This document shows positions 1 to 43,069 of a stretch of 43,069 bases of DNA, piece after piece; position 1 is the stretch's first letter, and the number at the start of each line of letters is the position of its first letter. Position numbers and translations under genes: made by a program. The notes beneath the pieces were generated by a model. That model saw only the letters and a program-made list of their open reading frames with translations. It was not told the origin of the DNA and did not search any database. This DNA is from Frankiales bacterium (lineage in GTDB: Bacteria > Actinomycetota > Actinomycetes > S36-B12 > CAIYMF01): positions 1 to 43,069 of the forward strand of contig WGLY01000014.1 of assembly GCA_016125335.1 (NCBI GenBank), read 5' to 3'.

Positions 1-1
1 C

Positions 2-1150
2 AGCGTCTACGGCGCGTCGAAGGAGATCGACCGTGCCCGGGCCCTGAAGGAGCTCTTCCCCGCGTTCGGTGCCGCGCTGGCTGCGGGTGAGATCACCGAG
101 CGCCACTGCGCCGTCCTCGTGGACCAGACCAGGTTCCTCACCGACCCGGAGGTCCTCGCGACGATCGAGAGCCAGGCGCTGGAGAAGGCCCGCACGCTGA
201 CCGCCTCGGAGCTGCGCAAGCACCTCGACAAGCTCATCGCGCGCCACGACCCCGACGCGACCGTCCGCTCCCACAAGGCCGCGGCGACTCGGGATGTGTA
301 CCGGCAGCCGATCGGCGACGGCATGGCGTTCCTGGGGGTCACCCACCAGGCGCCGGTGATCGACGCGGTGTTCGACGCGATCCAGGCCGCGGGCAAGGCG
401 CTGCGCGCGCAGCGCGGTGGAGCCGACGCCCTGCGAGCCGGCAATCAAGACGCAGCCTCAGGAGCCTGCCGCGCCGATGCGCTGGCGGCTCTCGTGCTCG
501 GGACCCGCGGCGAGGAGGGCCAGCTGGTGTACGACGCCTCGCGCACGCAGACCGAGCTGCACGTCGTGATGGACCTCGACACCCTCCGCGGAGAGCGCGA
601 CGGACTGGCTCTCCTGAACGGCACCCCGATCCCGGCGCAGATCGCCCGTGAGGTAGCCGGCGTCGCGGAGTCCTGGCGCCGGCTGGTCGTGGACCCGGTC
701 GACGGGCACCTGCTGGACTACGGCACCCGCCAGTACCTGCCCGCCGCCCTGCGCGAGCACGTGCTCCACCGCGACCCCATCTGCCGGCGTCCCGGCTGCA
801 CCCGACGCGCGCAGGAGATGGACCACGCGCTCCCGTTCCCCGAGGGCGCGAGCGACACGGCCAACTGCGGTGGGCTGTGCTCGCGCTGCCACCAGGTGAA
901 GACCGCCGGGCACGCCACCATCGAGGACAGTGCCGCCGACGGATCGGGCACGTGGGTCACCCGATGGCGGCAACGCATCCGGATCCCGGCCCAGCCGGTG
1001 CTCGCACCACCGGATCGACCAGCACCACCCAGTGGACCACCCGCTACGTCAGCGGGTGAGGCACCACCCTGCGCTCGGTCGGACGAGCGCGTCGTGGGCG
1101 ACACCGAGGACGACCACGACGCCGGCCCACCGGACCTCCCCTCGTTCTGA
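2..1150 (+). CDS. DUF222/HNH endonuclease domain protein (5' partial)
   Basis: The reading frame is open from base 2, so the gene begins upstream of the window; an internal ATG at 119 is not the true start. The N-terminal half is the helical DUF222 region (for example ITERHCAVLVDQTRFLTDPE). The C-terminal third is an HNH nuclease: CRRPGCTRRAQEMDHALPF supplies a CxxxxC pair and the Asp-His core, followed by NCGGLCSRCHQVKTAGH. A proline/alanine-rich tail follows. DUF222-HNH proteins occur in many near-identical copies in actinobacteria and resemble intron- or mobile-element-type endonucleases, but their role is not settled. No mobile-element ends are visible nearby. Family assignment is firm; function is open. 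Confidence 0.88.
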   Translation, partial: SVYGASKEIDRARALKELFPAFGAALAAGEITERHCAVLVDQTRFLTDPEVLATIESQALEKARTLTASELRKHLDKLIARHDPDATVRSHKAAATRDVYRQPIGDGMAFLGVTHQAPVIDAVFDAIQAAGKALRAQRGGADALRAGNQDAASGACRADALAALVLGTRGEEGQLVYDASRTQTELHVVMDLDTLRGERDGLALLNGTPIPAQIAREVAGVAESWRRLVVDPVDGHLLDYGTRQYLPAALREHVLHRDPICRRPGCTRRAQEMDHALPFPEGASDTANCGGLCSRCHQVKTAGHATIEDSAADGSGTWVTRWRQRIRIPAQPVLAPPDRPAPPSGPPATSAGEAPPCARSDERVVGDTEDDHDAGPPDLPSF

Positions 1151-1196
1151 TCCGACGGGGCTGCGCGATCACACAAGGTGCGGGCACGCACGCGAC

Positions 1197-1212
1197 GGGA
1201 GGTCCGCCTCCC
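1197..1212. terminator. Possible hairpin terminator after HNH gene
   Basis: A perfect 6-bp stem, GGGAGG-TCCG-CCTCCC, lies 47 bp beyond the HNH stop, in the 260-bp space between two convergent genes. There is no U-tract, as is common in actinobacteria. Nothing else in 1151-1410 could be recognised. Confidence 0.3.
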
Positions 1213-1410
1213 CACGCCTGCTGCCGAGACGCCTGCTCCTGGAGCGATGGCGCTGTCGGCCAGGTCGTCGAGCGGTGGGCGGGCCCCGCTCGTCAGGTTC
1301 CGCCCGACGCGTTGCCCGACGTCGGTGACAGAACCCGCATGCGTACCGCTGCCGCTGGTACCCGGCCCAACTGCCGTGCCCCGCCGGGGCCGGGGAGGCG
1401 AGACGGCCGA

Positions 1411-2268
1411 TCAGGCGACGGCGGGGAGGAGGGACTCGATGCGGGCGAGCGTCTCGCCGAGGGGTGCCTCGAGCTTGAGCGCCGCGTGCTCGTCGCCGCG
1501 GGTGGCGCCGTCGTTGACGATCGCGACGGGGATGCCCTGCTGAGCCGCCCGGAGCACGAAGCGGCGGCCCGAGAACACGTGCAACGAGCTGCCGAGCACG
1601 AGCAGCGCCGAGGCCTCCTCGACGAGGCGGTACGCCGCCTCCACCCGCTCGGGCGGGACGTTGTCGCCGAAGTAGACGACGTCGGGCTTGAGGATGCCGC
1701 CGCAGCGCTCGCAGTCGACCACGGTGAACGAGGAGAGCGACTCCTCCGGGATGTCGACGTCGCCGTCCGGGTTGACGGCGCTCACGTGGGCGGACCAGTC
1801 GGCGTTGGCCGCCGCGAGCCGGGCCTGGACGGCGTCGCGGGGGAGCGTGGCCCGGCACGCCAGGCACACGACGCGGTCGAGGCGGCCGTGGAGGTCGACG
1901 ACGTTGACGCTGCCGGCCGCCTGGTGCAGCCCGTCGACGTTCTGGGTGACCACACCGGTGACCAGGCCGCGTCGCTCGAGCCGGGCCACGACCTCGTGGC
2001 CGGTGTTCGGCCGCGCCGTGGTCAGCAGCCGCCACCCGAGCAGCCCGCGCGCCCAGTAGCGGCGCCGCGCGGCGGCGTCGTCGCGGAAGGCCTGGCCCGT
2101 CATCGGCGCGTGCCGCCGCTGCGCCGCCCCGCTGGGGCCGCGGTAGTCCGGGATGCCGGACTCCGTGGAGATCCCGGCGCCGGTGAGCACGGCCACCCCG
2201 CCGCCCGCGACGAGGCGGGCGAGCGCGTCGAGGTCGTCGGCCGGCACGCGGCCATGATGCCCCAGCAC
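1411..2268 (-). CDS. Sir2-family NAD-dependent protein deacylase (sirtuin)
   Basis: The protein has 285 residues. Sirtuin hallmarks appear in order: the NAD-binding GAGISTESGIPDYRG near residue 31, TQNVDGLHQ near 108, the catalytic His in VDLHGR, a zinc site made of CLAC and CERC, and the GSSLHV strand. The fairly long N-terminal region and CLAC/CERC spacing resemble the SIRT4-like class II group. These enzymes remove acyl groups from lysines using NAD+ and release nicotinamide and O-acyl-ADP-ribose. The start taken is GTG at 2268, with GGGAGG upstream; an in-frame GTG seven codons later is an alternative. It stands alone, convergent with the HNH gene and divergent from the monooxygenase. Confidence 0.9.
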   Translation of the reverse strand: MLGHHGRVPADDLDALARLVAGGGVAVLTGAGISTESGIPDYRGPSGAAQRRHAPMTGQAFRDDAAARRRYWARGLLGWRLLTTARPNTGHEVVARLERRGLVTGVVTQNVDGLHQAAGSVNVVDLHGRLDRVVCLACRATLPRDAVQARLAAANADWSAHVSAVNPDGDVDIPEESLSSFTVVDCERCGGILKPDVVYFGDNVPPERVEAAYRLVEEASALLVLGSSLHVFSGRRFVLRAAQQGIPVAIVNDGATRGDEHAALKLEAPLGETLARIESLLPAVA

Positions 2269-2353
2269 GTGCGGACCGGCCTCCCGCGTTCGTCACGGGC
2301 GCAACCACACGGGCGGGTTCACCCCATCACCGGCATGACGGCGCCGGCCTCGC

Positions 2354-2359
2354 CACAAT
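2354..2359 (+). promoter_or_regulatory. Candidate -10 hexamer, leaderless monooxygenase start
   Basis: CACAAT lies 7 nt before the ATG at 2367, the spacing expected if transcription begins at or next to the start codon. No Shine-Dalgarno sequence is present, and the hexamer overlaps the alternative ATG at 2358, which favours 2367. Confidence 0.3.
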
Positions 2360-2366
2360 GAGGGCC

Positions 2367-4088
2367 ATGTCCGACGGCCCGAGCGACCCCGCCGACCAGC
2401 CCGCACCGGACGCGCCACGTCCCCGGCGTCCGCGCACGAAGGCTGCGCCGCCCGACCCCGGCACAGGTTCCGGCGACGGCACCGCGCGGCGGTCACGCCC
2501 CGCGAAGGCCGCGGCCCCCCGCGCCGAGCAGCCGCCGTCCGACGCCCCGGCCCGGCCCGCTCGCGGTGCCGCAGCCGGGGCGACCTCCCGGTCCCGCAAG
2601 GCAGCCGCCTCGCCCGACGGCGGCGGCAGCCGGCGCACCCGTGCGGCCTCCGCGCCCTCGACCGAGCCGGCGGCGCCGCGCCGTCGGCGGTCCGCGCCGA
2701 AGGAGCCGCCGGCGGCGAGCCAATCGGCCGACGGACCCTCGAGCGCACCGGCGCTCGTCGACCGCGGCGACGCGTGGGCAGTGGTGGGGGCCGGCCCCCA
2801 CGGCCTGGCCGCGCTGAAGGCGCTGCTCCAGAACGGCATCGAGGCCGACGGCTTCGAGCGCGAGAGCGACGTGGGCGGCAACTGGAACTTCGGCGCCGAC
2901 AACTCCCGCGTCTACGAGTCGACACACCTCATCTCCAGCAAGCCGTTCACGCAGTACCCCGACTTCCCGATGCCCGACTCGTACCCGGACTACCCGAGCC
3001 ATCGCCAGGTGAAGGAGTACTTCCGCCGCTACGCCGACCACTTCGGCCTGCGCGCGCGCATCCGGTTCTCCTCCGACGTCGTGGACGCCGTCCCCGTCGA
3101 TGACGGCCGCGCATGGGACGTCACCGCGCGCGACCGGGGGACCGGCGTCGAGACCACCTACCGCTACGCCGGGCTCGTCGTCGCCAACGGCCACAACTGG
3201 TCGCCCAAGCGGCCGGCCTACCCGGGGATCGAGGACTTCCGCGGCAAGGTGATCCACTCGGCCGACTACAAGGACGCCGACGTGCTGCGCGGACGCCGGG
3301 TGCTCGTGGTGGGCGCCGGCAACACCGGCTGCGACGTCGCGGTGGAGGCCGCGCAGAACGCGACGCACACCTGGCACAGCACGCGGCGCGGCTACTACTA
3401 CAACCCCAAGTACCTCACCGGCCGCCCGAGCGACCAGGTGGCCGACGGCCTGCTCGCGCTGCGCGTGCCGCTCGCCGTGCGCCGCGTGCTGTTCTCGGCG
3501 TCGCTGCGCTTCGCCGTCGGCGACCTCACGAGCTTCGGGCTCAAGAAGCCGGACCACAAGTTCTTCGAGACCCACCCGATCGTCAACCAGCAGCTCGTCT
3601 ACTACGTCAGCCACGGCGACATCACCCCCGTCGACGACGTCGAGCGGTTCGACGCCGACGGCGCGGTGTTCACCGACGGCTCGCGCGCCGACGTCGACCT
3701 CGTGGTGCTCTGCACGGGCTACCTCGTGAGCGTGCCGTTCCTCCAGCACGAGTGGCTCAACTGGGACGACGACCACCCGCAGCTGTTCCTCCAGATGTTC
3801 ACGCCGCGCTTCGACAACCTCGTGGTCACCGGCCTGATCCAGCCCGACTCCGGGCAGTGGACGCTCGCGCACTGGCAGGGCGTGCTCGCCGCCCGGGTCG
3901 CCGAGGCGCTGCGACGGCACCCGTCCACCGCGCGCGCGTTCCTGTCGAGGGCCGGCGCCGAGGCGGGCCGCCGCTACTCCGCGGGGGCGCAGTACAAGGA
4001 CTCGACCCGGCACTACTACGAGGTGGCGCACCAGGACTACCTGCGTGCGCTCCAGGACGCCATCCGCGAGCTGGAGGCCCCGGCATGA
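2367..4088 (+). CDS. Flavin-containing monooxygenase with basic disordered N-tail
   Basis: The 573-residue protein carries an N-terminal extension of about 135 residues, almost entirely Pro, Ala, Arg, Ser and Lys with repeated RRRR/TKAA/SRKAA-like patches, resembling a histone H1-type tail. The catalytic part follows: FAD site VVGAGPHGLAALK, the class B signature FRGKVIHSADYK (FxGxxxHxxxY/F), NADPH site VLVVGAGNTGCDVA, and VLCTGY. Class B flavoproteins insert one oxygen into N/S heteroatoms or into ketones (Baeyer-Villiger). The next gene, an alpha/beta hydrolase, overlaps by ATGA, which would suit ketone to ester to acid plus alcohol, but the substrate cannot be read. The start is ATG 2367 rather than 2358. 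Confidence 0.85.
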   Translation: MSDGPSDPADQPAPDAPRPRRPRTKAAPPDPGTGSGDGTARRSRPAKAAAPRAEQPPSDAPARPARGAAAGATSRSRKAAASPDGGGSRRTRAASAPSTEPAAPRRRRSAPKEPPAASQSADGPSSAPALVDRGDAWAVVGAGPHGLAALKALLQNGIEADGFERESDVGGNWNFGADNSRVYESTHLISSKPFTQYPDFPMPDSYPDYPSHRQVKEYFRRYADHFGLRARIRFSSDVVDAVPVDDGRAWDVTARDRGTGVETTYRYAGLVVANGHNWSPKRPAYPGIEDFRGKVIHSADYKDADVLRGRRVLVVGAGNTGCDVAVEAAQNATHTWHSTRRGYYYNPKYLTGRPSDQVADGLLALRVPLAVRRVLFSASLRFAVGDLTSFGLKKPDHKFFETHPIVNQQLVYYVSHGDITPVDDVERFDADGAVFTDGSRADVDLVVLCTGYLVSVPFLQHEWLNWDDDHPQLFLQMFTPRFDNLVVTGLIQPDSGQWTLAHWQGVLAARVAEALRRHPSTARAFLSRAGAEAGRRYSAGAQYKDSTRHYYEVAHQDYLRALQDAIRELEAPA

Positions 4089-4939
4089 CCGCGAACCCGG
4101 TGCGGCGCAAGACGCTCGCGATGCGCCCGTGGGACTGGGCCTTCCCGCCCCGGCCGGTGGCGCATCGCGAGGTGCTCTCGGCGCTGCCGGACCCGCCCAC
4201 CGACCGGCCGCCGCTGCTCATGGTCCACGGCATCGCCCACGGCGCCTGGTGCTTCGGCGAGAACTGGGTTCCGGCGGCCGCCCGCGCGGGCTGGCCGGCG
4301 TACGCGCTGAGCCTGCGAGGGCACGCCGGCTCCGGTGGCGCCCGGCACCTGCGGCGCACGCTCATGCGCGACTACGTCCACGACGTGATGCAGACGATCA
4401 CCGAGCTGCCCGAGCCGCCGGTGCTGATCGGCCACTCGATGGGCGCGCTGATCGCCCAGCTGGTCGCGGACCGCTACCCGCTGCGCGGCCTCGTGCTGCT
4501 CACCCCCGCGCCCCTGCACTCGGCCATGGGCGACCTGGTCGCGATCGCGCGCGACCGCCCGGCGGACCTCGGCCGCGCGCTCGTGGGCCGCACGCTGTCG
4601 ATGGAGCCGGACATCCTCTTCGAGGGCCTCGACCCGGCCACCGCGCGGGCGTACTCCGACCGCACCGGCACCGAGTCGCCGCTCGTGCAGTGGGAGCTGC
4701 TGCTGCGCCGGCGGGTGGGGCCGGTGCGCTGCCCGGTGCTGGTGATCGGCACCCCCGGCGACCGCCTGGTGCGTCCGGCCGACGTCGAGCGCACCGCGGA
4801 GTCCTACGGCGTGGAGCCCGTGTGGTTCCCGGGGATGGGCCACGACGTCATGCTCGACGCCGGCTGGGACCGCGTGCTGGACACCGTGCTGGCCTTCGCG
4901 GCGGACCTCCCCGCCTGGGGCACCGCGGCCGTCCGATGA
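4085..4939 (+). CDS. Alpha/beta hydrolase
   Basis: This 284-residue alpha/beta hydrolase shows the oxyanion strand MVHGIAHGAWCF near residue 45, nucleophile elbow LIGHSMGAL with Ser118, the acid-strand region LVIGTPGDRLV, and the catalytic His in GMGHDVM. Its ATG overlaps the monooxygenase stop (ATGA), so the two are translationally coupled and probably act on successive steps. An esterase acting on a Baeyer-Villiger ester is the simplest reading, by inference only. A palindromic element begins about 20 bp beyond its stop. Confidence 0.85.
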   Translation: MTANPVRRKTLAMRPWDWAFPPRPVAHREVLSALPDPPTDRPPLLMVHGIAHGAWCFGENWVPAAARAGWPAYALSLRGHAGSGGARHLRRTLMRDYVHDVMQTITELPEPPVLIGHSMGALIAQLVADRYPLRGLVLLTPAPLHSAMGDLVAIARDRPADLGRALVGRTLSMEPDILFEGLDPATARAYSDRTGTESPLVQWELLLRRRVGPVRCPVLVIGTPGDRLVRPADVERTAESYGVEPVWFPGMGHDVMLDAGWDRVLDTVLAFAADLPAWGTAAVR

Positions 4940-4960
4940 GCAGCCGCCTCCCCCTGCCAC

Positions 4961-5021
4961 CGATGTCACTGGTGAAACGGTCGCTTCCCAGGCCCGGAGA
5001 CGACCGTTTCACCAGTGACGT
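4961..5021. repeat. Palindromic intergenic element, copy 1
   Basis: The arms at 4963-4983 and 5001-5021 are inverted copies (ATGTCACTGGTGAAACGGTC against its complement) with one mismatch in 21, around a 17-nt loop containing GGCCCGG. A second copy with the same arms and the same loop length lies at 5389-5450. Copy 1 sits between the hydrolase and the sterol-carrier gene. There is no T-run, so it is not a classic terminator; it may be a REP-like element or a bidirectional terminator. Confidence 0.8.
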
Positions 5022-5042
5022 GGCGACCGGCCGGAGCGGCGC

Positions 5043-5384
5043 ATGACCGACGTCGTCGCGGAGGTGCTCGACCTGTGGGACGCCGGCGGCGCCCCGGACC
5101 GCGCCGCGGTGAAGGCCGCGGTCAAGCAGACCCTGGCCGAGCTCGTCGCCCGCGCACCGGGCCGGTCGGTCGAGGTGCGCGTGCCGCCCTACGCCGCCGT
5201 GCAGGCGGTACCCGGGTCGACCCACCGCCGCGGCACGCCGCCGGCCGTCGTGGAGTGCGACCCCCGCACGTGGCTGGGGCTCGCGACCGGCCGCCTGGCC
5301 TGGGCCGACGCCGTCGCCGACGGCCGGGTCCGCGCCAGCGGCGAGCGCAGCGACCTCTCCGCCTACCTCCCCCTCCCCGGCTGA
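5043..5384 (+). CDS. Small sterol-carrier-family protein
   Basis: A 113-residue protein containing VEVRVPPYAAVQ and VVECDPRTWLGLATGRLAWADAVADGRVRASGERSDLS, the pattern of the short actinobacterial sterol-carrier (SCP2-like) proteins found beside purF; Mycobacterium has a similar gene immediately before purF. SCP2 folds bind hydrophobic ligands or act as accessory domains, and no enzymatic residues are evident. Here about 5 kb, including csrA and an ABC importer, separates it from purF. Palindromic elements lie 22 bp before its start and 4 bp after its stop. Confidence 0.7.
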   Translation: MTDVVAEVLDLWDAGGAPDRAAVKAAVKQTLAELVARAPGRSVEVRVPPYAAVQAVPGSTHRRGTPPAVVECDPRTWLGLATGRLAWADAVADGRVRASGERSDLSAYLPLPG

Positions 5385-5388
5385 CGCC

Positions 5389-5460
5389 GATGTCACTGGT
5401 GAAACGGTTGCCACCCGGCCCGGGAAGCGACCCTTTCACCAGTGACATCGGGCCGGGTGG
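5389..5460. repeat. Palindromic element copy 2 with interlocking second stem
   Basis: Arms 5389-5410 and 5428-5449 repeat the copy 1 arms with two mismatches and a 17-nt loop. In addition the loop segment CCACCCGGCCCG (5411-5422) is perfectly complementary over 12 bp to CGGGCCGGGTGG (5449-5460), just outside the right arm. The order A-B-A'-B' means that the two stems either exclude each other or form a pseudoknot. The element ends 73 bp before csrA. Confidence 0.75.
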
Positions 5461-5533
5461 GTGACTCTGGCGGGACTCGTCGCTGTTCCGTGCGGACACT
5501 GGCTGGCGTGGGGGTGCCCGCAGGAGGACCTCC

Positions 5534-5752
5534 ATGCTCGTGCTCGCCCGCTCGGCCGGCCAGAGCGTCGTGCTCGACGAGCGCATCGTCGTCACCGTGA
5601 TCGACACCCGCGGCGGGGTGGTGCGCCTCGGCATCTCCGCCCCGGGCGAGGTCGGGGTGCGCCGGGCCGAGCTCGACCTGCGGCCCCGCGAGCCCCGCTC
5701 AGCCGCATCCCGGCACCGGGCCGACCTCCGGAACCCGTCGTCACAGGCCTGA
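5534..5752 (+). CDS. csrA: Carbon storage regulator CsrA
   Basis: The 72-residue protein aligns throughout its first 47 residues with CsrA/RsmA: MLVLARSAGQSVVLDE, VTVIDTRGGVVRLGISAP, EVGVRRAEL. Residues required for RNA binding in studied CsrA proteins are present: Leu4, Val40, Val42 and Arg44. The last 20 residues are a poorly conserved basic tail. CsrA dimers bind GGA motifs in mRNA leaders and change translation. Here the gene's own Shine-Dalgarno (AGGAGGACC before ATG) contains two GGA triplets, so autoregulation is possible. No fliW or flagellar gene is nearby, unlike the usual Bacillus-type context. Identity is strong; targets are unknown. Confidence 0.88.
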   Translation: MLVLARSAGQSVVLDERIVVTVIDTRGGVVRLGISAPGEVGVRRAELDLRPREPRSAASRHRADLRNPSSQA

Positions 5753-5926
5753 CTCGCTGCCGAATTCGCACGGTTCGGTCACGATCGCGACGAAATCAGT
5801 GCCCCGCCGTGGCCTCACCGCGATCCGTCCGGCTAGGGTGCCGCATCACGTCGGCGTCCCCATCGCCGGCGCGACGCCGCTCGACCAGCCCGCCGGAGCC
5901 TGGACGCAGACCCCGAGGACCCCCGC

Positions 5927-6982
5927 ATGAGCCCAGCGACGCCGACCCCCGACTCCGGGGTCACCCCCGCCATCCGCCTGCGCGGCCTGCGCAAGACCTT
6001 CGGGTCGGTGGTGGCGGTCGACGACGTCGACCTCGACATCCGCACCGGCGAGTTCCTCACGCTGCTCGGCCCGTCCGGCTCGGGCAAGACGACGGTCCTG
6101 CGGATGATCGCCGGCTTCGAGCTGCCCACCGCCGGCTCCATCGAGCTCGGCGGGGTCGACGTCACCCGCCGGCCGCCGTTCCAGCGCGACGTGAACACCG
6201 TCTTCCAGGACTACGCGCTCTTCCCGCACCTCACCGTCGCGGAGAACGTCGAGTACGGCCTCAAGGTGGCCGGGGTCGGCCGCGACGAGCGTCGCCGCCG
6301 CGCCCAGGAGGCCCTGGCCTCGGTGCGGCTCGAGGGCTTCGGTCCGCGCAAGCCCTCCGAGATGTCCGGCGGCCAGCGCCAGCGCGTCGCCCTGGCCCGC
6401 GCGCTGGTCAACCGGCCCCAGGTGCTGCTGCTCGACGAGCCGCTCGGCGCCCTCGACCTCAAGCTGCGCGAGCAGATGCAGGTGGAGCTCAAGGGGATCC
6501 AGCGCGACGTCGGCATCACCTTCGTGTTCGTCACGCACGACCAGGAGGAGGCGCTGACGATGAGCGACCGCATCGCGGTCTTCAGCGCCGGGCGCATCGA
6601 GCAGATCGGCGCGCCGGCCGAGGTGTACGAGCGGCCGGCCACCGAGTTCGTCGCCGGCTTCGTCGGCACCTCCAACCTCCTGCGCGGCGAGGCGGCCCTC
6701 AAGGTGCTCGGCAACGAGGGCGTGTTCAGCGTGCGCCCGGAGAAGATCCGCGTCGTCGACACCGACACCGTGATCGGCGACGGCGGCCACGGCGCCGACG
6801 GCACGGTGGCCGAGGTGGTCTACGTCGGCGACGCCACGCGCTTCGTCGTCGACCTCGACGCCGGCGGCACCCTCGTGGCCCTCCAGCAGAACTCCGCGAC
6901 GTCGTCCTCCGACGTCGCCGCGATGCGCGGCCGGCGGGTGCGCCTGGCCTGGCGTCGCGAGCACGAGTACCGCGTCCACTGA
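5927..6982 (+). CDS. Polyamine-type ABC importer, ATP-binding protein
   Basis: The 351-residue ATPase is of the PotA/CysA-like class: Walker A GPSGSGKTT near residue 48, the Q-loop in VFQDYALFPHLTV, signature MSGGQRQR (Met replacing the usual Leu), Walker B VLLLDEPLGALD, the switch His in VFVTHDQEEA, then a C-terminal TOBE-type regulatory domain from about residue 245. It energises import through the two permeases downstream. The binding protein gene follows after 58 bp, and the four genes read as one operon. A weak TAGGGT hexamer at 5834-5839 may be its -10 element. PotA-type is more likely than sugar- or iron-type because of the partners. Confidence 0.9.
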   Translation: MSPATPTPDSGVTPAIRLRGLRKTFGSVVAVDDVDLDIRTGEFLTLLGPSGSGKTTVLRMIAGFELPTAGSIELGGVDVTRRPPFQRDVNTVFQDYALFPHLTVAENVEYGLKVAGVGRDERRRRAQEALASVRLEGFGPRKPSEMSGGQRQRVALARALVNRPQVLLLDEPLGALDLKLREQMQVELKGIQRDVGITFVFVTHDQEEALTMSDRIAVFSAGRIEQIGAPAEVYERPATEFVAGFVGTSNLLRGEAALKVLGNEGVFSVRPEKIRVVDTDTVIGDGGHGADGTVAEVVYVGDATRFVVDLDAGGTLVALQQNSATSSSDVAAMRGRRVRLAWRREHEYRVH

Positions 6983-7040
6983 CGGACGCCCCCACGCCCC
7001 CCGGCACGTCGCCGGGGCAACAGGAAGAAGGAGGTAGCAG

Positions 7041-8258
7041 GTGCACACCAGGCGCTTGCTCCAGACGGCCGCCTCCGGCTTCGCCGTCGTCCTGCTGGCC
7101 GCCGCCTGCGGCTCCAGCACCAGCCCCACTGACTCGGGCTCCGCCACGGGCGGCACCGAGCGTCCCGCGCCGCCGGCCGGGACGGCGGCGACCTCGGTCG
7201 GCGCCGGCGAGGGCGAGCTCAACATCATCGCGTGGGCGGGGTACGCGGAGGACGGCTCGACCGACAAGACGGTCGACTGGGTCCACCCCTTCGAGCAGCA
7301 GACCGGCTGCAAGGTCAACGTCAAGATCGGCAATACGTCCGACGAGATGGTGACGCTCATGCACTCCGGGGCCTATGACGGCGTGTCCGCCTCCGGCGAC
7401 GCGACGCTGCGGCTCATCTACGGCGGCGACGTCGCGCCGGTGAACACCGACCTCGTGCCCAACTACAAGACCGTGTCGGACTTCCTCAAGCTCCAGCCGT
7501 GGAACTCCGTGAACGGCGTCGCGTACGGCATCCCGCACGGCTGGGGCGCCAACGTGCTGGCGTACAACACCAAGGCCGTCACGCCCGCCCCCACGTCGTG
7601 GAGCGCCGTGTTCGACCCGAACTCGCCGTACAAGGGCAAGATCACGGCGTACGACTCCCCGATCTACATCGCGGACGCCGCGCTCTACCTGATGAAGACC
7701 AAGCCCGACCTCGGGATCACGAACCCCTACGCGCTCGACGACACGCAGTTCCAGGCCGCGGTCGACCTGCTCAAGGCGCAGCGCCCGATGATCAGCAAGT
7801 ACTGGGCCGCCTACACCGACGAGGTGAACTCGTTCAGCTCGCAGGAGTCGGTGATCGGCACCGCGTGGCAGATCAACGCCAACCTCATCAACAGCGAGGG
7901 CAAGGTGAAGGTCGACTCGATCGTCCCCAGCGAGGGCGCGACCGGGTGGTCGGACACCTGGATGATCGCCAGCAAGGCCGCGCACCCGAACTGCATGTAC
8001 AAGTGGATGGACTACATCATCTCGCCGTCCGTGAACGCCCAGGTGGCGGAGTGGTTCGGCGAGGCCCCCGCGCAGACGCTCGCGTGCGACCAGACGTCGG
8101 ACAAGACCTTCTGCGACGGCTACCACGCGCTCGACGCGTCCTACGCGAACTCCATCTCGTACTGGACGACGCCGACGTCGAACTGCCTCGACGGACGCGG
8201 TGACATCTGCAAGGACTACGCCGCCTGGACACAGGCGTGGACCGAGATCAAGGGCTGA
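7041..8258 (+). CDS. Lipoprotein polyamine-type solute-binding protein
   Basis: The 405-residue protein starts at GTG 7041 behind a strong GAAGGAGG site. It has a lipoprotein signal: basic MHTRRLLQ, a hydrophobic core, and lipobox LAAAC with Cys23, followed by a Ser/Thr/Gly-rich linker to about residue 55. The mature part, ELNIIAWAGYAEDG, then VHPFEQQTGCKVNVK and GIPHGWGANVLAYN, is typical of PotD/PotF-like periplasmic binding proteins (spermidine/putrescine or related amines). It would sit on the outer face of the membrane and deliver ligand to the permeases. Ligand identity cannot be read from sequence alone. Confidence 0.88.
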   Translation: MHTRRLLQTAASGFAVVLLAAACGSSTSPTDSGSATGGTERPAPPAGTAATSVGAGEGELNIIAWAGYAEDGSTDKTVDWVHPFEQQTGCKVNVKIGNTSDEMVTLMHSGAYDGVSASGDATLRLIYGGDVAPVNTDLVPNYKTVSDFLKLQPWNSVNGVAYGIPHGWGANVLAYNTKAVTPAPTSWSAVFDPNSPYKGKITAYDSPIYIADAALYLMKTKPDLGITNPYALDDTQFQAAVDLLKAQRPMISKYWAAYTDEVNSFSSQESVIGTAWQINANLINSEGKVKVDSIVPSEGATGWSDTWMIASKAAHPNCMYKWMDYIISPSVNAQVAEWFGEAPAQTLACDQTSDKTFCDGYHALDASYANSISYWTTPTSNCLDGRGDICKDYAAWTQAWTEIKG

Positions 8259-9169
8259 TGTCGGTCAGCACCGCCACGCCGCCCGCGGCGAGCCCCCAGG
8301 GCTCGTCGCGGGCGGTCTCGGGGTTCCTCTACCGCCATCCGCGCGTGCGTCTCGCCGCGCTGCTGTCGGCGCCGCTGTTCTGGCTGGTCGTGCTCTACCT
8401 CGGGTCGCTGGCCATCATGGTCGTCGCGGCGTTCTGGTCGACCGACTCGTTCACCGGCGCACTGGTGCGGGAGCCCACCCTCAAGAACTTCCAGACGCTC
8501 TTCCGCGGCCAGGTCTACTGGGTGGTCGCGCTGCGCACGGTCGGCATCGCGCTGGCCGTGACGCTCATCGACATGGTGCTCGCCGTGCCGCTCGCGTTCG
8601 TCGCCGCCAAGGTGGTGCGCAGCCGGCGCCTGCGCTACGCCCTCGTCATCGCGGTCACCATGCCGCTGTGGGCGGGGTACCTGGTCAAGGGCTACGCGAT
8701 GCAGACCATGTTCATCAACAACGGCGTCATCGACTGGATGCTCGCGCCGCTCGGGCTCAAGGGCCCGGGCCTCGGGCTCGCCGCGGTCGTGTTCTCGCTC
8801 GCCTACCTGTGGCTGCCCTACATGGTGCTGCCGGTGTACGCCGGCCTCGAGCGGATCCCGGACTCGCTGCTGGAGGCCTCGGCCGACCTCGGCGCGGCGG
8901 CCTCGCGCACGTTCCGCTCGGTCGTGCTGCCGCTGCTCGTGCCCTCGCTGATCGCCGGCTCGATCTTCACGTTCTCGCTGACCCTCGGCGACTACATCAT
9001 GGTCAAGATCGTCGGCGGCACCACGCAGATGTGGGCCAACATCATCTACGACAACGTGGGAGTGGCGAACAACCTCCCGCTCGCGGCCGCGGCCGCGCTC
9101 TTCCCCATCACCGTGATCGTCCTCTACCTGCTCGCCGTGCGGCGCACCGGCGCGCTCGAGAACCTGTGA
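8258..9169 (+). CDS. ABC importer permease, PotB-like
   Basis: A 303-residue membrane protein with about six transmembrane segments. The ATG at 8258 overlaps the stop of the binding protein gene (TGATG), so an upstream in-frame ATG is not used. The EAA loop that docks the ATPase is visible as LLEASADLGAAASRTFRSVVLPLL, about 80 residues from the end. PotB-type permeases pair with PotC-type ones, and the next gene supplies that partner. Confidence 0.88.
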   Translation: MSVSTATPPAASPQGSSRAVSGFLYRHPRVRLAALLSAPLFWLVVLYLGSLAIMVVAAFWSTDSFTGALVREPTLKNFQTLFRGQVYWVVALRTVGIALAVTLIDMVLAVPLAFVAAKVVRSRRLRYALVIAVTMPLWAGYLVKGYAMQTMFINNGVIDWMLAPLGLKGPGLGLAAVVFSLAYLWLPYMVLPVYAGLERIPDSLLEASADLGAAASRTFRSVVLPLLVPSLIAGSIFTFSLTLGDYIMVKIVGGTTQMWANIIYDNVGVANNLPLAAAAALFPITVIVLYLLAVRRTGALENL

Positions 9170-9176
9170 GGACGCC

Positions 9177-10004
9177 ATGACCCTCTCGCGCCGGGCCCGC
9201 TGGATCCTCGGACTGCTGTCCGCGGGCGTGCTGGTCTTCATCTACTTCCCGCTCGTCGTGGTGCTGGTCAACTCCTTCAACGCCTCGAAGGTGTTCTCGT
9301 GGCCGCCGACGTCGTGGACGCTGGAGTGGTGGCAGAAGGCCGCCACCAACGACGGGGTGCGCGCGGCGCTGCTCACCAGCCTCAAGGCGGCTACCGGCGC
9401 CACGCTCATCGCCATCCTGCTCGGCTCGATGGTGGCCTTCGCGGTCGCGCGCTACCGGTTCTTCGGCCGGGAGCCGATCAGCTTCGTGGTGATCCTGCCG
9501 ATCGCCCTGCCCGGCATCGTCACCGGCATCGCGCTGAACTCGTCGTTCAGCACCGTGCTCGGGCCCCTCGGGATCAGCCTCGGCCTGTTCACCGTGATCC
9601 TCGGCCACGCGACGTTCTGCATCGTGGTGGTGTTCAACAACGTGCTCGCGCGGCTGCGGCGCACCGGCACCTCGCTCGAGGAGGCCGCGATGGACCTCGG
9701 CGCCGGGCCGTTCCAGACCTTCCGCGACGTCACCTTCCCGGCCGTGCGCTCGGCGCTGGTGGCCGGCGCCCTGCTGGCGTTCGCGCTCTCGTTCGACGAG
9801 ATCGTGGTGACGACGTTCACCTCGGGCCCGGGCGTCGAGACCCTCCCGCAGTGGATCTTCAACAACCTGTTCCGGCCGAACCAGGGCCCGATCATCAACG
9901 CCGTCGCGGCCGCGGTGCTCGTGGCGTTCATCCTGCCGGTCTACCTCGCGATGCGGATGTCCGACGGGCCTGGGCGCGTGCCCCAGGCCGGCGCCGAGCC
10001 CTGA
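9177..10004 (+). CDS. ABC importer permease, PotC-like
   Basis: A 275-residue permease with six predicted membrane segments, starting 7 bp after the first permease. The EAA loop reads LEEAAMDLGAGPFQTFRDVTFP. The conserved SFDEIVVTTFTSG segment is a PotC-family mark. It completes a four-gene importer (ATPase, lipoprotein, two permeases). A perfect GC palindrome at 10014-10027, just past the stop, may end the transcript. Confidence 0.88.
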   Translation: MTLSRRARWILGLLSAGVLVFIYFPLVVVLVNSFNASKVFSWPPTSWTLEWWQKAATNDGVRAALLTSLKAATGATLIAILLGSMVAFAVARYRFFGREPISFVVILPIALPGIVTGIALNSSFSTVLGPLGISLGLFTVILGHATFCIVVVFNNVLARLRRTGTSLEEAAMDLGAGPFQTFRDVTFPAVRSALVAGALLAFALSFDEIVVTTFTSGPGVETLPQWIFNNLFRPNQGPIINAVAAAVLVAFILPVYLAMRMSDGPGRVPQAGAEP

Positions 10005-10013
10005 GCCGGCCGG

Positions 10014-10027
10014 CCCGCGCGCGCGGG
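10014..10027. terminator. Possible terminator of importer operon
   Basis: The perfect palindrome CCCGCGCGCGCGGG lies 9 bp after the permease stop and before the next hydrolase. Such runs also arise by chance in DNA this GC-rich, and no T-run follows. Confidence 0.25.
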
Positions 10028-10069
10028 TCTCGCGGAACCGCGGGCGACGGCCACGCGCTGTCCGACAGG

Positions 10070-10831
10070 ATGCGGTCCGTGGAGCAGGACGACGACTCGG
10101 TGCTCGAGCGGGCGTCCGCCGAGCCGGACGCCGTCACCCACTGGGGCCCGGCGCCGCACGACGTCGCCGACGTCCGGCTCGGCGCCGTGGACCGGCCGCT
10201 GGTGGTCGTGCTCCACGGCGGCTTCTGGCGACCCACCTACGACCGGCTGCACCTGCGGCCGATGACCGAGGCGCTCGCTGCGGCCGGCTGGACCGTGGCG
10301 GCCCCGGAGTACCGGCGCGTGCCCGGCGACCCGGACAGCACCTGCCAGGACGTGCGCGCCGCGCTGCGGGTGCTGCCGGTCGACCTGCGCGGCCACCACG
10401 ACGGACGGGTGCTCGTCGTCGGCCACTCGGCGGGCGGGCACCTGGCGCTGTGGGCCGCGGCGTCGGCCCCGGCGGCCGGGCTGGCCGGCACCCTCGCCCT
10501 GGCGCCCGTGGCCGACCTCGCGGCCGCCGACGCCGCCCGCCTCGGCTCCGGTGCGGTGCGCGACTTCCTCGGGCGCGACGCCGGCGCCCGCGCCGACCTC
10601 GACCCGTGCCGCCTCGCCGCGAGCGCCGCCCCGGTGCGGATCCTGCACGGGGCCGACGACCTGGTGGTGCCGCCGGCGCAGTCCGAGTCGTACGCCGCCG
10701 CCCACCCCGGGACCCGGGTGCAGCTGCTCCCGGAGACCGGACACTTCGCGCTGATCGACCCCGTCTCCCGGGCGTGGCCGCACGTCGTGGTGGCCCTCGA
10801 CGAGCTCGCCGCGGAGGGCGCGGGGGCTTGA
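10070..10831 (+). CDS. Alpha/beta hydrolase, BD-FAE/kynurenine-formamidase-like
   Basis: The 253-residue protein has the HGGFW oxyanion motif near residue 50, elbow VVGHSAGGHLAL with Ser120, acid region ILHGADDLVVP, and catalytic His in TGHFALIDP. The HGG plus GHSAGG pattern is typical of the esterase/lipase group that includes kynurenine formamidase and ferulic-esterase-like enzymes. The start is ATG 10070, with GTG 10079 an alternative; neither has a good Shine-Dalgarno site. It lies between the importer and purF, with no evident functional tie to either. Confidence 0.82.
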   Translation: MRSVEQDDDSVLERASAEPDAVTHWGPAPHDVADVRLGAVDRPLVVVLHGGFWRPTYDRLHLRPMTEALAAAGWTVAAPEYRRVPGDPDSTCQDVRAALRVLPVDLRGHHDGRVLVVGHSAGGHLALWAAASAPAAGLAGTLALAPVADLAAADAARLGSGAVRDFLGRDAGARADLDPCRLAASAAPVRILHGADDLVVPPAQSESYAAAHPGTRVQLLPETGHFALIDPVSRAWPHVVVALDELAAEGAGA

Positions 10832-10899
10832 CCGACGGGTCCCGGCGCCCGGTGGGCGAACGGCCCGCGCGGGCGGCCGACGGGGGGCCCCGCGGCACG

Positions 10900-10905
10900 T
10901 AGACT
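10900..10905 (+). promoter_or_regulatory. -10 element for leaderless purF
   Basis: TAGACT is followed by exactly 6 nt and then the purF GTG at 10912, with no Shine-Dalgarno sequence. This spacing is diagnostic of leaderless transcripts in actinobacteria. No good -35 is visible. Confidence 0.5.
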
Positions 10906-10911
10906 GCTCCC

Positions 10912-12495
10912 GTGCTTCGCGGCGACGGACAGCTCGGCCACGACCTCATCCCCGGCGAGAAGGGCCCGCAGGACGCCTGCGGGGTCTTCGGTGTCTGGGC
11001 GCCGGGCGAGGAGGTCTCGAAGCTCACCTACTTCGGCCTCTACGCCCTCCAGCACCGCGGGCAGGAGTCGGCCGGCATCGCCGTGAGCGACGGCACCCAC
11101 ACCGTGGTCTACAAGGACATGGGCCTGGTCTCGCAGGTGTTCAACGAGGCGTCGCTCGAGAGCCTCCACGGCCACATCGCGATCGGGCACGCGCGCTACT
11201 CGACCACCGGCGCGAGCGTGTGGGAGAACGCCCAGCCCACCTTCCGGGCCACGGCCACCGGCCACCTCGCCCTCGGCCACAACGGCAACCTCACCAACAC
11301 CCACGAGCTGCTGCGCCGGGTGCGCGAGCGGGCCGAGGCGTCGGGCGAGCTGCCGCTGGGCGACATGCGCTCGAGCACCAGCGACACCGACCTGCTCACC
11401 GCGCTGCTCGCCTCGCACCCGGACCTCTCGCTCGAGGCCGCGGCGATGGTCGAGCTGCCCCTGCTCAAGGGCGCGTTCTCGCTGGTGTTCATGGACGACA
11501 CCACCCTCTACGCCGCGCGCGACCCGCAGGGGATCCGCCCGCTCACCCTCGGCCGGCTCGAGCGCGGCTGGGTCGTGGCCAGCGAGACCGCGGCCCTCGA
11601 CATCGTCGGTGCGTCGTTCGTCCGCGAGATCGAGCCGGGCGAGCTCGTCGCCATCGACGAGCAGGGGCTGCGCTCGCAGCGCTTCGCCGAGGCCGACCCC
11701 AAGGGCTGCCTGTTCGAGTTCGTCTACCTCGCCCGGCCGGACACCACGATCTCCGGCAAGAGCATCCACGCCGTCCGCGTGCAGGTGGGCCGCCAGCTCG
11801 CCCGCGAGTTCCCCGTCGACGCCGACATCGTGATCCCGGTGCCGGAGAGCGGCACGCCCGCTGCGGTCGGCTACGCGCAGGAGTCCGGCATCCCCTTCGC
11901 CCAGGGGCTGGTCAAGAACGCCTACGTCGGCCGCACGTTCATCCAGCCGTCGCAGACCATCCGGCAGCTGGGCATCCGGCTCAAGCTCAACCCGCTGCGC
12001 GAGATCGTCGCCGGTAAGCGACTCGTCGTCGTCGACGACTCCATCGTGCGCGGCAACACCCAGCGCGCCATCGTGCGGATGCTGCGCGAGGCCGGCGCCC
12101 GCGAGGTCCACGTGCGCATCTCGAGCCCGCCGGTGAAGTGGCCGTGCTTCTACGGCATCGACTTCGCGACCCGGGCCGAGCTGATCGCGAACGGGCTCGG
12201 CGTCGAGGAGATCCGCACGTCGATCGGCGCCGACTCCCTCGGCTACGTCTCCCTCGACGGGCTCGTCGCGTCCACCGACGTCGCGATGGACCGGCTGTGC
12301 CGCGCCTGCTTCGACGGCGTCTACCCGGTCGAGCTGCCCGAGCCCGAGCTGCTCGGCAAGCACCTGCTCGAGGGCCTCGAGGGCCTCGAGAGCCGCGTGC
12401 TCGCGGGCGAGGCGCGCGAGACGGTCGTCGACGTCGAGGGCCTGCCCACCCTCATCGGGGGCGGCGGCGCCGCGGACGCGCTGACCCGCCCGTGA
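10912..12495 (+). CDS. purF: Amidophosphoribosyltransferase
   Basis: PurF catalyses the first committed step of purine synthesis, from PRPP and glutamine to 5-phosphoribosylamine. The 527-residue protein has a short propeptide ending before Cys23 in DACGVFGVW, which becomes the N-terminal nucleophile of the glutaminase domain. The glutaminase motifs HRGQESAGI, ARYSTTG and HNGNL follow. The PRPP loop VVVDDSIVRGNT lies near residue 370. Cysteines in KGCLFEFVY, WPCFYG and CRACFDG fit the iron-sulphur B. subtilis-type enzyme. Its stop overlaps the purM GTG. The transcript appears leaderless. Confidence 0.97.
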   Translation: MLRGDGQLGHDLIPGEKGPQDACGVFGVWAPGEEVSKLTYFGLYALQHRGQESAGIAVSDGTHTVVYKDMGLVSQVFNEASLESLHGHIAIGHARYSTTGASVWENAQPTFRATATGHLALGHNGNLTNTHELLRRVRERAEASGELPLGDMRSSTSDTDLLTALLASHPDLSLEAAAMVELPLLKGAFSLVFMDDTTLYAARDPQGIRPLTLGRLERGWVVASETAALDIVGASFVREIEPGELVAIDEQGLRSQRFAEADPKGCLFEFVYLARPDTTISGKSIHAVRVQVGRQLAREFPVDADIVIPVPESGTPAAVGYAQESGIPFAQGLVKNAYVGRTFIQPSQTIRQLGIRLKLNPLREIVAGKRLVVVDDSIVRGNTQRAIVRMLREAGAREVHVRISSPPVKWPCFYGIDFATRAELIANGLGVEEIRTSIGADSLGYVSLDGLVASTDVAMDRLCRACFDGVYPVELPEPELLGKHLLEGLEGLESRVLAGEARETVVDVEGLPTLIGGGGAADALTRP

Positions 12496-13628
12496 GCGAG
12501 CCCGTCACCGGCGACGTCGTGCGCCGAGGTCCCTCCGCGCCCGCCTCCTATGCGGCCGCAGGCGTCGACGTCGAGGCCGGGGAGCACGCGGTCGCGCTGA
12601 TGAAGGCGTCCATCGCGCGCGCGACGCGGCCCGAGGTCGTGGGCGACCTCGGCGGCTTCGCCGGCCTCTTCGACGTCTCGGTGATCGCCCGGTTCGAGCG
12701 GCCGCTGCTCGCGACCTCGACCGACGGCGTCGGCACGAAGGTCGTCATCGCGCAGCGCCTCGACAAGCACGACACCATCGGGATCGACCTCGTGGCGATG
12801 GTGGTCGACGACCTCGTCGTGTGCGGTGCCGAGCCGCTGTTCATGACCGACTACATCGCCACCGGCAAGGTGGTGCCCGAGCGGATCGCGGCCATCGTGT
12901 CCGGCATCGCCGAGGGGTGCCGCCAGGCGGGCTGCGCCCTCGTGGGCGGCGAGACCGCCGAGCACCCCGGGCTGCTCGCCCCGGACGAGTACGACGTCGC
13001 CGGCGCCGGCACCGGCGTGGTGGACGCCGCGGACCTGCTCGGCCCGGACCGCGTCCGCGTGGGCGACGTCGCGATCGCCATGCGCGCCAGCGGCCTGCAC
13101 TCCAACGGCTACTCCCTGGCCCGGCACGTGCTGCTCACCACCGGGGGGCTGCGGCTCGATGCGCACGTTCCCGAGCTTGGCCGCACGCTGGGCGAGGAGA
13201 TGCTCGAGCCCACCCGGATCTACGCCCTCGACGTGCTCGACCTCGCCCGCGCCGCCGACATCGAGGTGCACGCCGTCAGCCACGTCACCGGGGGCGGCCT
13301 CGCGGCGAACCTCGCCCGCGTGCTCCCGCCTGACGTGCACGTGGTGGTCGACCGCTCGACGTGGACCCCGCACCCGGTCTTCTCCCTCGTCGGCGACGTC
13401 GGCCGCGTGGCCCTGCCGGAGCTCGAGAAGACCTTCAACATGGGCGTCGGCATGGTGGCGCTGGTGGACCCGGCCTCGGTCGACGCCGCCCTGGCGCGAC
13501 TGGCCGCGCGCGGGGTCGACGCCTGGGTCCTCGGCGAGGCGCGCGCCCGTCAGGGCGAGGCCGGGGACGCCCCCGCCAAGGGCGGCGCCGGTGGCGCGGT
13601 GAGCCTCGTCGGATCCCATGACCGCTGA
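12492..13628 (+). CDS. purM: Phosphoribosylformylglycinamidine cyclo-ligase
   Basis: PurM (AIR synthetase) closes the imidazole ring using ATP. The start GTG overlaps the purF stop (GTGA), and 378 residues are encoded. Family marks are SYAAAGVDVEAGEHAV, LLATSTDGVGTKV, VGGETAEHPG, GLHSNGYSLAR, the metal/substrate region HVTGGGLAANLARVLP, and FNMGVGMVALV. The C-terminus carries about 20 additional Gly/Ala-rich residues inserted before the last conserved strand (VSLVGSH), making it longer than the usual roughly 345-350. The next gene overlaps its end by 11 bp. Confidence 0.96.
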   Translation: MSEPVTGDVVRRGPSAPASYAAAGVDVEAGEHAVALMKASIARATRPEVVGDLGGFAGLFDVSVIARFERPLLATSTDGVGTKVVIAQRLDKHDTIGIDLVAMVVDDLVVCGAEPLFMTDYIATGKVVPERIAAIVSGIAEGCRQAGCALVGGETAEHPGLLAPDEYDVAGAGTGVVDAADLLGPDRVRVGDVAIAMRASGLHSNGYSLARHVLLTTGGLRLDAHVPELGRTLGEEMLEPTRIYALDVLDLARAADIEVHAVSHVTGGGLAANLARVLPPDVHVVVDRSTWTPHPVFSLVGDVGRVALPELEKTFNMGVGMVALVDPASVDAALARLAARGVDAWVLGEARARQGEAGDAPAKGGAGGAVSLVGSHDR

Positions 13629-14613
13629 GCCGGTGCGGCGCGCGATCGCAGGGCTGGCCGTCGTCGCGCTCGCGCTCGTCGCGACCGGGTGCAGCGCGGG
13701 CTCGCCGTCCGCGACGGTGTCCACCGGTACGACGTCGTCGGCTCCGGCGCCCCCGGCGTCGAGCTCCCCTCCGGCGTCGTCCGCACCGGCCTCGTCCGCG
13801 CCGCCGTCCACCCCGTCCCCCACCGCCTCGGCCACCTCGCCCGGGCCGCCCGGCGACGGCAGCGTGCACCTCTACACCGTCGACGGGCGCAGCACGGCGC
13901 TGTACTGCTTCGGCACGGGCTCGCCCACCGTCGTCGTGATCCCAGGGCTCACCGCCCCGGGCTCCCTGTGGCGACGGGTCGCGTCGGCGTCGGCGGAGCA
14001 GAGCGGCGCACGGGTGTGCTCCTACGACCGGCCCGGCCTGGGCACCAGCGAGGCGCGCCGGCCCTCGGCCACGCCGACGATCGGGCGGGTGGCCACCGAG
14101 CTCGGCGTGCTGCTGCGCAAGGCGGGGCTGGAGCCGCCGTTCGTGGTGGTGGGCCACTCCTACGGCGGCATGGTGGCGCGGCTGTTCGTCTCCCAGCAGA
14201 GGTCGGACGTGCGCGGTGTGGTGATGGTGGACGCCTCCACCGTGGGCGAGCTGCGCTCGCCGTACTTCGCGGACGTGCACTGGTGGGAGGGCGGCAACTC
14301 CGTCGACGTCCCCGCGTCGATCCGCGAGCTCGACGCCTCCGGCACCTTCGGCTCCACGCCGCTGGTGGTGCTGACGCAGGACGCCACCGGCACCTACCGC
14401 GACCAGTGGTACCCGCTGCAGGACTCGCTGGCCGCGCTCTCGACCGACTCGGTGCACGTCGTGGTGAAGGGCGCCGGCCACCTCATCCAGGACGACAACC
14501 CGCCGATCGTGGAGGCGGCCATCGCCGACGTCGTCACGGCCGCACGCACCGGCGCGCCCCTCCCCGACTGCGCCACCACCTTCGCCGCCCTCGGCGGCCG
14601 CTGCATCGGCTGA
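13618..14613 (+). CDS. Secreted lipoprotein alpha/beta hydrolase
   Basis: The 331-residue protein begins with a lipoprotein signal ending ALVATGC (Cys25), then about 55 residues of Ser/Pro/Ala/Thr linker typical of a cell-wall spacer. The hydrolase domain follows: VVVIPGLTAPGSLW, YDRPGLGTS, nucleophile VVVGHSYGGMVARLF with Ser181, and a late His in GAGHLIQDDNP. It should be anchored outside the membrane and cleave an ester or amide of unknown identity. The ATG lies inside the end of purM (11-bp overlap), so it is probably cotranscribed with the purine genes although unrelated in function. Confidence 0.85.
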   Translation: MTAEPVRRAIAGLAVVALALVATGCSAGSPSATVSTGTTSSAPAPPASSSPPASSAPASSAPPSTPSPTASATSPGPPGDGSVHLYTVDGRSTALYCFGTGSPTVVVIPGLTAPGSLWRRVASASAEQSGARVCSYDRPGLGTSEARRPSATPTIGRVATELGVLLRKAGLEPPFVVVGHSYGGMVARLFVSQQRSDVRGVVMVDASTVGELRSPYFADVHWWEGGNSVDVPASIRELDASGTFGSTPLVVLTQDATGTYRDQWYPLQDSLAALSTDSVHVVVKGAGHLIQDDNPPIVEAAIADVVTAARTGAPLPDCATTFAALGGRCIG

Positions 14614-14620
14614 GCCCCCC

Positions 14621-14635
14621 GCCGCGTCACGCGGC
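14621..14635. terminator. Possible terminator after hydrolase
   Basis: GCCGCGTCACGCGGC is a perfect inverted repeat 7 bp past the hydrolase stop, giving a 5-bp GC stem with a 5-nt loop. It may end the purF-purM-hydrolase transcript. Confidence 0.35.
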
Positions 14636-14685
14636 ACCGGGCTCCTGGTGCGGCACCCCTCTCCCGCTCGCAGGGCGCCCGCCAG

Positions 14686-14727
14686 TTCGGCAAGACTCGT
14701 TGCCGGACGTCCCGTCTTGGGCATGCT
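14686..14727 (+). promoter_or_regulatory. Candidate promoter with dyad for GNAT gene
   Basis: TTGCCG (14700-14705) and CATGCT (14722-14727) are spaced by 16 nt. The dyad TTCGGCAA-N6-TTGCCGGA (14686-14707, 7 of 8 matched) covers the -35 region and could be an operator. The start codon lies 41 nt further on. Confidence 0.3.
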
Positions 14728-14768
14728 GTGCGCCGGGGGCAGCACCGGTTCCGTGGGAGGGGTGGGCC

Positions 14769-15368
14769 TTGTCGCACCCGGACGATGCGACGGTCACGAG
14801 ACCGGGCCGCATCCCTCCCCGCCTGTCGGACGGCGTCGTGGCGCTGCGGCCGGAGGTGGAAGTCGATGCCGAGCCGATGACCGCGTGCCTGTCGGACTGG
14901 CGGACGGCGCAGTGGCTGGTGTCCGTGCCCCACCCCTATGAGCATCAGGAGTCGCTGGACTGGATCCGCGAGGTGGTGCCGAGGGGGTGGGCCGACGGGT
15001 CCGAGTTCTGGCTGGCGGTGGCCGACGAGGTCACCGACGAGTTCCTGGGGGAGGTGGGGCTGCGTCTTCCCGAGCCGAGGACCCGGTGCGGAGAGATCGG
15101 CTACTGGCTCACCCCGGCCGCCCGCGGCCGAGGTGCGATGCGCCGGGCGCTCACGCTGATGATCGACTGGGTCTTCACCGACCTCGGCCTCGAACGCATC
15201 GACTGGTCGGCGTCCGTGGGCAACGACCACTCCTGGAGCGTCGCCGAGGCTGTCGGCTTCAGCAGGGAGGGCCTGCGCCGTCGGCGTGCGTTCCGGGTCT
15301 CCGACGGGACGCGCCACGACGAATGGGTGGCGGGACTGCTGCGTTCGGACTGGCGCCCTGGGGGCTGA
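14769..15368 (+). CDS. GNAT-family N-acetyltransferase (RimJ/RimL-like)
   Basis: A 199-residue acetyltransferase. The start chosen is TTG 14769, because GGAGGGG lies about 7 nt upstream and the homologous region begins soon after. Features are WLVSVPHPYEHQESLDWI, EFLGEVGL, GEIGYWLTPAARGRGAMRRAL (the acetyl-CoA pyrophosphate-binding R/GxGxA-type loop) and ERIDWSASVGNDHSWSVAEAVGFSREG, where the N-terminal Asn/Ser pattern is typical of RimJ/L-type enzymes that modify N-termini or small amines. The substrate is unknown and it stands alone. Confidence 0.85.
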   Translation: MSHPDDATVTRPGRIPPRLSDGVVALRPEVEVDAEPMTACLSDWRTAQWLVSVPHPYEHQESLDWIREVVPRGWADGSEFWLAVADEVTDEFLGEVGLRLPEPRTRCGEIGYWLTPAARGRGAMRRALTLMIDWVFTDLGLERIDWSASVGNDHSWSVAEAVGFSREGLRRRRAFRVSDGTRHDEWVAGLLRSDWRPGG

Positions 15369-15497
15369 CCTCGCCCCGTGCCCCCGGGCTGACGAGACGC
15401 GACGGACTCGCGGCACCTGACCCGCGCACTCGGCGAGGAGGGTGCCTCGGTGTCCGCTCCCGCGCGCACGTCCGGGGAGAGCGTCGGGGGCGGCTGC

Positions 15498-15503
15498 CAG
15501 GAT
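15498..15503 (+). promoter_or_regulatory. Candidate -10, leaderless DinB start
   Basis: CAGGAT followed by 6 nt and ATG 15510, without a Shine-Dalgarno sequence, matches the purF and vdh arrangement. Confidence 0.3.
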
Positions 15504-15509
15504 GCGGGC

Positions 15510-16238
15510 ATGACGACCTTCTCCGGGCCCCAGGACTTCGAGGGCGGCACGTTCGTGCGGACGAGCTTCAAGGGCGCCACCGTGCGCTTCTCCGACGTCA
15601 GCGGCGTCACCATGCGCAGCGTCGACGTCGACGGGCTGGACATCGACAGCCACGACCTGTTCTTCGGCAAGGTCCTCGTCAACGGCGTCGACGTCGTGCC
15701 GCTGGTGGACGCCGAGCTCAACCGGCGCTTCCCGGGTCGCGAGCTGCAGAAGGCGCAGACCCCCGAGGGGCTGCGCGAGGGCTGGGTCGCGGTGCAGGCC
15801 GCGTGGCAGGAGACCGTGGACTCCACCCCGGCCGCCCTGGTCGACGCCCACGTGCCGGACGAGTGGTCGCTGGCCCAGACGCTGAGGCACCTGGTGCTCG
15901 CGACCGACACCTGGCTGGGCCGGGCGATCCGGCGCGACCCGCAGCCCTTCCACGAGATCGGGCAGATCTTCAGCGGCGCCGCCGAGATGGGGTTCGACAC
16001 CTCGATCTTCCGGGCCGAGCCCCCCGCCTACGACGAGGTGCTGGCCGTGCGGGCCGAGCGCCAGGGGCAGGTGACCGACTTCCTGGCCACGGCGACCCCG
16101 GAGCTGCTCGCCGAGGAGCGCGACGACCCCTGGGGCGGCGACTGGCACCCCACGGTCGGCGACTGCGTCCGGGTCATCCTCGAGGAGGAGTGGGCCCACC
16201 TGCGCTACATCCGGCGCGACCTCGCGCTGCTCGCCTGA
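15510..16238 (+). CDS. DinB-family protein with N-terminal pentapeptide repeats
   Basis: The 242-residue protein has two parts. Residues about 5-50 are degenerate pentapeptide repeats (FEGGTFVRTSFKGATVRF, then SDVSGVTMRSVDV), which form a right-handed beta helix in related proteins. Residues about 85-240 are a DinB-type four-helix bundle, with His in QTLRHLVLATDTWLGRA and EEEWAHLRYIRRDL consistent with a metal site. DinB/MDMPI proteins often act with mycothiol, bacillithiol or similar thiols, but the specific reaction here cannot be told. The start is ATG 15510; 20 upstream in-frame codons look non-conserved. Confidence 0.8.
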   Translation: MTTFSGPQDFEGGTFVRTSFKGATVRFSDVSGVTMRSVDVDGLDIDSHDLFFGKVLVNGVDVVPLVDAELNRRFPGRELQKAQTPEGLREGWVAVQAAWQETVDSTPAALVDAHVPDEWSLAQTLRHLVLATDTWLGRAIRRDPQPFHEIGQIFSGAAEMGFDTSIFRAEPPAYDEVLAVRAERQGQVTDFLATATPELLAEERDDPWGGDWHPTVGDCVRVILEEEWAHLRYIRRDLALLA

Positions 16239-16261
16239 CGCCGGCGCCCACCGGCACGACG

Positions 16262-16291
16262 ACGGGCGCCCACCCGCAGGTGAGCGCCCGT
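16262..16291. terminator. Bidirectional terminator between DinB and DUF3073
   Basis: ACGGGCGC (16262-16269) and GCGCCCGT (16284-16291) form a perfect 8-bp stem with a 14-nt loop in the 69-bp gap between two convergent genes. Confidence 0.55.
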
Positions 16292-16307
16292 GACGGTAGT
16301 GGGGAGG

Positions 16308-16511
16308 TCAGTCCTCGTCGTCGTCCTCGAGGTACTTCGAGTACAGGTCGTCGTCGTCCTCGTCGTCGACGACCTGGGCGGGGGTCGACGGCAGGTCGTC
16401 GCGGTGCCCGGACAGCTCGGCCTGGAGGGCACCGAGGTCGGTGTTGACCGTCCCGTACTTGAGCTCCCGCGCGACCTTGGTCTGCTTGGCCTTGGCCCGG
16501 CCACGCCCCAT
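16308..16511 (-). CDS. DUF3073 small acidic-tailed protein
   Basis: A 67-residue protein beginning MGRGRAKAKQTKVARELKY, the conserved basic start of DUF3073, and ending in a run of Asp/Glu (DDEDDDD and EDDDED) around YSKYL. The family is nearly universal in actinobacteria next to purM, of unknown function; the basic head with acidic tail suggests nucleic-acid or ribosome association, by inference only. The ATG at 16511 is preceded by GAGGGGG; an upstream in-frame ATG at 16565 is not conserved. Confidence 0.9.
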   Translation of the reverse strand: MGRGRAKAKQTKVARELKYGTVNTDLGALQAELSGHRDDLPSTPAQVVDDEDDDDLYSKYLEDDDED

Positions 16512-16595
16512 GGCTGACCCCCTCTGGGGCCTCCCGACCCCGGAATCGACCGATATGACAGCCACCGAGGGCGTGCCGTCGATGGTTCGACCGTC

Positions 16596-16601
16596 ATCAT
16601 A
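16596..16601 (-). promoter_or_regulatory. Candidate -10 for DUF3073
   Basis: Read on the minus strand, TATGAT is a consensus-like -10, about 85 nt ahead of the DUF3073 start, in one of the few AT-containing patches here. No convincing -35 was found. Confidence 0.25.
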
Positions 16602-16677
16602 AACGCCAGCCCGGACGCTCGCGGGCCGGGTTCGCCGCGAGCGGACCCCTCGGCGCGTCGCCCGGGATCGTGGCCGG

Positions 16678-17757
<1,080 letters not shown>

Positions 17758-17763
17758 GGGTGC

Positions 17764-17769
17764 AGGCTA
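17764..17769 (-). promoter_or_regulatory. -10 element for leaderless vdh
   Basis: On the minus strand TAGCCT is followed by GCACCC and then the GTG start. No Shine-Dalgarno site exists. Confidence 0.4.
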
Positions 17770-17828
17770 GGCCGTCCGGCCTGCGGACGGGTCGCGGGGC
17801 CGCCGGGCCCGTCAGCAGAGCGAGCCGG

Positions 17829-18737
17829 TCACACCGGCAGGTCGGCGAGGTGCGGCGGGTCGGCGCCGGGCCGCGTGCACGTGATGCCGGCGGCCACCAC
17901 GGCGCGCTCCACGGTGGCGCGCACCAGGTCGAGGTCGGCGAGGTCGTCGCGGGTGCGGCCGGCGGTGGTCCAGAACGCGAGGAACGCGCCGCCGAAGGTG
18001 TCGCCCGCGCCCACCGTGTCGACCACCGGCACCGGCGGCACGGCCACCACGGCCTCGGCGTCGGGCAGCAGGACGCGCACGGCGTCGGCGCCGTCGGTGA
18101 ACAGCACCACGCGCGCGCCGGCGGCCACGAGGTCGCGCGCGGCGTCGAGCGGCTCGGACGCCGGCTCGAGCCAGGCCAGGTCGTCCCCGCTGACCTTCAC
18201 GACGTCGGCCCGGCGCAGCACGCGGGCCAGCCTCGCGCGGTAGGCGTCCTCGTCGCGGATGATCTGCGGCCGGCAGTTGGGGTCGACCATGACGATGACG
18301 TCGTCGGACGCCGCGGCCACGAGCGCCTCGACCGCCGTGGCCACCGGCTCGAGGACCAGGCCCAGCGTGCCGACCGCCAGGGCCGTGACCTCCGGGCCGA
18401 GCGCGAGCTCGCCGACCTCGACGGCGGCCGCCGACGTGCCCTCGACGTAGAAGTGGTAGGTCGCCGCGCCGCCGGCGTCGAGCTCGGCGAGGGCGAGCGT
18501 GGTGGGCAGCCCGCGCCGCGGCGGCAGCGGGAGGGCGACGCCGTCCGCCTCGAGCAGGGCGGCGATGCGCCGGCCGAAGGCGTCGTCGGACACGCCGCCG
18601 CCGAACGCCGTGGCCGCGCCGAGGCGCGCCGCCGCGCGCGCGAGGTTGAAGGGCCCGCCGCCCGGCACGGCGCGGGTGCTGCCGTCCGGGGCCAGGATGA
18701 GGTCGACGAGGGCCTCCCCGACCACGAGCAGCGACAC
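17829..18737 (-). CDS. PfkB-family carbohydrate kinase (fructokinase-like)
   Basis: The 302-residue sugar kinase starts at GTG 18737 behind GGAGGGAGG, not at the upstream in-frame codons. PfkB signature 1 appears as VPGGGPFNLARAAARLGA near residue 37 and signature 2 as VDTVGAGDTFGGAFLAFW, with the catalytic Asp in GAGD. VDPNCRPQII and VSGDDLAWLEP match fructokinase/ribokinase-like members. It phosphorylates a sugar hydroxyl with ATP; fructose is the usual substrate of this subgroup, but not proven. No transporter or other sugar gene is adjacent, and it separates vdh from bldC. Confidence 0.87.
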   Translation of the reverse strand: MSLLVVGEALVDLILAPDGSTRAVPGGGPFNLARAAARLGAATAFGGGVSDDAFGRRIAALLEADGVALPLPPRRGLPTTLALAELDAGGAATYHFYVEGTSAAAVEVGELALGPEVTALAVGTLGLVLEPVATAVEALVAAASDDVIVMVDPNCRPQIIRDEDAYRARLARVLRRADVVKVSGDDLAWLEPASEPLDAARDLVAAGARVVLFTDGADAVRVLLPDAEAVVAVPPVPVVDTVGAGDTFGGAFLAFWTTAGRTRDDLADLDLVRATVERAVVAAGITCTRPGADPPHLADLPV

Positions 18738-18947
18738 CGTGCGCCTCCCTCCGGCCGCCGGGCGGCCTTGCCCCGCGGCCCGGTCGGGCGACCGGCGCGC
18801 AGCCGGGGCCACCCTAGTGAGCCGTCCCCGCGCAGGTCAGCCGCGGCGGCGGGAGCAGCCGCGGGACGCTCTCCCTGGAGCGGACGCTCGGTCACGAATG
18901 GAGAACGGACCGCGCGTACCGGCCTCCCTCGTGCGATAGTCACCGCC

Positions 18948-18965
18948 GGACCAAAGGGACCAAAC
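18948..18965. repeat. Tandem 9-bp direct repeat ahead of bldC
   Basis: GGACCAAAG directly followed by GGACCAAAC, about 55 bp before the bldC start and within the 284-bp divergent region between the sugar kinase and bldC. BldC proteins bind DNA as head-to-tail arrays on direct repeats, so this is a candidate autoregulatory site. No other structure was recognised in 18738-19021. Confidence 0.4.
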
Positions 18966-19021
18966 CGGACACCCCGGCGCCCCGGTCCAGTCCCGACACC
19001 GGACGTCCTGAGGGGGAGCGC

Positions 19022-19255
19022 ATGACTGGTCGAGTGCCCGAGGCGGCGGACGAGCTCCTCACGCCCGCCGAGGTGGCGGCGCTCTTCCGGGTGGACCCCA
19101 AGACGGTCACGCGCTGGGCGAAGGCCGGCAAGCTCACCTCGATCCGCACGCTGGGCGGGCACCGCCGCTACCGGGCCGCCGAGGTCCGCGCCCTGCTCGG
19201 CGAGATCCCCGGCCAGCGCGACACCGACGGGGACGCCGCGGCCTCGGGCCAGTGA
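19022..19255 (+). CDS. bldC: Developmental regulator BldC (MerR-type HTH)
   Basis: A 77-residue single winged-helix DNA-binding protein: LLTPAEVAALFRVDPKTVTRWAKAG contains the helix-turn-helix and LTSIRTLGGHRRYRAAEVRALL the wing and third helix. There is no effector or dimerisation domain, as in BldC, which in Streptomyces holds back sporulation genes. The start is ATG 19022 with GAGGGGGA upstream. The neighbourhood purF-purM-DUF3073-vdh-bldC is the conserved one. Close relatives occur in non-sporulating actinobacteria, so a developmental role here is not implied. Confidence 0.93.
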   Translation: MTGRVPEAADELLTPAEVAALFRVDPKTVTRWAKAGKLTSIRTLGGHRRYRAAEVRALLGEIPGQRDTDGDAAASGQ

Positions 19256-19292
19256 GCCCCCCGCCGCCGCCCGCGGGCGACGGCCTCCCGGA

Positions 19293-20027
19293 TCAGCCGA
19301 GGTCGATGCTGCGCAGCAGCGCGGCGATCTGCTCGCTGCTCTCCCCGGCGCCGACGTCGTCGGCCTCGGGATGGGCGGCGCACACGTAGCTGTGCAGGGC
19401 CGCCCCGAGCCCGGCGTTGTGGATCACCGACTCGCACAGGGCGAGGGCGTCCTCCCCGGCGAGCCCGGGCTTGGCCAGGCACAGCGAGACCGCCCCGTGC
19501 GCGGCCGCCCACAGCGTGGTCGCGATCCGCCCCGGATCGGTGCCGGGGGCGAAGACCCCCACCTCGATGCAGCGCCCGACCGCCTCGGTGAGGTGGTGGT
19601 ACGTGGGCCCGCCCACGATGTCGTCGTAGGAGAAGACGGTGCTCGCCGAGCCGTGCCCGGGCATCCGCATCATGGCCAGCCGGTACTGCTCGGGGTTCTC
19701 GAGCGCGAACTGCACGTAGGCCAGCCCGCGCAGGCGCAGGCTCTCGAACGGGTCGTCCGTGGTGGCGGCCGCCTGCTCCATGCGCGAGTCGAGCTCGGTG
19801 AAGACGTCCTCGCACACCGCGTCGAGCAGGGCGCCCTTGTCGGCGAAGTGCAGGTAGATCGACGGCGTGGTGACGCCGACGCGGTCGGCCACGGCACGCA
19901 CCGAGACGGCGTCGGCGTCCTGGGCCTCGGCGAGCAGCTCGCGCGCCGCCACGAGGATCTCGGCGCGCAGCAGCTCGCCCTGGCCGCGACGGGCGCGGCG
20001 ACGAGGGCGAGCTGCTGCGGTCGTCAT
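19293..20027 (-). CDS. TetR-family transcriptional regulator
   Basis: A 244-residue regulator. The N-terminus is strongly basic (RPRRRARRGQG), then the TetR helix-turn-helix: AREILVAA-like helix, VSVRAVADRVGVTTPSIYLHFADKGALLDAV. The C-terminal ligand domain includes the TetR_C-type segment ENPEQYRLAMMRMPG. It starts 5 bp after the stop of the MmpL exporter gene on the same strand, so the two are an operon and the regulator most likely represses the exporter. A dyad over the exporter promoter (22376-22402) is a plausible binding site. Confidence 0.9.
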   Translation of the reverse strand: MTTAAARPRRRARRGQGELLRAEILVAARELLAEAQDADAVSVRAVADRVGVTTPSIYLHFADKGALLDAVCEDVFTELDSRMEQAAATTDDPFESLRLRGLAYVQFALENPEQYRLAMMRMPGHGSASTVFSYDDIVGGPTYHHLTEAVGRCIEVGVFAPGTDPGRIATTLWAAAHGAVSLCLAKPGLAGEDALALCESVIHNAGLGAALHSYVCAAHPEADDVGAGESSEQIAALLRSIDLG

Positions 20028-20032
20028 GCCGA

Positions 20033-22318
20033 TCAGCCTACGGCCACGGGCGCTCCGGGGCGCGGGTCGGAGACGCCGGGATCGTCGTCCGACTCGCGGA
20101 TGCCGATGCGGTCGTGCAGGCGCCGCAGCGGCCCGGGGGCCCACCAGTTGGCGTCGCCGGCGATGCGCATGAACGCCGGCACGAGCAGCCCGCGCACGAT
20201 CGTGGCGTCGACCAGCACGGCCAGGGCCACGCCCACGCCGAGCATCTTGATGATGGTGACGCCGCTGGTCGCGAAGGCGATGAACACGAGGGCCATGAGG
20301 CCCGCGGCCGAGGTCACCAGCCGACCGGTGCGCTGGAGACCGAGGGCGACCGCCGCGGTGTTGTCGCCGGTGCGGTCGTACTCCTCCTTGATCCGCGAGA
20401 GCAGGAACACCTCGTAGTCCATCGATAGCCCGAACGCGATGCAGAACATGAGGATCGGCATCGAGGTGTCGAGCTCCCCGGTGACGGTGAAGTCGCCGAG
20501 CCACTGGCTCAGGTGGCCCTCCTGGAAGATCCACACCATGGCGCCGAACGCGGCCGAGAGGCTCAGCGTGTTGGTCACGAGGGCCTTGAGCGGCAGCACC
20601 ACCGAGCCGGTGAACAGGAACAGCAGCAGGAACGTCGCCACGGCGATGATGCCGAGCGCCCAGGGCAGCCGGGCGCCCATGGCGTCCTGCGAGTCGGCGA
20701 ACACCGCGGCGGAGCCGCCGACGTACGTCGTGCCCAGGGGTGAGGGCACGTCGCGCAGGTCCGCCACCACCTGCTTGCCGGCGTCGGAGTAGGGCTCGAC
20801 GTCGACCACGACGGACAGCCACGTGCCCGCGCCGTCGGCCGCGGTGAAGCGCGTGCTCGCCGGGCCGGCGGGCGCGACCTGGGCGCCGCTGGAGAACGAG
20901 CCGGTCGCGGCGTCCACCCGGGTGACCCCGGCGACGCGCGAGAGCTGCTCGGCGTACGAGGTCACCACACCGGCCGGTGCCGTGCTCGACGGCGCGACGA
21001 CGGTGAGCGGGTCGGACTCGCGCGAGTCGAACTTGTCGCGCAGCAGCTGGCCCGCCTGCGCCGCCTGCGCCGAGGACGGCAGCACGCGGTCGTCGGTCTG
21101 GCCGAAGGTGACGCGCAGGAACGGCAGGCCGAGGGCCACGAGGAGCGCGACGCCGCCGACGAGGATCGGCCACGGCCGCGCCATCACGACGCGCGAGAGC
21201 CGGTACCAGAACCCGTGGTCGGCGGTGCGGGGCGTGGAGCGCAGCACCCGGAACCGGTTGACCCGGCTGCCCAGCACCGCGAGCAGGGCCGGCAGTACGA
21301 GCACGGCCGCCAGCACGGCGAGCGCCGTCGTGGCGATGCCGGCGTAGGCGAACGAGCGCAGGAAGAACTGGGGGAACACGAGAAGGGCGGAGAGCGCGAT
21401 GGCCACCGTGATGCCGGAGAACACCACCGTGCGCCCCGCGGTCGCCACCGTGCGCACCACCGCGTCGTGCGGCTCGCGGCCCGAGGCGAGCTCCTCGCGG
21501 AAGCGGGTCACGAGGAACAGCGCGTAGTCGATGCCCAGGCCGATGCCCAGGGCGGTGACGAGGTTGAGGGCGAAGATGCTCACGTCGGTGACCTGCGTGG
21601 TGAGGAACAGGGCCAGGAACGAGCCCATCACCGCGATCGCGCCGATCACCGCGGGCAGCCCGGCCGCGACGAGCGCGCCGAAGACGAGCAGCATCAGCAG
21701 GATCGTCACCGGGATCGCGATGCTCTCCGCGCGCGCGAGGTCCTTCTCGATCGTGGTGCCGACGGCGTCGAACACGACGGGTGCGCCGTAGACGTGCACG
21801 GTCAGCCCGTCGGGGGTGGTCCCGGCCAGGTCCGCCGCGATCTGGCCCGCGCGCTTCTGCGCGGCGTCGCCGCCGTCGGTGAGCCGGGCCGTCACCAGCG
21901 CCAGGGTGCCGTCGGTGCTGCGCAGCGCCGGGCTGGGCGCGGCCCAGTAGCTCGTGACGTCGCGGATCCCGGGCTCGGCGGCGAGCCGGGCGGCGAGGGC
22001 GCCCCCGGCCGCGGCCGCGGCCGGGTCGTCCACGGAGGCGCCGTCGGCGGCCCCGGCGACCAGCACGATGTCCGAGGGGCCGGCGTCGAAGCGATCGGCC
22101 AGCACGGCTGCGGCGGTGGAGGAGTCCGAGCCGGGGTCGTCGAAGCCGCCGGAGGACAGCCGGGCGACGACACCGCCGCCCACCACGGCCGCGACGACGA
22201 CGAACAGGACGGCGAGCACGAGGATCGGGCGGCGCCGGCGGACGGTGAAGGCGCCGAGCCGGGCGAACCCGCCGGCGGGTGCTGCGGCGCGGTGGGCGCC
22301 GGCGGTCGGTGCGGACAT
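20033..22318 (-). CDS. MmpL-family RND transporter
   Basis: The 761-residue membrane protein has the two-fold MMPL architecture: one N-terminal segment (ILVLAVLFVVVAAVVGGG), an extracytoplasmic domain, five helices containing GLGIDYALFLVTRFREEL, a second outer domain, and a last group of helices with FGLSMDYEVFLLSRIKEEYD. The GIDY and SMDYE elements are the proton-relay Asp-Tyr pairs of the family. MmpL proteins export lipids, drugs or siderophores with proton motive force. No lipid-biosynthesis partner lies next to it. The ATG follows GGGGAG, with a promoter and dyad about 55-85 bp upstream. Confidence 0.92.
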   Translation of the reverse strand: MSAPTAGAHRAAAPAGGFARLGAFTVRRRRPILVLAVLFVVVAAVVGGGVVARLSSGGFDDPGSDSSTAAAVLADRFDAGPSDIVLVAGAADGASVDDPAAAAAGGALAARLAAEPGIRDVTSYWAAPSPALRSTDGTLALVTARLTDGGDAAQKRAGQIAADLAGTTPDGLTVHVYGAPVVFDAVGTTIEKDLARAESIAIPVTILLMLLVFGALVAAGLPAVIGAIAVMGSFLALFLTTQVTDVSIFALNLVTALGIGLGIDYALFLVTRFREELASGREPHDAVVRTVATAGRTVVFSGITVAIALSALLVFPQFFLRSFAYAGIATTALAVLAAVLVLPALLAVLGSRVNRFRVLRSTPRTADHGFWYRLSRVVMARPWPILVGGVALLVALGLPFLRVTFGQTDDRVLPSSAQAAQAGQLLRDKFDSRESDPLTVVAPSSTAPAGVVTSYAEQLSRVAGVTRVDAATGSFSSGAQVAPAGPASTRFTAADGAGTWLSVVVDVEPYSDAGKQVVADLRDVPSPLGTTYVGGSAAVFADSQDAMGARLPWALGIIAVATFLLLFLFTGSVVLPLKALVTNTLSLSAAFGAMVWIFQEGHLSQWLGDFTVTGELDTSMPILMFCIAFGLSMDYEVFLLSRIKEEYDRTGDNTAAVALGLQRTGRLVTSAAGLMALVFIAFATSGVTIIKMLGVGVALAVLVDATIVRGLLVPAFMRIAGDANWWAPGPLRRLHDRIGIRESDDDPGVSDPRPGAPVAVG

Positions 22319-22372
22319 CGGGAGCTCCCCGGGGAGAAGGCGGGACGGCCGGGCGGCCGTGCTGACGGCGGT

Positions 22373-22402
22373 ACGTTAACGACGATAAGTGATCAGCGTC
22401 AA
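22373..22402 (-). promoter_or_regulatory. mmpL promoter with overlapping TetR-type dyad
   Basis: On the minus strand TTGACG (22397-22402) and TAACGT (22373-22378) are spaced by 18 nt (17 to TTAACG). The same segment forms an inverted repeat of 11-bp arms, TTGACGCTGAT and ATCGTCGTTAA, with 8 of 11 positions matched and a 5-nt centre. An operator lying across the promoter is the classic TetR repression arrangement. Confidence 0.5.
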
Positions 22403-22526
22403 CCTAGCGACGTCAACTTTCTGCCTGCGGGGGGCTGCCCGACGGCGGGCGGGGGAGGCGGCCGCACTACGGTTGCCGGTGCCACCCGCGGCCCGAGGGC
22501 GCGGGGCGGACCGACCGGGAGGACCC

Positions 22527-23423
22527 ATGGCCTACGAGCGCATCCGCTACGACGTCGAGGACGGCATCGCCACGGTCACCCTCGACCGGCCCGACCGGCT
22601 CAACGCGATCGACCCGCAGATGCGTGAGGAGCTCATCGACGTCGTCGGCGTCGCCGACGACGACCCGGACGTGCGCGTGGTGGTGGTCACCGGCAGCGGC
22701 CGCGCGTTCTGCGCCGGCGCCGACGTCTCCGGCGGCTCGGACGCCTTCGACGCGTCGTCGAACGACTGGGGCCCGGACCTCGAGGACTTCCGCGACGGTG
22801 GCGGCCGCATCACGCTGCGGATCTTCGCGGCCACGACGCCGGTGATCGCCGCCGTCAACGGCGTGGCCGCCGGGCTCGGGGCCACCATGCTGCTGCCGAT
22901 GGACCTCGTGCTGGCCTCGCGCGAGGCGCGGTTCGCGTTCGTGTTCGCGCGGCGCGGGATCGTGCCCGAGGCGTCGTCCACCTGGTTCCTGCCGCGCCGT
23001 GTCGGCATCGGCACCGCGGCCGAGTGGCTCTACACCGGGCGCAAGGTCGACGCCGAGGAGGCGCGGGCCGCGGGACTGGTCCGCAGCATCCACGAGCCCG
23101 AGGACCTGCTGCCCGCGGCGTACGCGCTCGCGCGCGAGATCGCCGACAACACCGCGCAGGTGGCCGTCGGGATGACCCGCCAGATGCTCTGGCGGTTCTC
23201 CGGCGCGCCGCACCCCATGGAGGCGCACCGGGTCGACTCGCGGATGAACTACCTGCTCGGCTCGACCCCCGACGTCGCCGAGGGCATCGCGTCCTTCCTC
23301 GAGAAGCGCCCGCCGCACTTCCCCGGCCGCCTGCCGCAGGACGCCCCAGCCGCCGCCTACCCCTGGTGGGAGGAGCCGCCGTTCCGGCCGGCGACCGGCC
23401 CCTACGCCGAGCCCTCCGCCTGA
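22527..23423 (+). CDS. Enoyl-CoA hydratase/isomerase family protein
   Basis: A 298-residue crotonase. It has VATLDRP-like ATVTLDRPDRLNAID, oxyanion-hole region GSGRAFCAGADVSG, and the second oxyanion segment AAVNGVAAGLGATMLLPMDLVLAS followed by ARRGIVPEASSTWFLPRRVG, with the catalytic-type Glu in VPEAS. A 40-residue Pro-rich C-terminus ends the protein. Crotonases hydrate enoyl-CoA or isomerise CoA esters. GGGAGGA precedes ATG 22527. It is divergent from mmpL and convergent with the acyl-CoA dehydrogenase operon; its substrate is unknown. Confidence 0.88.
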   Translation: MAYERIRYDVEDGIATVTLDRPDRLNAIDPQMREELIDVVGVADDDPDVRVVVVTGSGRAFCAGADVSGGSDAFDASSNDWGPDLEDFRDGGGRITLRIFAATTPVIAAVNGVAAGLGATMLLPMDLVLASREARFAFVFARRGIVPEASSTWFLPRRVGIGTAAEWLYTGRKVDAEEARAAGLVRSIHEPEDLLPAAYALAREIADNTAQVAVGMTRQMLWRFSGAPHPMEAHRVDSRMNYLLGSTPDVAEGIASFLEKRPPHFPGRLPQDAPAAAYPWWEEPPFRPATGPYAEPSA

Positions 23424-23434
23424 CCCGCGCCTGA

Positions 23435-23482
23435 CTCCCCGGGCGCGCGGGGACCGACCGGCGGATCCGCGCTCCCGGGGAG
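23435..23482. terminator. Bidirectional terminator between hydratase and dehydrogenase operon
   Basis: CTCCCCGGG (23435-23443) and CCCGGGGAG (23474-23482) are perfect inverted 9-bp arms in the 69-bp gap between convergent genes; the 30-nt interior also holds a smaller GC hairpin. Confidence 0.5.
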
Positions 23483-23492
23483 CGACGACGGG

Positions 23493-24656
23493 TCAGCGGG
23501 TGACGGGGACGTGGCCCTTGATGAGGTTGCGGGCGATCGTGCGGCGCTGGATCTCGTCGGTGCCCTCGAAGATGCGGAACAGCCGCAGCTCGCGGTACCA
23601 GCGCTCGATCGGCAGCTCCTTGGTGTAGCCCATGCCGCCGTGGATCTGCAGCACGCGGTCGACGACGCGGTTGGCCATGGTCGCGCCGGACAGCTTCGCC
23701 ACCGACGACGAGTGCCGCGAGTCGAGGCCCTGCTGCTGCTCCCACGCGGCGTAGAGGGTGAGCCACCGGGCCGACTCGATCTCCACGTGGGAGTCGGCGA
23801 TCTGCCACTGGATCGCCTGGTAGTCGGCGATCGGGTGGCCCATCGACACGCGGACCTTGGAGTACTCCACGGCCATCTCCAGCAGCCGCTCGGCCGCGCC
23901 GATCGCGTGCGCCGGGATCATGTACCGGCCGTTGCCGATCCACTCCATGGCCAGGTCGAACCCGTGGCCGAGCTCGCCGAGCACGTGGTCGCCCGGCACC
24001 CGCACCCCGTCGAACACCAGCGACGCCGGTCCCCACTCGCCCATCGTCTGGATGGGGGACGACGTCCAGCCCATGTCGCGGTCGACCAGGAAGCAGGTGA
24101 TGCCGCCGTCGGCGCCCGGCTCCGCCTCGGTGACGGCGAAGACCATCACGAAGTCGGCCTCGTTGCCCCCGGTGATGAAGGTCTTCTCGCCCGTGATCAC
24201 CCAGTCGTCGCCGTCGCGCACCGCCCGCGTGCGGATGTTGCGCGCGTCGGACCCGGCGCCGGGCTCGGTGATCGCGAAGCAGGAGCGCCGCTCGCCCTCG
24301 AGCGTGGGGATCAGGTACTCCTTCTTCTGCTCCTCGGTGCCGGAGTAGAGGATGTTGTCGGCGTAGCCGCCGAACGTGAACGGCACGAACGTGCGGCCCA
24401 GCTCGATCGAGAGCACGGCCGACATCACCGGCCCGAGGTTCATCCCGCCGTACTCCTCGGGGGTGTTGATCCCCCAGAAGCCCGAGCGCCGCGCCTTCTG
24501 CTGGATCTCGGCGAGGGTCCCCGGCGGCAGCGAGGGCCGCCCGGCGCGCTCGTTGGCGAGCACCTCCTGCTCGAGCGGCATCACCTCGCGGCGCACGAAC
24601 TCGCGCACGGTGTCGCGGATCTGCCGCTCCTCGTCGCTGAGCGCGAAGTCGACCAT
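23493..24656 (-). CDS. Acyl-CoA dehydrogenase (last gene of operon)
   Basis: The 387-residue FAD enzyme introduces an alpha-beta double bond in an acyl-CoA. N-terminal helices run to about residue 110, then FAITEPGAGSDARNIRT and the middle beta domain, then LQIHGGMGYTKELPIERWYRELR and FRIFEGTDEIQRRTIARNLI, where the Glu of EGT is the expected catalytic base. Its ATG is 1 nt from the stop of the previous dehydrogenase gene, so both are cotranslated. Two successive, unlike dehydrogenases suggest either a heteromer or two different steps of one pathway. Confidence 0.93.
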   Translation of the reverse strand: MVDFALSDEERQIRDTVREFVRREVMPLEQEVLANERAGRPSLPPGTLAEIQQKARRSGFWGINTPEEYGGMNLGPVMSAVLSIELGRTFVPFTFGGYADNILYSGTEEQKKEYLIPTLEGERRSCFAITEPGAGSDARNIRTRAVRDGDDWVITGEKTFITGGNEADFVMVFAVTEAEPGADGGITCFLVDRDMGWTSSPIQTMGEWGPASLVFDGVRVPGDHVLGELGHGFDLAMEWIGNGRYMIPAHAIGAAERLLEMAVEYSKVRVSMGHPIADYQAIQWQIADSHVEIESARWLTLYAAWEQQQGLDSRHSSSVAKLSGATMANRVVDRVLQIHGGMGYTKELPIERWYRELRLFRIFEGTDEIQRRTIARNLIKGHVPVTR

Positions 24657-24657
24657 G

Positions 24658-25887
24658 TCATGTCCTCTCTGGGTGGGCGGGATCCGGACGTGCGCCGCGG
24701 TCGCGGCCGAGCTCCTCGCGCGCGACCGACCGACGGTGGACGGCGTCCGGCCCGTCGACGATGCGCAGCACGCGGGCCCACGCGTAGAAGTAGGCGAGCG
24801 GTGTGTCGTCGCTGACGCCGGCGCCGCCGAACACCTCGATCGCCCGGTCGATCACCCGCGTCGCCACCCGCGGCGCCGCGACCTTGATCGCGGCGATCTC
24901 GGTGCGAGCGCCCCGGGCGCCGAAGCGGTCGATCAGCCACGCCGTCTTCAGCACCAGCAGCCTGGCCTGCTCGATCTCGATGCGCGAGTCGGCGATGAGC
25001 TCCTGCACGACTCCCTGGTCGGCCAGCGGCCGGCCGAACGCCACGCGGCTGCGCGAGCGCTCGACCATCAGCGCCAGCGCGCGCTCCGCCATGCCGATCG
25101 CCCGCATGGCGTGATGGATGCGGCCGGGGCCGAGGCGCGCCTGGGCGATGGCGAACCCGTCGCCCTCGCCGCCGAGCAGCGAGGACGCTGGCACACGGAC
25201 GTCGTCGAGCACGAGCTCGGAGTGCCCGTGCTGGTCCTGGTAGCCGAAGATCGGCAGGTGCCGCTGGATGGTCAGCCCCGGCGCGTCGCGCGGCACGAGG
25301 ATCATCGACTGCTGGCGGTAGGGCTCGGCGTCCTCGTCCGAGCGGCCCATCACGATGAAGACCGCGCAGCGCTCGTCCGCGCTGCCGCTGATCCACCACT
25401 TGCGCCCGTTGATGACGTAGTCGTCGCCGTCGCGCCGGATGCTCGTGCGGATGTTGCGCGCGTCCGAGCTCGCGACCTCCGGCTCGGTCATCGCGAACGC
25501 GGACCGGATCCGGCCCTCCAGCAGCGGCTCGAGCCAGCGCTGCTTCTGCTCCGGGGTGCCGAACAGGTGCAGCGTCTCCATGTTGCCGGTGTCCGGCGCC
25601 TGGCAGTTGATCGCCTCCGGCGCAATCACCGGCGACCAGCCGGAGATCTCCGCCACCGGGGCGTAGTCGAGGTTGGACAGGCCGGACTCGGCCGGCAGGA
25701 AGAGGTTCCACAGGCCGCGGCGGCGCGCCTCGGCCATGAGCTCGTCCATCACCGGCGGGTGGGCGTGCGGGTCGTTGGCCGCACGCCACTCGGCGTACGT
25801 GCGCTCGGCCGGGAAGACGTGCTCGTGCATGAAGTCCCACATGCGCGCGCAGGTCTCCTGCGCCTTCGCCGAGTGCTCGAAGTCCAT
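24658..25887 (-). CDS. Acyl-CoA dehydrogenase, ACAD10/11-like
   Basis: A 409-residue acyl-CoA dehydrogenase starting MDFEHSAKAQETCARMWDFMHEHVFPAE, a beginning characteristic of the ACAD10/ACAD11 subgroup. FAMTEPEVASSDARNIRTSI and INGRKWWISGS are the FAD-contact segments. Near the C-terminus the usual EGT is replaced by RIVDGPDAVH, also typical of that subgroup. In eukaryotic ACAD10/11 this domain is fused to a kinase-like APH domain; here the APH gene lies 14 bp upstream. That pair performs phosphorylation-dependent handling of 4-hydroxyacyl-CoA in the lva pathway of Pseudomonas, the best present hypothesis. Confidence 0.9.
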   Translation of the reverse strand: MDFEHSAKAQETCARMWDFMHEHVFPAERTYAEWRAANDPHAHPPVMDELMAEARRRGLWNLFLPAESGLSNLDYAPVAEISGWSPVIAPEAINCQAPDTGNMETLHLFGTPEQKQRWLEPLLEGRIRSAFAMTEPEVASSDARNIRTSIRRDGDDYVINGRKWWISGSADERCAVFIVMGRSDEDAEPYRQQSMILVPRDAPGLTIQRHLPIFGYQDQHGHSELVLDDVRVPASSLLGGEGDGFAIAQARLGPGRIHHAMRAIGMAERALALMVERSRSRVAFGRPLADQGVVQELIADSRIEIEQARLLVLKTAWLIDRFGARGARTEIAAIKVAAPRVATRVIDRAIEVFGGAGVSDDTPLAYFYAWARVLRIVDGPDAVHRRSVAREELGRDRGARPDPAHPERT

Positions 25888-25901
25888 CCCGCTCCTCCTG
25901 C

Positions 25902-26945
25902 TCAGCCCGCGTGCCGCACGTGCTCGTCGACGACGGCCAGCCCGGCCGCGGCCACCCGGCGCACCTCGTCGCGCAGGTCGCCGAAGTCCTGGCCCGCCAT
26001 GGCGCCGCTGTCGACCCGCACCCGGATCCCCTGGGTGATCACGGCGAACTTCAGGTGCGCGAAGGCGAGGTAGAACCACAGGTGGCCCAGGTCGCGACCG
26101 GTGCGGGCGGCGTAGCGCTCGACCACCTCCGCCCGCCGGGGGAAGCCGTCGTACGCCGTCCCCGCGGGGGAGAGGGGGCTCGGCGGCTCGCCGGGCTCCA
26201 CCCAGTAGAAGAGCAGCATGCCGACGTCGGTCAGCGGGTCGCCGAGGGTGGACATCTCCCAGTCGAGCACGCCGCGCACGGGCCGCTCGCCCGGCCCCAC
26301 CACGCAGTTGTCGAGCCGGAAGTCGCCGTGCACCACGGTGGGCGCCGGGCTCTCCGGCAGGAGGTCGTGCAGGAGGCCGGCGAGCCGGTCCACCTCCTCG
26401 ACCTGCTCCGTGCGGCTGGCCTCCCACTGCCGGCCCCAGCGGCGCACCTGCCGCTCGAGGAAGCCGGCGGGGCGGCCGAAGTCGCCGAGCCCCACGGCCT
26501 CGGGGTCCACCGCGTGCAGGTCGGCGAGGGTGTCCACGAGCCCCAGGCCGAGGCGGTGCCGGGTCTCGAGGTCGTCGGCCAGCCACGGCGGCAGGCCGTC
26601 GCGCACGACGTCGCCCTCCACCAGGCTCATGACGTAGAACGGCACGCCGAACGCGGAGCCGTCGTCGTCGAGCACGATCCGCGGCACCGGCACGGCGCTG
26701 CCGCCCAGCGCCCGCTGCACCCGCACCTCGCGCGCCATGTCGTGCGCGGTGGCCAGCAGCTCGCCCGCGGGCGGGCGACGCAGCACCAGGCGCCCGGCCG
26801 CGCAGGCCAGCTGGAAGGTGAGGTTGGACTTGCCGCCGGCGACCAGCGACGCCGTCGCCGAGAGCCAGGCGTCGTCTCCGGCGGCAGCGGCCACCAGCGG
26901 CAGCACCCGGTCGAGCGGGAGCAGGTCGGGGTCGGGCGGGGTCAT
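25902..26945 (-). CDS. APH-family phosphotransferase, ACAD10/11 N-domain/LvaA-like
   Basis: The 347-residue protein has an aminoglycoside-phosphotransferase fold: glycine loop VAGGKSNLTFQL near residue 36, the ATP Lys/Arg strand RLVLRRPP, catalytic loop VVHGDFRLDNCVV (Asp base in HGDxxxxN), and metal-binding LDWEMSTLGDPLTDVG. Members beside acyl-CoA dehydrogenases are not resistance enzymes; they resemble LvaA and the kinase half of ACAD10/11, which phosphorylate the 4-hydroxyl of acyl-CoAs. The ATG overlaps the MaoC stop by 4 bp. The substrate is inferred from context only. Confidence 0.87.
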   Translation of the reverse strand: MTPPDPDLLPLDRVLPLVAAAAGDDAWLSATASLVAGGKSNLTFQLACAAGRLVLRRPPAGELLATAHDMAREVRVQRALGGSAVPVPRIVLDDDGSAFGVPFYVMSLVEGDVVRDGLPPWLADDLETRHRLGLGLVDTLADLHAVDPEAVGLGDFGRPAGFLERQVRRWGRQWEASRTEQVEEVDRLAGLLHDLLPESPAPTVVHGDFRLDNCVVGPGERPVRGVLDWEMSTLGDPLTDVGMLLFYWVEPGEPPSPLSPAGTAYDGFPRRAEVVERYAARTGRDLGHLWFYLAFAHLKFAVITQGIRVRVDSGAMAGQDFGDLRDEVRRVAAAGLAVVDEHVRHAG

Positions 26946-27394
26946 GCGACGAGCAGGCTCAGCATGTCGGCGACGCAGCCCGGACGGTCCGAGCCGTCGA
27001 TCTCGACCGTGACCCGCGTCAGCGCCTGCACGCCGAGCGAGGCCGGCGTGAGGCTCACCAGCTCGACGCCGGCCCGCACCCGCGAGCCCACCGGGACGGG
27101 GGACGGGAAGCGCACCCGGTCCGAGCCGTAGTTGACGCCCATGCTCAGCCCGTCGACGCGGTAGACGTCCTGCACCAGCATCGGGATCAGCGACAGGGTG
27201 AGGAAGCCGTGGGCGATGGTGGTGCCGAAGGGCCCGCCCGCCGCCCTCTGCGGGTCGACGTGGATCCACTGGTGGTCGCCGGTGGCGTCGGCGAACGCGT
27301 CGATCTGCTCCTGCGTCACCGTGTGCCACCCGCCGTGGCCGAGGTGGCTGCCGACCGCTGCCTCGAGCTCCGCGAGCCCCGAGAACGTGCGCAC
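26942..27394 (-). CDS. MaoC-family (R)-enoyl-CoA hydratase
   Basis: The 150-residue single hotdog domain contains the hydratase-2 motif: FADATGDHQWIHVDPQRA with the catalytic Asp/His, followed by GTTIAHGFLTLSLIP. It would hydrate trans-2-enoyl-CoA to (R)-3-hydroxyacyl-CoA, or the reverse. It starts at GTG 27394 behind AGGAGG and overlaps the phosphotransferase start by ATGA. In the operon it lies between the SDR and the kinase, fitting a beta-oxidation-like series. Confidence 0.9.
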   Translation of the reverse strand: MRTFSGLAELEAAVGSHLGHGGWHTVTQEQIDAFADATGDHQWIHVDPQRAAGGPFGTTIAHGFLTLSLIPMLVQDVYRVDGLSMGVNYGSDRVRFPSPVPVGSRVRAGVELVSLTPASLGVQALTRVTVEIDGSDRPGCVADMLSLLVA

Positions 27395-27419
27395 GTGTCT
27401 CCTCCTGTGTCGCCGTCCG

Positions 27420-28181
27420 TCAGGACAGCGGTCCGCCGGCCACGTAGAGCACCTGGCCCGAGATGTAGGACGCCTCGTCCCGCACGAAGAACGACGCCGC
27501 GGCCGCGACGTCGTCCGGCACCCCCGACCGCCCGACCGGGATCTGCGCGATCGCGGCCGCGCGGAAGTCGTCGAACGACATCCGCATCCGCTCGGCCGTC
27601 GCCTTCGTCATGTCGGTCTCGATGAAGCCCGGGGCGATCGCGTTGGCGGTCACGCCGTAGCGGCCGAGCTCCTTGGCCAGGGTCTTGGTGAAGCCCTGGA
27701 GCCCGGCCTTGGCCGCGGCGTAGTTGGCCTGGCCGCGGTTGCCGAGGGCGGAGGAGCTGGACAGGTTCACGATGCGTCCCCAGCCGGCCTCGGTCATCGA
27801 GGGCAGCACGGCGCGGCTCATGAGGAACGACCCGCGCAGGTGCACGCCCATGACCGAGTCCCAGTCCAGCGCGGACATCTTGGCCAGCAGGTTGTCGCGG
27901 ATGATGCCGGCGTTGTTCACGAGCACCGTCGGCGCCCCGAGCTCGGCCACCACGCGTGCGACGGCGGCCTCGACCGAGGCCTCGTCGGCGACGTCGGCCC
28001 CGATGCCCAGCGTGCGGCGGCCGGGGGCGGCCACCTCGGCGGCGGTCGCCGCGGCCGAGGCCTCGTCGAGGTCGACGAGCGCGACGTCGAGCCCGTCCGC
28101 GGACAGCCGGCGGGCGACGGCCGCGCCGATCCCCCGCGCGGCTCCGGTGACGATGGCGACTCGTGCTGTCTCGGCGGTCAT
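27420..28181 (-). CDS. SDR-family 3-oxoacyl/3-hydroxyacyl reductase, FabG-type
   Basis: A 253-residue classical short-chain dehydrogenase: nucleotide motif VTGAARGIGAAVA, NNAGIIRDN, catalytic Ser in VNLSSSSALG, YAAAKAG with Tyr and Lys, and the PGFIETDMTKA loop. The closing SGQVLYVAGGPLS is FabG-like. It would interconvert 3-hydroxyacyl-CoA and 3-oxoacyl-CoA. Members such as LvaD play the dehydrogenase part in 4-hydroxyacid catabolism. ATG 28181 has TTGGAG upstream, and 36 bp separate it from the preceding gene. Confidence 0.9.
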   Translation of the reverse strand: MTAETARVAIVTGAARGIGAAVARRLSADGLDVALVDLDEASAAATAAEVAAPGRRTLGIGADVADEASVEAAVARVVAELGAPTVLVNNAGIIRDNLLAKMSALDWDSVMGVHLRGSFLMSRAVLPSMTEAGWGRIVNLSSSSALGNRGQANYAAAKAGLQGFTKTLAKELGRYGVTANAIAPGFIETDMTKATAERMRMSFDDFRAAAIAQIPVGRSGVPDDVAAAASFFVRDEASYISGQVLYVAGGPLS

Positions 28182-28217
28182 GCGAGCTCCAAGGTGGGTC
28201 GTGGGGGGAGCGCCGGC

Positions 28218-29294
28218 TCAGGCCTGCGCGCGCAGGGACGGGTGCCAGGGTAGGAGGGTCGGCAGCTCGAAGATCCCGGGTGGTGCCTGGCAGACGACCG
28301 GGATGGCCGCCACGACCGGTGCGGCGGTGGCGTACTGCTCGGCGCGCGTCAGCCGGCCGTCGGGGTTGGGCGGCTCGGTGAGGTCGATCGACATGCGGAT
28401 CCCCGGGACGCCCTCGACCTCCACGGTCCACAGGTGGAAGTCCTCGAACCCGGGCAGGTCGCGGTCCATGATCCAGTTGATCGACAGCGTGAGGAAGCGG
28501 CGTCCGTCCACGATCGCGTGCCAGCGCCAGCAGGTGCCGGCCACCGTGCCGGGCTCGATGACGCCGGCCCGCACCTCGAGGCGGCGCGTGGCCGGGAACA
28601 TCTCGTGGTCCGGCTCGATGCGCTCGACCTGCACGCCGATGCTGTCGGTCGCGTAGCGGATCGCCTCGGAGAACAGCGTGGCGTAGAGCGTGGGCAGCGG
28701 GCCGTCGAGCAGGGCGGGCGAGGCGGGGTCGGACCCCATGCCCATCACGTCGAAGACGAACTCCGGGCTCGGCATGCCCGAGGCCTCGACCACCTCGCGC
28801 ACGGTGATCGACCGGACGTCGAGGCACATGCCGGTGGCGGTCAGGGCGAGCCGCTCGAGCACCACGCCCGGGTTGATGCCGGTGCCGAACAGGGTGACGC
28901 CGCCGCGGCGCGCCGCGGACGCGAGCAGCTCCTCGCGCTCCGGGCCGTGCGCGCGGGGGTAGTGCTGGCCCTGCGTCGTGATGACGTTCTTGCCGGACTC
29001 CAGCAGCGCGAGGATCTCGGCGTCGCCGGACTCGTAGGGGACGCCGATCCGCGCCGTGTGCAGCACGACGTCGGCGTCGAGGGCGAGGATCTCGTCGAGG
29101 TCGTGGGTGGCCAGCACCCCGGTGGGCTCGCGGCGCGCGATCTCGCCGGCGTCCTTGCCGACCTTGCGGTCGGAGTAGACGTAGAGGCCCACCAGCTCGA
29201 GGTCCGGGTGGTCGAGCACCGCGCGCAGCGTGGTCTTGCCGACCGCGCCCGTCGCCCACTGGACGACGCGCCAGGGCCGCCCGGCGTCCGTCAC
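28218..29294 (-). CDS. DapB-like NAD(P)-dependent oxidoreductase
   Basis: A 358-residue protein with a Rossmann start WRVVQWATGAVGKTTLRAVL and a dihydrodipicolinate-reductase-like N-domain (VLHTARIGVPYESGDAEIL, NVITTQGQHYPRAHG, LFGTGINPGVVLERL). Length and C-domain differ from true DapB (about 250 residues), so lysine synthesis is unlikely. Relatives include 2,4-diaminopentanoate dehydrogenase and many mycobacterial lipid-locus proteins of unknown function. The GTG start overlaps the thiolase stop (GTGA), placing it second in the operon. What it reduces or oxidises cannot be stated. Confidence 0.75.
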   Translation of the reverse strand: MTDAGRPWRVVQWATGAVGKTTLRAVLDHPDLELVGLYVYSDRKVGKDAGEIARREPTGVLATHDLDEILALDADVVLHTARIGVPYESGDAEILALLESGKNVITTQGQHYPRAHGPEREELLASAARRGGVTLFGTGINPGVVLERLALTATGMCLDVRSITVREVVEASGMPSPEFVFDVMGMGSDPASPALLDGPLPTLYATLFSEAIRYATDSIGVQVERIEPDHEMFPATRRLEVRAGVIEPGTVAGTCWRWHAIVDGRRFLTLSINWIMDRDLPGFEDFHLWTVEVEGVPGIRMSIDLTEPPNPDGRLTRAEQYATAAPVVAAIPVVCQAPPGIFELPTLLPWHPSLRAQA

Positions 29295-30505
29295 GAGCCG
29301 CTCCCCAGCCGCTCGACGACCAGTGCCGTGGCCAGCCCGAGGGCGGCCGGGATCGTGAGCACGGCGTACCGTCCGCCGGTGCGCTCGAGGGCGTCCATCG
29401 CCGTCGCGAGCAGGATCCCGCCGCTGGCCCCGAGCGGGTGCCCCATGGAGACCGCGCCGCCGTCGACGTTGACGATCTCGTCCGCGAAGCCGAACGCCCG
29501 CTGCACCAGCATCGGGCTGACCGAGAACGACTCGTTGGCCTCCACGATGTCGACGTCGTCCGCGCCGATGCCCGCGGCCTTGAGCGCCCTTCCGATCGCG
29601 TCGACCGTGGCGGTGAGCAGCGGCGAGCGCACTCCGGCGGTGGCGGCCGACAGGATCCGGGCCCGCGGCTCGCGGCCGAGCAGGTCGGCCGCGCCCCGGG
29701 TGGCGATGACGGCGGCGGACGCCGCGTCGACCATCTGCGGCGCGGACGCGGCGGTGTGCACGGGGCGGAAGCCGCCGAGGCCCAGCCGCCGCTCGACCCG
29801 GGCGTGGGCCACCGCGTCGTCCGGGAACAGCAGCGGCATCGCCTCGAAGTCGGCCAGGGTCATCTGCGGACGGATGGCGTCGTCGCGCGCGAGCACCACC
29901 TCGCCGGACGCGTCCCGCACGGGGACGACGCTGCGGTCGTAGTGGCCCTCGGCCCAGGCGGCGGCCGAGCGCTGGTGCGACCGCAGGGCGTAGGCGTCGA
30001 GCTCGGGCCGGTCGAGCCCCACGACGTGGGCGGTGGCGTCGGCGGAGACCCCGATCGTCACGAACCCGGTGAGGTCGGCGAGCGCCTCGTCCTGCTCGAT
30101 GGCCGGCCGGTCGGAGAGCATCGGCACGCGCGACATGGACTCGACGCCGCCCGCCACGGTGATGTCGGCCATGCCGCTGGACACCTGCGCGCAGGCGGCG
30201 GCGATCGCGTCGAGGCCGGAGCAGCACAGGCGGGAGACCACGGATCCGGACACCTCGTCGGGCCAGCCGGCGGCGATCACCGCGGACCGCGCGATGTCGG
30301 CCGCCTGGTCGCCCACGACCGAGCTGACCCCGAGCACGACCTCGTCGACGTGCACGCCGCGCTCGGCGAGGCCGAGCCGCGTGTCGAGCTCGGTGAGCAG
30401 GCCGGCGGCCAGCGTCCACGGGGGCACGCCGGCCAGGACGCCGCCGTCGCGGCGCACCCGGCCGCGCGGGGTCCTCACGGCGTCGTACACGTAGGCGTCG
30501 AGCAC
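29291..30505 (-). CDS. Thiolase-family protein lacking C-terminal catalytic Cys
   Basis: The 404-residue thiolase is the first gene of a seven-gene operon. The acylated cysteine is present in VVSRLCCSGLDAIAAA, and NESFSV and GGAVSMGHPLGASGG (catalytic His) follow. The last motif is unusual: thiolases end with CxGGG/CIGGGQG, but here the segment reads VLTIPAALGLATALVVER, without cysteine, so the base needed for ordinary thiolysis is missing. It may act as an altered condensing or lyase enzyme, or be inactive. It starts at GTG 30505; the promoter with shared motif site A lies 75-100 bp upstream. Confidence 0.85.
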   Translation of the reverse strand: MLDAYVYDAVRTPRGRVRRDGGVLAGVPPWTLAAGLLTELDTRLGLAERGVHVDEVVLGVSSVVGDQAADIARSAVIAAGWPDEVSGSVVSRLCCSGLDAIAAACAQVSSGMADITVAGGVESMSRVPMLSDRPAIEQDEALADLTGFVTIGVSADATAHVVGLDRPELDAYALRSHQRSAAAWAEGHYDRSVVPVRDASGEVVLARDDAIRPQMTLADFEAMPLLFPDDAVAHARVERRLGLGGFRPVHTAASAPQMVDAASAAVIATRGAADLLGREPRARILSAATAGVRSPLLTATVDAIGRALKAAGIGADDVDIVEANESFSVSPMLVQRAFGFADEIVNVDGGAVSMGHPLGASGGILLATAMDALERTGGRYAVLTIPAALGLATALVVERLGSGS

Positions 30506-30578
30506 GGTGACTCCCGTCAGTCGACGTCGCCCGCAGGTCGCGCACGGGCGCGCGGTGTCGGGGCGAGGTAGGTCTTCA

Positions 30579-30607
30579 TTACTACAACAAACAGTGTTGC
30601 CAGTCAA
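30579..30607 (-). promoter_or_regulatory. Operon promoter with shared motif site A
   Basis: On the minus strand TTGACT (30602-30607) and TAGTAA (30579-30584) are 17 nt apart, a good promoter for the thiolase operon. The shared sequence occupies spacer and -10 (30580-30600): GCAACACTGTTTGTT followed by GTAGTA. Within it CAACA and TGTTG form a perfect inverted repeat around 5 nt. Confidence 0.55.
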
Positions 30608-30713
30608 CGGTCCGCCCGGGGTCCTCGGTCGGCCGCGGGCGGGGGCGGCCCGTGTGCCACGCTGGGCGCCGCGTGCCGCCCGGACGCACGCTGCACCGAC
30701 CCAGGAGGTTGCG

Positions 30714-31472
30714 ATGACCGACACCCGGTTCGAGGGCCGCACCGCGATCGTCACCGGTGCCAGCCGCGGCATCGGCCTGGCGGTGGCCGCGCGCATCGTG
30801 TCCGGCGGCGGCCGGGTGTGCATCACGGCCCGCAACGCCGACGCCCTCGCCGAGGCGGTCGAGTCGCTCGGCGGTCCGGACCACGCGATGGCCGTCGCCG
30901 GCAAGGCCGACGACCCCGACCACCGGGCCGAGGCCGTGGCCCGCACGGTCGAGACGTTCGGCAGCCTCGACGTGCTCGTGAACAACACCGGCATCAACCC
31001 GGCCGCCGGCCCGCTGCTCGACCTCGACCTCGGCGCGGCCCGCAAGATCCTGGAGGTGAACGTCGTCTCCGCGCTCGGCTGGGTGCAGCAGGCCCACCGC
31101 GCCTGGATGGCCGAGCACGGCGGCACCGTCGTCAACGTCGCCTCCGTCGCCGGCCTGCGCCCCGCCGCCGACATCGGCTTCTACGGCTCGAGCAAGGCGG
31201 CGCTCATCCACCTCACCCAGCAGCTGGCCGCGGAGCTCGGCCCGGGTGTGCGGGTCAACGCCGTCGCGCCGGCGGTGGTCAAGACGCGCTTCGCGACGAT
31301 GCTGTTCGAGGGGCACGAGGACGAGGTCGTGGCCCGCTACCCGATGCGCCGGCTCGGCGAGCCCGACGACGTCGCGGGCGCCGTGGCCTACCTGGCCTCC
31401 GACGAGGCCTCGTGGGTCACCGGGCACGTGCTGGTCGTCGACGGCGGCCTCACGCTGAGCGGCGGCGTGTAG
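30714..31472 (+). CDS. SDR-family oxidoreductase
   Basis: A 252-residue classical SDR: VTGASRGIGLAVAARI, NNTGINPAAG (Thr replacing Ala in NNAG), Ser in VNVASVAGLRP, FYGSSKAAL with Tyr-Lys, and closing VTGHVLVVDGGLTLSGG. AGGAGG precedes ATG 30714. It is divergent from the thiolase operon across a 208-bp region containing motif site A, and is followed 54 bp later by another SDR on the same strand. It is likely an NAD(P)-dependent hydroxyl/ketone oxidoreductase; substrate unknown. Confidence 0.9.
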   Translation: MTDTRFEGRTAIVTGASRGIGLAVAARIVSGGGRVCITARNADALAEAVESLGGPDHAMAVAGKADDPDHRAEAVARTVETFGSLDVLVNNTGINPAAGPLLDLDLGAARKILEVNVVSALGWVQQAHRAWMAEHGGTVVNVASVAGLRPAADIGFYGSSKAALIHLTQQLAAELGPGVRVNAVAPAVVKTRFATMLFEGHEDEVVARYPMRRLGEPDDVAGAVAYLASDEASWVTGHVLVVDGGLTLSGGV

Positions 31473-31526
31473 CGCAGGACGCCCGGGCACGGGCACGAGG
31501 CGGTCACCGCGGCGGAGGAGGTCGGC

Positions 31527-32318
31527 ATGAGGGTCCAGGGCGCCATCACCCTGGTGACGGGAGCGGGCAGCGGCATCGGCGCCGCCCTGGCACGGCGCTT
31601 CGCGGCCGAGGGGGCCGAGCACGTGGTCGTGGCCGACCGCGACGCCGGCGCGGCCGCACGGGTGGCCGAGGAGGTCGGCGGCACCGCGGTCACGGTCGAC
31701 GTGCGCGACCCGGACGCCGTTCGGCGGATGGTCGAGGCCACCCTCGAGCAGCACGGACGCGTCGACCTGCTGTGCTCCAACGCCGGGATGGCCACCGGCG
31801 CCGGGCTCGACGACCCCGCCGCCTGGCAGGCGGCGTACGAGGTCCACGTGATGGCGCACGTGCACGCGGCGCACGCCGTGCTGCCGTCGATGCTCGCGCG
31901 GGGGAGCGGCCACCTGCTCAGCACCGCGTCCGCGGCCGGGCTGCTCACCTCCCCGGGCGACGCCCCGTACGCCGTCACCAAGCACGCCGCAGTGGCGCTG
32001 GCCGAGTGGCTCGCCGTCACCTACGGCGGCCGCGGCATCGGCGTGAGCGTGCTGTGCCCCATGGGGGTCGACACCCCGCTGCTCGCCGAGCCGCTGGCCG
32101 CGGGCGACCAGTACGCGCGCGTGGTGGCCGCCTCCGGAGCGGTGATCGGCGTCGACGCCGTGGCCGACGCCGTGATGGACGGGCTCGGCCGCGACGCGTT
32201 CCTCATCCTCCCCCACCCCGAGGTCGCCACGTTCTGGGCGCAGAAGGCGGCCGACCCGGAGCGCTGGCTGTCCGGCATGCGCCGTCTCGTCGACGCGTGG
32301 ACCGCCGAGGGGACCTAG
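31527..32318 (+). CDS. SDR-family oxidoreductase
   Basis: A 263-residue SDR: VTGAGSGIGAALARRF, SNAGMATGAG in place of NNAG, catalytic Ser in LLSTASAAGLL, APYAVTKHAAVAL with Tyr-Lys, and LCPMGVDTPLL. The C-terminus departs from FabG (PHPEVATFWAQKAADPERWLSG), a feature of steroid- or terpenoid-type SDRs in mycobacterial catabolic clusters. Strong GGAGGAGG before ATG 31527. Probably cotranscribed with the preceding SDR. Confidence 0.88.
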   Translation: MRVQGAITLVTGAGSGIGAALARRFAAEGAEHVVVADRDAGAAARVAEEVGGTAVTVDVRDPDAVRRMVEATLEQHGRVDLLCSNAGMATGAGLDDPAAWQAAYEVHVMAHVHAAHAVLPSMLARGSGHLLSTASAAGLLTSPGDAPYAVTKHAAVALAEWLAVTYGGRGIGVSVLCPMGVDTPLLAEPLAAGDQYARVVAASGAVIGVDAVADAVMDGLGRDAFLILPHPEVATFWAQKAADPERWLSGMRRLVDAWTAEGT

Positions 32319-32322
32319 GCAA

Positions 32323-32344
32323 GTAACGCCATTAGTTGTAGCGT
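32323..32344 (+). promoter_or_regulatory. Shared motif site D and -10 element
   Basis: GTAACGCCATTAGTT then GTAGCG (32323-32343) matches the sequence found at four other promoters. TAGCGT (32339-32344) ends 7 nt before an ATG at 32352, suggesting a leaderless transcript that begins with a small open frame. Confidence 0.5.
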
Positions 32345-32351
32345 GCGGCGC

Positions 32352-32411
32352 ATGCCGGAGCCCCGAACCTCGAGCGTCCCCCGTCCCCCCGTCGCCGGGC
32401 CGGCGTCGTGA
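32352..32411 (+). CDS. Putative 19-residue leaderless leader peptide
   Basis: ATG 32352 lies 7 nt after the -10 TAGCGT, so it should be the first codon of the message. It opens a 19-codon frame (MPEPRTSSVPRPPVAGPAS) whose TGA overlaps the GTG start of the next SDR (GTGA at 32408-32411). That SDR has no Shine-Dalgarno site, so ribosomes finishing the small frame would be needed to start it. The peptide is Pro/Ser-rich with no recognised family. Evidence is positional only; conservation is unknown. Confidence 0.4.
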   Translation: MPEPRTSSVPRPPVAGPAS

Positions 32412-33169
32412 GCGCCACCGTGAGCGGTGCCGTCGCGATCGTCTCGGGCGGCAACCGCGGGATCGGGCGCGCGTTCTGCGAGCAGCTCGTCGCGGGCGGC
32501 GCCCAGCGCGTCTACTGCGGCTCGCGCGACCTCGACGCGGTCCCGCAGGAGCTGGTCGACCTCGGCGTCGTGCCGGTGCAGCTCGACATCACCGATCGCG
32601 ACTCCGTGGCCCGCGCCGTGGAGCGGTGCGGCGACGTCACCGTGGTGGTCAACAACGCCGGCCTGCACGGCCGCGACCGCCTCGTGCTGGCGCGCGACCC
32701 CGACATGGCGCGCCAGGAGATGGAGGTCAACTACTTCGGCACGCTCAACATGATCCGCGGCTTCGCGCCGGTGCTCGGGGCCAACGGCGGCGGCGCCATC
32801 GTCAACGTGCTCTCCGTGGCGGGCGCGATCCCCACGGCGTTCATGGGCGGCTACTCGCCGGCGAAGTCGGCCACGCTGTTCCTGTCGATCATCGCGCGGG
32901 CCGAGCTCGAGCCGCAGGGCACCAGCGTGACGGCGCTGGTGGTCGGCTCGGTCGACACCCGCATGGCCGACCACGTGGAGGGCTCGAAGGAGGACCCCCG
33001 CGACATCGCCGCTGCCGGCCTCAAGGCCATGGAGCGCGGCGAGCGCATCAGCGACACCGACCGCATGGCGATCGAGGCGCGCGCCAAGTACGCGCTCGAC
33101 CCGGTCCGCTGGGAGCGCGGGATGGCCAAGGTGATGCGGAGCGAGGCCGCTCCCACGACGGGTCGGTAG
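32408..33169 (+). CDS. SDR-family oxidoreductase
   Basis: A 253-residue SDR: VSGGNRGIGRAFCEQL (a variant of TGxxxGIG), NNAGLHGRDR, Ser in VNVLSVAGAIP, GGYSPAKSATL with Tyr-Lys, then ALVVGSVDTRMADH. The last 60 residues form a helical extension unlike FabG. It is the first full gene of a tightly coupled run (SDR, aldehyde dehydrogenase, oxygenase, SDR, VOC). The stop TAG overlaps the next GTG by 1 bp. Probably oxidises or reduces a carbonyl in the same pathway as the aldehyde dehydrogenase. Confidence 0.88.
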   Translation: MSATVSGAVAIVSGGNRGIGRAFCEQLVAGGAQRVYCGSRDLDAVPQELVDLGVVPVQLDITDRDSVARAVERCGDVTVVVNNAGLHGRDRLVLARDPDMARQEMEVNYFGTLNMIRGFAPVLGANGGGAIVNVLSVAGAIPTAFMGGYSPAKSATLFLSIIARAELEPQGTSVTALVVGSVDTRMADHVEGSKEDPRDIAAAGLKAMERGERISDTDRMAIEARAKYALDPVRWERGMAKVMRSEAAPTTGR

Positions 33170-34893
33170 TGCCGGCCACCACGGGCGAAGCGTCGGCGAC
33201 GTCTCTGTTCGCGCGGCACCGGGACCTGCTCGGCCGCGCCGTCGAGGCCTGCCGCACGCGGCGCAACTGGACGGCGTACCCGGACGACCCGGCCGCGCAC
33301 CCGGCCGGCGAGGAGGGGCGAGCCGCCGCGGAGCAGTGGTTCGGCGGGCAGCTCGGCCGCCCCTTCGACCTCGACCAGCCGGGGCCCGTCGTGGTGCAGG
33401 ACGACGAGGTGTCGCCCTACACCGGTGAGCCGCTCGGGATCTCCTACCCCCGCTCGGACGTGGACGCGCTCGTGGCCGCGGCGCTCGCCGCCTGGCCCGC
33501 GTGGCGCCGCGCGTCGCACGAGGAGCGCGTGGGCGTCTGCCTCGAGGCCTGCGACCGGCTCTACCGCCACAACCTCGAGCTGGCGTACGCCGCCATGCAC
33601 ACCACGGGCCAGAGCTTCCCGATGTCCTACGCCGGCAGCGGCACCAACGCGATCGACCGAGGGATCGAGGCGGTGGCGCAGGCGCACCTGGCGCACGAGC
33701 GCGTCGCCCCGAGCGCCACGTGGTCGCGCGACTTCGGGTCCACCACGGTGCGCCTCGACAAGCGCTACCGGCTGGTGCCGCTCGGCCTCGCCGTGGTGAT
33801 CGCGTGCGCGAGCTTCCCCGCGTGGAACGCCTACCCCGCGGTGCTGGCCAACCTCGTCACCGGCAACCCGGTCGTGCTCAAGCCGCACCCGAGCTCGGTC
33901 CTCCAGATGGCGCTGGCCGTGCGCATCCTGCGCGAGACCCTGGCCGACGCCGGGTTCGACCCGGCGCTGGTGTCGCTGAGCGTCGACTCCGCGGCCGAGC
34001 CGGTCGCCAAGCGGCTGGTGCAACACGAGGCGACCCGGATCGTCGACTTCACCGGCTCGGCGGCGTTCGGGTCGTGGATCGAGCAGAACGCCCGCTCGGC
34101 CCGGGTGTACACCGAGACCTCCGGCGCGAACTTCGTCGTGCTGGAGTCGGTGGACGATCTCGCCCCCGTGCTGCGCGCCGTCGCCGGGTCGCTGTGCCTG
34201 TTCACGGCCCAGATGTGCACGAGCCCGCAGAACGTCTACGTGCCGCGCGACGGCCTGCCCACCTCCGACGGCGTCGTGCCGGCGGAGGAGGTGGCCGCGC
34301 GCCTCGCCGAGGCGGTGCGCGCCATCTCCGGCACGCCGCGCCGCGCCGCGGCGGTGATGGGCGCGGTGCAGGCGCAGTCGACGCTCGAGCTGCTCGCCCG
34401 CGTGCGCGACGAGGTGGCCGCGCGCGGCACCGTGCTGCTCGAGCCGGCGGCGTACGAGCACCCGGAGCACCCCGCGGCGCGCACCAGCGGTCCGCTGCTC
34501 GGGCTGGTCGGGCTCGCCGAGCACGACCTCTTCGCCCAGGAGCAGTTCGGGCCTGTGGGCTTCGTCGTGGTGGCCGACGACGCGGTGCAGGCGATCGAGC
34601 GGGCCACGCGCGACGCGCGCGAGGTCGGTGCCATCACCGGCTTCGTCTACTCGACCGACGAGCAGTTCGTCGAGCTCGCCGAGGAGCTCAGCGCCGACGC
34701 CGGCGTCGCCCTGTCGGTCAACCTCACCGGCCCGATGCCGCTGAACTTCTCGGCCGCCTACAGCGACTACCACGTCACCGGTCTCAACCCGGCAGGCACC
34801 GCCACGCTCAGCGACGAGTCGTTCATCGCGGGGCGATTCCGCGTGGTGCAGTCCCGGCGTCCCCACGTGGGCGCAGGAGAGGAGGACGCATGA
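33169..34893 (+). CDS. paaN: PaaN-type aldehyde dehydrogenase
   Basis: The 574-residue protein matches the PaaN family of long aldehyde dehydrogenases: LFARHRDLLGRAVEA and WTAYP near the start, PFDLDQPG, EVSPYTGEPLGISYPRSDVDALVAAA, MHTTGQSFPMSYAGSG, then the core VIACASFPAWNAYPAVLANLVTGNPVVLKPHP. Catalytic Glu is in ETSGANFVVLE and the nucleophile Cys in FTAQMCTSPQN. PaaN was named from phenylacetate clusters, but no paaABCDE, paaG or paaK lies here, so it probably oxidises another aldehyde, plausibly one made by the oxygenase encoded next. The GTG overlaps the SDR stop. Confidence 0.87.
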   Translation: MPATTGEASATSLFARHRDLLGRAVEACRTRRNWTAYPDDPAAHPAGEEGRAAAEQWFGGQLGRPFDLDQPGPVVVQDDEVSPYTGEPLGISYPRSDVDALVAAALAAWPAWRRASHEERVGVCLEACDRLYRHNLELAYAAMHTTGQSFPMSYAGSGTNAIDRGIEAVAQAHLAHERVAPSATWSRDFGSTTVRLDKRYRLVPLGLAVVIACASFPAWNAYPAVLANLVTGNPVVLKPHPSSVLQMALAVRILRETLADAGFDPALVSLSVDSAAEPVAKRLVQHEATRIVDFTGSAAFGSWIEQNARSARVYTETSGANFVVLESVDDLAPVLRAVAGSLCLFTAQMCTSPQNVYVPRDGLPTSDGVVPAEEVAARLAEAVRAISGTPRRAAAVMGAVQAQSTLELLARVRDEVAARGTVLLEPAAYEHPEHPAARTSGPLLGLVGLAEHDLFAQEQFGPVGFVVVADDAVQAIERATRDAREVGAITGFVYSTDEQFVELAEELSADAGVALSVNLTGPMPLNFSAAYSDYHVTGLNPAGTATLSDESFIAGRFRVVQSRRPHVGAGEEDA

Positions 34894-36356
34894 CCGCGAC
34901 CGACCGCCCCGTGCTGGCCGCCGCGTCGATGACCGACCCGGACAACCCCTACACGCTGGGCGTCTACGCACCCGTGGACGCCGAGCTCACCGCCGACGAC
35001 CTCACGGTGATCGGCGAGCTTCCGCGCGACCTCAACGGCGTCTACCTGCGCACCGGCCCCAACCGGCGCTTCGCCGCCCCCGGCCGCTACCACATGTTCG
35101 ACGGCGACGGCATGGTGCACGCGGTGCACTTCGAGGACGGCCGGGCGCGCTACCGCAACCGGTGGGTCCGCACGAAGGCGTTCGAGGCCGAGTCCGAGGC
35201 CGGCCGCGCGCTGTGGACCGGGCTCATGGAGAACCCGCAGGGCAACCCGTTCGGCAACACGCACGGGCTGGGCATCAAGGACTCGGCCAACACCGACGTC
35301 ATCTACCACCGCGGCCAGGTGCTGGCGACGTGGTACCTCTGCGGCTCGCCCTACGGCGTCGACCCGCTGTCGCTGGAGACCCTCGGGGCGCAGACGTTCC
35401 TCGACACGTTCTACGGCGACATGATGGCGCACCCCAAGGTGGACGACGCCACGCACGAGCTCATGTGGTTCGACTACGGGCCGGACCTGCCCTACCTGCG
35501 GTACGGCGTCATCGGGGCCGACGGCCGCCAGACGGACCTGGTGCACATCGACATCCCGGGCCCGCGGCTGCCGCACGACATGGCGATCACGGAGAACTAC
35601 TCCGTCCTCATGGACCTGCCCCTCGTGCAGGACCAGGAGGCGCGCGCGGCAGGCAAGTACCGGATCTACTACGACCAGGCGCTCGTGAGCCGGTTCGCCG
35701 TCATCCCGCGCCACGGCACGGCGGAGCAGGTGCGGTGGTTCGAGGCCAAGCCCTGCTACATCTACCACGTCATCAACGCGTGGGAGTCCGGCGACGAGAT
35801 CGTGATGGACGCCTGCCGGGTGAAGAACCCGCAGCACCAGACCACGTTCGCCACGCCGCTGTCGAACATGCTCGCCTACATGCGGCTCGACGCCCAGCTC
35901 TACCGCTACCGCTTCGACCTGCGCACCGGCCGCACCACCGAGACCGCGCTCGACGACGACAACATCGAGTTCCCGTCGGTGGACGCCCGGGTGGTCGGGC
36001 TCCCGCACCGGTACTCCTACTCCATGCGGCTGGCCGCCGAGCCGACGCTGCTCTTCGACGGCCTCGTGCGCTACGACTCGCAGGAGGACGTCAAGCAGGA
36101 GCACTTCTTCGGCCCGGGGCGCTGGGGCTCCGAGGCGCCGTTCGCCCCGCGCGACGGCTCGACCGGGGAGACCGACGGCTACGTCGTGTGCTTCGTGACC
36201 GACGAGCGCGAGGGCACGGCCGAGGTGGACGTGTTCGACGCGACCGACATCGCTGCGGGCCCGCTGGCCCGCGTGCTCCTGCCCGGCCGGGTCCCGGCCG
36301 GGTTCCACGCCTGCTGGGTCAGGGGCGAGCAGCTGCAACAGGACGGAGTCCGCTGA
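34890..36356 (+). CDS. Carotenoid/lignostilbene cleavage oxygenase
   Basis: The 488-residue protein belongs to the RPE65/carotenoid oxygenase family of non-haem iron enzymes that split C=C bonds to two carbonyls. The start GVYLRTGPNRRFAAPG and HMFDGDGMVHAV is typical. The four iron-binding histidines are present: His181 (MMAHPKVDD), His229 (LPHDMAIT), His293 (YHVINAW) and His473 (GFHACW). Its ATG overlaps the aldehyde dehydrogenase stop (ATGA), so the cleavage product, an aldehyde, is probably passed to PaaN. The substrate could be a stilbene, apocarotenoid or phenylpropenoid; the sequence does not decide. Confidence 0.92.
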   Translation: MTATDRPVLAAASMTDPDNPYTLGVYAPVDAELTADDLTVIGELPRDLNGVYLRTGPNRRFAAPGRYHMFDGDGMVHAVHFEDGRARYRNRWVRTKAFEAESEAGRALWTGLMENPQGNPFGNTHGLGIKDSANTDVIYHRGQVLATWYLCGSPYGVDPLSLETLGAQTFLDTFYGDMMAHPKVDDATHELMWFDYGPDLPYLRYGVIGADGRQTDLVHIDIPGPRLPHDMAITENYSVLMDLPLVQDQEARAAGKYRIYYDQALVSRFAVIPRHGTAEQVRWFEAKPCYIYHVINAWESGDEIVMDACRVKNPQHQTTFATPLSNMLAYMRLDAQLYRYRFDLRTGRTTETALDDDNIEFPSVDARVVGLPHRYSYSMRLAAEPTLLFDGLVRYDSQEDVKQEHFFGPGRWGSEAPFAPRDGSTGETDGYVVCFVTDEREGTAEVDVFDATDIAAGPLARVLLPGRVPAGFHACWVRGEQLQQDGVR

Positions 36357-36357
36357 C

Positions 36358-37353
36358 ATGGACCGCGCGCAGGCCGACGCGATCGACGCCGAGGCGACCG
36401 CCGACGACAAGGTGAGCTTCAGCCGCCTCGGGTACGAGATGCGGCGTCCCACCTGGGACGACTCGGACATGAGCCACGTCGCCGGGCGCACGGTCGTCAT
36501 CAGCGGCGTGACCTCCGGGCTCGGCCGCGCGGCGGCCGAGGGCTTCGCCGCGCTCGGGGCGCGCGTGGTCATGCTCGCCCGCGACGGCGCCCGCGCGCAG
36601 GCGGCCCTCGAGGAGATCGAGCAGGCCACCGGCAACCACGACCTGCGCGTGATCGTGTGCGACCTGTCGTCGATGGCCTCGGTGCGCCGGGCGGCCGAGG
36701 AGATCCTCGCCACCGAGCCGCAGGTGCACGTGCTGGTGAACAACGCCGGCGTGCTGCTCAACGAGCGGCTGCTGTCCGAGGACGGCTACGAGCTCGTCCT
36801 CGCCACCAACCTGCTCGGGCCCTTCCTGCTCACCGAGCTGCTCCTCGACCGCATCGTCGCGAGCGCGCCCTCGCGCATCGTCGAGGTGTCCTCCGGCGGC
36901 ATGTACAGCCAGCGGATCGACGTCGAGGACCCGCACACCGAGCACCGCGAGTTCATCGGCACCGCCGTGTACTCGCGCACCAAGCGCGGCCAGGTGATCG
37001 TCACGGAGATGCGCGCCGAGCGCCTGGCGGGCACCGGCGTCGTGTGCCACTCGATGCACCCGGGGTGGGCCGCGACCCCGGGGGTCTCGTCGTCCATCCC
37101 GGAGTTCGAGGCCAAGTTCCGCGACGTGCTGCGTACGCCGGCGCAGGGCGCCGACACCATCGTGTGGCTCGGCTCGGCCGACGAGCCGGCCACCACGTCG
37201 GGCCAGTTCTGGCTCGACCGCCGCCCGCGCGAGACCCACCGCACCGACGCCACCCGCGAGACCGACGCCGAGCGCGCCGCGCTGTGGGAGCTGTGCACCA
37301 CCCTCACCGGGCTCGCGGACCCCGCCGCTTCCCTCGACGGCCAGGAGGCCTGA
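36358..37353 (+). CDS. SDR-family oxidoreductase, retinol-dehydrogenase/DHRS-like
   Basis: A 331-residue long SDR. About 45 residues precede the nucleotide motif ISGVTSGLGRAAAEGF; NNAGVLLNERLLSEDGYELVLATNLLGPFLL is the pattern of the DHRS12/retinol-dehydrogenase-like branch. The catalytic segment is VEVSSGGMYSQ, followed by AVYSRTKRGQVI with Tyr-Lys and HSMHPGWAATPGV. These enzymes act on lipophilic alcohols and ketones, which fits a neighbouring carotenoid-type oxygenase. It begins one base after the oxygenase stop. Confidence 0.88.
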   Translation: MDRAQADAIDAEATADDKVSFSRLGYEMRRPTWDDSDMSHVAGRTVVISGVTSGLGRAAAEGFAALGARVVMLARDGARAQAALEEIEQATGNHDLRVIVCDLSSMASVRRAAEEILATEPQVHVLVNNAGVLLNERLLSEDGYELVLATNLLGPFLLTELLLDRIVASAPSRIVEVSSGGMYSQRIDVEDPHTEHREFIGTAVYSRTKRGQVIVTEMRAERLAGTGVVCHSMHPGWAATPGVSSSIPEFEAKFRDVLRTPAQGADTIVWLGSADEPATTSGQFWLDRRPRETHRTDATRETDAERAALWELCTTLTGLADPAASLDGQEA

Positions 37354-37354
37354 C

Positions 37355-38068
37355 ATGCCCGAGACCCCCGCGCTGCCCCAGGTGCGCCAGCTCGTCTTCC
37401 TGGCCGCCGACCTCGACGCCACGCTCGCCGACGCGCGCAGCGGGCTCGGCCTGCGCCAGGGCATCAAGGACGAGCAGGGCATGGCCGACCTCGGCTTCGT
37501 GCACGAGGTGCTCACCATCGGCTCGACGTTCCTGGAGTTCACCGCGCCGCTCGGGCCGGACACCATGCCGGCCCGGCTGCTCGCCAAGCGCGGAGGCGAC
37601 CTCGGCTACATGGTCGTGGTGCAGGTGGACGACGCCGAGCGCACCAAGAAGCGGGCGCTCGACCGCGGGCTCACGCTGGTGATGGAGACCCCGTACGAGG
37701 GGCACACGATCACGCAGTGGCACCCGCGCGGGCTCGGCACCCTCGCGGAGTTCGACCAGATCCGCCCGGCCGACTCCTGGCACTACGCGCCGCGCGTGTT
37801 CGAGACCGGGTGCACGGACGTCGTCGGCGACTACACCGCCGTGGAGCTCGCCGTGCGCGACCCGCACGCCGTCGCCGCCACGTGGGCCGACGTCCTCGAG
37901 GTGGAGGTCGCAGCCGACGGCGTCAGCCTCGACCTGCCGGGCGCGGCGCTGCGCTTCGTGCCGACGGACGGGGCCGAGGGCCTGGTCGCCGTGGAGCTGC
38001 CGGCGACCGACCGCGCCCAGGCGGGCCGCACCGTGCGACTGTCCGGCGTCGACTTCCGGCTGGTGTGA
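37355..38068 (+). CDS. VOC-superfamily (glyoxalase-like) protein
   Basis: A 237-residue protein with two beta-alpha-beta-beta-beta VOC modules: the first from VRQLVFLAADLDATL to VHEVLTIGSTFLEFTAPLG with LGYMVVVQVDD, the second from CTDVVGDYTAVELAVRDP onward. Candidate metal ligands include His50 (VHEVL), Glu59 (LEFT) and His near GHTITQWHP, though pairing is uncertain. It resembles glyoxalase-like and extradiol-type folds used as isomerases or hydrolases in catabolism. It is the last gene of the coupled run, starting 1 bp after the SDR stop and ending 14 bp from a convergent patatin gene. Confidence 0.82.
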   Translation: MPETPALPQVRQLVFLAADLDATLADARSGLGLRQGIKDEQGMADLGFVHEVLTIGSTFLEFTAPLGPDTMPARLLAKRGGDLGYMVVVQVDDAERTKKRALDRGLTLVMETPYEGHTITQWHPRGLGTLAEFDQIRPADSWHYAPRVFETGCTDVVGDYTAVELAVRDPHAVAATWADVLEVEVAADGVSLDLPGAALRFVPTDGAEGLVAVELPATDRAQAGRTVRLSGVDFRLV

Positions 38069-38082
38069 GGACGGCGCCCGTC

Positions 38083-38904
38083 TCAGGCCAGGAGGGCGCG
38101 CACGCGGGCGGCGGCCCCCCGGCCCTGCCGGCGTCCCTGCTGCGCCGCGGCGAGGGTGACCCGCGGGTCGAGGGGGTTGGGCCCGAAGGCCGCCTGCGAG
38201 CCGGCGTCGGCGGCCACCACCTCGACCGCGGAGCCCTCGCCGAGGCGCTCGATCTCGCGGGCGATGCCACCGCCGAGCTCGGGCAGCAGCGGCGCGAGCA
38301 CCACCGCCCGGGTGCAGGGCGCCGCGGCCGGGAGGTTGGTGGGCGAGAGCACAGATCCGTCCATGAAGTGCTCGCCGTCGATCACCACGGTGGGCCACAC
38401 CGAGGGCACGGCGCAGCTCGCGCCCACGGCGTCGAGCCACTCCACCCCGCAGTCGCGGTCGAAGGTCACGAAGCGCCCGGTGTCGGCGCTCACAGCCGTG
38501 ACGAGCACCTCCCCGGGCGGCCAGTCCTGCCGGCCGGCGAGCACGGCGATCTCCTCGCGGCGCTCGGCCGGGTCCATAGTGGTGGCGGCCTTGGCCGCGT
38601 CGCCGATGCGCCTGCGGGCGTCCTGCGCCGAGGACGCGCCGGCGGCCGAGCGGGCCCAGCCGGCGGCCACCTCGGCGAAGTCGATCGACGGCGGGCGCAG
38701 GGCCGCGACGTCGGCGAGACCGCTCTCGAGGTCGCCGTCCGCGGGCCGGCTCCGCCGTCCCGCGAGCAGCGAGCCCGCCGAGGTGCCCACCACGCGGAGC
38801 CCGTCGGGCAGCAGCACGCCCTCGTCCGCGAGCCCGGCCAGCACGCCCGTCTCCCAGCCCAGGGCGGCGCTGCCGCCGGCCCCCAGCACCAGTGCCACGC
38901 TCAT
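38083..38904 (-). CDS. Patatin-like phospholipase
   Basis: The 273-residue acyl hydrolase has LVLGAGGSAALGWETGVLAGL (oxyanion loop), nucleophile VVGTSAGSLLAG (GxSxG) and the dyad Asp in HFMDGSVLSPTNL. The Ser-Asp dyad cleaves acyl chains from lipids. The C-terminus (RVTLAAAQQGRRQGRGAAARVRALLA) is helical and basic. GAGGAGG precedes ATG 38904. It is divergent from a lipocalin-like gene with only 29 bp between the two start codons, so each promoter must lie within the other gene or the messages are very short-leadered. Confidence 0.9.
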   Translation of the reverse strand: MSVALVLGAGGSAALGWETGVLAGLADEGVLLPDGLRVVGTSAGSLLAGRRSRPADGDLESGLADVAALRPPSIDFAEVAAGWARSAAGASSAQDARRRIGDAAKAATTMDPAERREEIAVLAGRQDWPPGEVLVTAVSADTGRFVTFDRDCGVEWLDAVGASCAVPSVWPTVVIDGEHFMDGSVLSPTNLPAAAPCTRAVVLAPLLPELGGGIAREIERLGEGSAVEVVAADAGSQAAFGPNPLDPRVTLAAAQQGRRQGRGAAARVRALLA

Positions 38905-38933
38905 CGCGTCCTCCTCGTCCATCCGGAGCTGCC

Positions 38934-39371
38934 ATGACCCCCGCCGAGTCCGACATCGCCACCGCGCTCGTCGGCACCTGGACCCTGACCGCCTGGACCC
39001 TGTCCGACGCCGACGGCGAGCGCAGCCCGTACGGCGAGGACCCGGCCGGACTGCTCGTGTACGCGCCCGACGGCGGCATGGCCGCGGTGGTGTCCGAGCG
39101 GCGCCGCCCCCTGCTGCCCACGCCGAGCCCGCGCCGGGCCCCGGCCGAGGCCCTCGCGTCGGCCTACCTCGGCAGCTTCTCCTACGCCGGCCGCTGGCGG
39201 GTGGAGGGCGGCGAGGTCGTGCACGCCGTGGAGGTGGCGCAGAACCCCGCGCTCGTGGGCACGGAGCAGCGGCGCACGGTGCTGCTCGACGGGACGGCGC
39301 TCGCGCTGGTGGCGCAGGAGAGCGCGGGCGGCGCGACGCGCACGCACACGCTGCGCTGGCGGCGCGGCTGA
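38934..39371 (+). CDS. Lipocalin-like domain protein
   Basis: A 145-residue protein with the pattern of the bacterial lipocalin-like family: LVGTWTLTAWTLSDADGERSPYGEDPAGLLVYAPDGGMAAVV at the start, then a predicted all-beta remainder (YAGRWRVEGGEVVHAVEVAQNP). Homologues are small ligand-binding barrels encoded in catabolic and secondary-metabolic loci. CGGAG precedes ATG 38934; an upstream in-frame ATG at 38892 lies inside the patatin gene and is unlikely. There is no signal peptide, so it should be cytosolic. Confidence 0.78.
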   Translation: MTPAESDIATALVGTWTLTAWTLSDADGERSPYGEDPAGLLVYAPDGGMAAVVSERRRPLLPTPSPRRAPAEALASAYLGSFSYAGRWRVEGGEVVHAVEVAQNPALVGTEQRRTVLLDGTALALVAQESAGGATRTHTLRWRRG

Positions 39372-39451
39372 CCGCGGCGGCGCGCTCCGGCTGCCCCGGT
39401 GTCGTCCCACGGAGCCCTCCCCACCGGTCGTCGCGCCGGCACGCCGCCGGA

Positions 39452-39494
39452 GTCACTTCGACTATTGCAGTACGACGCCCCTCTCGGCTAGCGT
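39452..39494 (+). promoter_or_regulatory. Shared motif site E and leaderless -10
   Basis: GTCACTTCGACTATT followed by GCAGTA (39452-39472) is a member of the shared motif, and its flank CCGGAGT also matches site B. TAGCGT (39489-39494) lies 8 nt before ATG 39503, and the motif covers the -35 position, so binding would affect hydratase transcription. Confidence 0.45.
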
Positions 39495-39502
39495 CCACGC
39501 GC

Positions 39503-40336
39503 ATGGCAGAGGATCTGGTGCTGCGGTCGGACGAGAACGGCGTCGCGGTGCTCACGCTCAACCGCCCGGAGCGCAAGAACGCGTGGACGATCCCGCTCCA
39601 GCGCCGCTACTACGGCCGGCTCCAGGAGTGCGTCGAGGACGACTCCGTGCGCGCCATCGTGGTCACCGGCGCGGGCTCGAGCTTCTGTCCCGGCGCGGAC
39701 TTCCTCGAGCTGCAGACGTACACGCAGACCGGCGACTTCAACCCGGAGGCGGCCACCATCGAGCAGCCGGACTGGTACCCGATCACCGTCCCCAAGCCGA
39801 TGGTCGCGGCCGTCAACGGCGCGTGCGCCGGGTTCGGCCTCGTGCAGACGCTCATGTGCGACGTGCGGTTCGCGGTGTCAGGCGCGCGCATGTCCACCGC
39901 GTTCGCGCGGCGCGGGCTGCCGGCCCTGCACGCGGCGTCGTACCTGCTGCCGCGGCTGATCGGGGTGAGCCGGGCCACCGAGCTGCTCGTGTCCGGCCGC
40001 ACGTTCACCAGCGACGAGGCAGCCGACATGGGCCTGGTGCACACGATCGTGCCCGCCGACGGCGACGTCGTGGCGGCCGCGCGCGCCTACGCCGAGGACC
40101 TGGCGGCGAACTGCTCGCCGGCGTCGGTCGCGCACATCAAGGAGCAGCTGCGGCACAGCTACGAGCAGACGTTCCTCGAGACGGTCGAGGACGCCGAGGG
40201 CCGCGAGCGCACCGCGCTGTCGTCCTTCGACTTCAACGAGGGCGTGCAGAGCTTCGTCGAGCGGCGCCCGCCGGCGTTCGCCCCCTACGGCAAGGGCGGC
40301 CTGCCGCGCGAGGGGTTCAGCCCAGCCGGGAGCTGA
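39503..40336 (+). CDS. Enoyl-CoA hydratase/isomerase family protein
   Basis: A 277-residue crotonase: VAVLTLNRPERKNAWT, oxyanion segment GAGSSFCPGADFLELQ, VAAVNGACAGFGLVQTLMCDVRFA, then FARRGLPALHAASYLLPRLIGVSRATELLVSGR. The position usually holding a catalytic Glu (VPE) is Ala-Leu here (LPALHA), so it may be an isomerase or other crotonase activity rather than a hydratase. The C-terminus is Pro/Gly-rich. The last 20 bp overlap the end of the convergent LLM gene. No Shine-Dalgarno; probably leaderless. Confidence 0.87.
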   Translation: MAEDLVLRSDENGVAVLTLNRPERKNAWTIPLQRRYYGRLQECVEDDSVRAIVVTGAGSSFCPGADFLELQTYTQTGDFNPEAATIEQPDWYPITVPKPMVAAVNGACAGFGLVQTLMCDVRFAVSGARMSTAFARRGLPALHAASYLLPRLIGVSRATELLVSGRTFTSDEAADMGLVHTIVPADGDVVAAARAYAEDLAANCSPASVAHIKEQLRHSYEQTFLETVEDAEGRERTALSSFDFNEGVQSFVERRPPAFAPYGKGGLPREGFSPAGS

Positions 40337-41303
40337 TGCGCGCCACGGCCTCGAGCGTGTGACGCGCCGCGGGGTCGTCGTCGGTGGCCGACGGCACGAT
40401 CACGACGTCGTCCGCGCCGGCCGCCAGGTACTGCGACAGCCGCTCGGACACGCGCTGCTCGTCGCCCACCAGGCCCACCACCTCGATGAGCTCGGCCGGC
40501 ACCTCGGCCAGCAGCGCCGTGGGGTGCGGCCCGGACAGCGCCAGGTCGACGAGGTCGCCGAACCCCGCGCGGCGGAACATCTCGGAGTAGCCGGGAGCGG
40601 CGAGGTAGCCGACCACACCGCGGCGCAGCTGCTCGATGGCAGCGGGACCGGGGTCGACCGCGCACGTGGTCCACACCGCCACGCGCGGCATCTCGCGGCC
40701 CAGCTCGGCCGCGGTGTCGCGCAGCCGGCCGACCAGCTGCGCCACCGAGGCGGGGTCGACGAGGTTGAGCACCATGCGGTCCGCGTGCCGGGCGGCGACG
40801 CCGATCGCGCGGTCGCCGAAGGCGGCCACGACGAGCTCCGAGCGGGGCGCGTCGAGCCGCAGCCGGTAGCCGCTGGTGCGCACCACCTCGCCGGGCACCT
40901 CGGCCTTCTCGCCGTCGAGGAGCAGCCGCACGGCGCGCGCGGACTCCTCGAGCGCCTGGCCCGGGCGGCTGCGGTCGCGCCCATGCCACCGCTCGACCAC
41001 GAGGTTGGACGACGTCCCGAGGGCCACCGACACCTCGCGGCCGGTGAGCGTGGCCACCGACGCCGCGCCCATCGCGATCATCATGGGGTCGCGGATCGCG
41101 ACGCCGAACGGGCCGAGCACCAGGCGCGCCCGGGACATCCGCCCGCCGATGTGCGTGCCGAGGGCGAACGCGTCCCAGGTCGCCATCTCGCCGACCCACA
41201 CCGCGCCGTAGCCCAGCTCGTCGGCCGCGAGGGCGGTGTCGATGACCTCCGTCGCCGGCCGGTCCTGCCAGAGGCCGAGCGATACCTCGACGCGGGGGCT
41301 CAC
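40317..41303 (-). CDS. LLM-class (F420-dependent type) oxidoreductase
   Basis: A luciferase-like TIM-barrel protein of about 328 residues from GTG 41303, or 351 from GTG 41372; neither start has a clear ribosome site. Marks are IDTALAADELGYGAVWVGEMATWDAF, MSRARLVLGPFGVAIRDPMMIAMGAASVATLTGREVSVALG, YRLRLDAPRSELVVAAFG, ADRMVLNLVDP and IEVVGLVGDEQRVSERL. In actinobacteria this pattern is mostly F420-using rather than FMNH2-using. The substrate is unknown. It is transcribed from a promoter carrying shared motif site B and ends inside the hydratase gene. Confidence 0.85.
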   Translation of the reverse strand: MSPRVEVSLGLWQDRPATEVIDTALAADELGYGAVWVGEMATWDAFALGTHIGGRMSRARLVLGPFGVAIRDPMMIAMGAASVATLTGREVSVALGTSSNLVVERWHGRDRSRPGQALEESARAVRLLLDGEKAEVPGEVVRTSGYRLRLDAPRSELVVAAFGDRAIGVAARHADRMVLNLVDPASVAQLVGRLRDTAAELGREMPRVAVWTTCAVDPGPAAIEQLRRGVVGYLAAPGYSEMFRRAGFGDLVDLALSGPHPTALLAEVPAELIEVVGLVGDEQRVSERLSQYLAAGADDVVIVPSATDDDPAARHTLEAVARISSRLG

Positions 41304-41384
41304 CGGCGTCGTGCCGCTCGGGTGGTCGAGCTCATGCGCGCTCCCTCGTCGTGGGCGTCTCGGTGCATGCACGGACGGTCCTGT

Positions 41385-41414
41385 TTACTACACCAAACGA
41401 AGTAACTCCGGCAA
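41385..41414 (-). promoter_or_regulatory. LLM gene promoter with shared motif site B
   Basis: On the minus strand TTGCCG (41409-41414) and TAGTAA (41385-41390) are 18 nt apart. Motif B (41386-41406) reads GTTACTTCGTTTGGT then GTAGTA. TTACT and AGTAA form an inverted repeat spaced by 11 nt. Confidence 0.5.
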
Positions 41415-41505
41415 GGGCCTGGGCGTCGACGTCCCGGAAGTCGAGACGCCGGGCGCGGACTCGACGACTGGTGCGCCGAATCCCTTGCACGCGATCCCTG
41501 CCACG

Positions 41506-41526
41506 CACTACAACTAACAGTGCTGT
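41506..41526. promoter_or_regulatory. Shared motif site C upstream of DUF1295 gene
   Basis: Read on the minus strand ACAGCACTGTTAGTT then GTAGTG. It ends 18 bp before the DUF1295 GTG and lies about 100 bp from site B in the same divergent intergenic region. Confidence 0.4.
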
Positions 41527-41544
41527 CAAGCGTCAGGAGGACGT

Positions 41545-42351
41545 GTGGGCGAGGTGTCGTGGGGTCCGCTCGTGGTGGGCCTCGTCGCCGCTGCGGTGGC
41601 GATCTGCGTCCTGATGGGAGTCGTGCTCGCCATCTCGGCGCGCAGCGGCAACTGGTCGATCATCGACACGTTCTGGGGCCTGGGCTTCGTCGCCGTGGCC
41701 ATCACCACGTACGTGATCTCGGCGGGCCACGGTGATGACGGCCGCCGGCTGGTGGCCCTCCTGGTGCCGCTGGTGTGGGGCGTGCGCCTCGCGGCGTACA
41801 TCCACTGGCGCAACCACGGCAAGGGCGAGGACCCGCGCTACACCGCGCTGATGTCCAAGCGGCAGGGGGCGCTGCTCCCGTTCGCCGTGAAGAACATCTT
41901 CTGGGCGCAGGGCTGGGTGATGTGGGTCGTGGCGACGCCGATCGTCGTCGCCATGTACCAGCTCCAGCCGGTCAACTGGCTCACCTGGGTGGGCGTGGCC
42001 CTGGGCGCGTTCGGCATCGTCTTCGAGTCCGTCGGCGACGCGCAGCTCGCCCGCTTCAAGTCCGACCCCGCCAACGCCGGGAAGATCCTCGACACCGGCC
42101 TGTGGGCGTGGACCCGGCACCCGAACTACTTCGGCGACATCTGCGTGATGTTCTCGTTCTGGCTCATCGCGCTGGGGGCGTGGATCGGTGTCGTCACCGT
42201 CGTCGCACCGCTGCTGATGACGCGGATGCTCGTGTCGCGCACGGGCAAGAGGCTCACCGAGAAGCGCATGGCCCGCTCCCGCGGCGACGCCTTCACCGCC
42301 TACGCGGCGCGCACGAGCGGCCTGGTGCCGCGCCCGCCGCGCCGCCCGTAG
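41545..42351 (+). CDS. DUF1295 membrane protein, steroid 5-alpha-reductase-like
   Basis: A 268-residue integral membrane protein with about six helices. The C-terminal part has the DUF1295/steroid 5-alpha-reductase signature: LDTGLWAWTRHPNYFGDICVMFSFW, then a basic tail LVSRTGKRLTEKRM with a final YAARTSGLVP. Such proteins reduce or modify sterol-like or isoprenoid C=C bonds with NADPH; some members act as methyltransferase-like ICMT relatives. AGGAGG precedes GTG 41545. Motif site C lies just upstream and a thiolase gene follows by 58 bp, linking it to the catabolic regulon. Confidence 0.87.
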   Translation: MGEVSWGPLVVGLVAAAVAICVLMGVVLAISARSGNWSIIDTFWGLGFVAVAITTYVISAGHGDDGRRLVALLVPLVWGVRLAAYIHWRNHGKGEDPRYTALMSKRQGALLPFAVKNIFWAQGWVMWVVATPIVVAMYQLQPVNWLTWVGVALGAFGIVFESVGDAQLARFKSDPANAGKILDTGLWAWTRHPNYFGDICVMFSFWLIALGAWIGVVTVVAPLLMTRMLVSRTGKRLTEKRMARSRGDAFTAYAARTSGLVPRPPRRP

Positions 42352-42409
42352 CCGTCGCCGTCCTGCCCGTCGCCCTCCTACCGACTCTGCCGCCCACGAA
42401 GGGACCGCT

Positions 42410-43069
42410 GTGCCCGAGGCCGTGATCGTCTCCGTCGCCCGCTCGCCCATCGGCCGTGCCCTCAAGGGCTCGCTCGCCGGGATGCGCCCGGACGACCTGC
42501 TCGCGCAGATGGTGCGCGCCGCCCTCGACCAGGTGCCCGAGCTCGATCCGCGCGAGATCGACGACATGATGATCGGCTGCGTCCAGCCCGGCGGCGAGGC
42601 CGACTTCACCATCGCGCGGGTGGTGGCGGTGCTGCTCGGCATGGACCACCTGCCGGGCACCACCGTCAACCGCGCGTGCGCGTCGAGCCTGCAGACCACC
42701 CGCATGGCGGCCCACGCGATCTGGTCCCGCGAGGGGGAGGCGTTCGTCTCCGGCGGCGTGGAGTGCGTGAGCCGCTACCCCGCGCACTACCTCACGGGCG
42801 ACGCCGTGGTGCCGCACCCGGAGTTCGTGGCGGCCGGACGGCGCGAGGCGGCCCGCGTGGCCGCGGGCGAGCCGTGGAGCGACCCGCGCGAGGCGGGGCT
42901 GATGCCCGACGTCTACCTGGCGATGGGGCAGACGGCGGAGAACGTGGCGCAGGCGCGGGGGATCTCCCGGGCCGAGCAGGACGAGTTCGGGGTGCGCAGC
43001 CAGAACCTGGCCGAAGCGGCGATCGCGTCGGGGTTCTGGCCCGCCGACATCACCCCGGTCACCCTGCCC
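42410..43069 (+). CDS. Thiolase family protein (3' partial)
   Basis: The first 220 codons of a thiolase, cut by the window end. GTG 42410 has GAAGGGA upstream. Marks are VIVSVARSPIGRALKGSLAGMRPDDLLAQMV, the acylated Cys in NRACASSLQTTRMAAHAIW, VSGGVECVSRYPAHY, and MGQTAENVAQARGISRAEQDEFGVRSQ, a pattern of degradative 3-ketoacyl-CoA thiolases. This one has the normal N-terminal features; whether its C-terminal CxG motif is intact cannot be seen. Probably cotranscribed with the DUF1295 gene. Confidence 0.93.
   Translation, partial: MPEAVIVSVARSPIGRALKGSLAGMRPDDLLAQMVRAALDQVPELDPREIDDMMIGCVQPGGEADFTIARVVAVLLGMDHLPGTTVNRACASSLQTTRMAAHAIWSREGEAFVSGGVECVSRYPAHYLTGDAVVPHPEFVAAGRREAARVAAGEPWSDPREAGLMPDVYLAMGQTAENVAQARGISRAEQDEFGVRSQNLAEAAIASGFWPADITPVTLP

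Follow-up and report, generated by a model that had tools for sequence, protein, structure and literature searches.

The window, a 43,069-nucleotide stretch of DNA from a Frankiales bacterium, contains five copies of one sequence of about 21 bp (sites A to E) ahead of genes for breakdown enzymes, which raises the question of whether these copies are true regulatory sites and, if so, which protein reads them. We find that A to E are real repeated promoter sites. Very probably, a single double-headed HxlR-type regulator uses them as its DNA switches to control breakdown genes grouped around a carotenoid-oxygenase-type enzyme, an arrangement that many other actinobacteria share. All five 21-mers of the original prediction were located at their coordinates and on their strands, and were re-read as 23-mers (Table 1). 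The -35 hexamers claimed for A and B, 17-18 nt from TAGTAA, are also present. Site C is read on the minus strand, but the DUF1295 gene about 20 bp from it lies on the plus strand. Site C therefore either points away from this adjoining gene or serves the LLM side as a further operator.

Table 1. Sites A to E, the genes behind them, and the regulator gene. Window positions, except for the last row.
Feature	Position	Strand	Sequence	External matrix (bits)	De novo motif (bits)	Assignment or setting
Operator A	30578..30600	minus	GCAACACTGTTTGTTGTAGTAAT	36.7	23.8	Overlaps TTGACT-N17-TAGTAA; ahead of minus-strand thiolase run
Operator D	32323..32345	plus	GTAACGCCATTAGTTGTAGCGTG	18.6	16.7	Ahead of SDR4, PaaN, RPE65, SDR5
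Operator E	39452..39474	plus	GTCACTTCGACTATTGCAGTACG	20.7	10.3 (lowest of five)	Ahead of enoyl-CoA hydratase
Operator B	41384..41406	minus	GTTACTTCGTTTGGTGTAGTAAA	28.6	20.0	TTGCCG-N18-TAGTAA; ahead of LLM F420-type oxidoreductase
Operator C	41504..41526	minus	ACAGCACTGTTAGTTGTAGTGCG	24.3	21.5	Between LLM and DUF1295 genes, ~20 bp from DUF1295
DapB-like oxidoreductase, SDR, MaoC, APH kinase, two acyl-CoA dehydrogenases	23493..29300	minus				Pfam; remaining run behind A
Thiolase	29291..30511 (start approximate)	minus				Pfam thiolase N and C; first gene behind A
SDR	32408..33169	plus				Pfam; behind D
PaaN-type aldehyde dehydrogenase/hydratase	33151..34893 (start approximate)	plus				NCBIfam TIGR02288, 592.5 bits (cut-off 578.75)
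RPE65-family carotenoid oxygenase	34950..36356 (start approximate)	plus				Pfam PF03055, 437 bits
Enoyl-CoA hydratase	39503..40336	plus				Pfam; behind E
LLM F420-dependent oxidoreductase	40317..41372	minus				TIGR03841 (Rv3093c family), 377.3 bits (cut-off 213.65); behind B
DUF1295 protein	41545..42351	plus				Pfam DUF1295; beside C
Tandem HxlR regulator	G000:C35:1857 to about 2915	minus				Other contig than the window; beside one of the further strong sites

By gene order only, the run behind site A is taken to be an operon. The nearest solved chain to the RPE65-family protein is a carotenoid 9,10-dioxygenase. After the DUF1295 gene, a second thiolase-like reading frame, named by eye, is cut by the contig end.

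Next, we compared the sites with the upstream regions of homologous genes. A motif was derived de novo, without any window sequence, from the regions upstream of 63 thiolase genes in other actinobacteria (consensus GTCACTCTGTTAGTTGTAGTA). It recovers exactly A to E, ranking A, C, B, D, and E at the top of the window, with the next match at -1.6 bits; the window has no other such sites. We also used an external matrix of 69 distinct sites from other genomes, a partly circular test, as these sites had themselves been found with an own-genome matrix. The window's next score after the five sites is 3.7 bits. When 150 windows were simulated with matching dinucleotide composition, only three matches of at least 15 bits arose, the best at 18.1 bits. 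A degenerate pattern derived from the five sites has those five as its only exact matches in the 3.93-Mb genome. Looser versions are unspecific, because the reversed control matches more places than the pattern. At one mismatch, the degenerate pattern found 33 additional places against 228 in all for its reversed control, and with two mismatches allowed, the short core TTWGTTGTAGTA found 35 against 69. An initial strict pattern had zero matches. The loose patterns, with many matches in coding DNA, were dropped as specificity tests. Their behavior is what speaks for reading the five sites as chance, or as a loose promoter resemblance in AT-richer intergenic DNA. That reading is contradicted by the de novo motif, the external-matrix scores, the simulated windows, and the counts in regulator loci given below, and we regard it as exceedingly improbable.

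Beyond the window, the same genome has three more strong sites, ahead of thiolase, SDR, and APH genes. The highest-scoring site of the genome, at 38.7 bits, lies between divergent genes for a thiolase and an HxlR-type regulator. The SDR site on contig C35 points away from its adjoining gene. Two weak sites, one of 11.8 bits ahead of an AMP ligase gene and one of 12.1 bits ahead of an ABC gene, are by score no better than unplaced matches elsewhere in the genome (C20:27346-27368 at 16.4 bits, L247 at 13.4 bits, and L037 at 12.7 bits); they are kept as candidates by position. The C20 match was not counted, as it has no nameable neighbor gene.

The regulator is filed as a tandem variant of the HxlR/DUF24 family and not as a typical one-domain member. 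Its chain matches the PF01638 winged-helix domain in two stretches (E value of 8.2e-31), with an H-x2-C...C-x2-C motif after each of its two winged helices. PF01638 also occurs twice per chain in all three homologs scanned (L166, L191, and L227). A model of the 299-residue homolog from Rhodococcus rhodnii (L166) shows two domains, with a pLDDT of 90.8 and a pTM of 0.90. The solved structures that match the tandem protein best are PA1607 and PA1374, with YodB and HypR among those that follow; each of the 16 matched solved sequences has a single stretch and a length within 107-168 residues. PA1607 (PDB 2f2e, 146 residues) and PA1374 (PDB 4gcv, 168 residues), each with one matched stretch, are the solved proteins most closely related to one half of the tandem chain. 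The conserved N-terminal sensor cysteine of the redox-sensing HxlR subgroup (YodB, CatR, and HxlR) was not seen in the aligned stretches, whose rows are trimmed so that the true N-termini lie outside. The first cysteine is at column 102 or 135 in 16/16 rows of alignment A1 and at 106 or 139 in 28/28 rows of A2; within these stretches, no cysteine comes before the region of the first CxxC-type motif or before the first winged helix ends. In open-licence papers, we found nothing describing a tandem HxlR regulator, its operator, or its pathway.

Does the site travel with this regulator? In the window's own order, the regulator is found at E <= 1e-30 in 1 of 166 genomes, that of the window's organism itself. 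Pattern searches gave 9 matches in 59 other genomes of relatives against 78 for the reversed control (own genome, 4 against 0), and 7 in ten other genomes of the genus against 58 (own genome, 6 against 1). There is no motif excess among these nearest relatives because the regulator is missing there. The original prediction looked for conservation in related genomes, and this fails within the genus and order but holds outside the order. Separate searches for site and regulator covered a Mycobacterium-like genus with 158 genomes. Both are present in 62, the site only in 4, the regulator only in 11, and neither in 81 (Fisher p of 4e-27, uncorrected for relatedness). The 11 genomes without a site at one mismatch are among 73 bearing the regulator. 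In 60 of the 62 genomes with both, site and regulator are on the same strand within 3.7 kb. Raw site counts at up to two mismatches were 110 against 319 for the reversed pattern, and the reversed control matches in many genomes at one mismatch too. Because the control outnumbers the pattern, site counts alone were not used, and the weight is on co-occurrence and position. Co-occurrence partly reflects operon inheritance, since the HxlR gene of this genus sits in the operon behind the site.

Furthermore, we fetched 80 loci via the regulator gene, so the presence of the regulator in them is no evidence by itself. A matrix of eight own-genome sites gave 93 matches of at least 20 bits in 66 of the 80 loci, and all four controls gave zero. 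Lowering the threshold to 16 bits yielded 107 matches against 1, 2, 2, and 8 in the controls and left 7 of the 80 loci without a site. Of 98 external sites of at least 18 bits, none lies inside a homologous gene annotated by tblastn, and 94 have a homologous gene at most 450 bp downstream in the site's own direction. In several other actinobacteria, homologs of the window genes are clustered with the regulator and have sites at their promoters. L177, L181, L190, and L196 have a site at their homologous LLM genes (17.2 bits in L196). A pair of sites separates the regulator from a thiolase gene in L166 and L168 and from an RPE65-type gene in L167. The regulator is divergent from the thiolase in our genome, L166, and L168, follows a thiolase-RPE65 pair in many loci, and is divergent from an AMP-ligase run in L227 and L229; these orders come from tblastn best matches with no orthology test, and the ACAD, SDR, and thiolase families are large. 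A palindrome, GCACT-N11-AGTGC, beside four f10/g43 regulator loci (L091-L094) was first taken as a conserved operator and then dropped. It resembles the CIRCE/HrcA element, which is TTAGCACTC-N9-GAGTGCTAA, and it was judged unrelated, with HSP20 genes adjoining it in L091-L093, the three loci looked up. GCACTC-N9-GAGTGC is absent from the five window sites as 23-mers.

One shared regulator for these promoters, as originally proposed, is therefore strongly supported, as the motif stands ahead of homologous genes outside the window's own order and tracks one regulator gene. The suggestion of a nearby TetR protein is not supported, since a Pfam scan of 40 window ORFs found no DNA-binding regulator, TetR included; the candidate is the tandem HxlR protein on another contig. 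The motif could still be the operator of another factor, of TetR, MarR, or GntR type and encoded elsewhere, with the HxlR gene merely a co-regulated member. Linkage cannot separate regulator from target where the HxlR gene lies inside the regulated operon, as in the Mycobacterium-like genus, and the fetched loci were chosen via the HxlR gene. However, the HxlR gene stays beside the sites across several gene orders, and across the 158 genomes the gain or loss of the site goes along with that of the regulator; together with the empty ORF scan, this makes another factor unlikely.

The architecture of the motif bears on whether it is an operator at all. A promoter class of an alternative sigma factor would fit the single direction kept by the sites, the -10-like TAGTA at the motif's end, and a TTGN 7 or 8 bases before the site, counted 21 times among the 98 sites. 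We consider such a promoter class very unlikely, as the 69-site matrix carries information without a break from position 4 to position 21, rather than in two blocks around a free spacer, and there is no conserved -35 block over all 98 sites. Moreover, tandem sites 23 bp (three cases) or 27 bp apart (five cases) and overlapping divergent pairs 18 bp apart (three cases) fit a bound protein better. Within the 69 sites, positions 4-6 pair with 18-20 in 60, 66, and 64 cases; for the other eight positions within 1-11, the pairing counts range from 0 to 24. The motif is thus not a palindrome of the kind known from HxlR/DUF24 operators.

Taken with the computed placement and co-occurrence, we hold it likely, with good confidence, that A to E are the operators of one tandem HxlR regulator encoded on C35, acting by repression with ligand release. 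With two HxlR winged helices in a single chain, the protein would form its own pseudo-dimer and bind an asymmetric operator of about 21-23 bp whose outer arms are ACT-N11-AGT. This operator spans the -10-like hexamer (TAGTA) and the spacer, and therefore binding should block RNA polymerase, both at the promoters of the catabolic genes and close to the divergent start of the regulator gene itself. We infer that the bound protein most likely represses by masking the -10 region until a pathway intermediate, probably a CoA thioester or a cleavage product, releases it. By a slight margin of belief, we also favor a broader proposal. Two unlike winged helices with Cys motifs in one chain would read a directional, asymmetric operator and define a widespread, undescribed actinobacterial catabolic regulon of carotenoid-oxygenase-type cleavage, CoA ligases, SDRs, an F420-type LLM enzyme, and thiolases. 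It would be mostly one self-regulated operon in mycobacteria and eight or more dispersed promoters in the window's organism. A motif seen by eye would become a testable regulator-operator pair in mycobacteria, Rhodococcus, Streptomyces, Aeromicrobium, Kibdelosporangium, and others, and scattered catabolic genes would be joined in a single pathway centered on a carotenoid-oxygenase-type enzyme. With the operator in hand, the pathway genes can be listed genome by genome, a route to the substrate. Two fused HxlR domains that read an asymmetric operator would also be a clean case for asking how direction is acquired by a regulator of symmetric-dimer type.

The KstR and KstR2 regulons of actinobacteria also place dispersed acyl-CoA and sterol-type catabolic genes under shared control; their regulators are of the TetR family and have palindromic operators of other sequence. 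In Mycobacterium tuberculosis, Rv3095 is an HxlR-type regulator. Its overexpression is reported to lower the LLM gene Rv3093c (PMC9904262). Rv3093c is the namesake of TIGR03841, the family of the window's LLM gene; unlike the system here, Rv3095/Rv3093c-Rv3094c is a small local cluster. YodB, CatR, QsrR, and HypR share family and fold with the tandem protein and are among its structural neighbors. They are single-domain thiol sensors using Cys6 or Cys7 (Cys5 in QsrR) and redox repressors with dioxygenase genes among their targets (PMC6798810), whereas the aligned stretches here, trimmed at their N-termini, have no N-terminal cysteine. HxlR of Bacillus subtilis is an activator that senses formaldehyde through Cys11-Lys13, with one domain per chain, acting as a dimer on palindromic (optimised) DNA, and with AGTA/TACT half-sites in the crystal DNA (PMC7835342). 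This HxlR and the tandem protein have the PF01638 winged-helix family in common, and AGTA/TACT is related in letters to the ACT/AGT arms here; however, the protein described here has two domains per chain and an asymmetric operator with ACT before AGT.

We confirmed the five 21-mers of the original prediction (sites A-E) on re-reading the window sequence, together with the claimed -35 hexamers of A (at 17 nt) and B (at 18 nt). See the table for all positions (the five sites are given there as 23-mers). The predicted placement, between genes and just ahead of catabolic genes, held for A, D, E and B, but C runs in the reverse direction relative to DUF1295. An ATG within the -10 of site A starts a 20-codon reading frame (translation checked) that ends just before the thiolase start and is perhaps a leaderless leader peptide.

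Loose consensus searches of the genome showed no specificity, so the alignment of the five sites alone is no proof. In genome-wide searches with patterns at ≤3 mismatches, ACTYYGTTWGTTGTAGTA had six matches in the 3.93-Mb genome versus one for the control: A, B, C and three new places. Two weaker candidates scored no better than unplaced matches in the same genome; strong sites are present at ABC genes in other genomes. Separately, an inverted pair, CAACTAA ... TTAGTTG, lies in an AT-richer stretch and is perhaps the operator of another regulator.

Sites and other features in the window and in further contigs (C3, C20, C25, C35) of the same genome
Feature	Location	Strand	Score	Context
Site A	window 30578-30600	-		intergenic; ahead of thiolase run
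Site D	window 32323-32345	+		intergenic; ahead of SDR-PaaN-RPE65-SDR run
Site E	window 39452-39474	+		intergenic; ahead of enoyl-CoA hydratase gene
Site B	window 41384-41406	-		intergenic; ahead of LLM gene
Site C	window 41504-41526	-		intergenic; adjoins DUF1295 gene, reverse direction
New site	C35:3005-3022			ahead of SCP2-type thiolase
New site	C3:156478-156495			ahead of APH gene
New site	C35:20939-20956			upstream of SDR gene, reverse direction
Weaker candidate	C35:1783		11.8 bits	precedes acyl-CoA ligase
Weaker candidate	C35:16972		12.1 bits	precedes branched-chain-type ABC gene
Unplaced motif match (L246)	C20:27346-27368	-	16.4 bits	ahead of small gene without Pfam match
Inverted pair (L058)	C25:59794			AT-richer stretch
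20-codon frame	window 30517-30579	-		before thiolase start
CsrA-family gene	window 5534-5752			

We compared the sites with upstream regions of homologous thiolases (66 found, 3 near-identical dropped, window sequence excluded). Expectation-maximisation on these 63 regions returned GTCACTCTGTTAGTTGTAGT, which scores A at 23.8, C at 21.5, B at 20.0, D at 16.7 and E at 10.3, with the next best position in the window at -1.6. A 69-site external matrix found 3 matches of at least 15 bits in all across 150 simulated windows versus 5 in the real window; this matrix was built from sites first found with the own-genome matrix, and the de novo motif is the independent check.

The C35 thiolase has a divergent neighbour gene with two HxlR domains (tandem HxlR, the likely regulator). 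Searching GTDB genomes with a protein alignment gave 244 relatives; the best 80 of these include two Kibdelosporangium species and Rhodococcus rhodnii (all 65-66% identity), as well as Aeromicrobium, Klenkia, Humibacillus, Janibacter, Mumia, Streptomyces, Actinomadura, Nocardioides and many mycobacteria. In these 80 loci, which were chosen by presence of the regulator, the own-genome matrix (eight sites) had 93 matches of at least 20 bits in 66 loci versus 0 for three column shuffles and the reversed matrix. At 16 bits there were 107 matches in 73 loci versus 1, 2, 2 and 8 in the controls, and none in the other seven (L172, L189, L197, L198, L201, L211, L214). One site-bearing locus (L217; 17.9 bits, mycobacterial-type tandem HxlR) comes from a record titled Bifidobacterium breve MAG and is probably a misbinned contig. 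More distant tandem-HxlR genes (L105, L106, L107; 37-39% identity) are convergent with an LLM-thiolase run, which extends to a second thiolase in L105 and L106 and to PaaN in L106; the stretches scanned there had no site >8 bits.

Conservation among the nearest relatives was not borne out: the motif had 9 matches in 59 other genomes of the order versus 78 for the reversed control, and 7 in ten other genomes of the genus versus 58. Likewise, of 166 genomes searched in the order, only the own genome has the tandem HxlR at E ≤ 1e-30. When 396 genomes were sampled across the phylum, 11 of them, own genome included, had a match at E ≤ 1e-25, and seven of the remaining matches span most of the protein. 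In a Mycobacterium-like genus, the gene order thiolase-RPE65-HxlR occurs, and a near-identical site precedes the thiolase (L101-L103) or RPE65 (L104). The site (≤1 mismatch) occurs in 66 of 158 genomes of this genus and the regulator (E ≤ 1e-40) in 73, with 62 having both, 4 the site alone, 11 the regulator alone and 81 neither (Fisher p 4e-27, shared ancestry ignored). For 60 of those 62 genomes, site and regulator share a strand and are separated by 1.6-3.7 kb; in the other two they fall on different contigs. The number of sites taken alone is no evidence, because the reversed pattern gives more matches (319 versus 110 at two mismatches in the 158 genomes) and hits many genomes at one mismatch too.

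None of 98 external sites of at least 18 bits falls inside homology-annotated genes, to which the annotation is limited. Such a gene is pointed at within 450 bp by 94 (thiolase 63, RPE65 10, ABC 10, AMP ligase 6, LLM 3, SDR 2); 4 point at none. Among about 48 of the 80 loci, there are LLM homologs at 59-62% identity, each with its own site (L177, L181, L190, L196), a thiolase (56-58%) and DapB-like gene (47%) in one run behind a single site (L227, L229), and DUF1295 (49-58%) and SDR4 (59-62%) homologs. The window's genes therefore have cluster-member homologs elsewhere, and in this genome the cluster appears to be split between the window's contig and C35.

In some regulator loci, sites are paired at a spacing of 23 or 27 bp, or form overlapping divergent pairs 18 bp apart. 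In L173, L178, L180, L185 and L187, tandem candidate operators 27 bp apart, the second of a distinct TCACACTGTTAATTGAAGTG-like subtype, precede ABC or AMP-ligase genes. The divergent pairs 18 bp apart, seen between thiolase and RPE65 in L195, L224 and L231, are GTCACTCTGTCAAYTG-like and represent a second type of candidate operator that accompanies regulators from the same family. CIRCE-like palindromes (TAGCACTC-N9-GAGTGCTA) were also seen next to the tandem-HxlR operon (L091:3117, L092:3098, L093:1462, L094:1359); in L091-L093 they precede or adjoin HSP20-family genes.

The candidate operator spans a -10-like TAGTA and the spacer, and a TTGAC-like hexamer occupies the -35 position in this and some other genomes. 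Since a bound protein would thus block the promoter, we infer from sequence that the tandem HxlR would act as a repressor of site-bearing promoters. Autoregulation is likely, as regulator genes lie behind or beside sites. Its domains make the tandem HxlR protein a member of the HxlR family, in a tandem variant; solved members have one domain each, whereas this single chain has two HxlR halves with a confident predicted joint fold (R. rhodnii homolog; pLDDT 90.8, pTM 0.90). The candidate operator is not palindromic, unlike the B. subtilis HxlR crystal DNA, a sequence optimised by its authors that is perfectly palindromic and has AGTA/TACT arms (PMC7835342). Symmetry in the candidate operator is limited to ACT (positions 4-6) and AGT (18-20) around an asymmetric center, and the two halves may read its two unlike sides. 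An H-x2-C...C-x2-C motif follows each half, with residues invariant in all 28 rows of one homolog alignment; some rows of a second, 16-row alignment lack the first Cys of the second half's motif. Unlike the redox HxlR subgroup, which has an N-terminal Cys, the aligned N-terminal stretch has none, which speaks against a thiol switch of the YodB/CatR type. According to PMC9904262, the regulator Rv3095 lowers Rv3093c, an LLM gene whose family also includes the window's LLM gene.

Judging by family names, a CoA-dependent breakdown pathway is suggested by the thiolases, ligases, acyl-CoA dehydrogenases and PaaN. The nearest solved chain to the window's RPE65 protein is a carotenoid 9,10-dioxygenase, but the protein scores far below the cut-offs of the NCBIfam models for enzymes that cleave carotenoids or stilbenes, so a carotenoid is no more than a possible substrate. 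Finally, the window carries a CsrA-family gene, in a genome that is G+C-rich.
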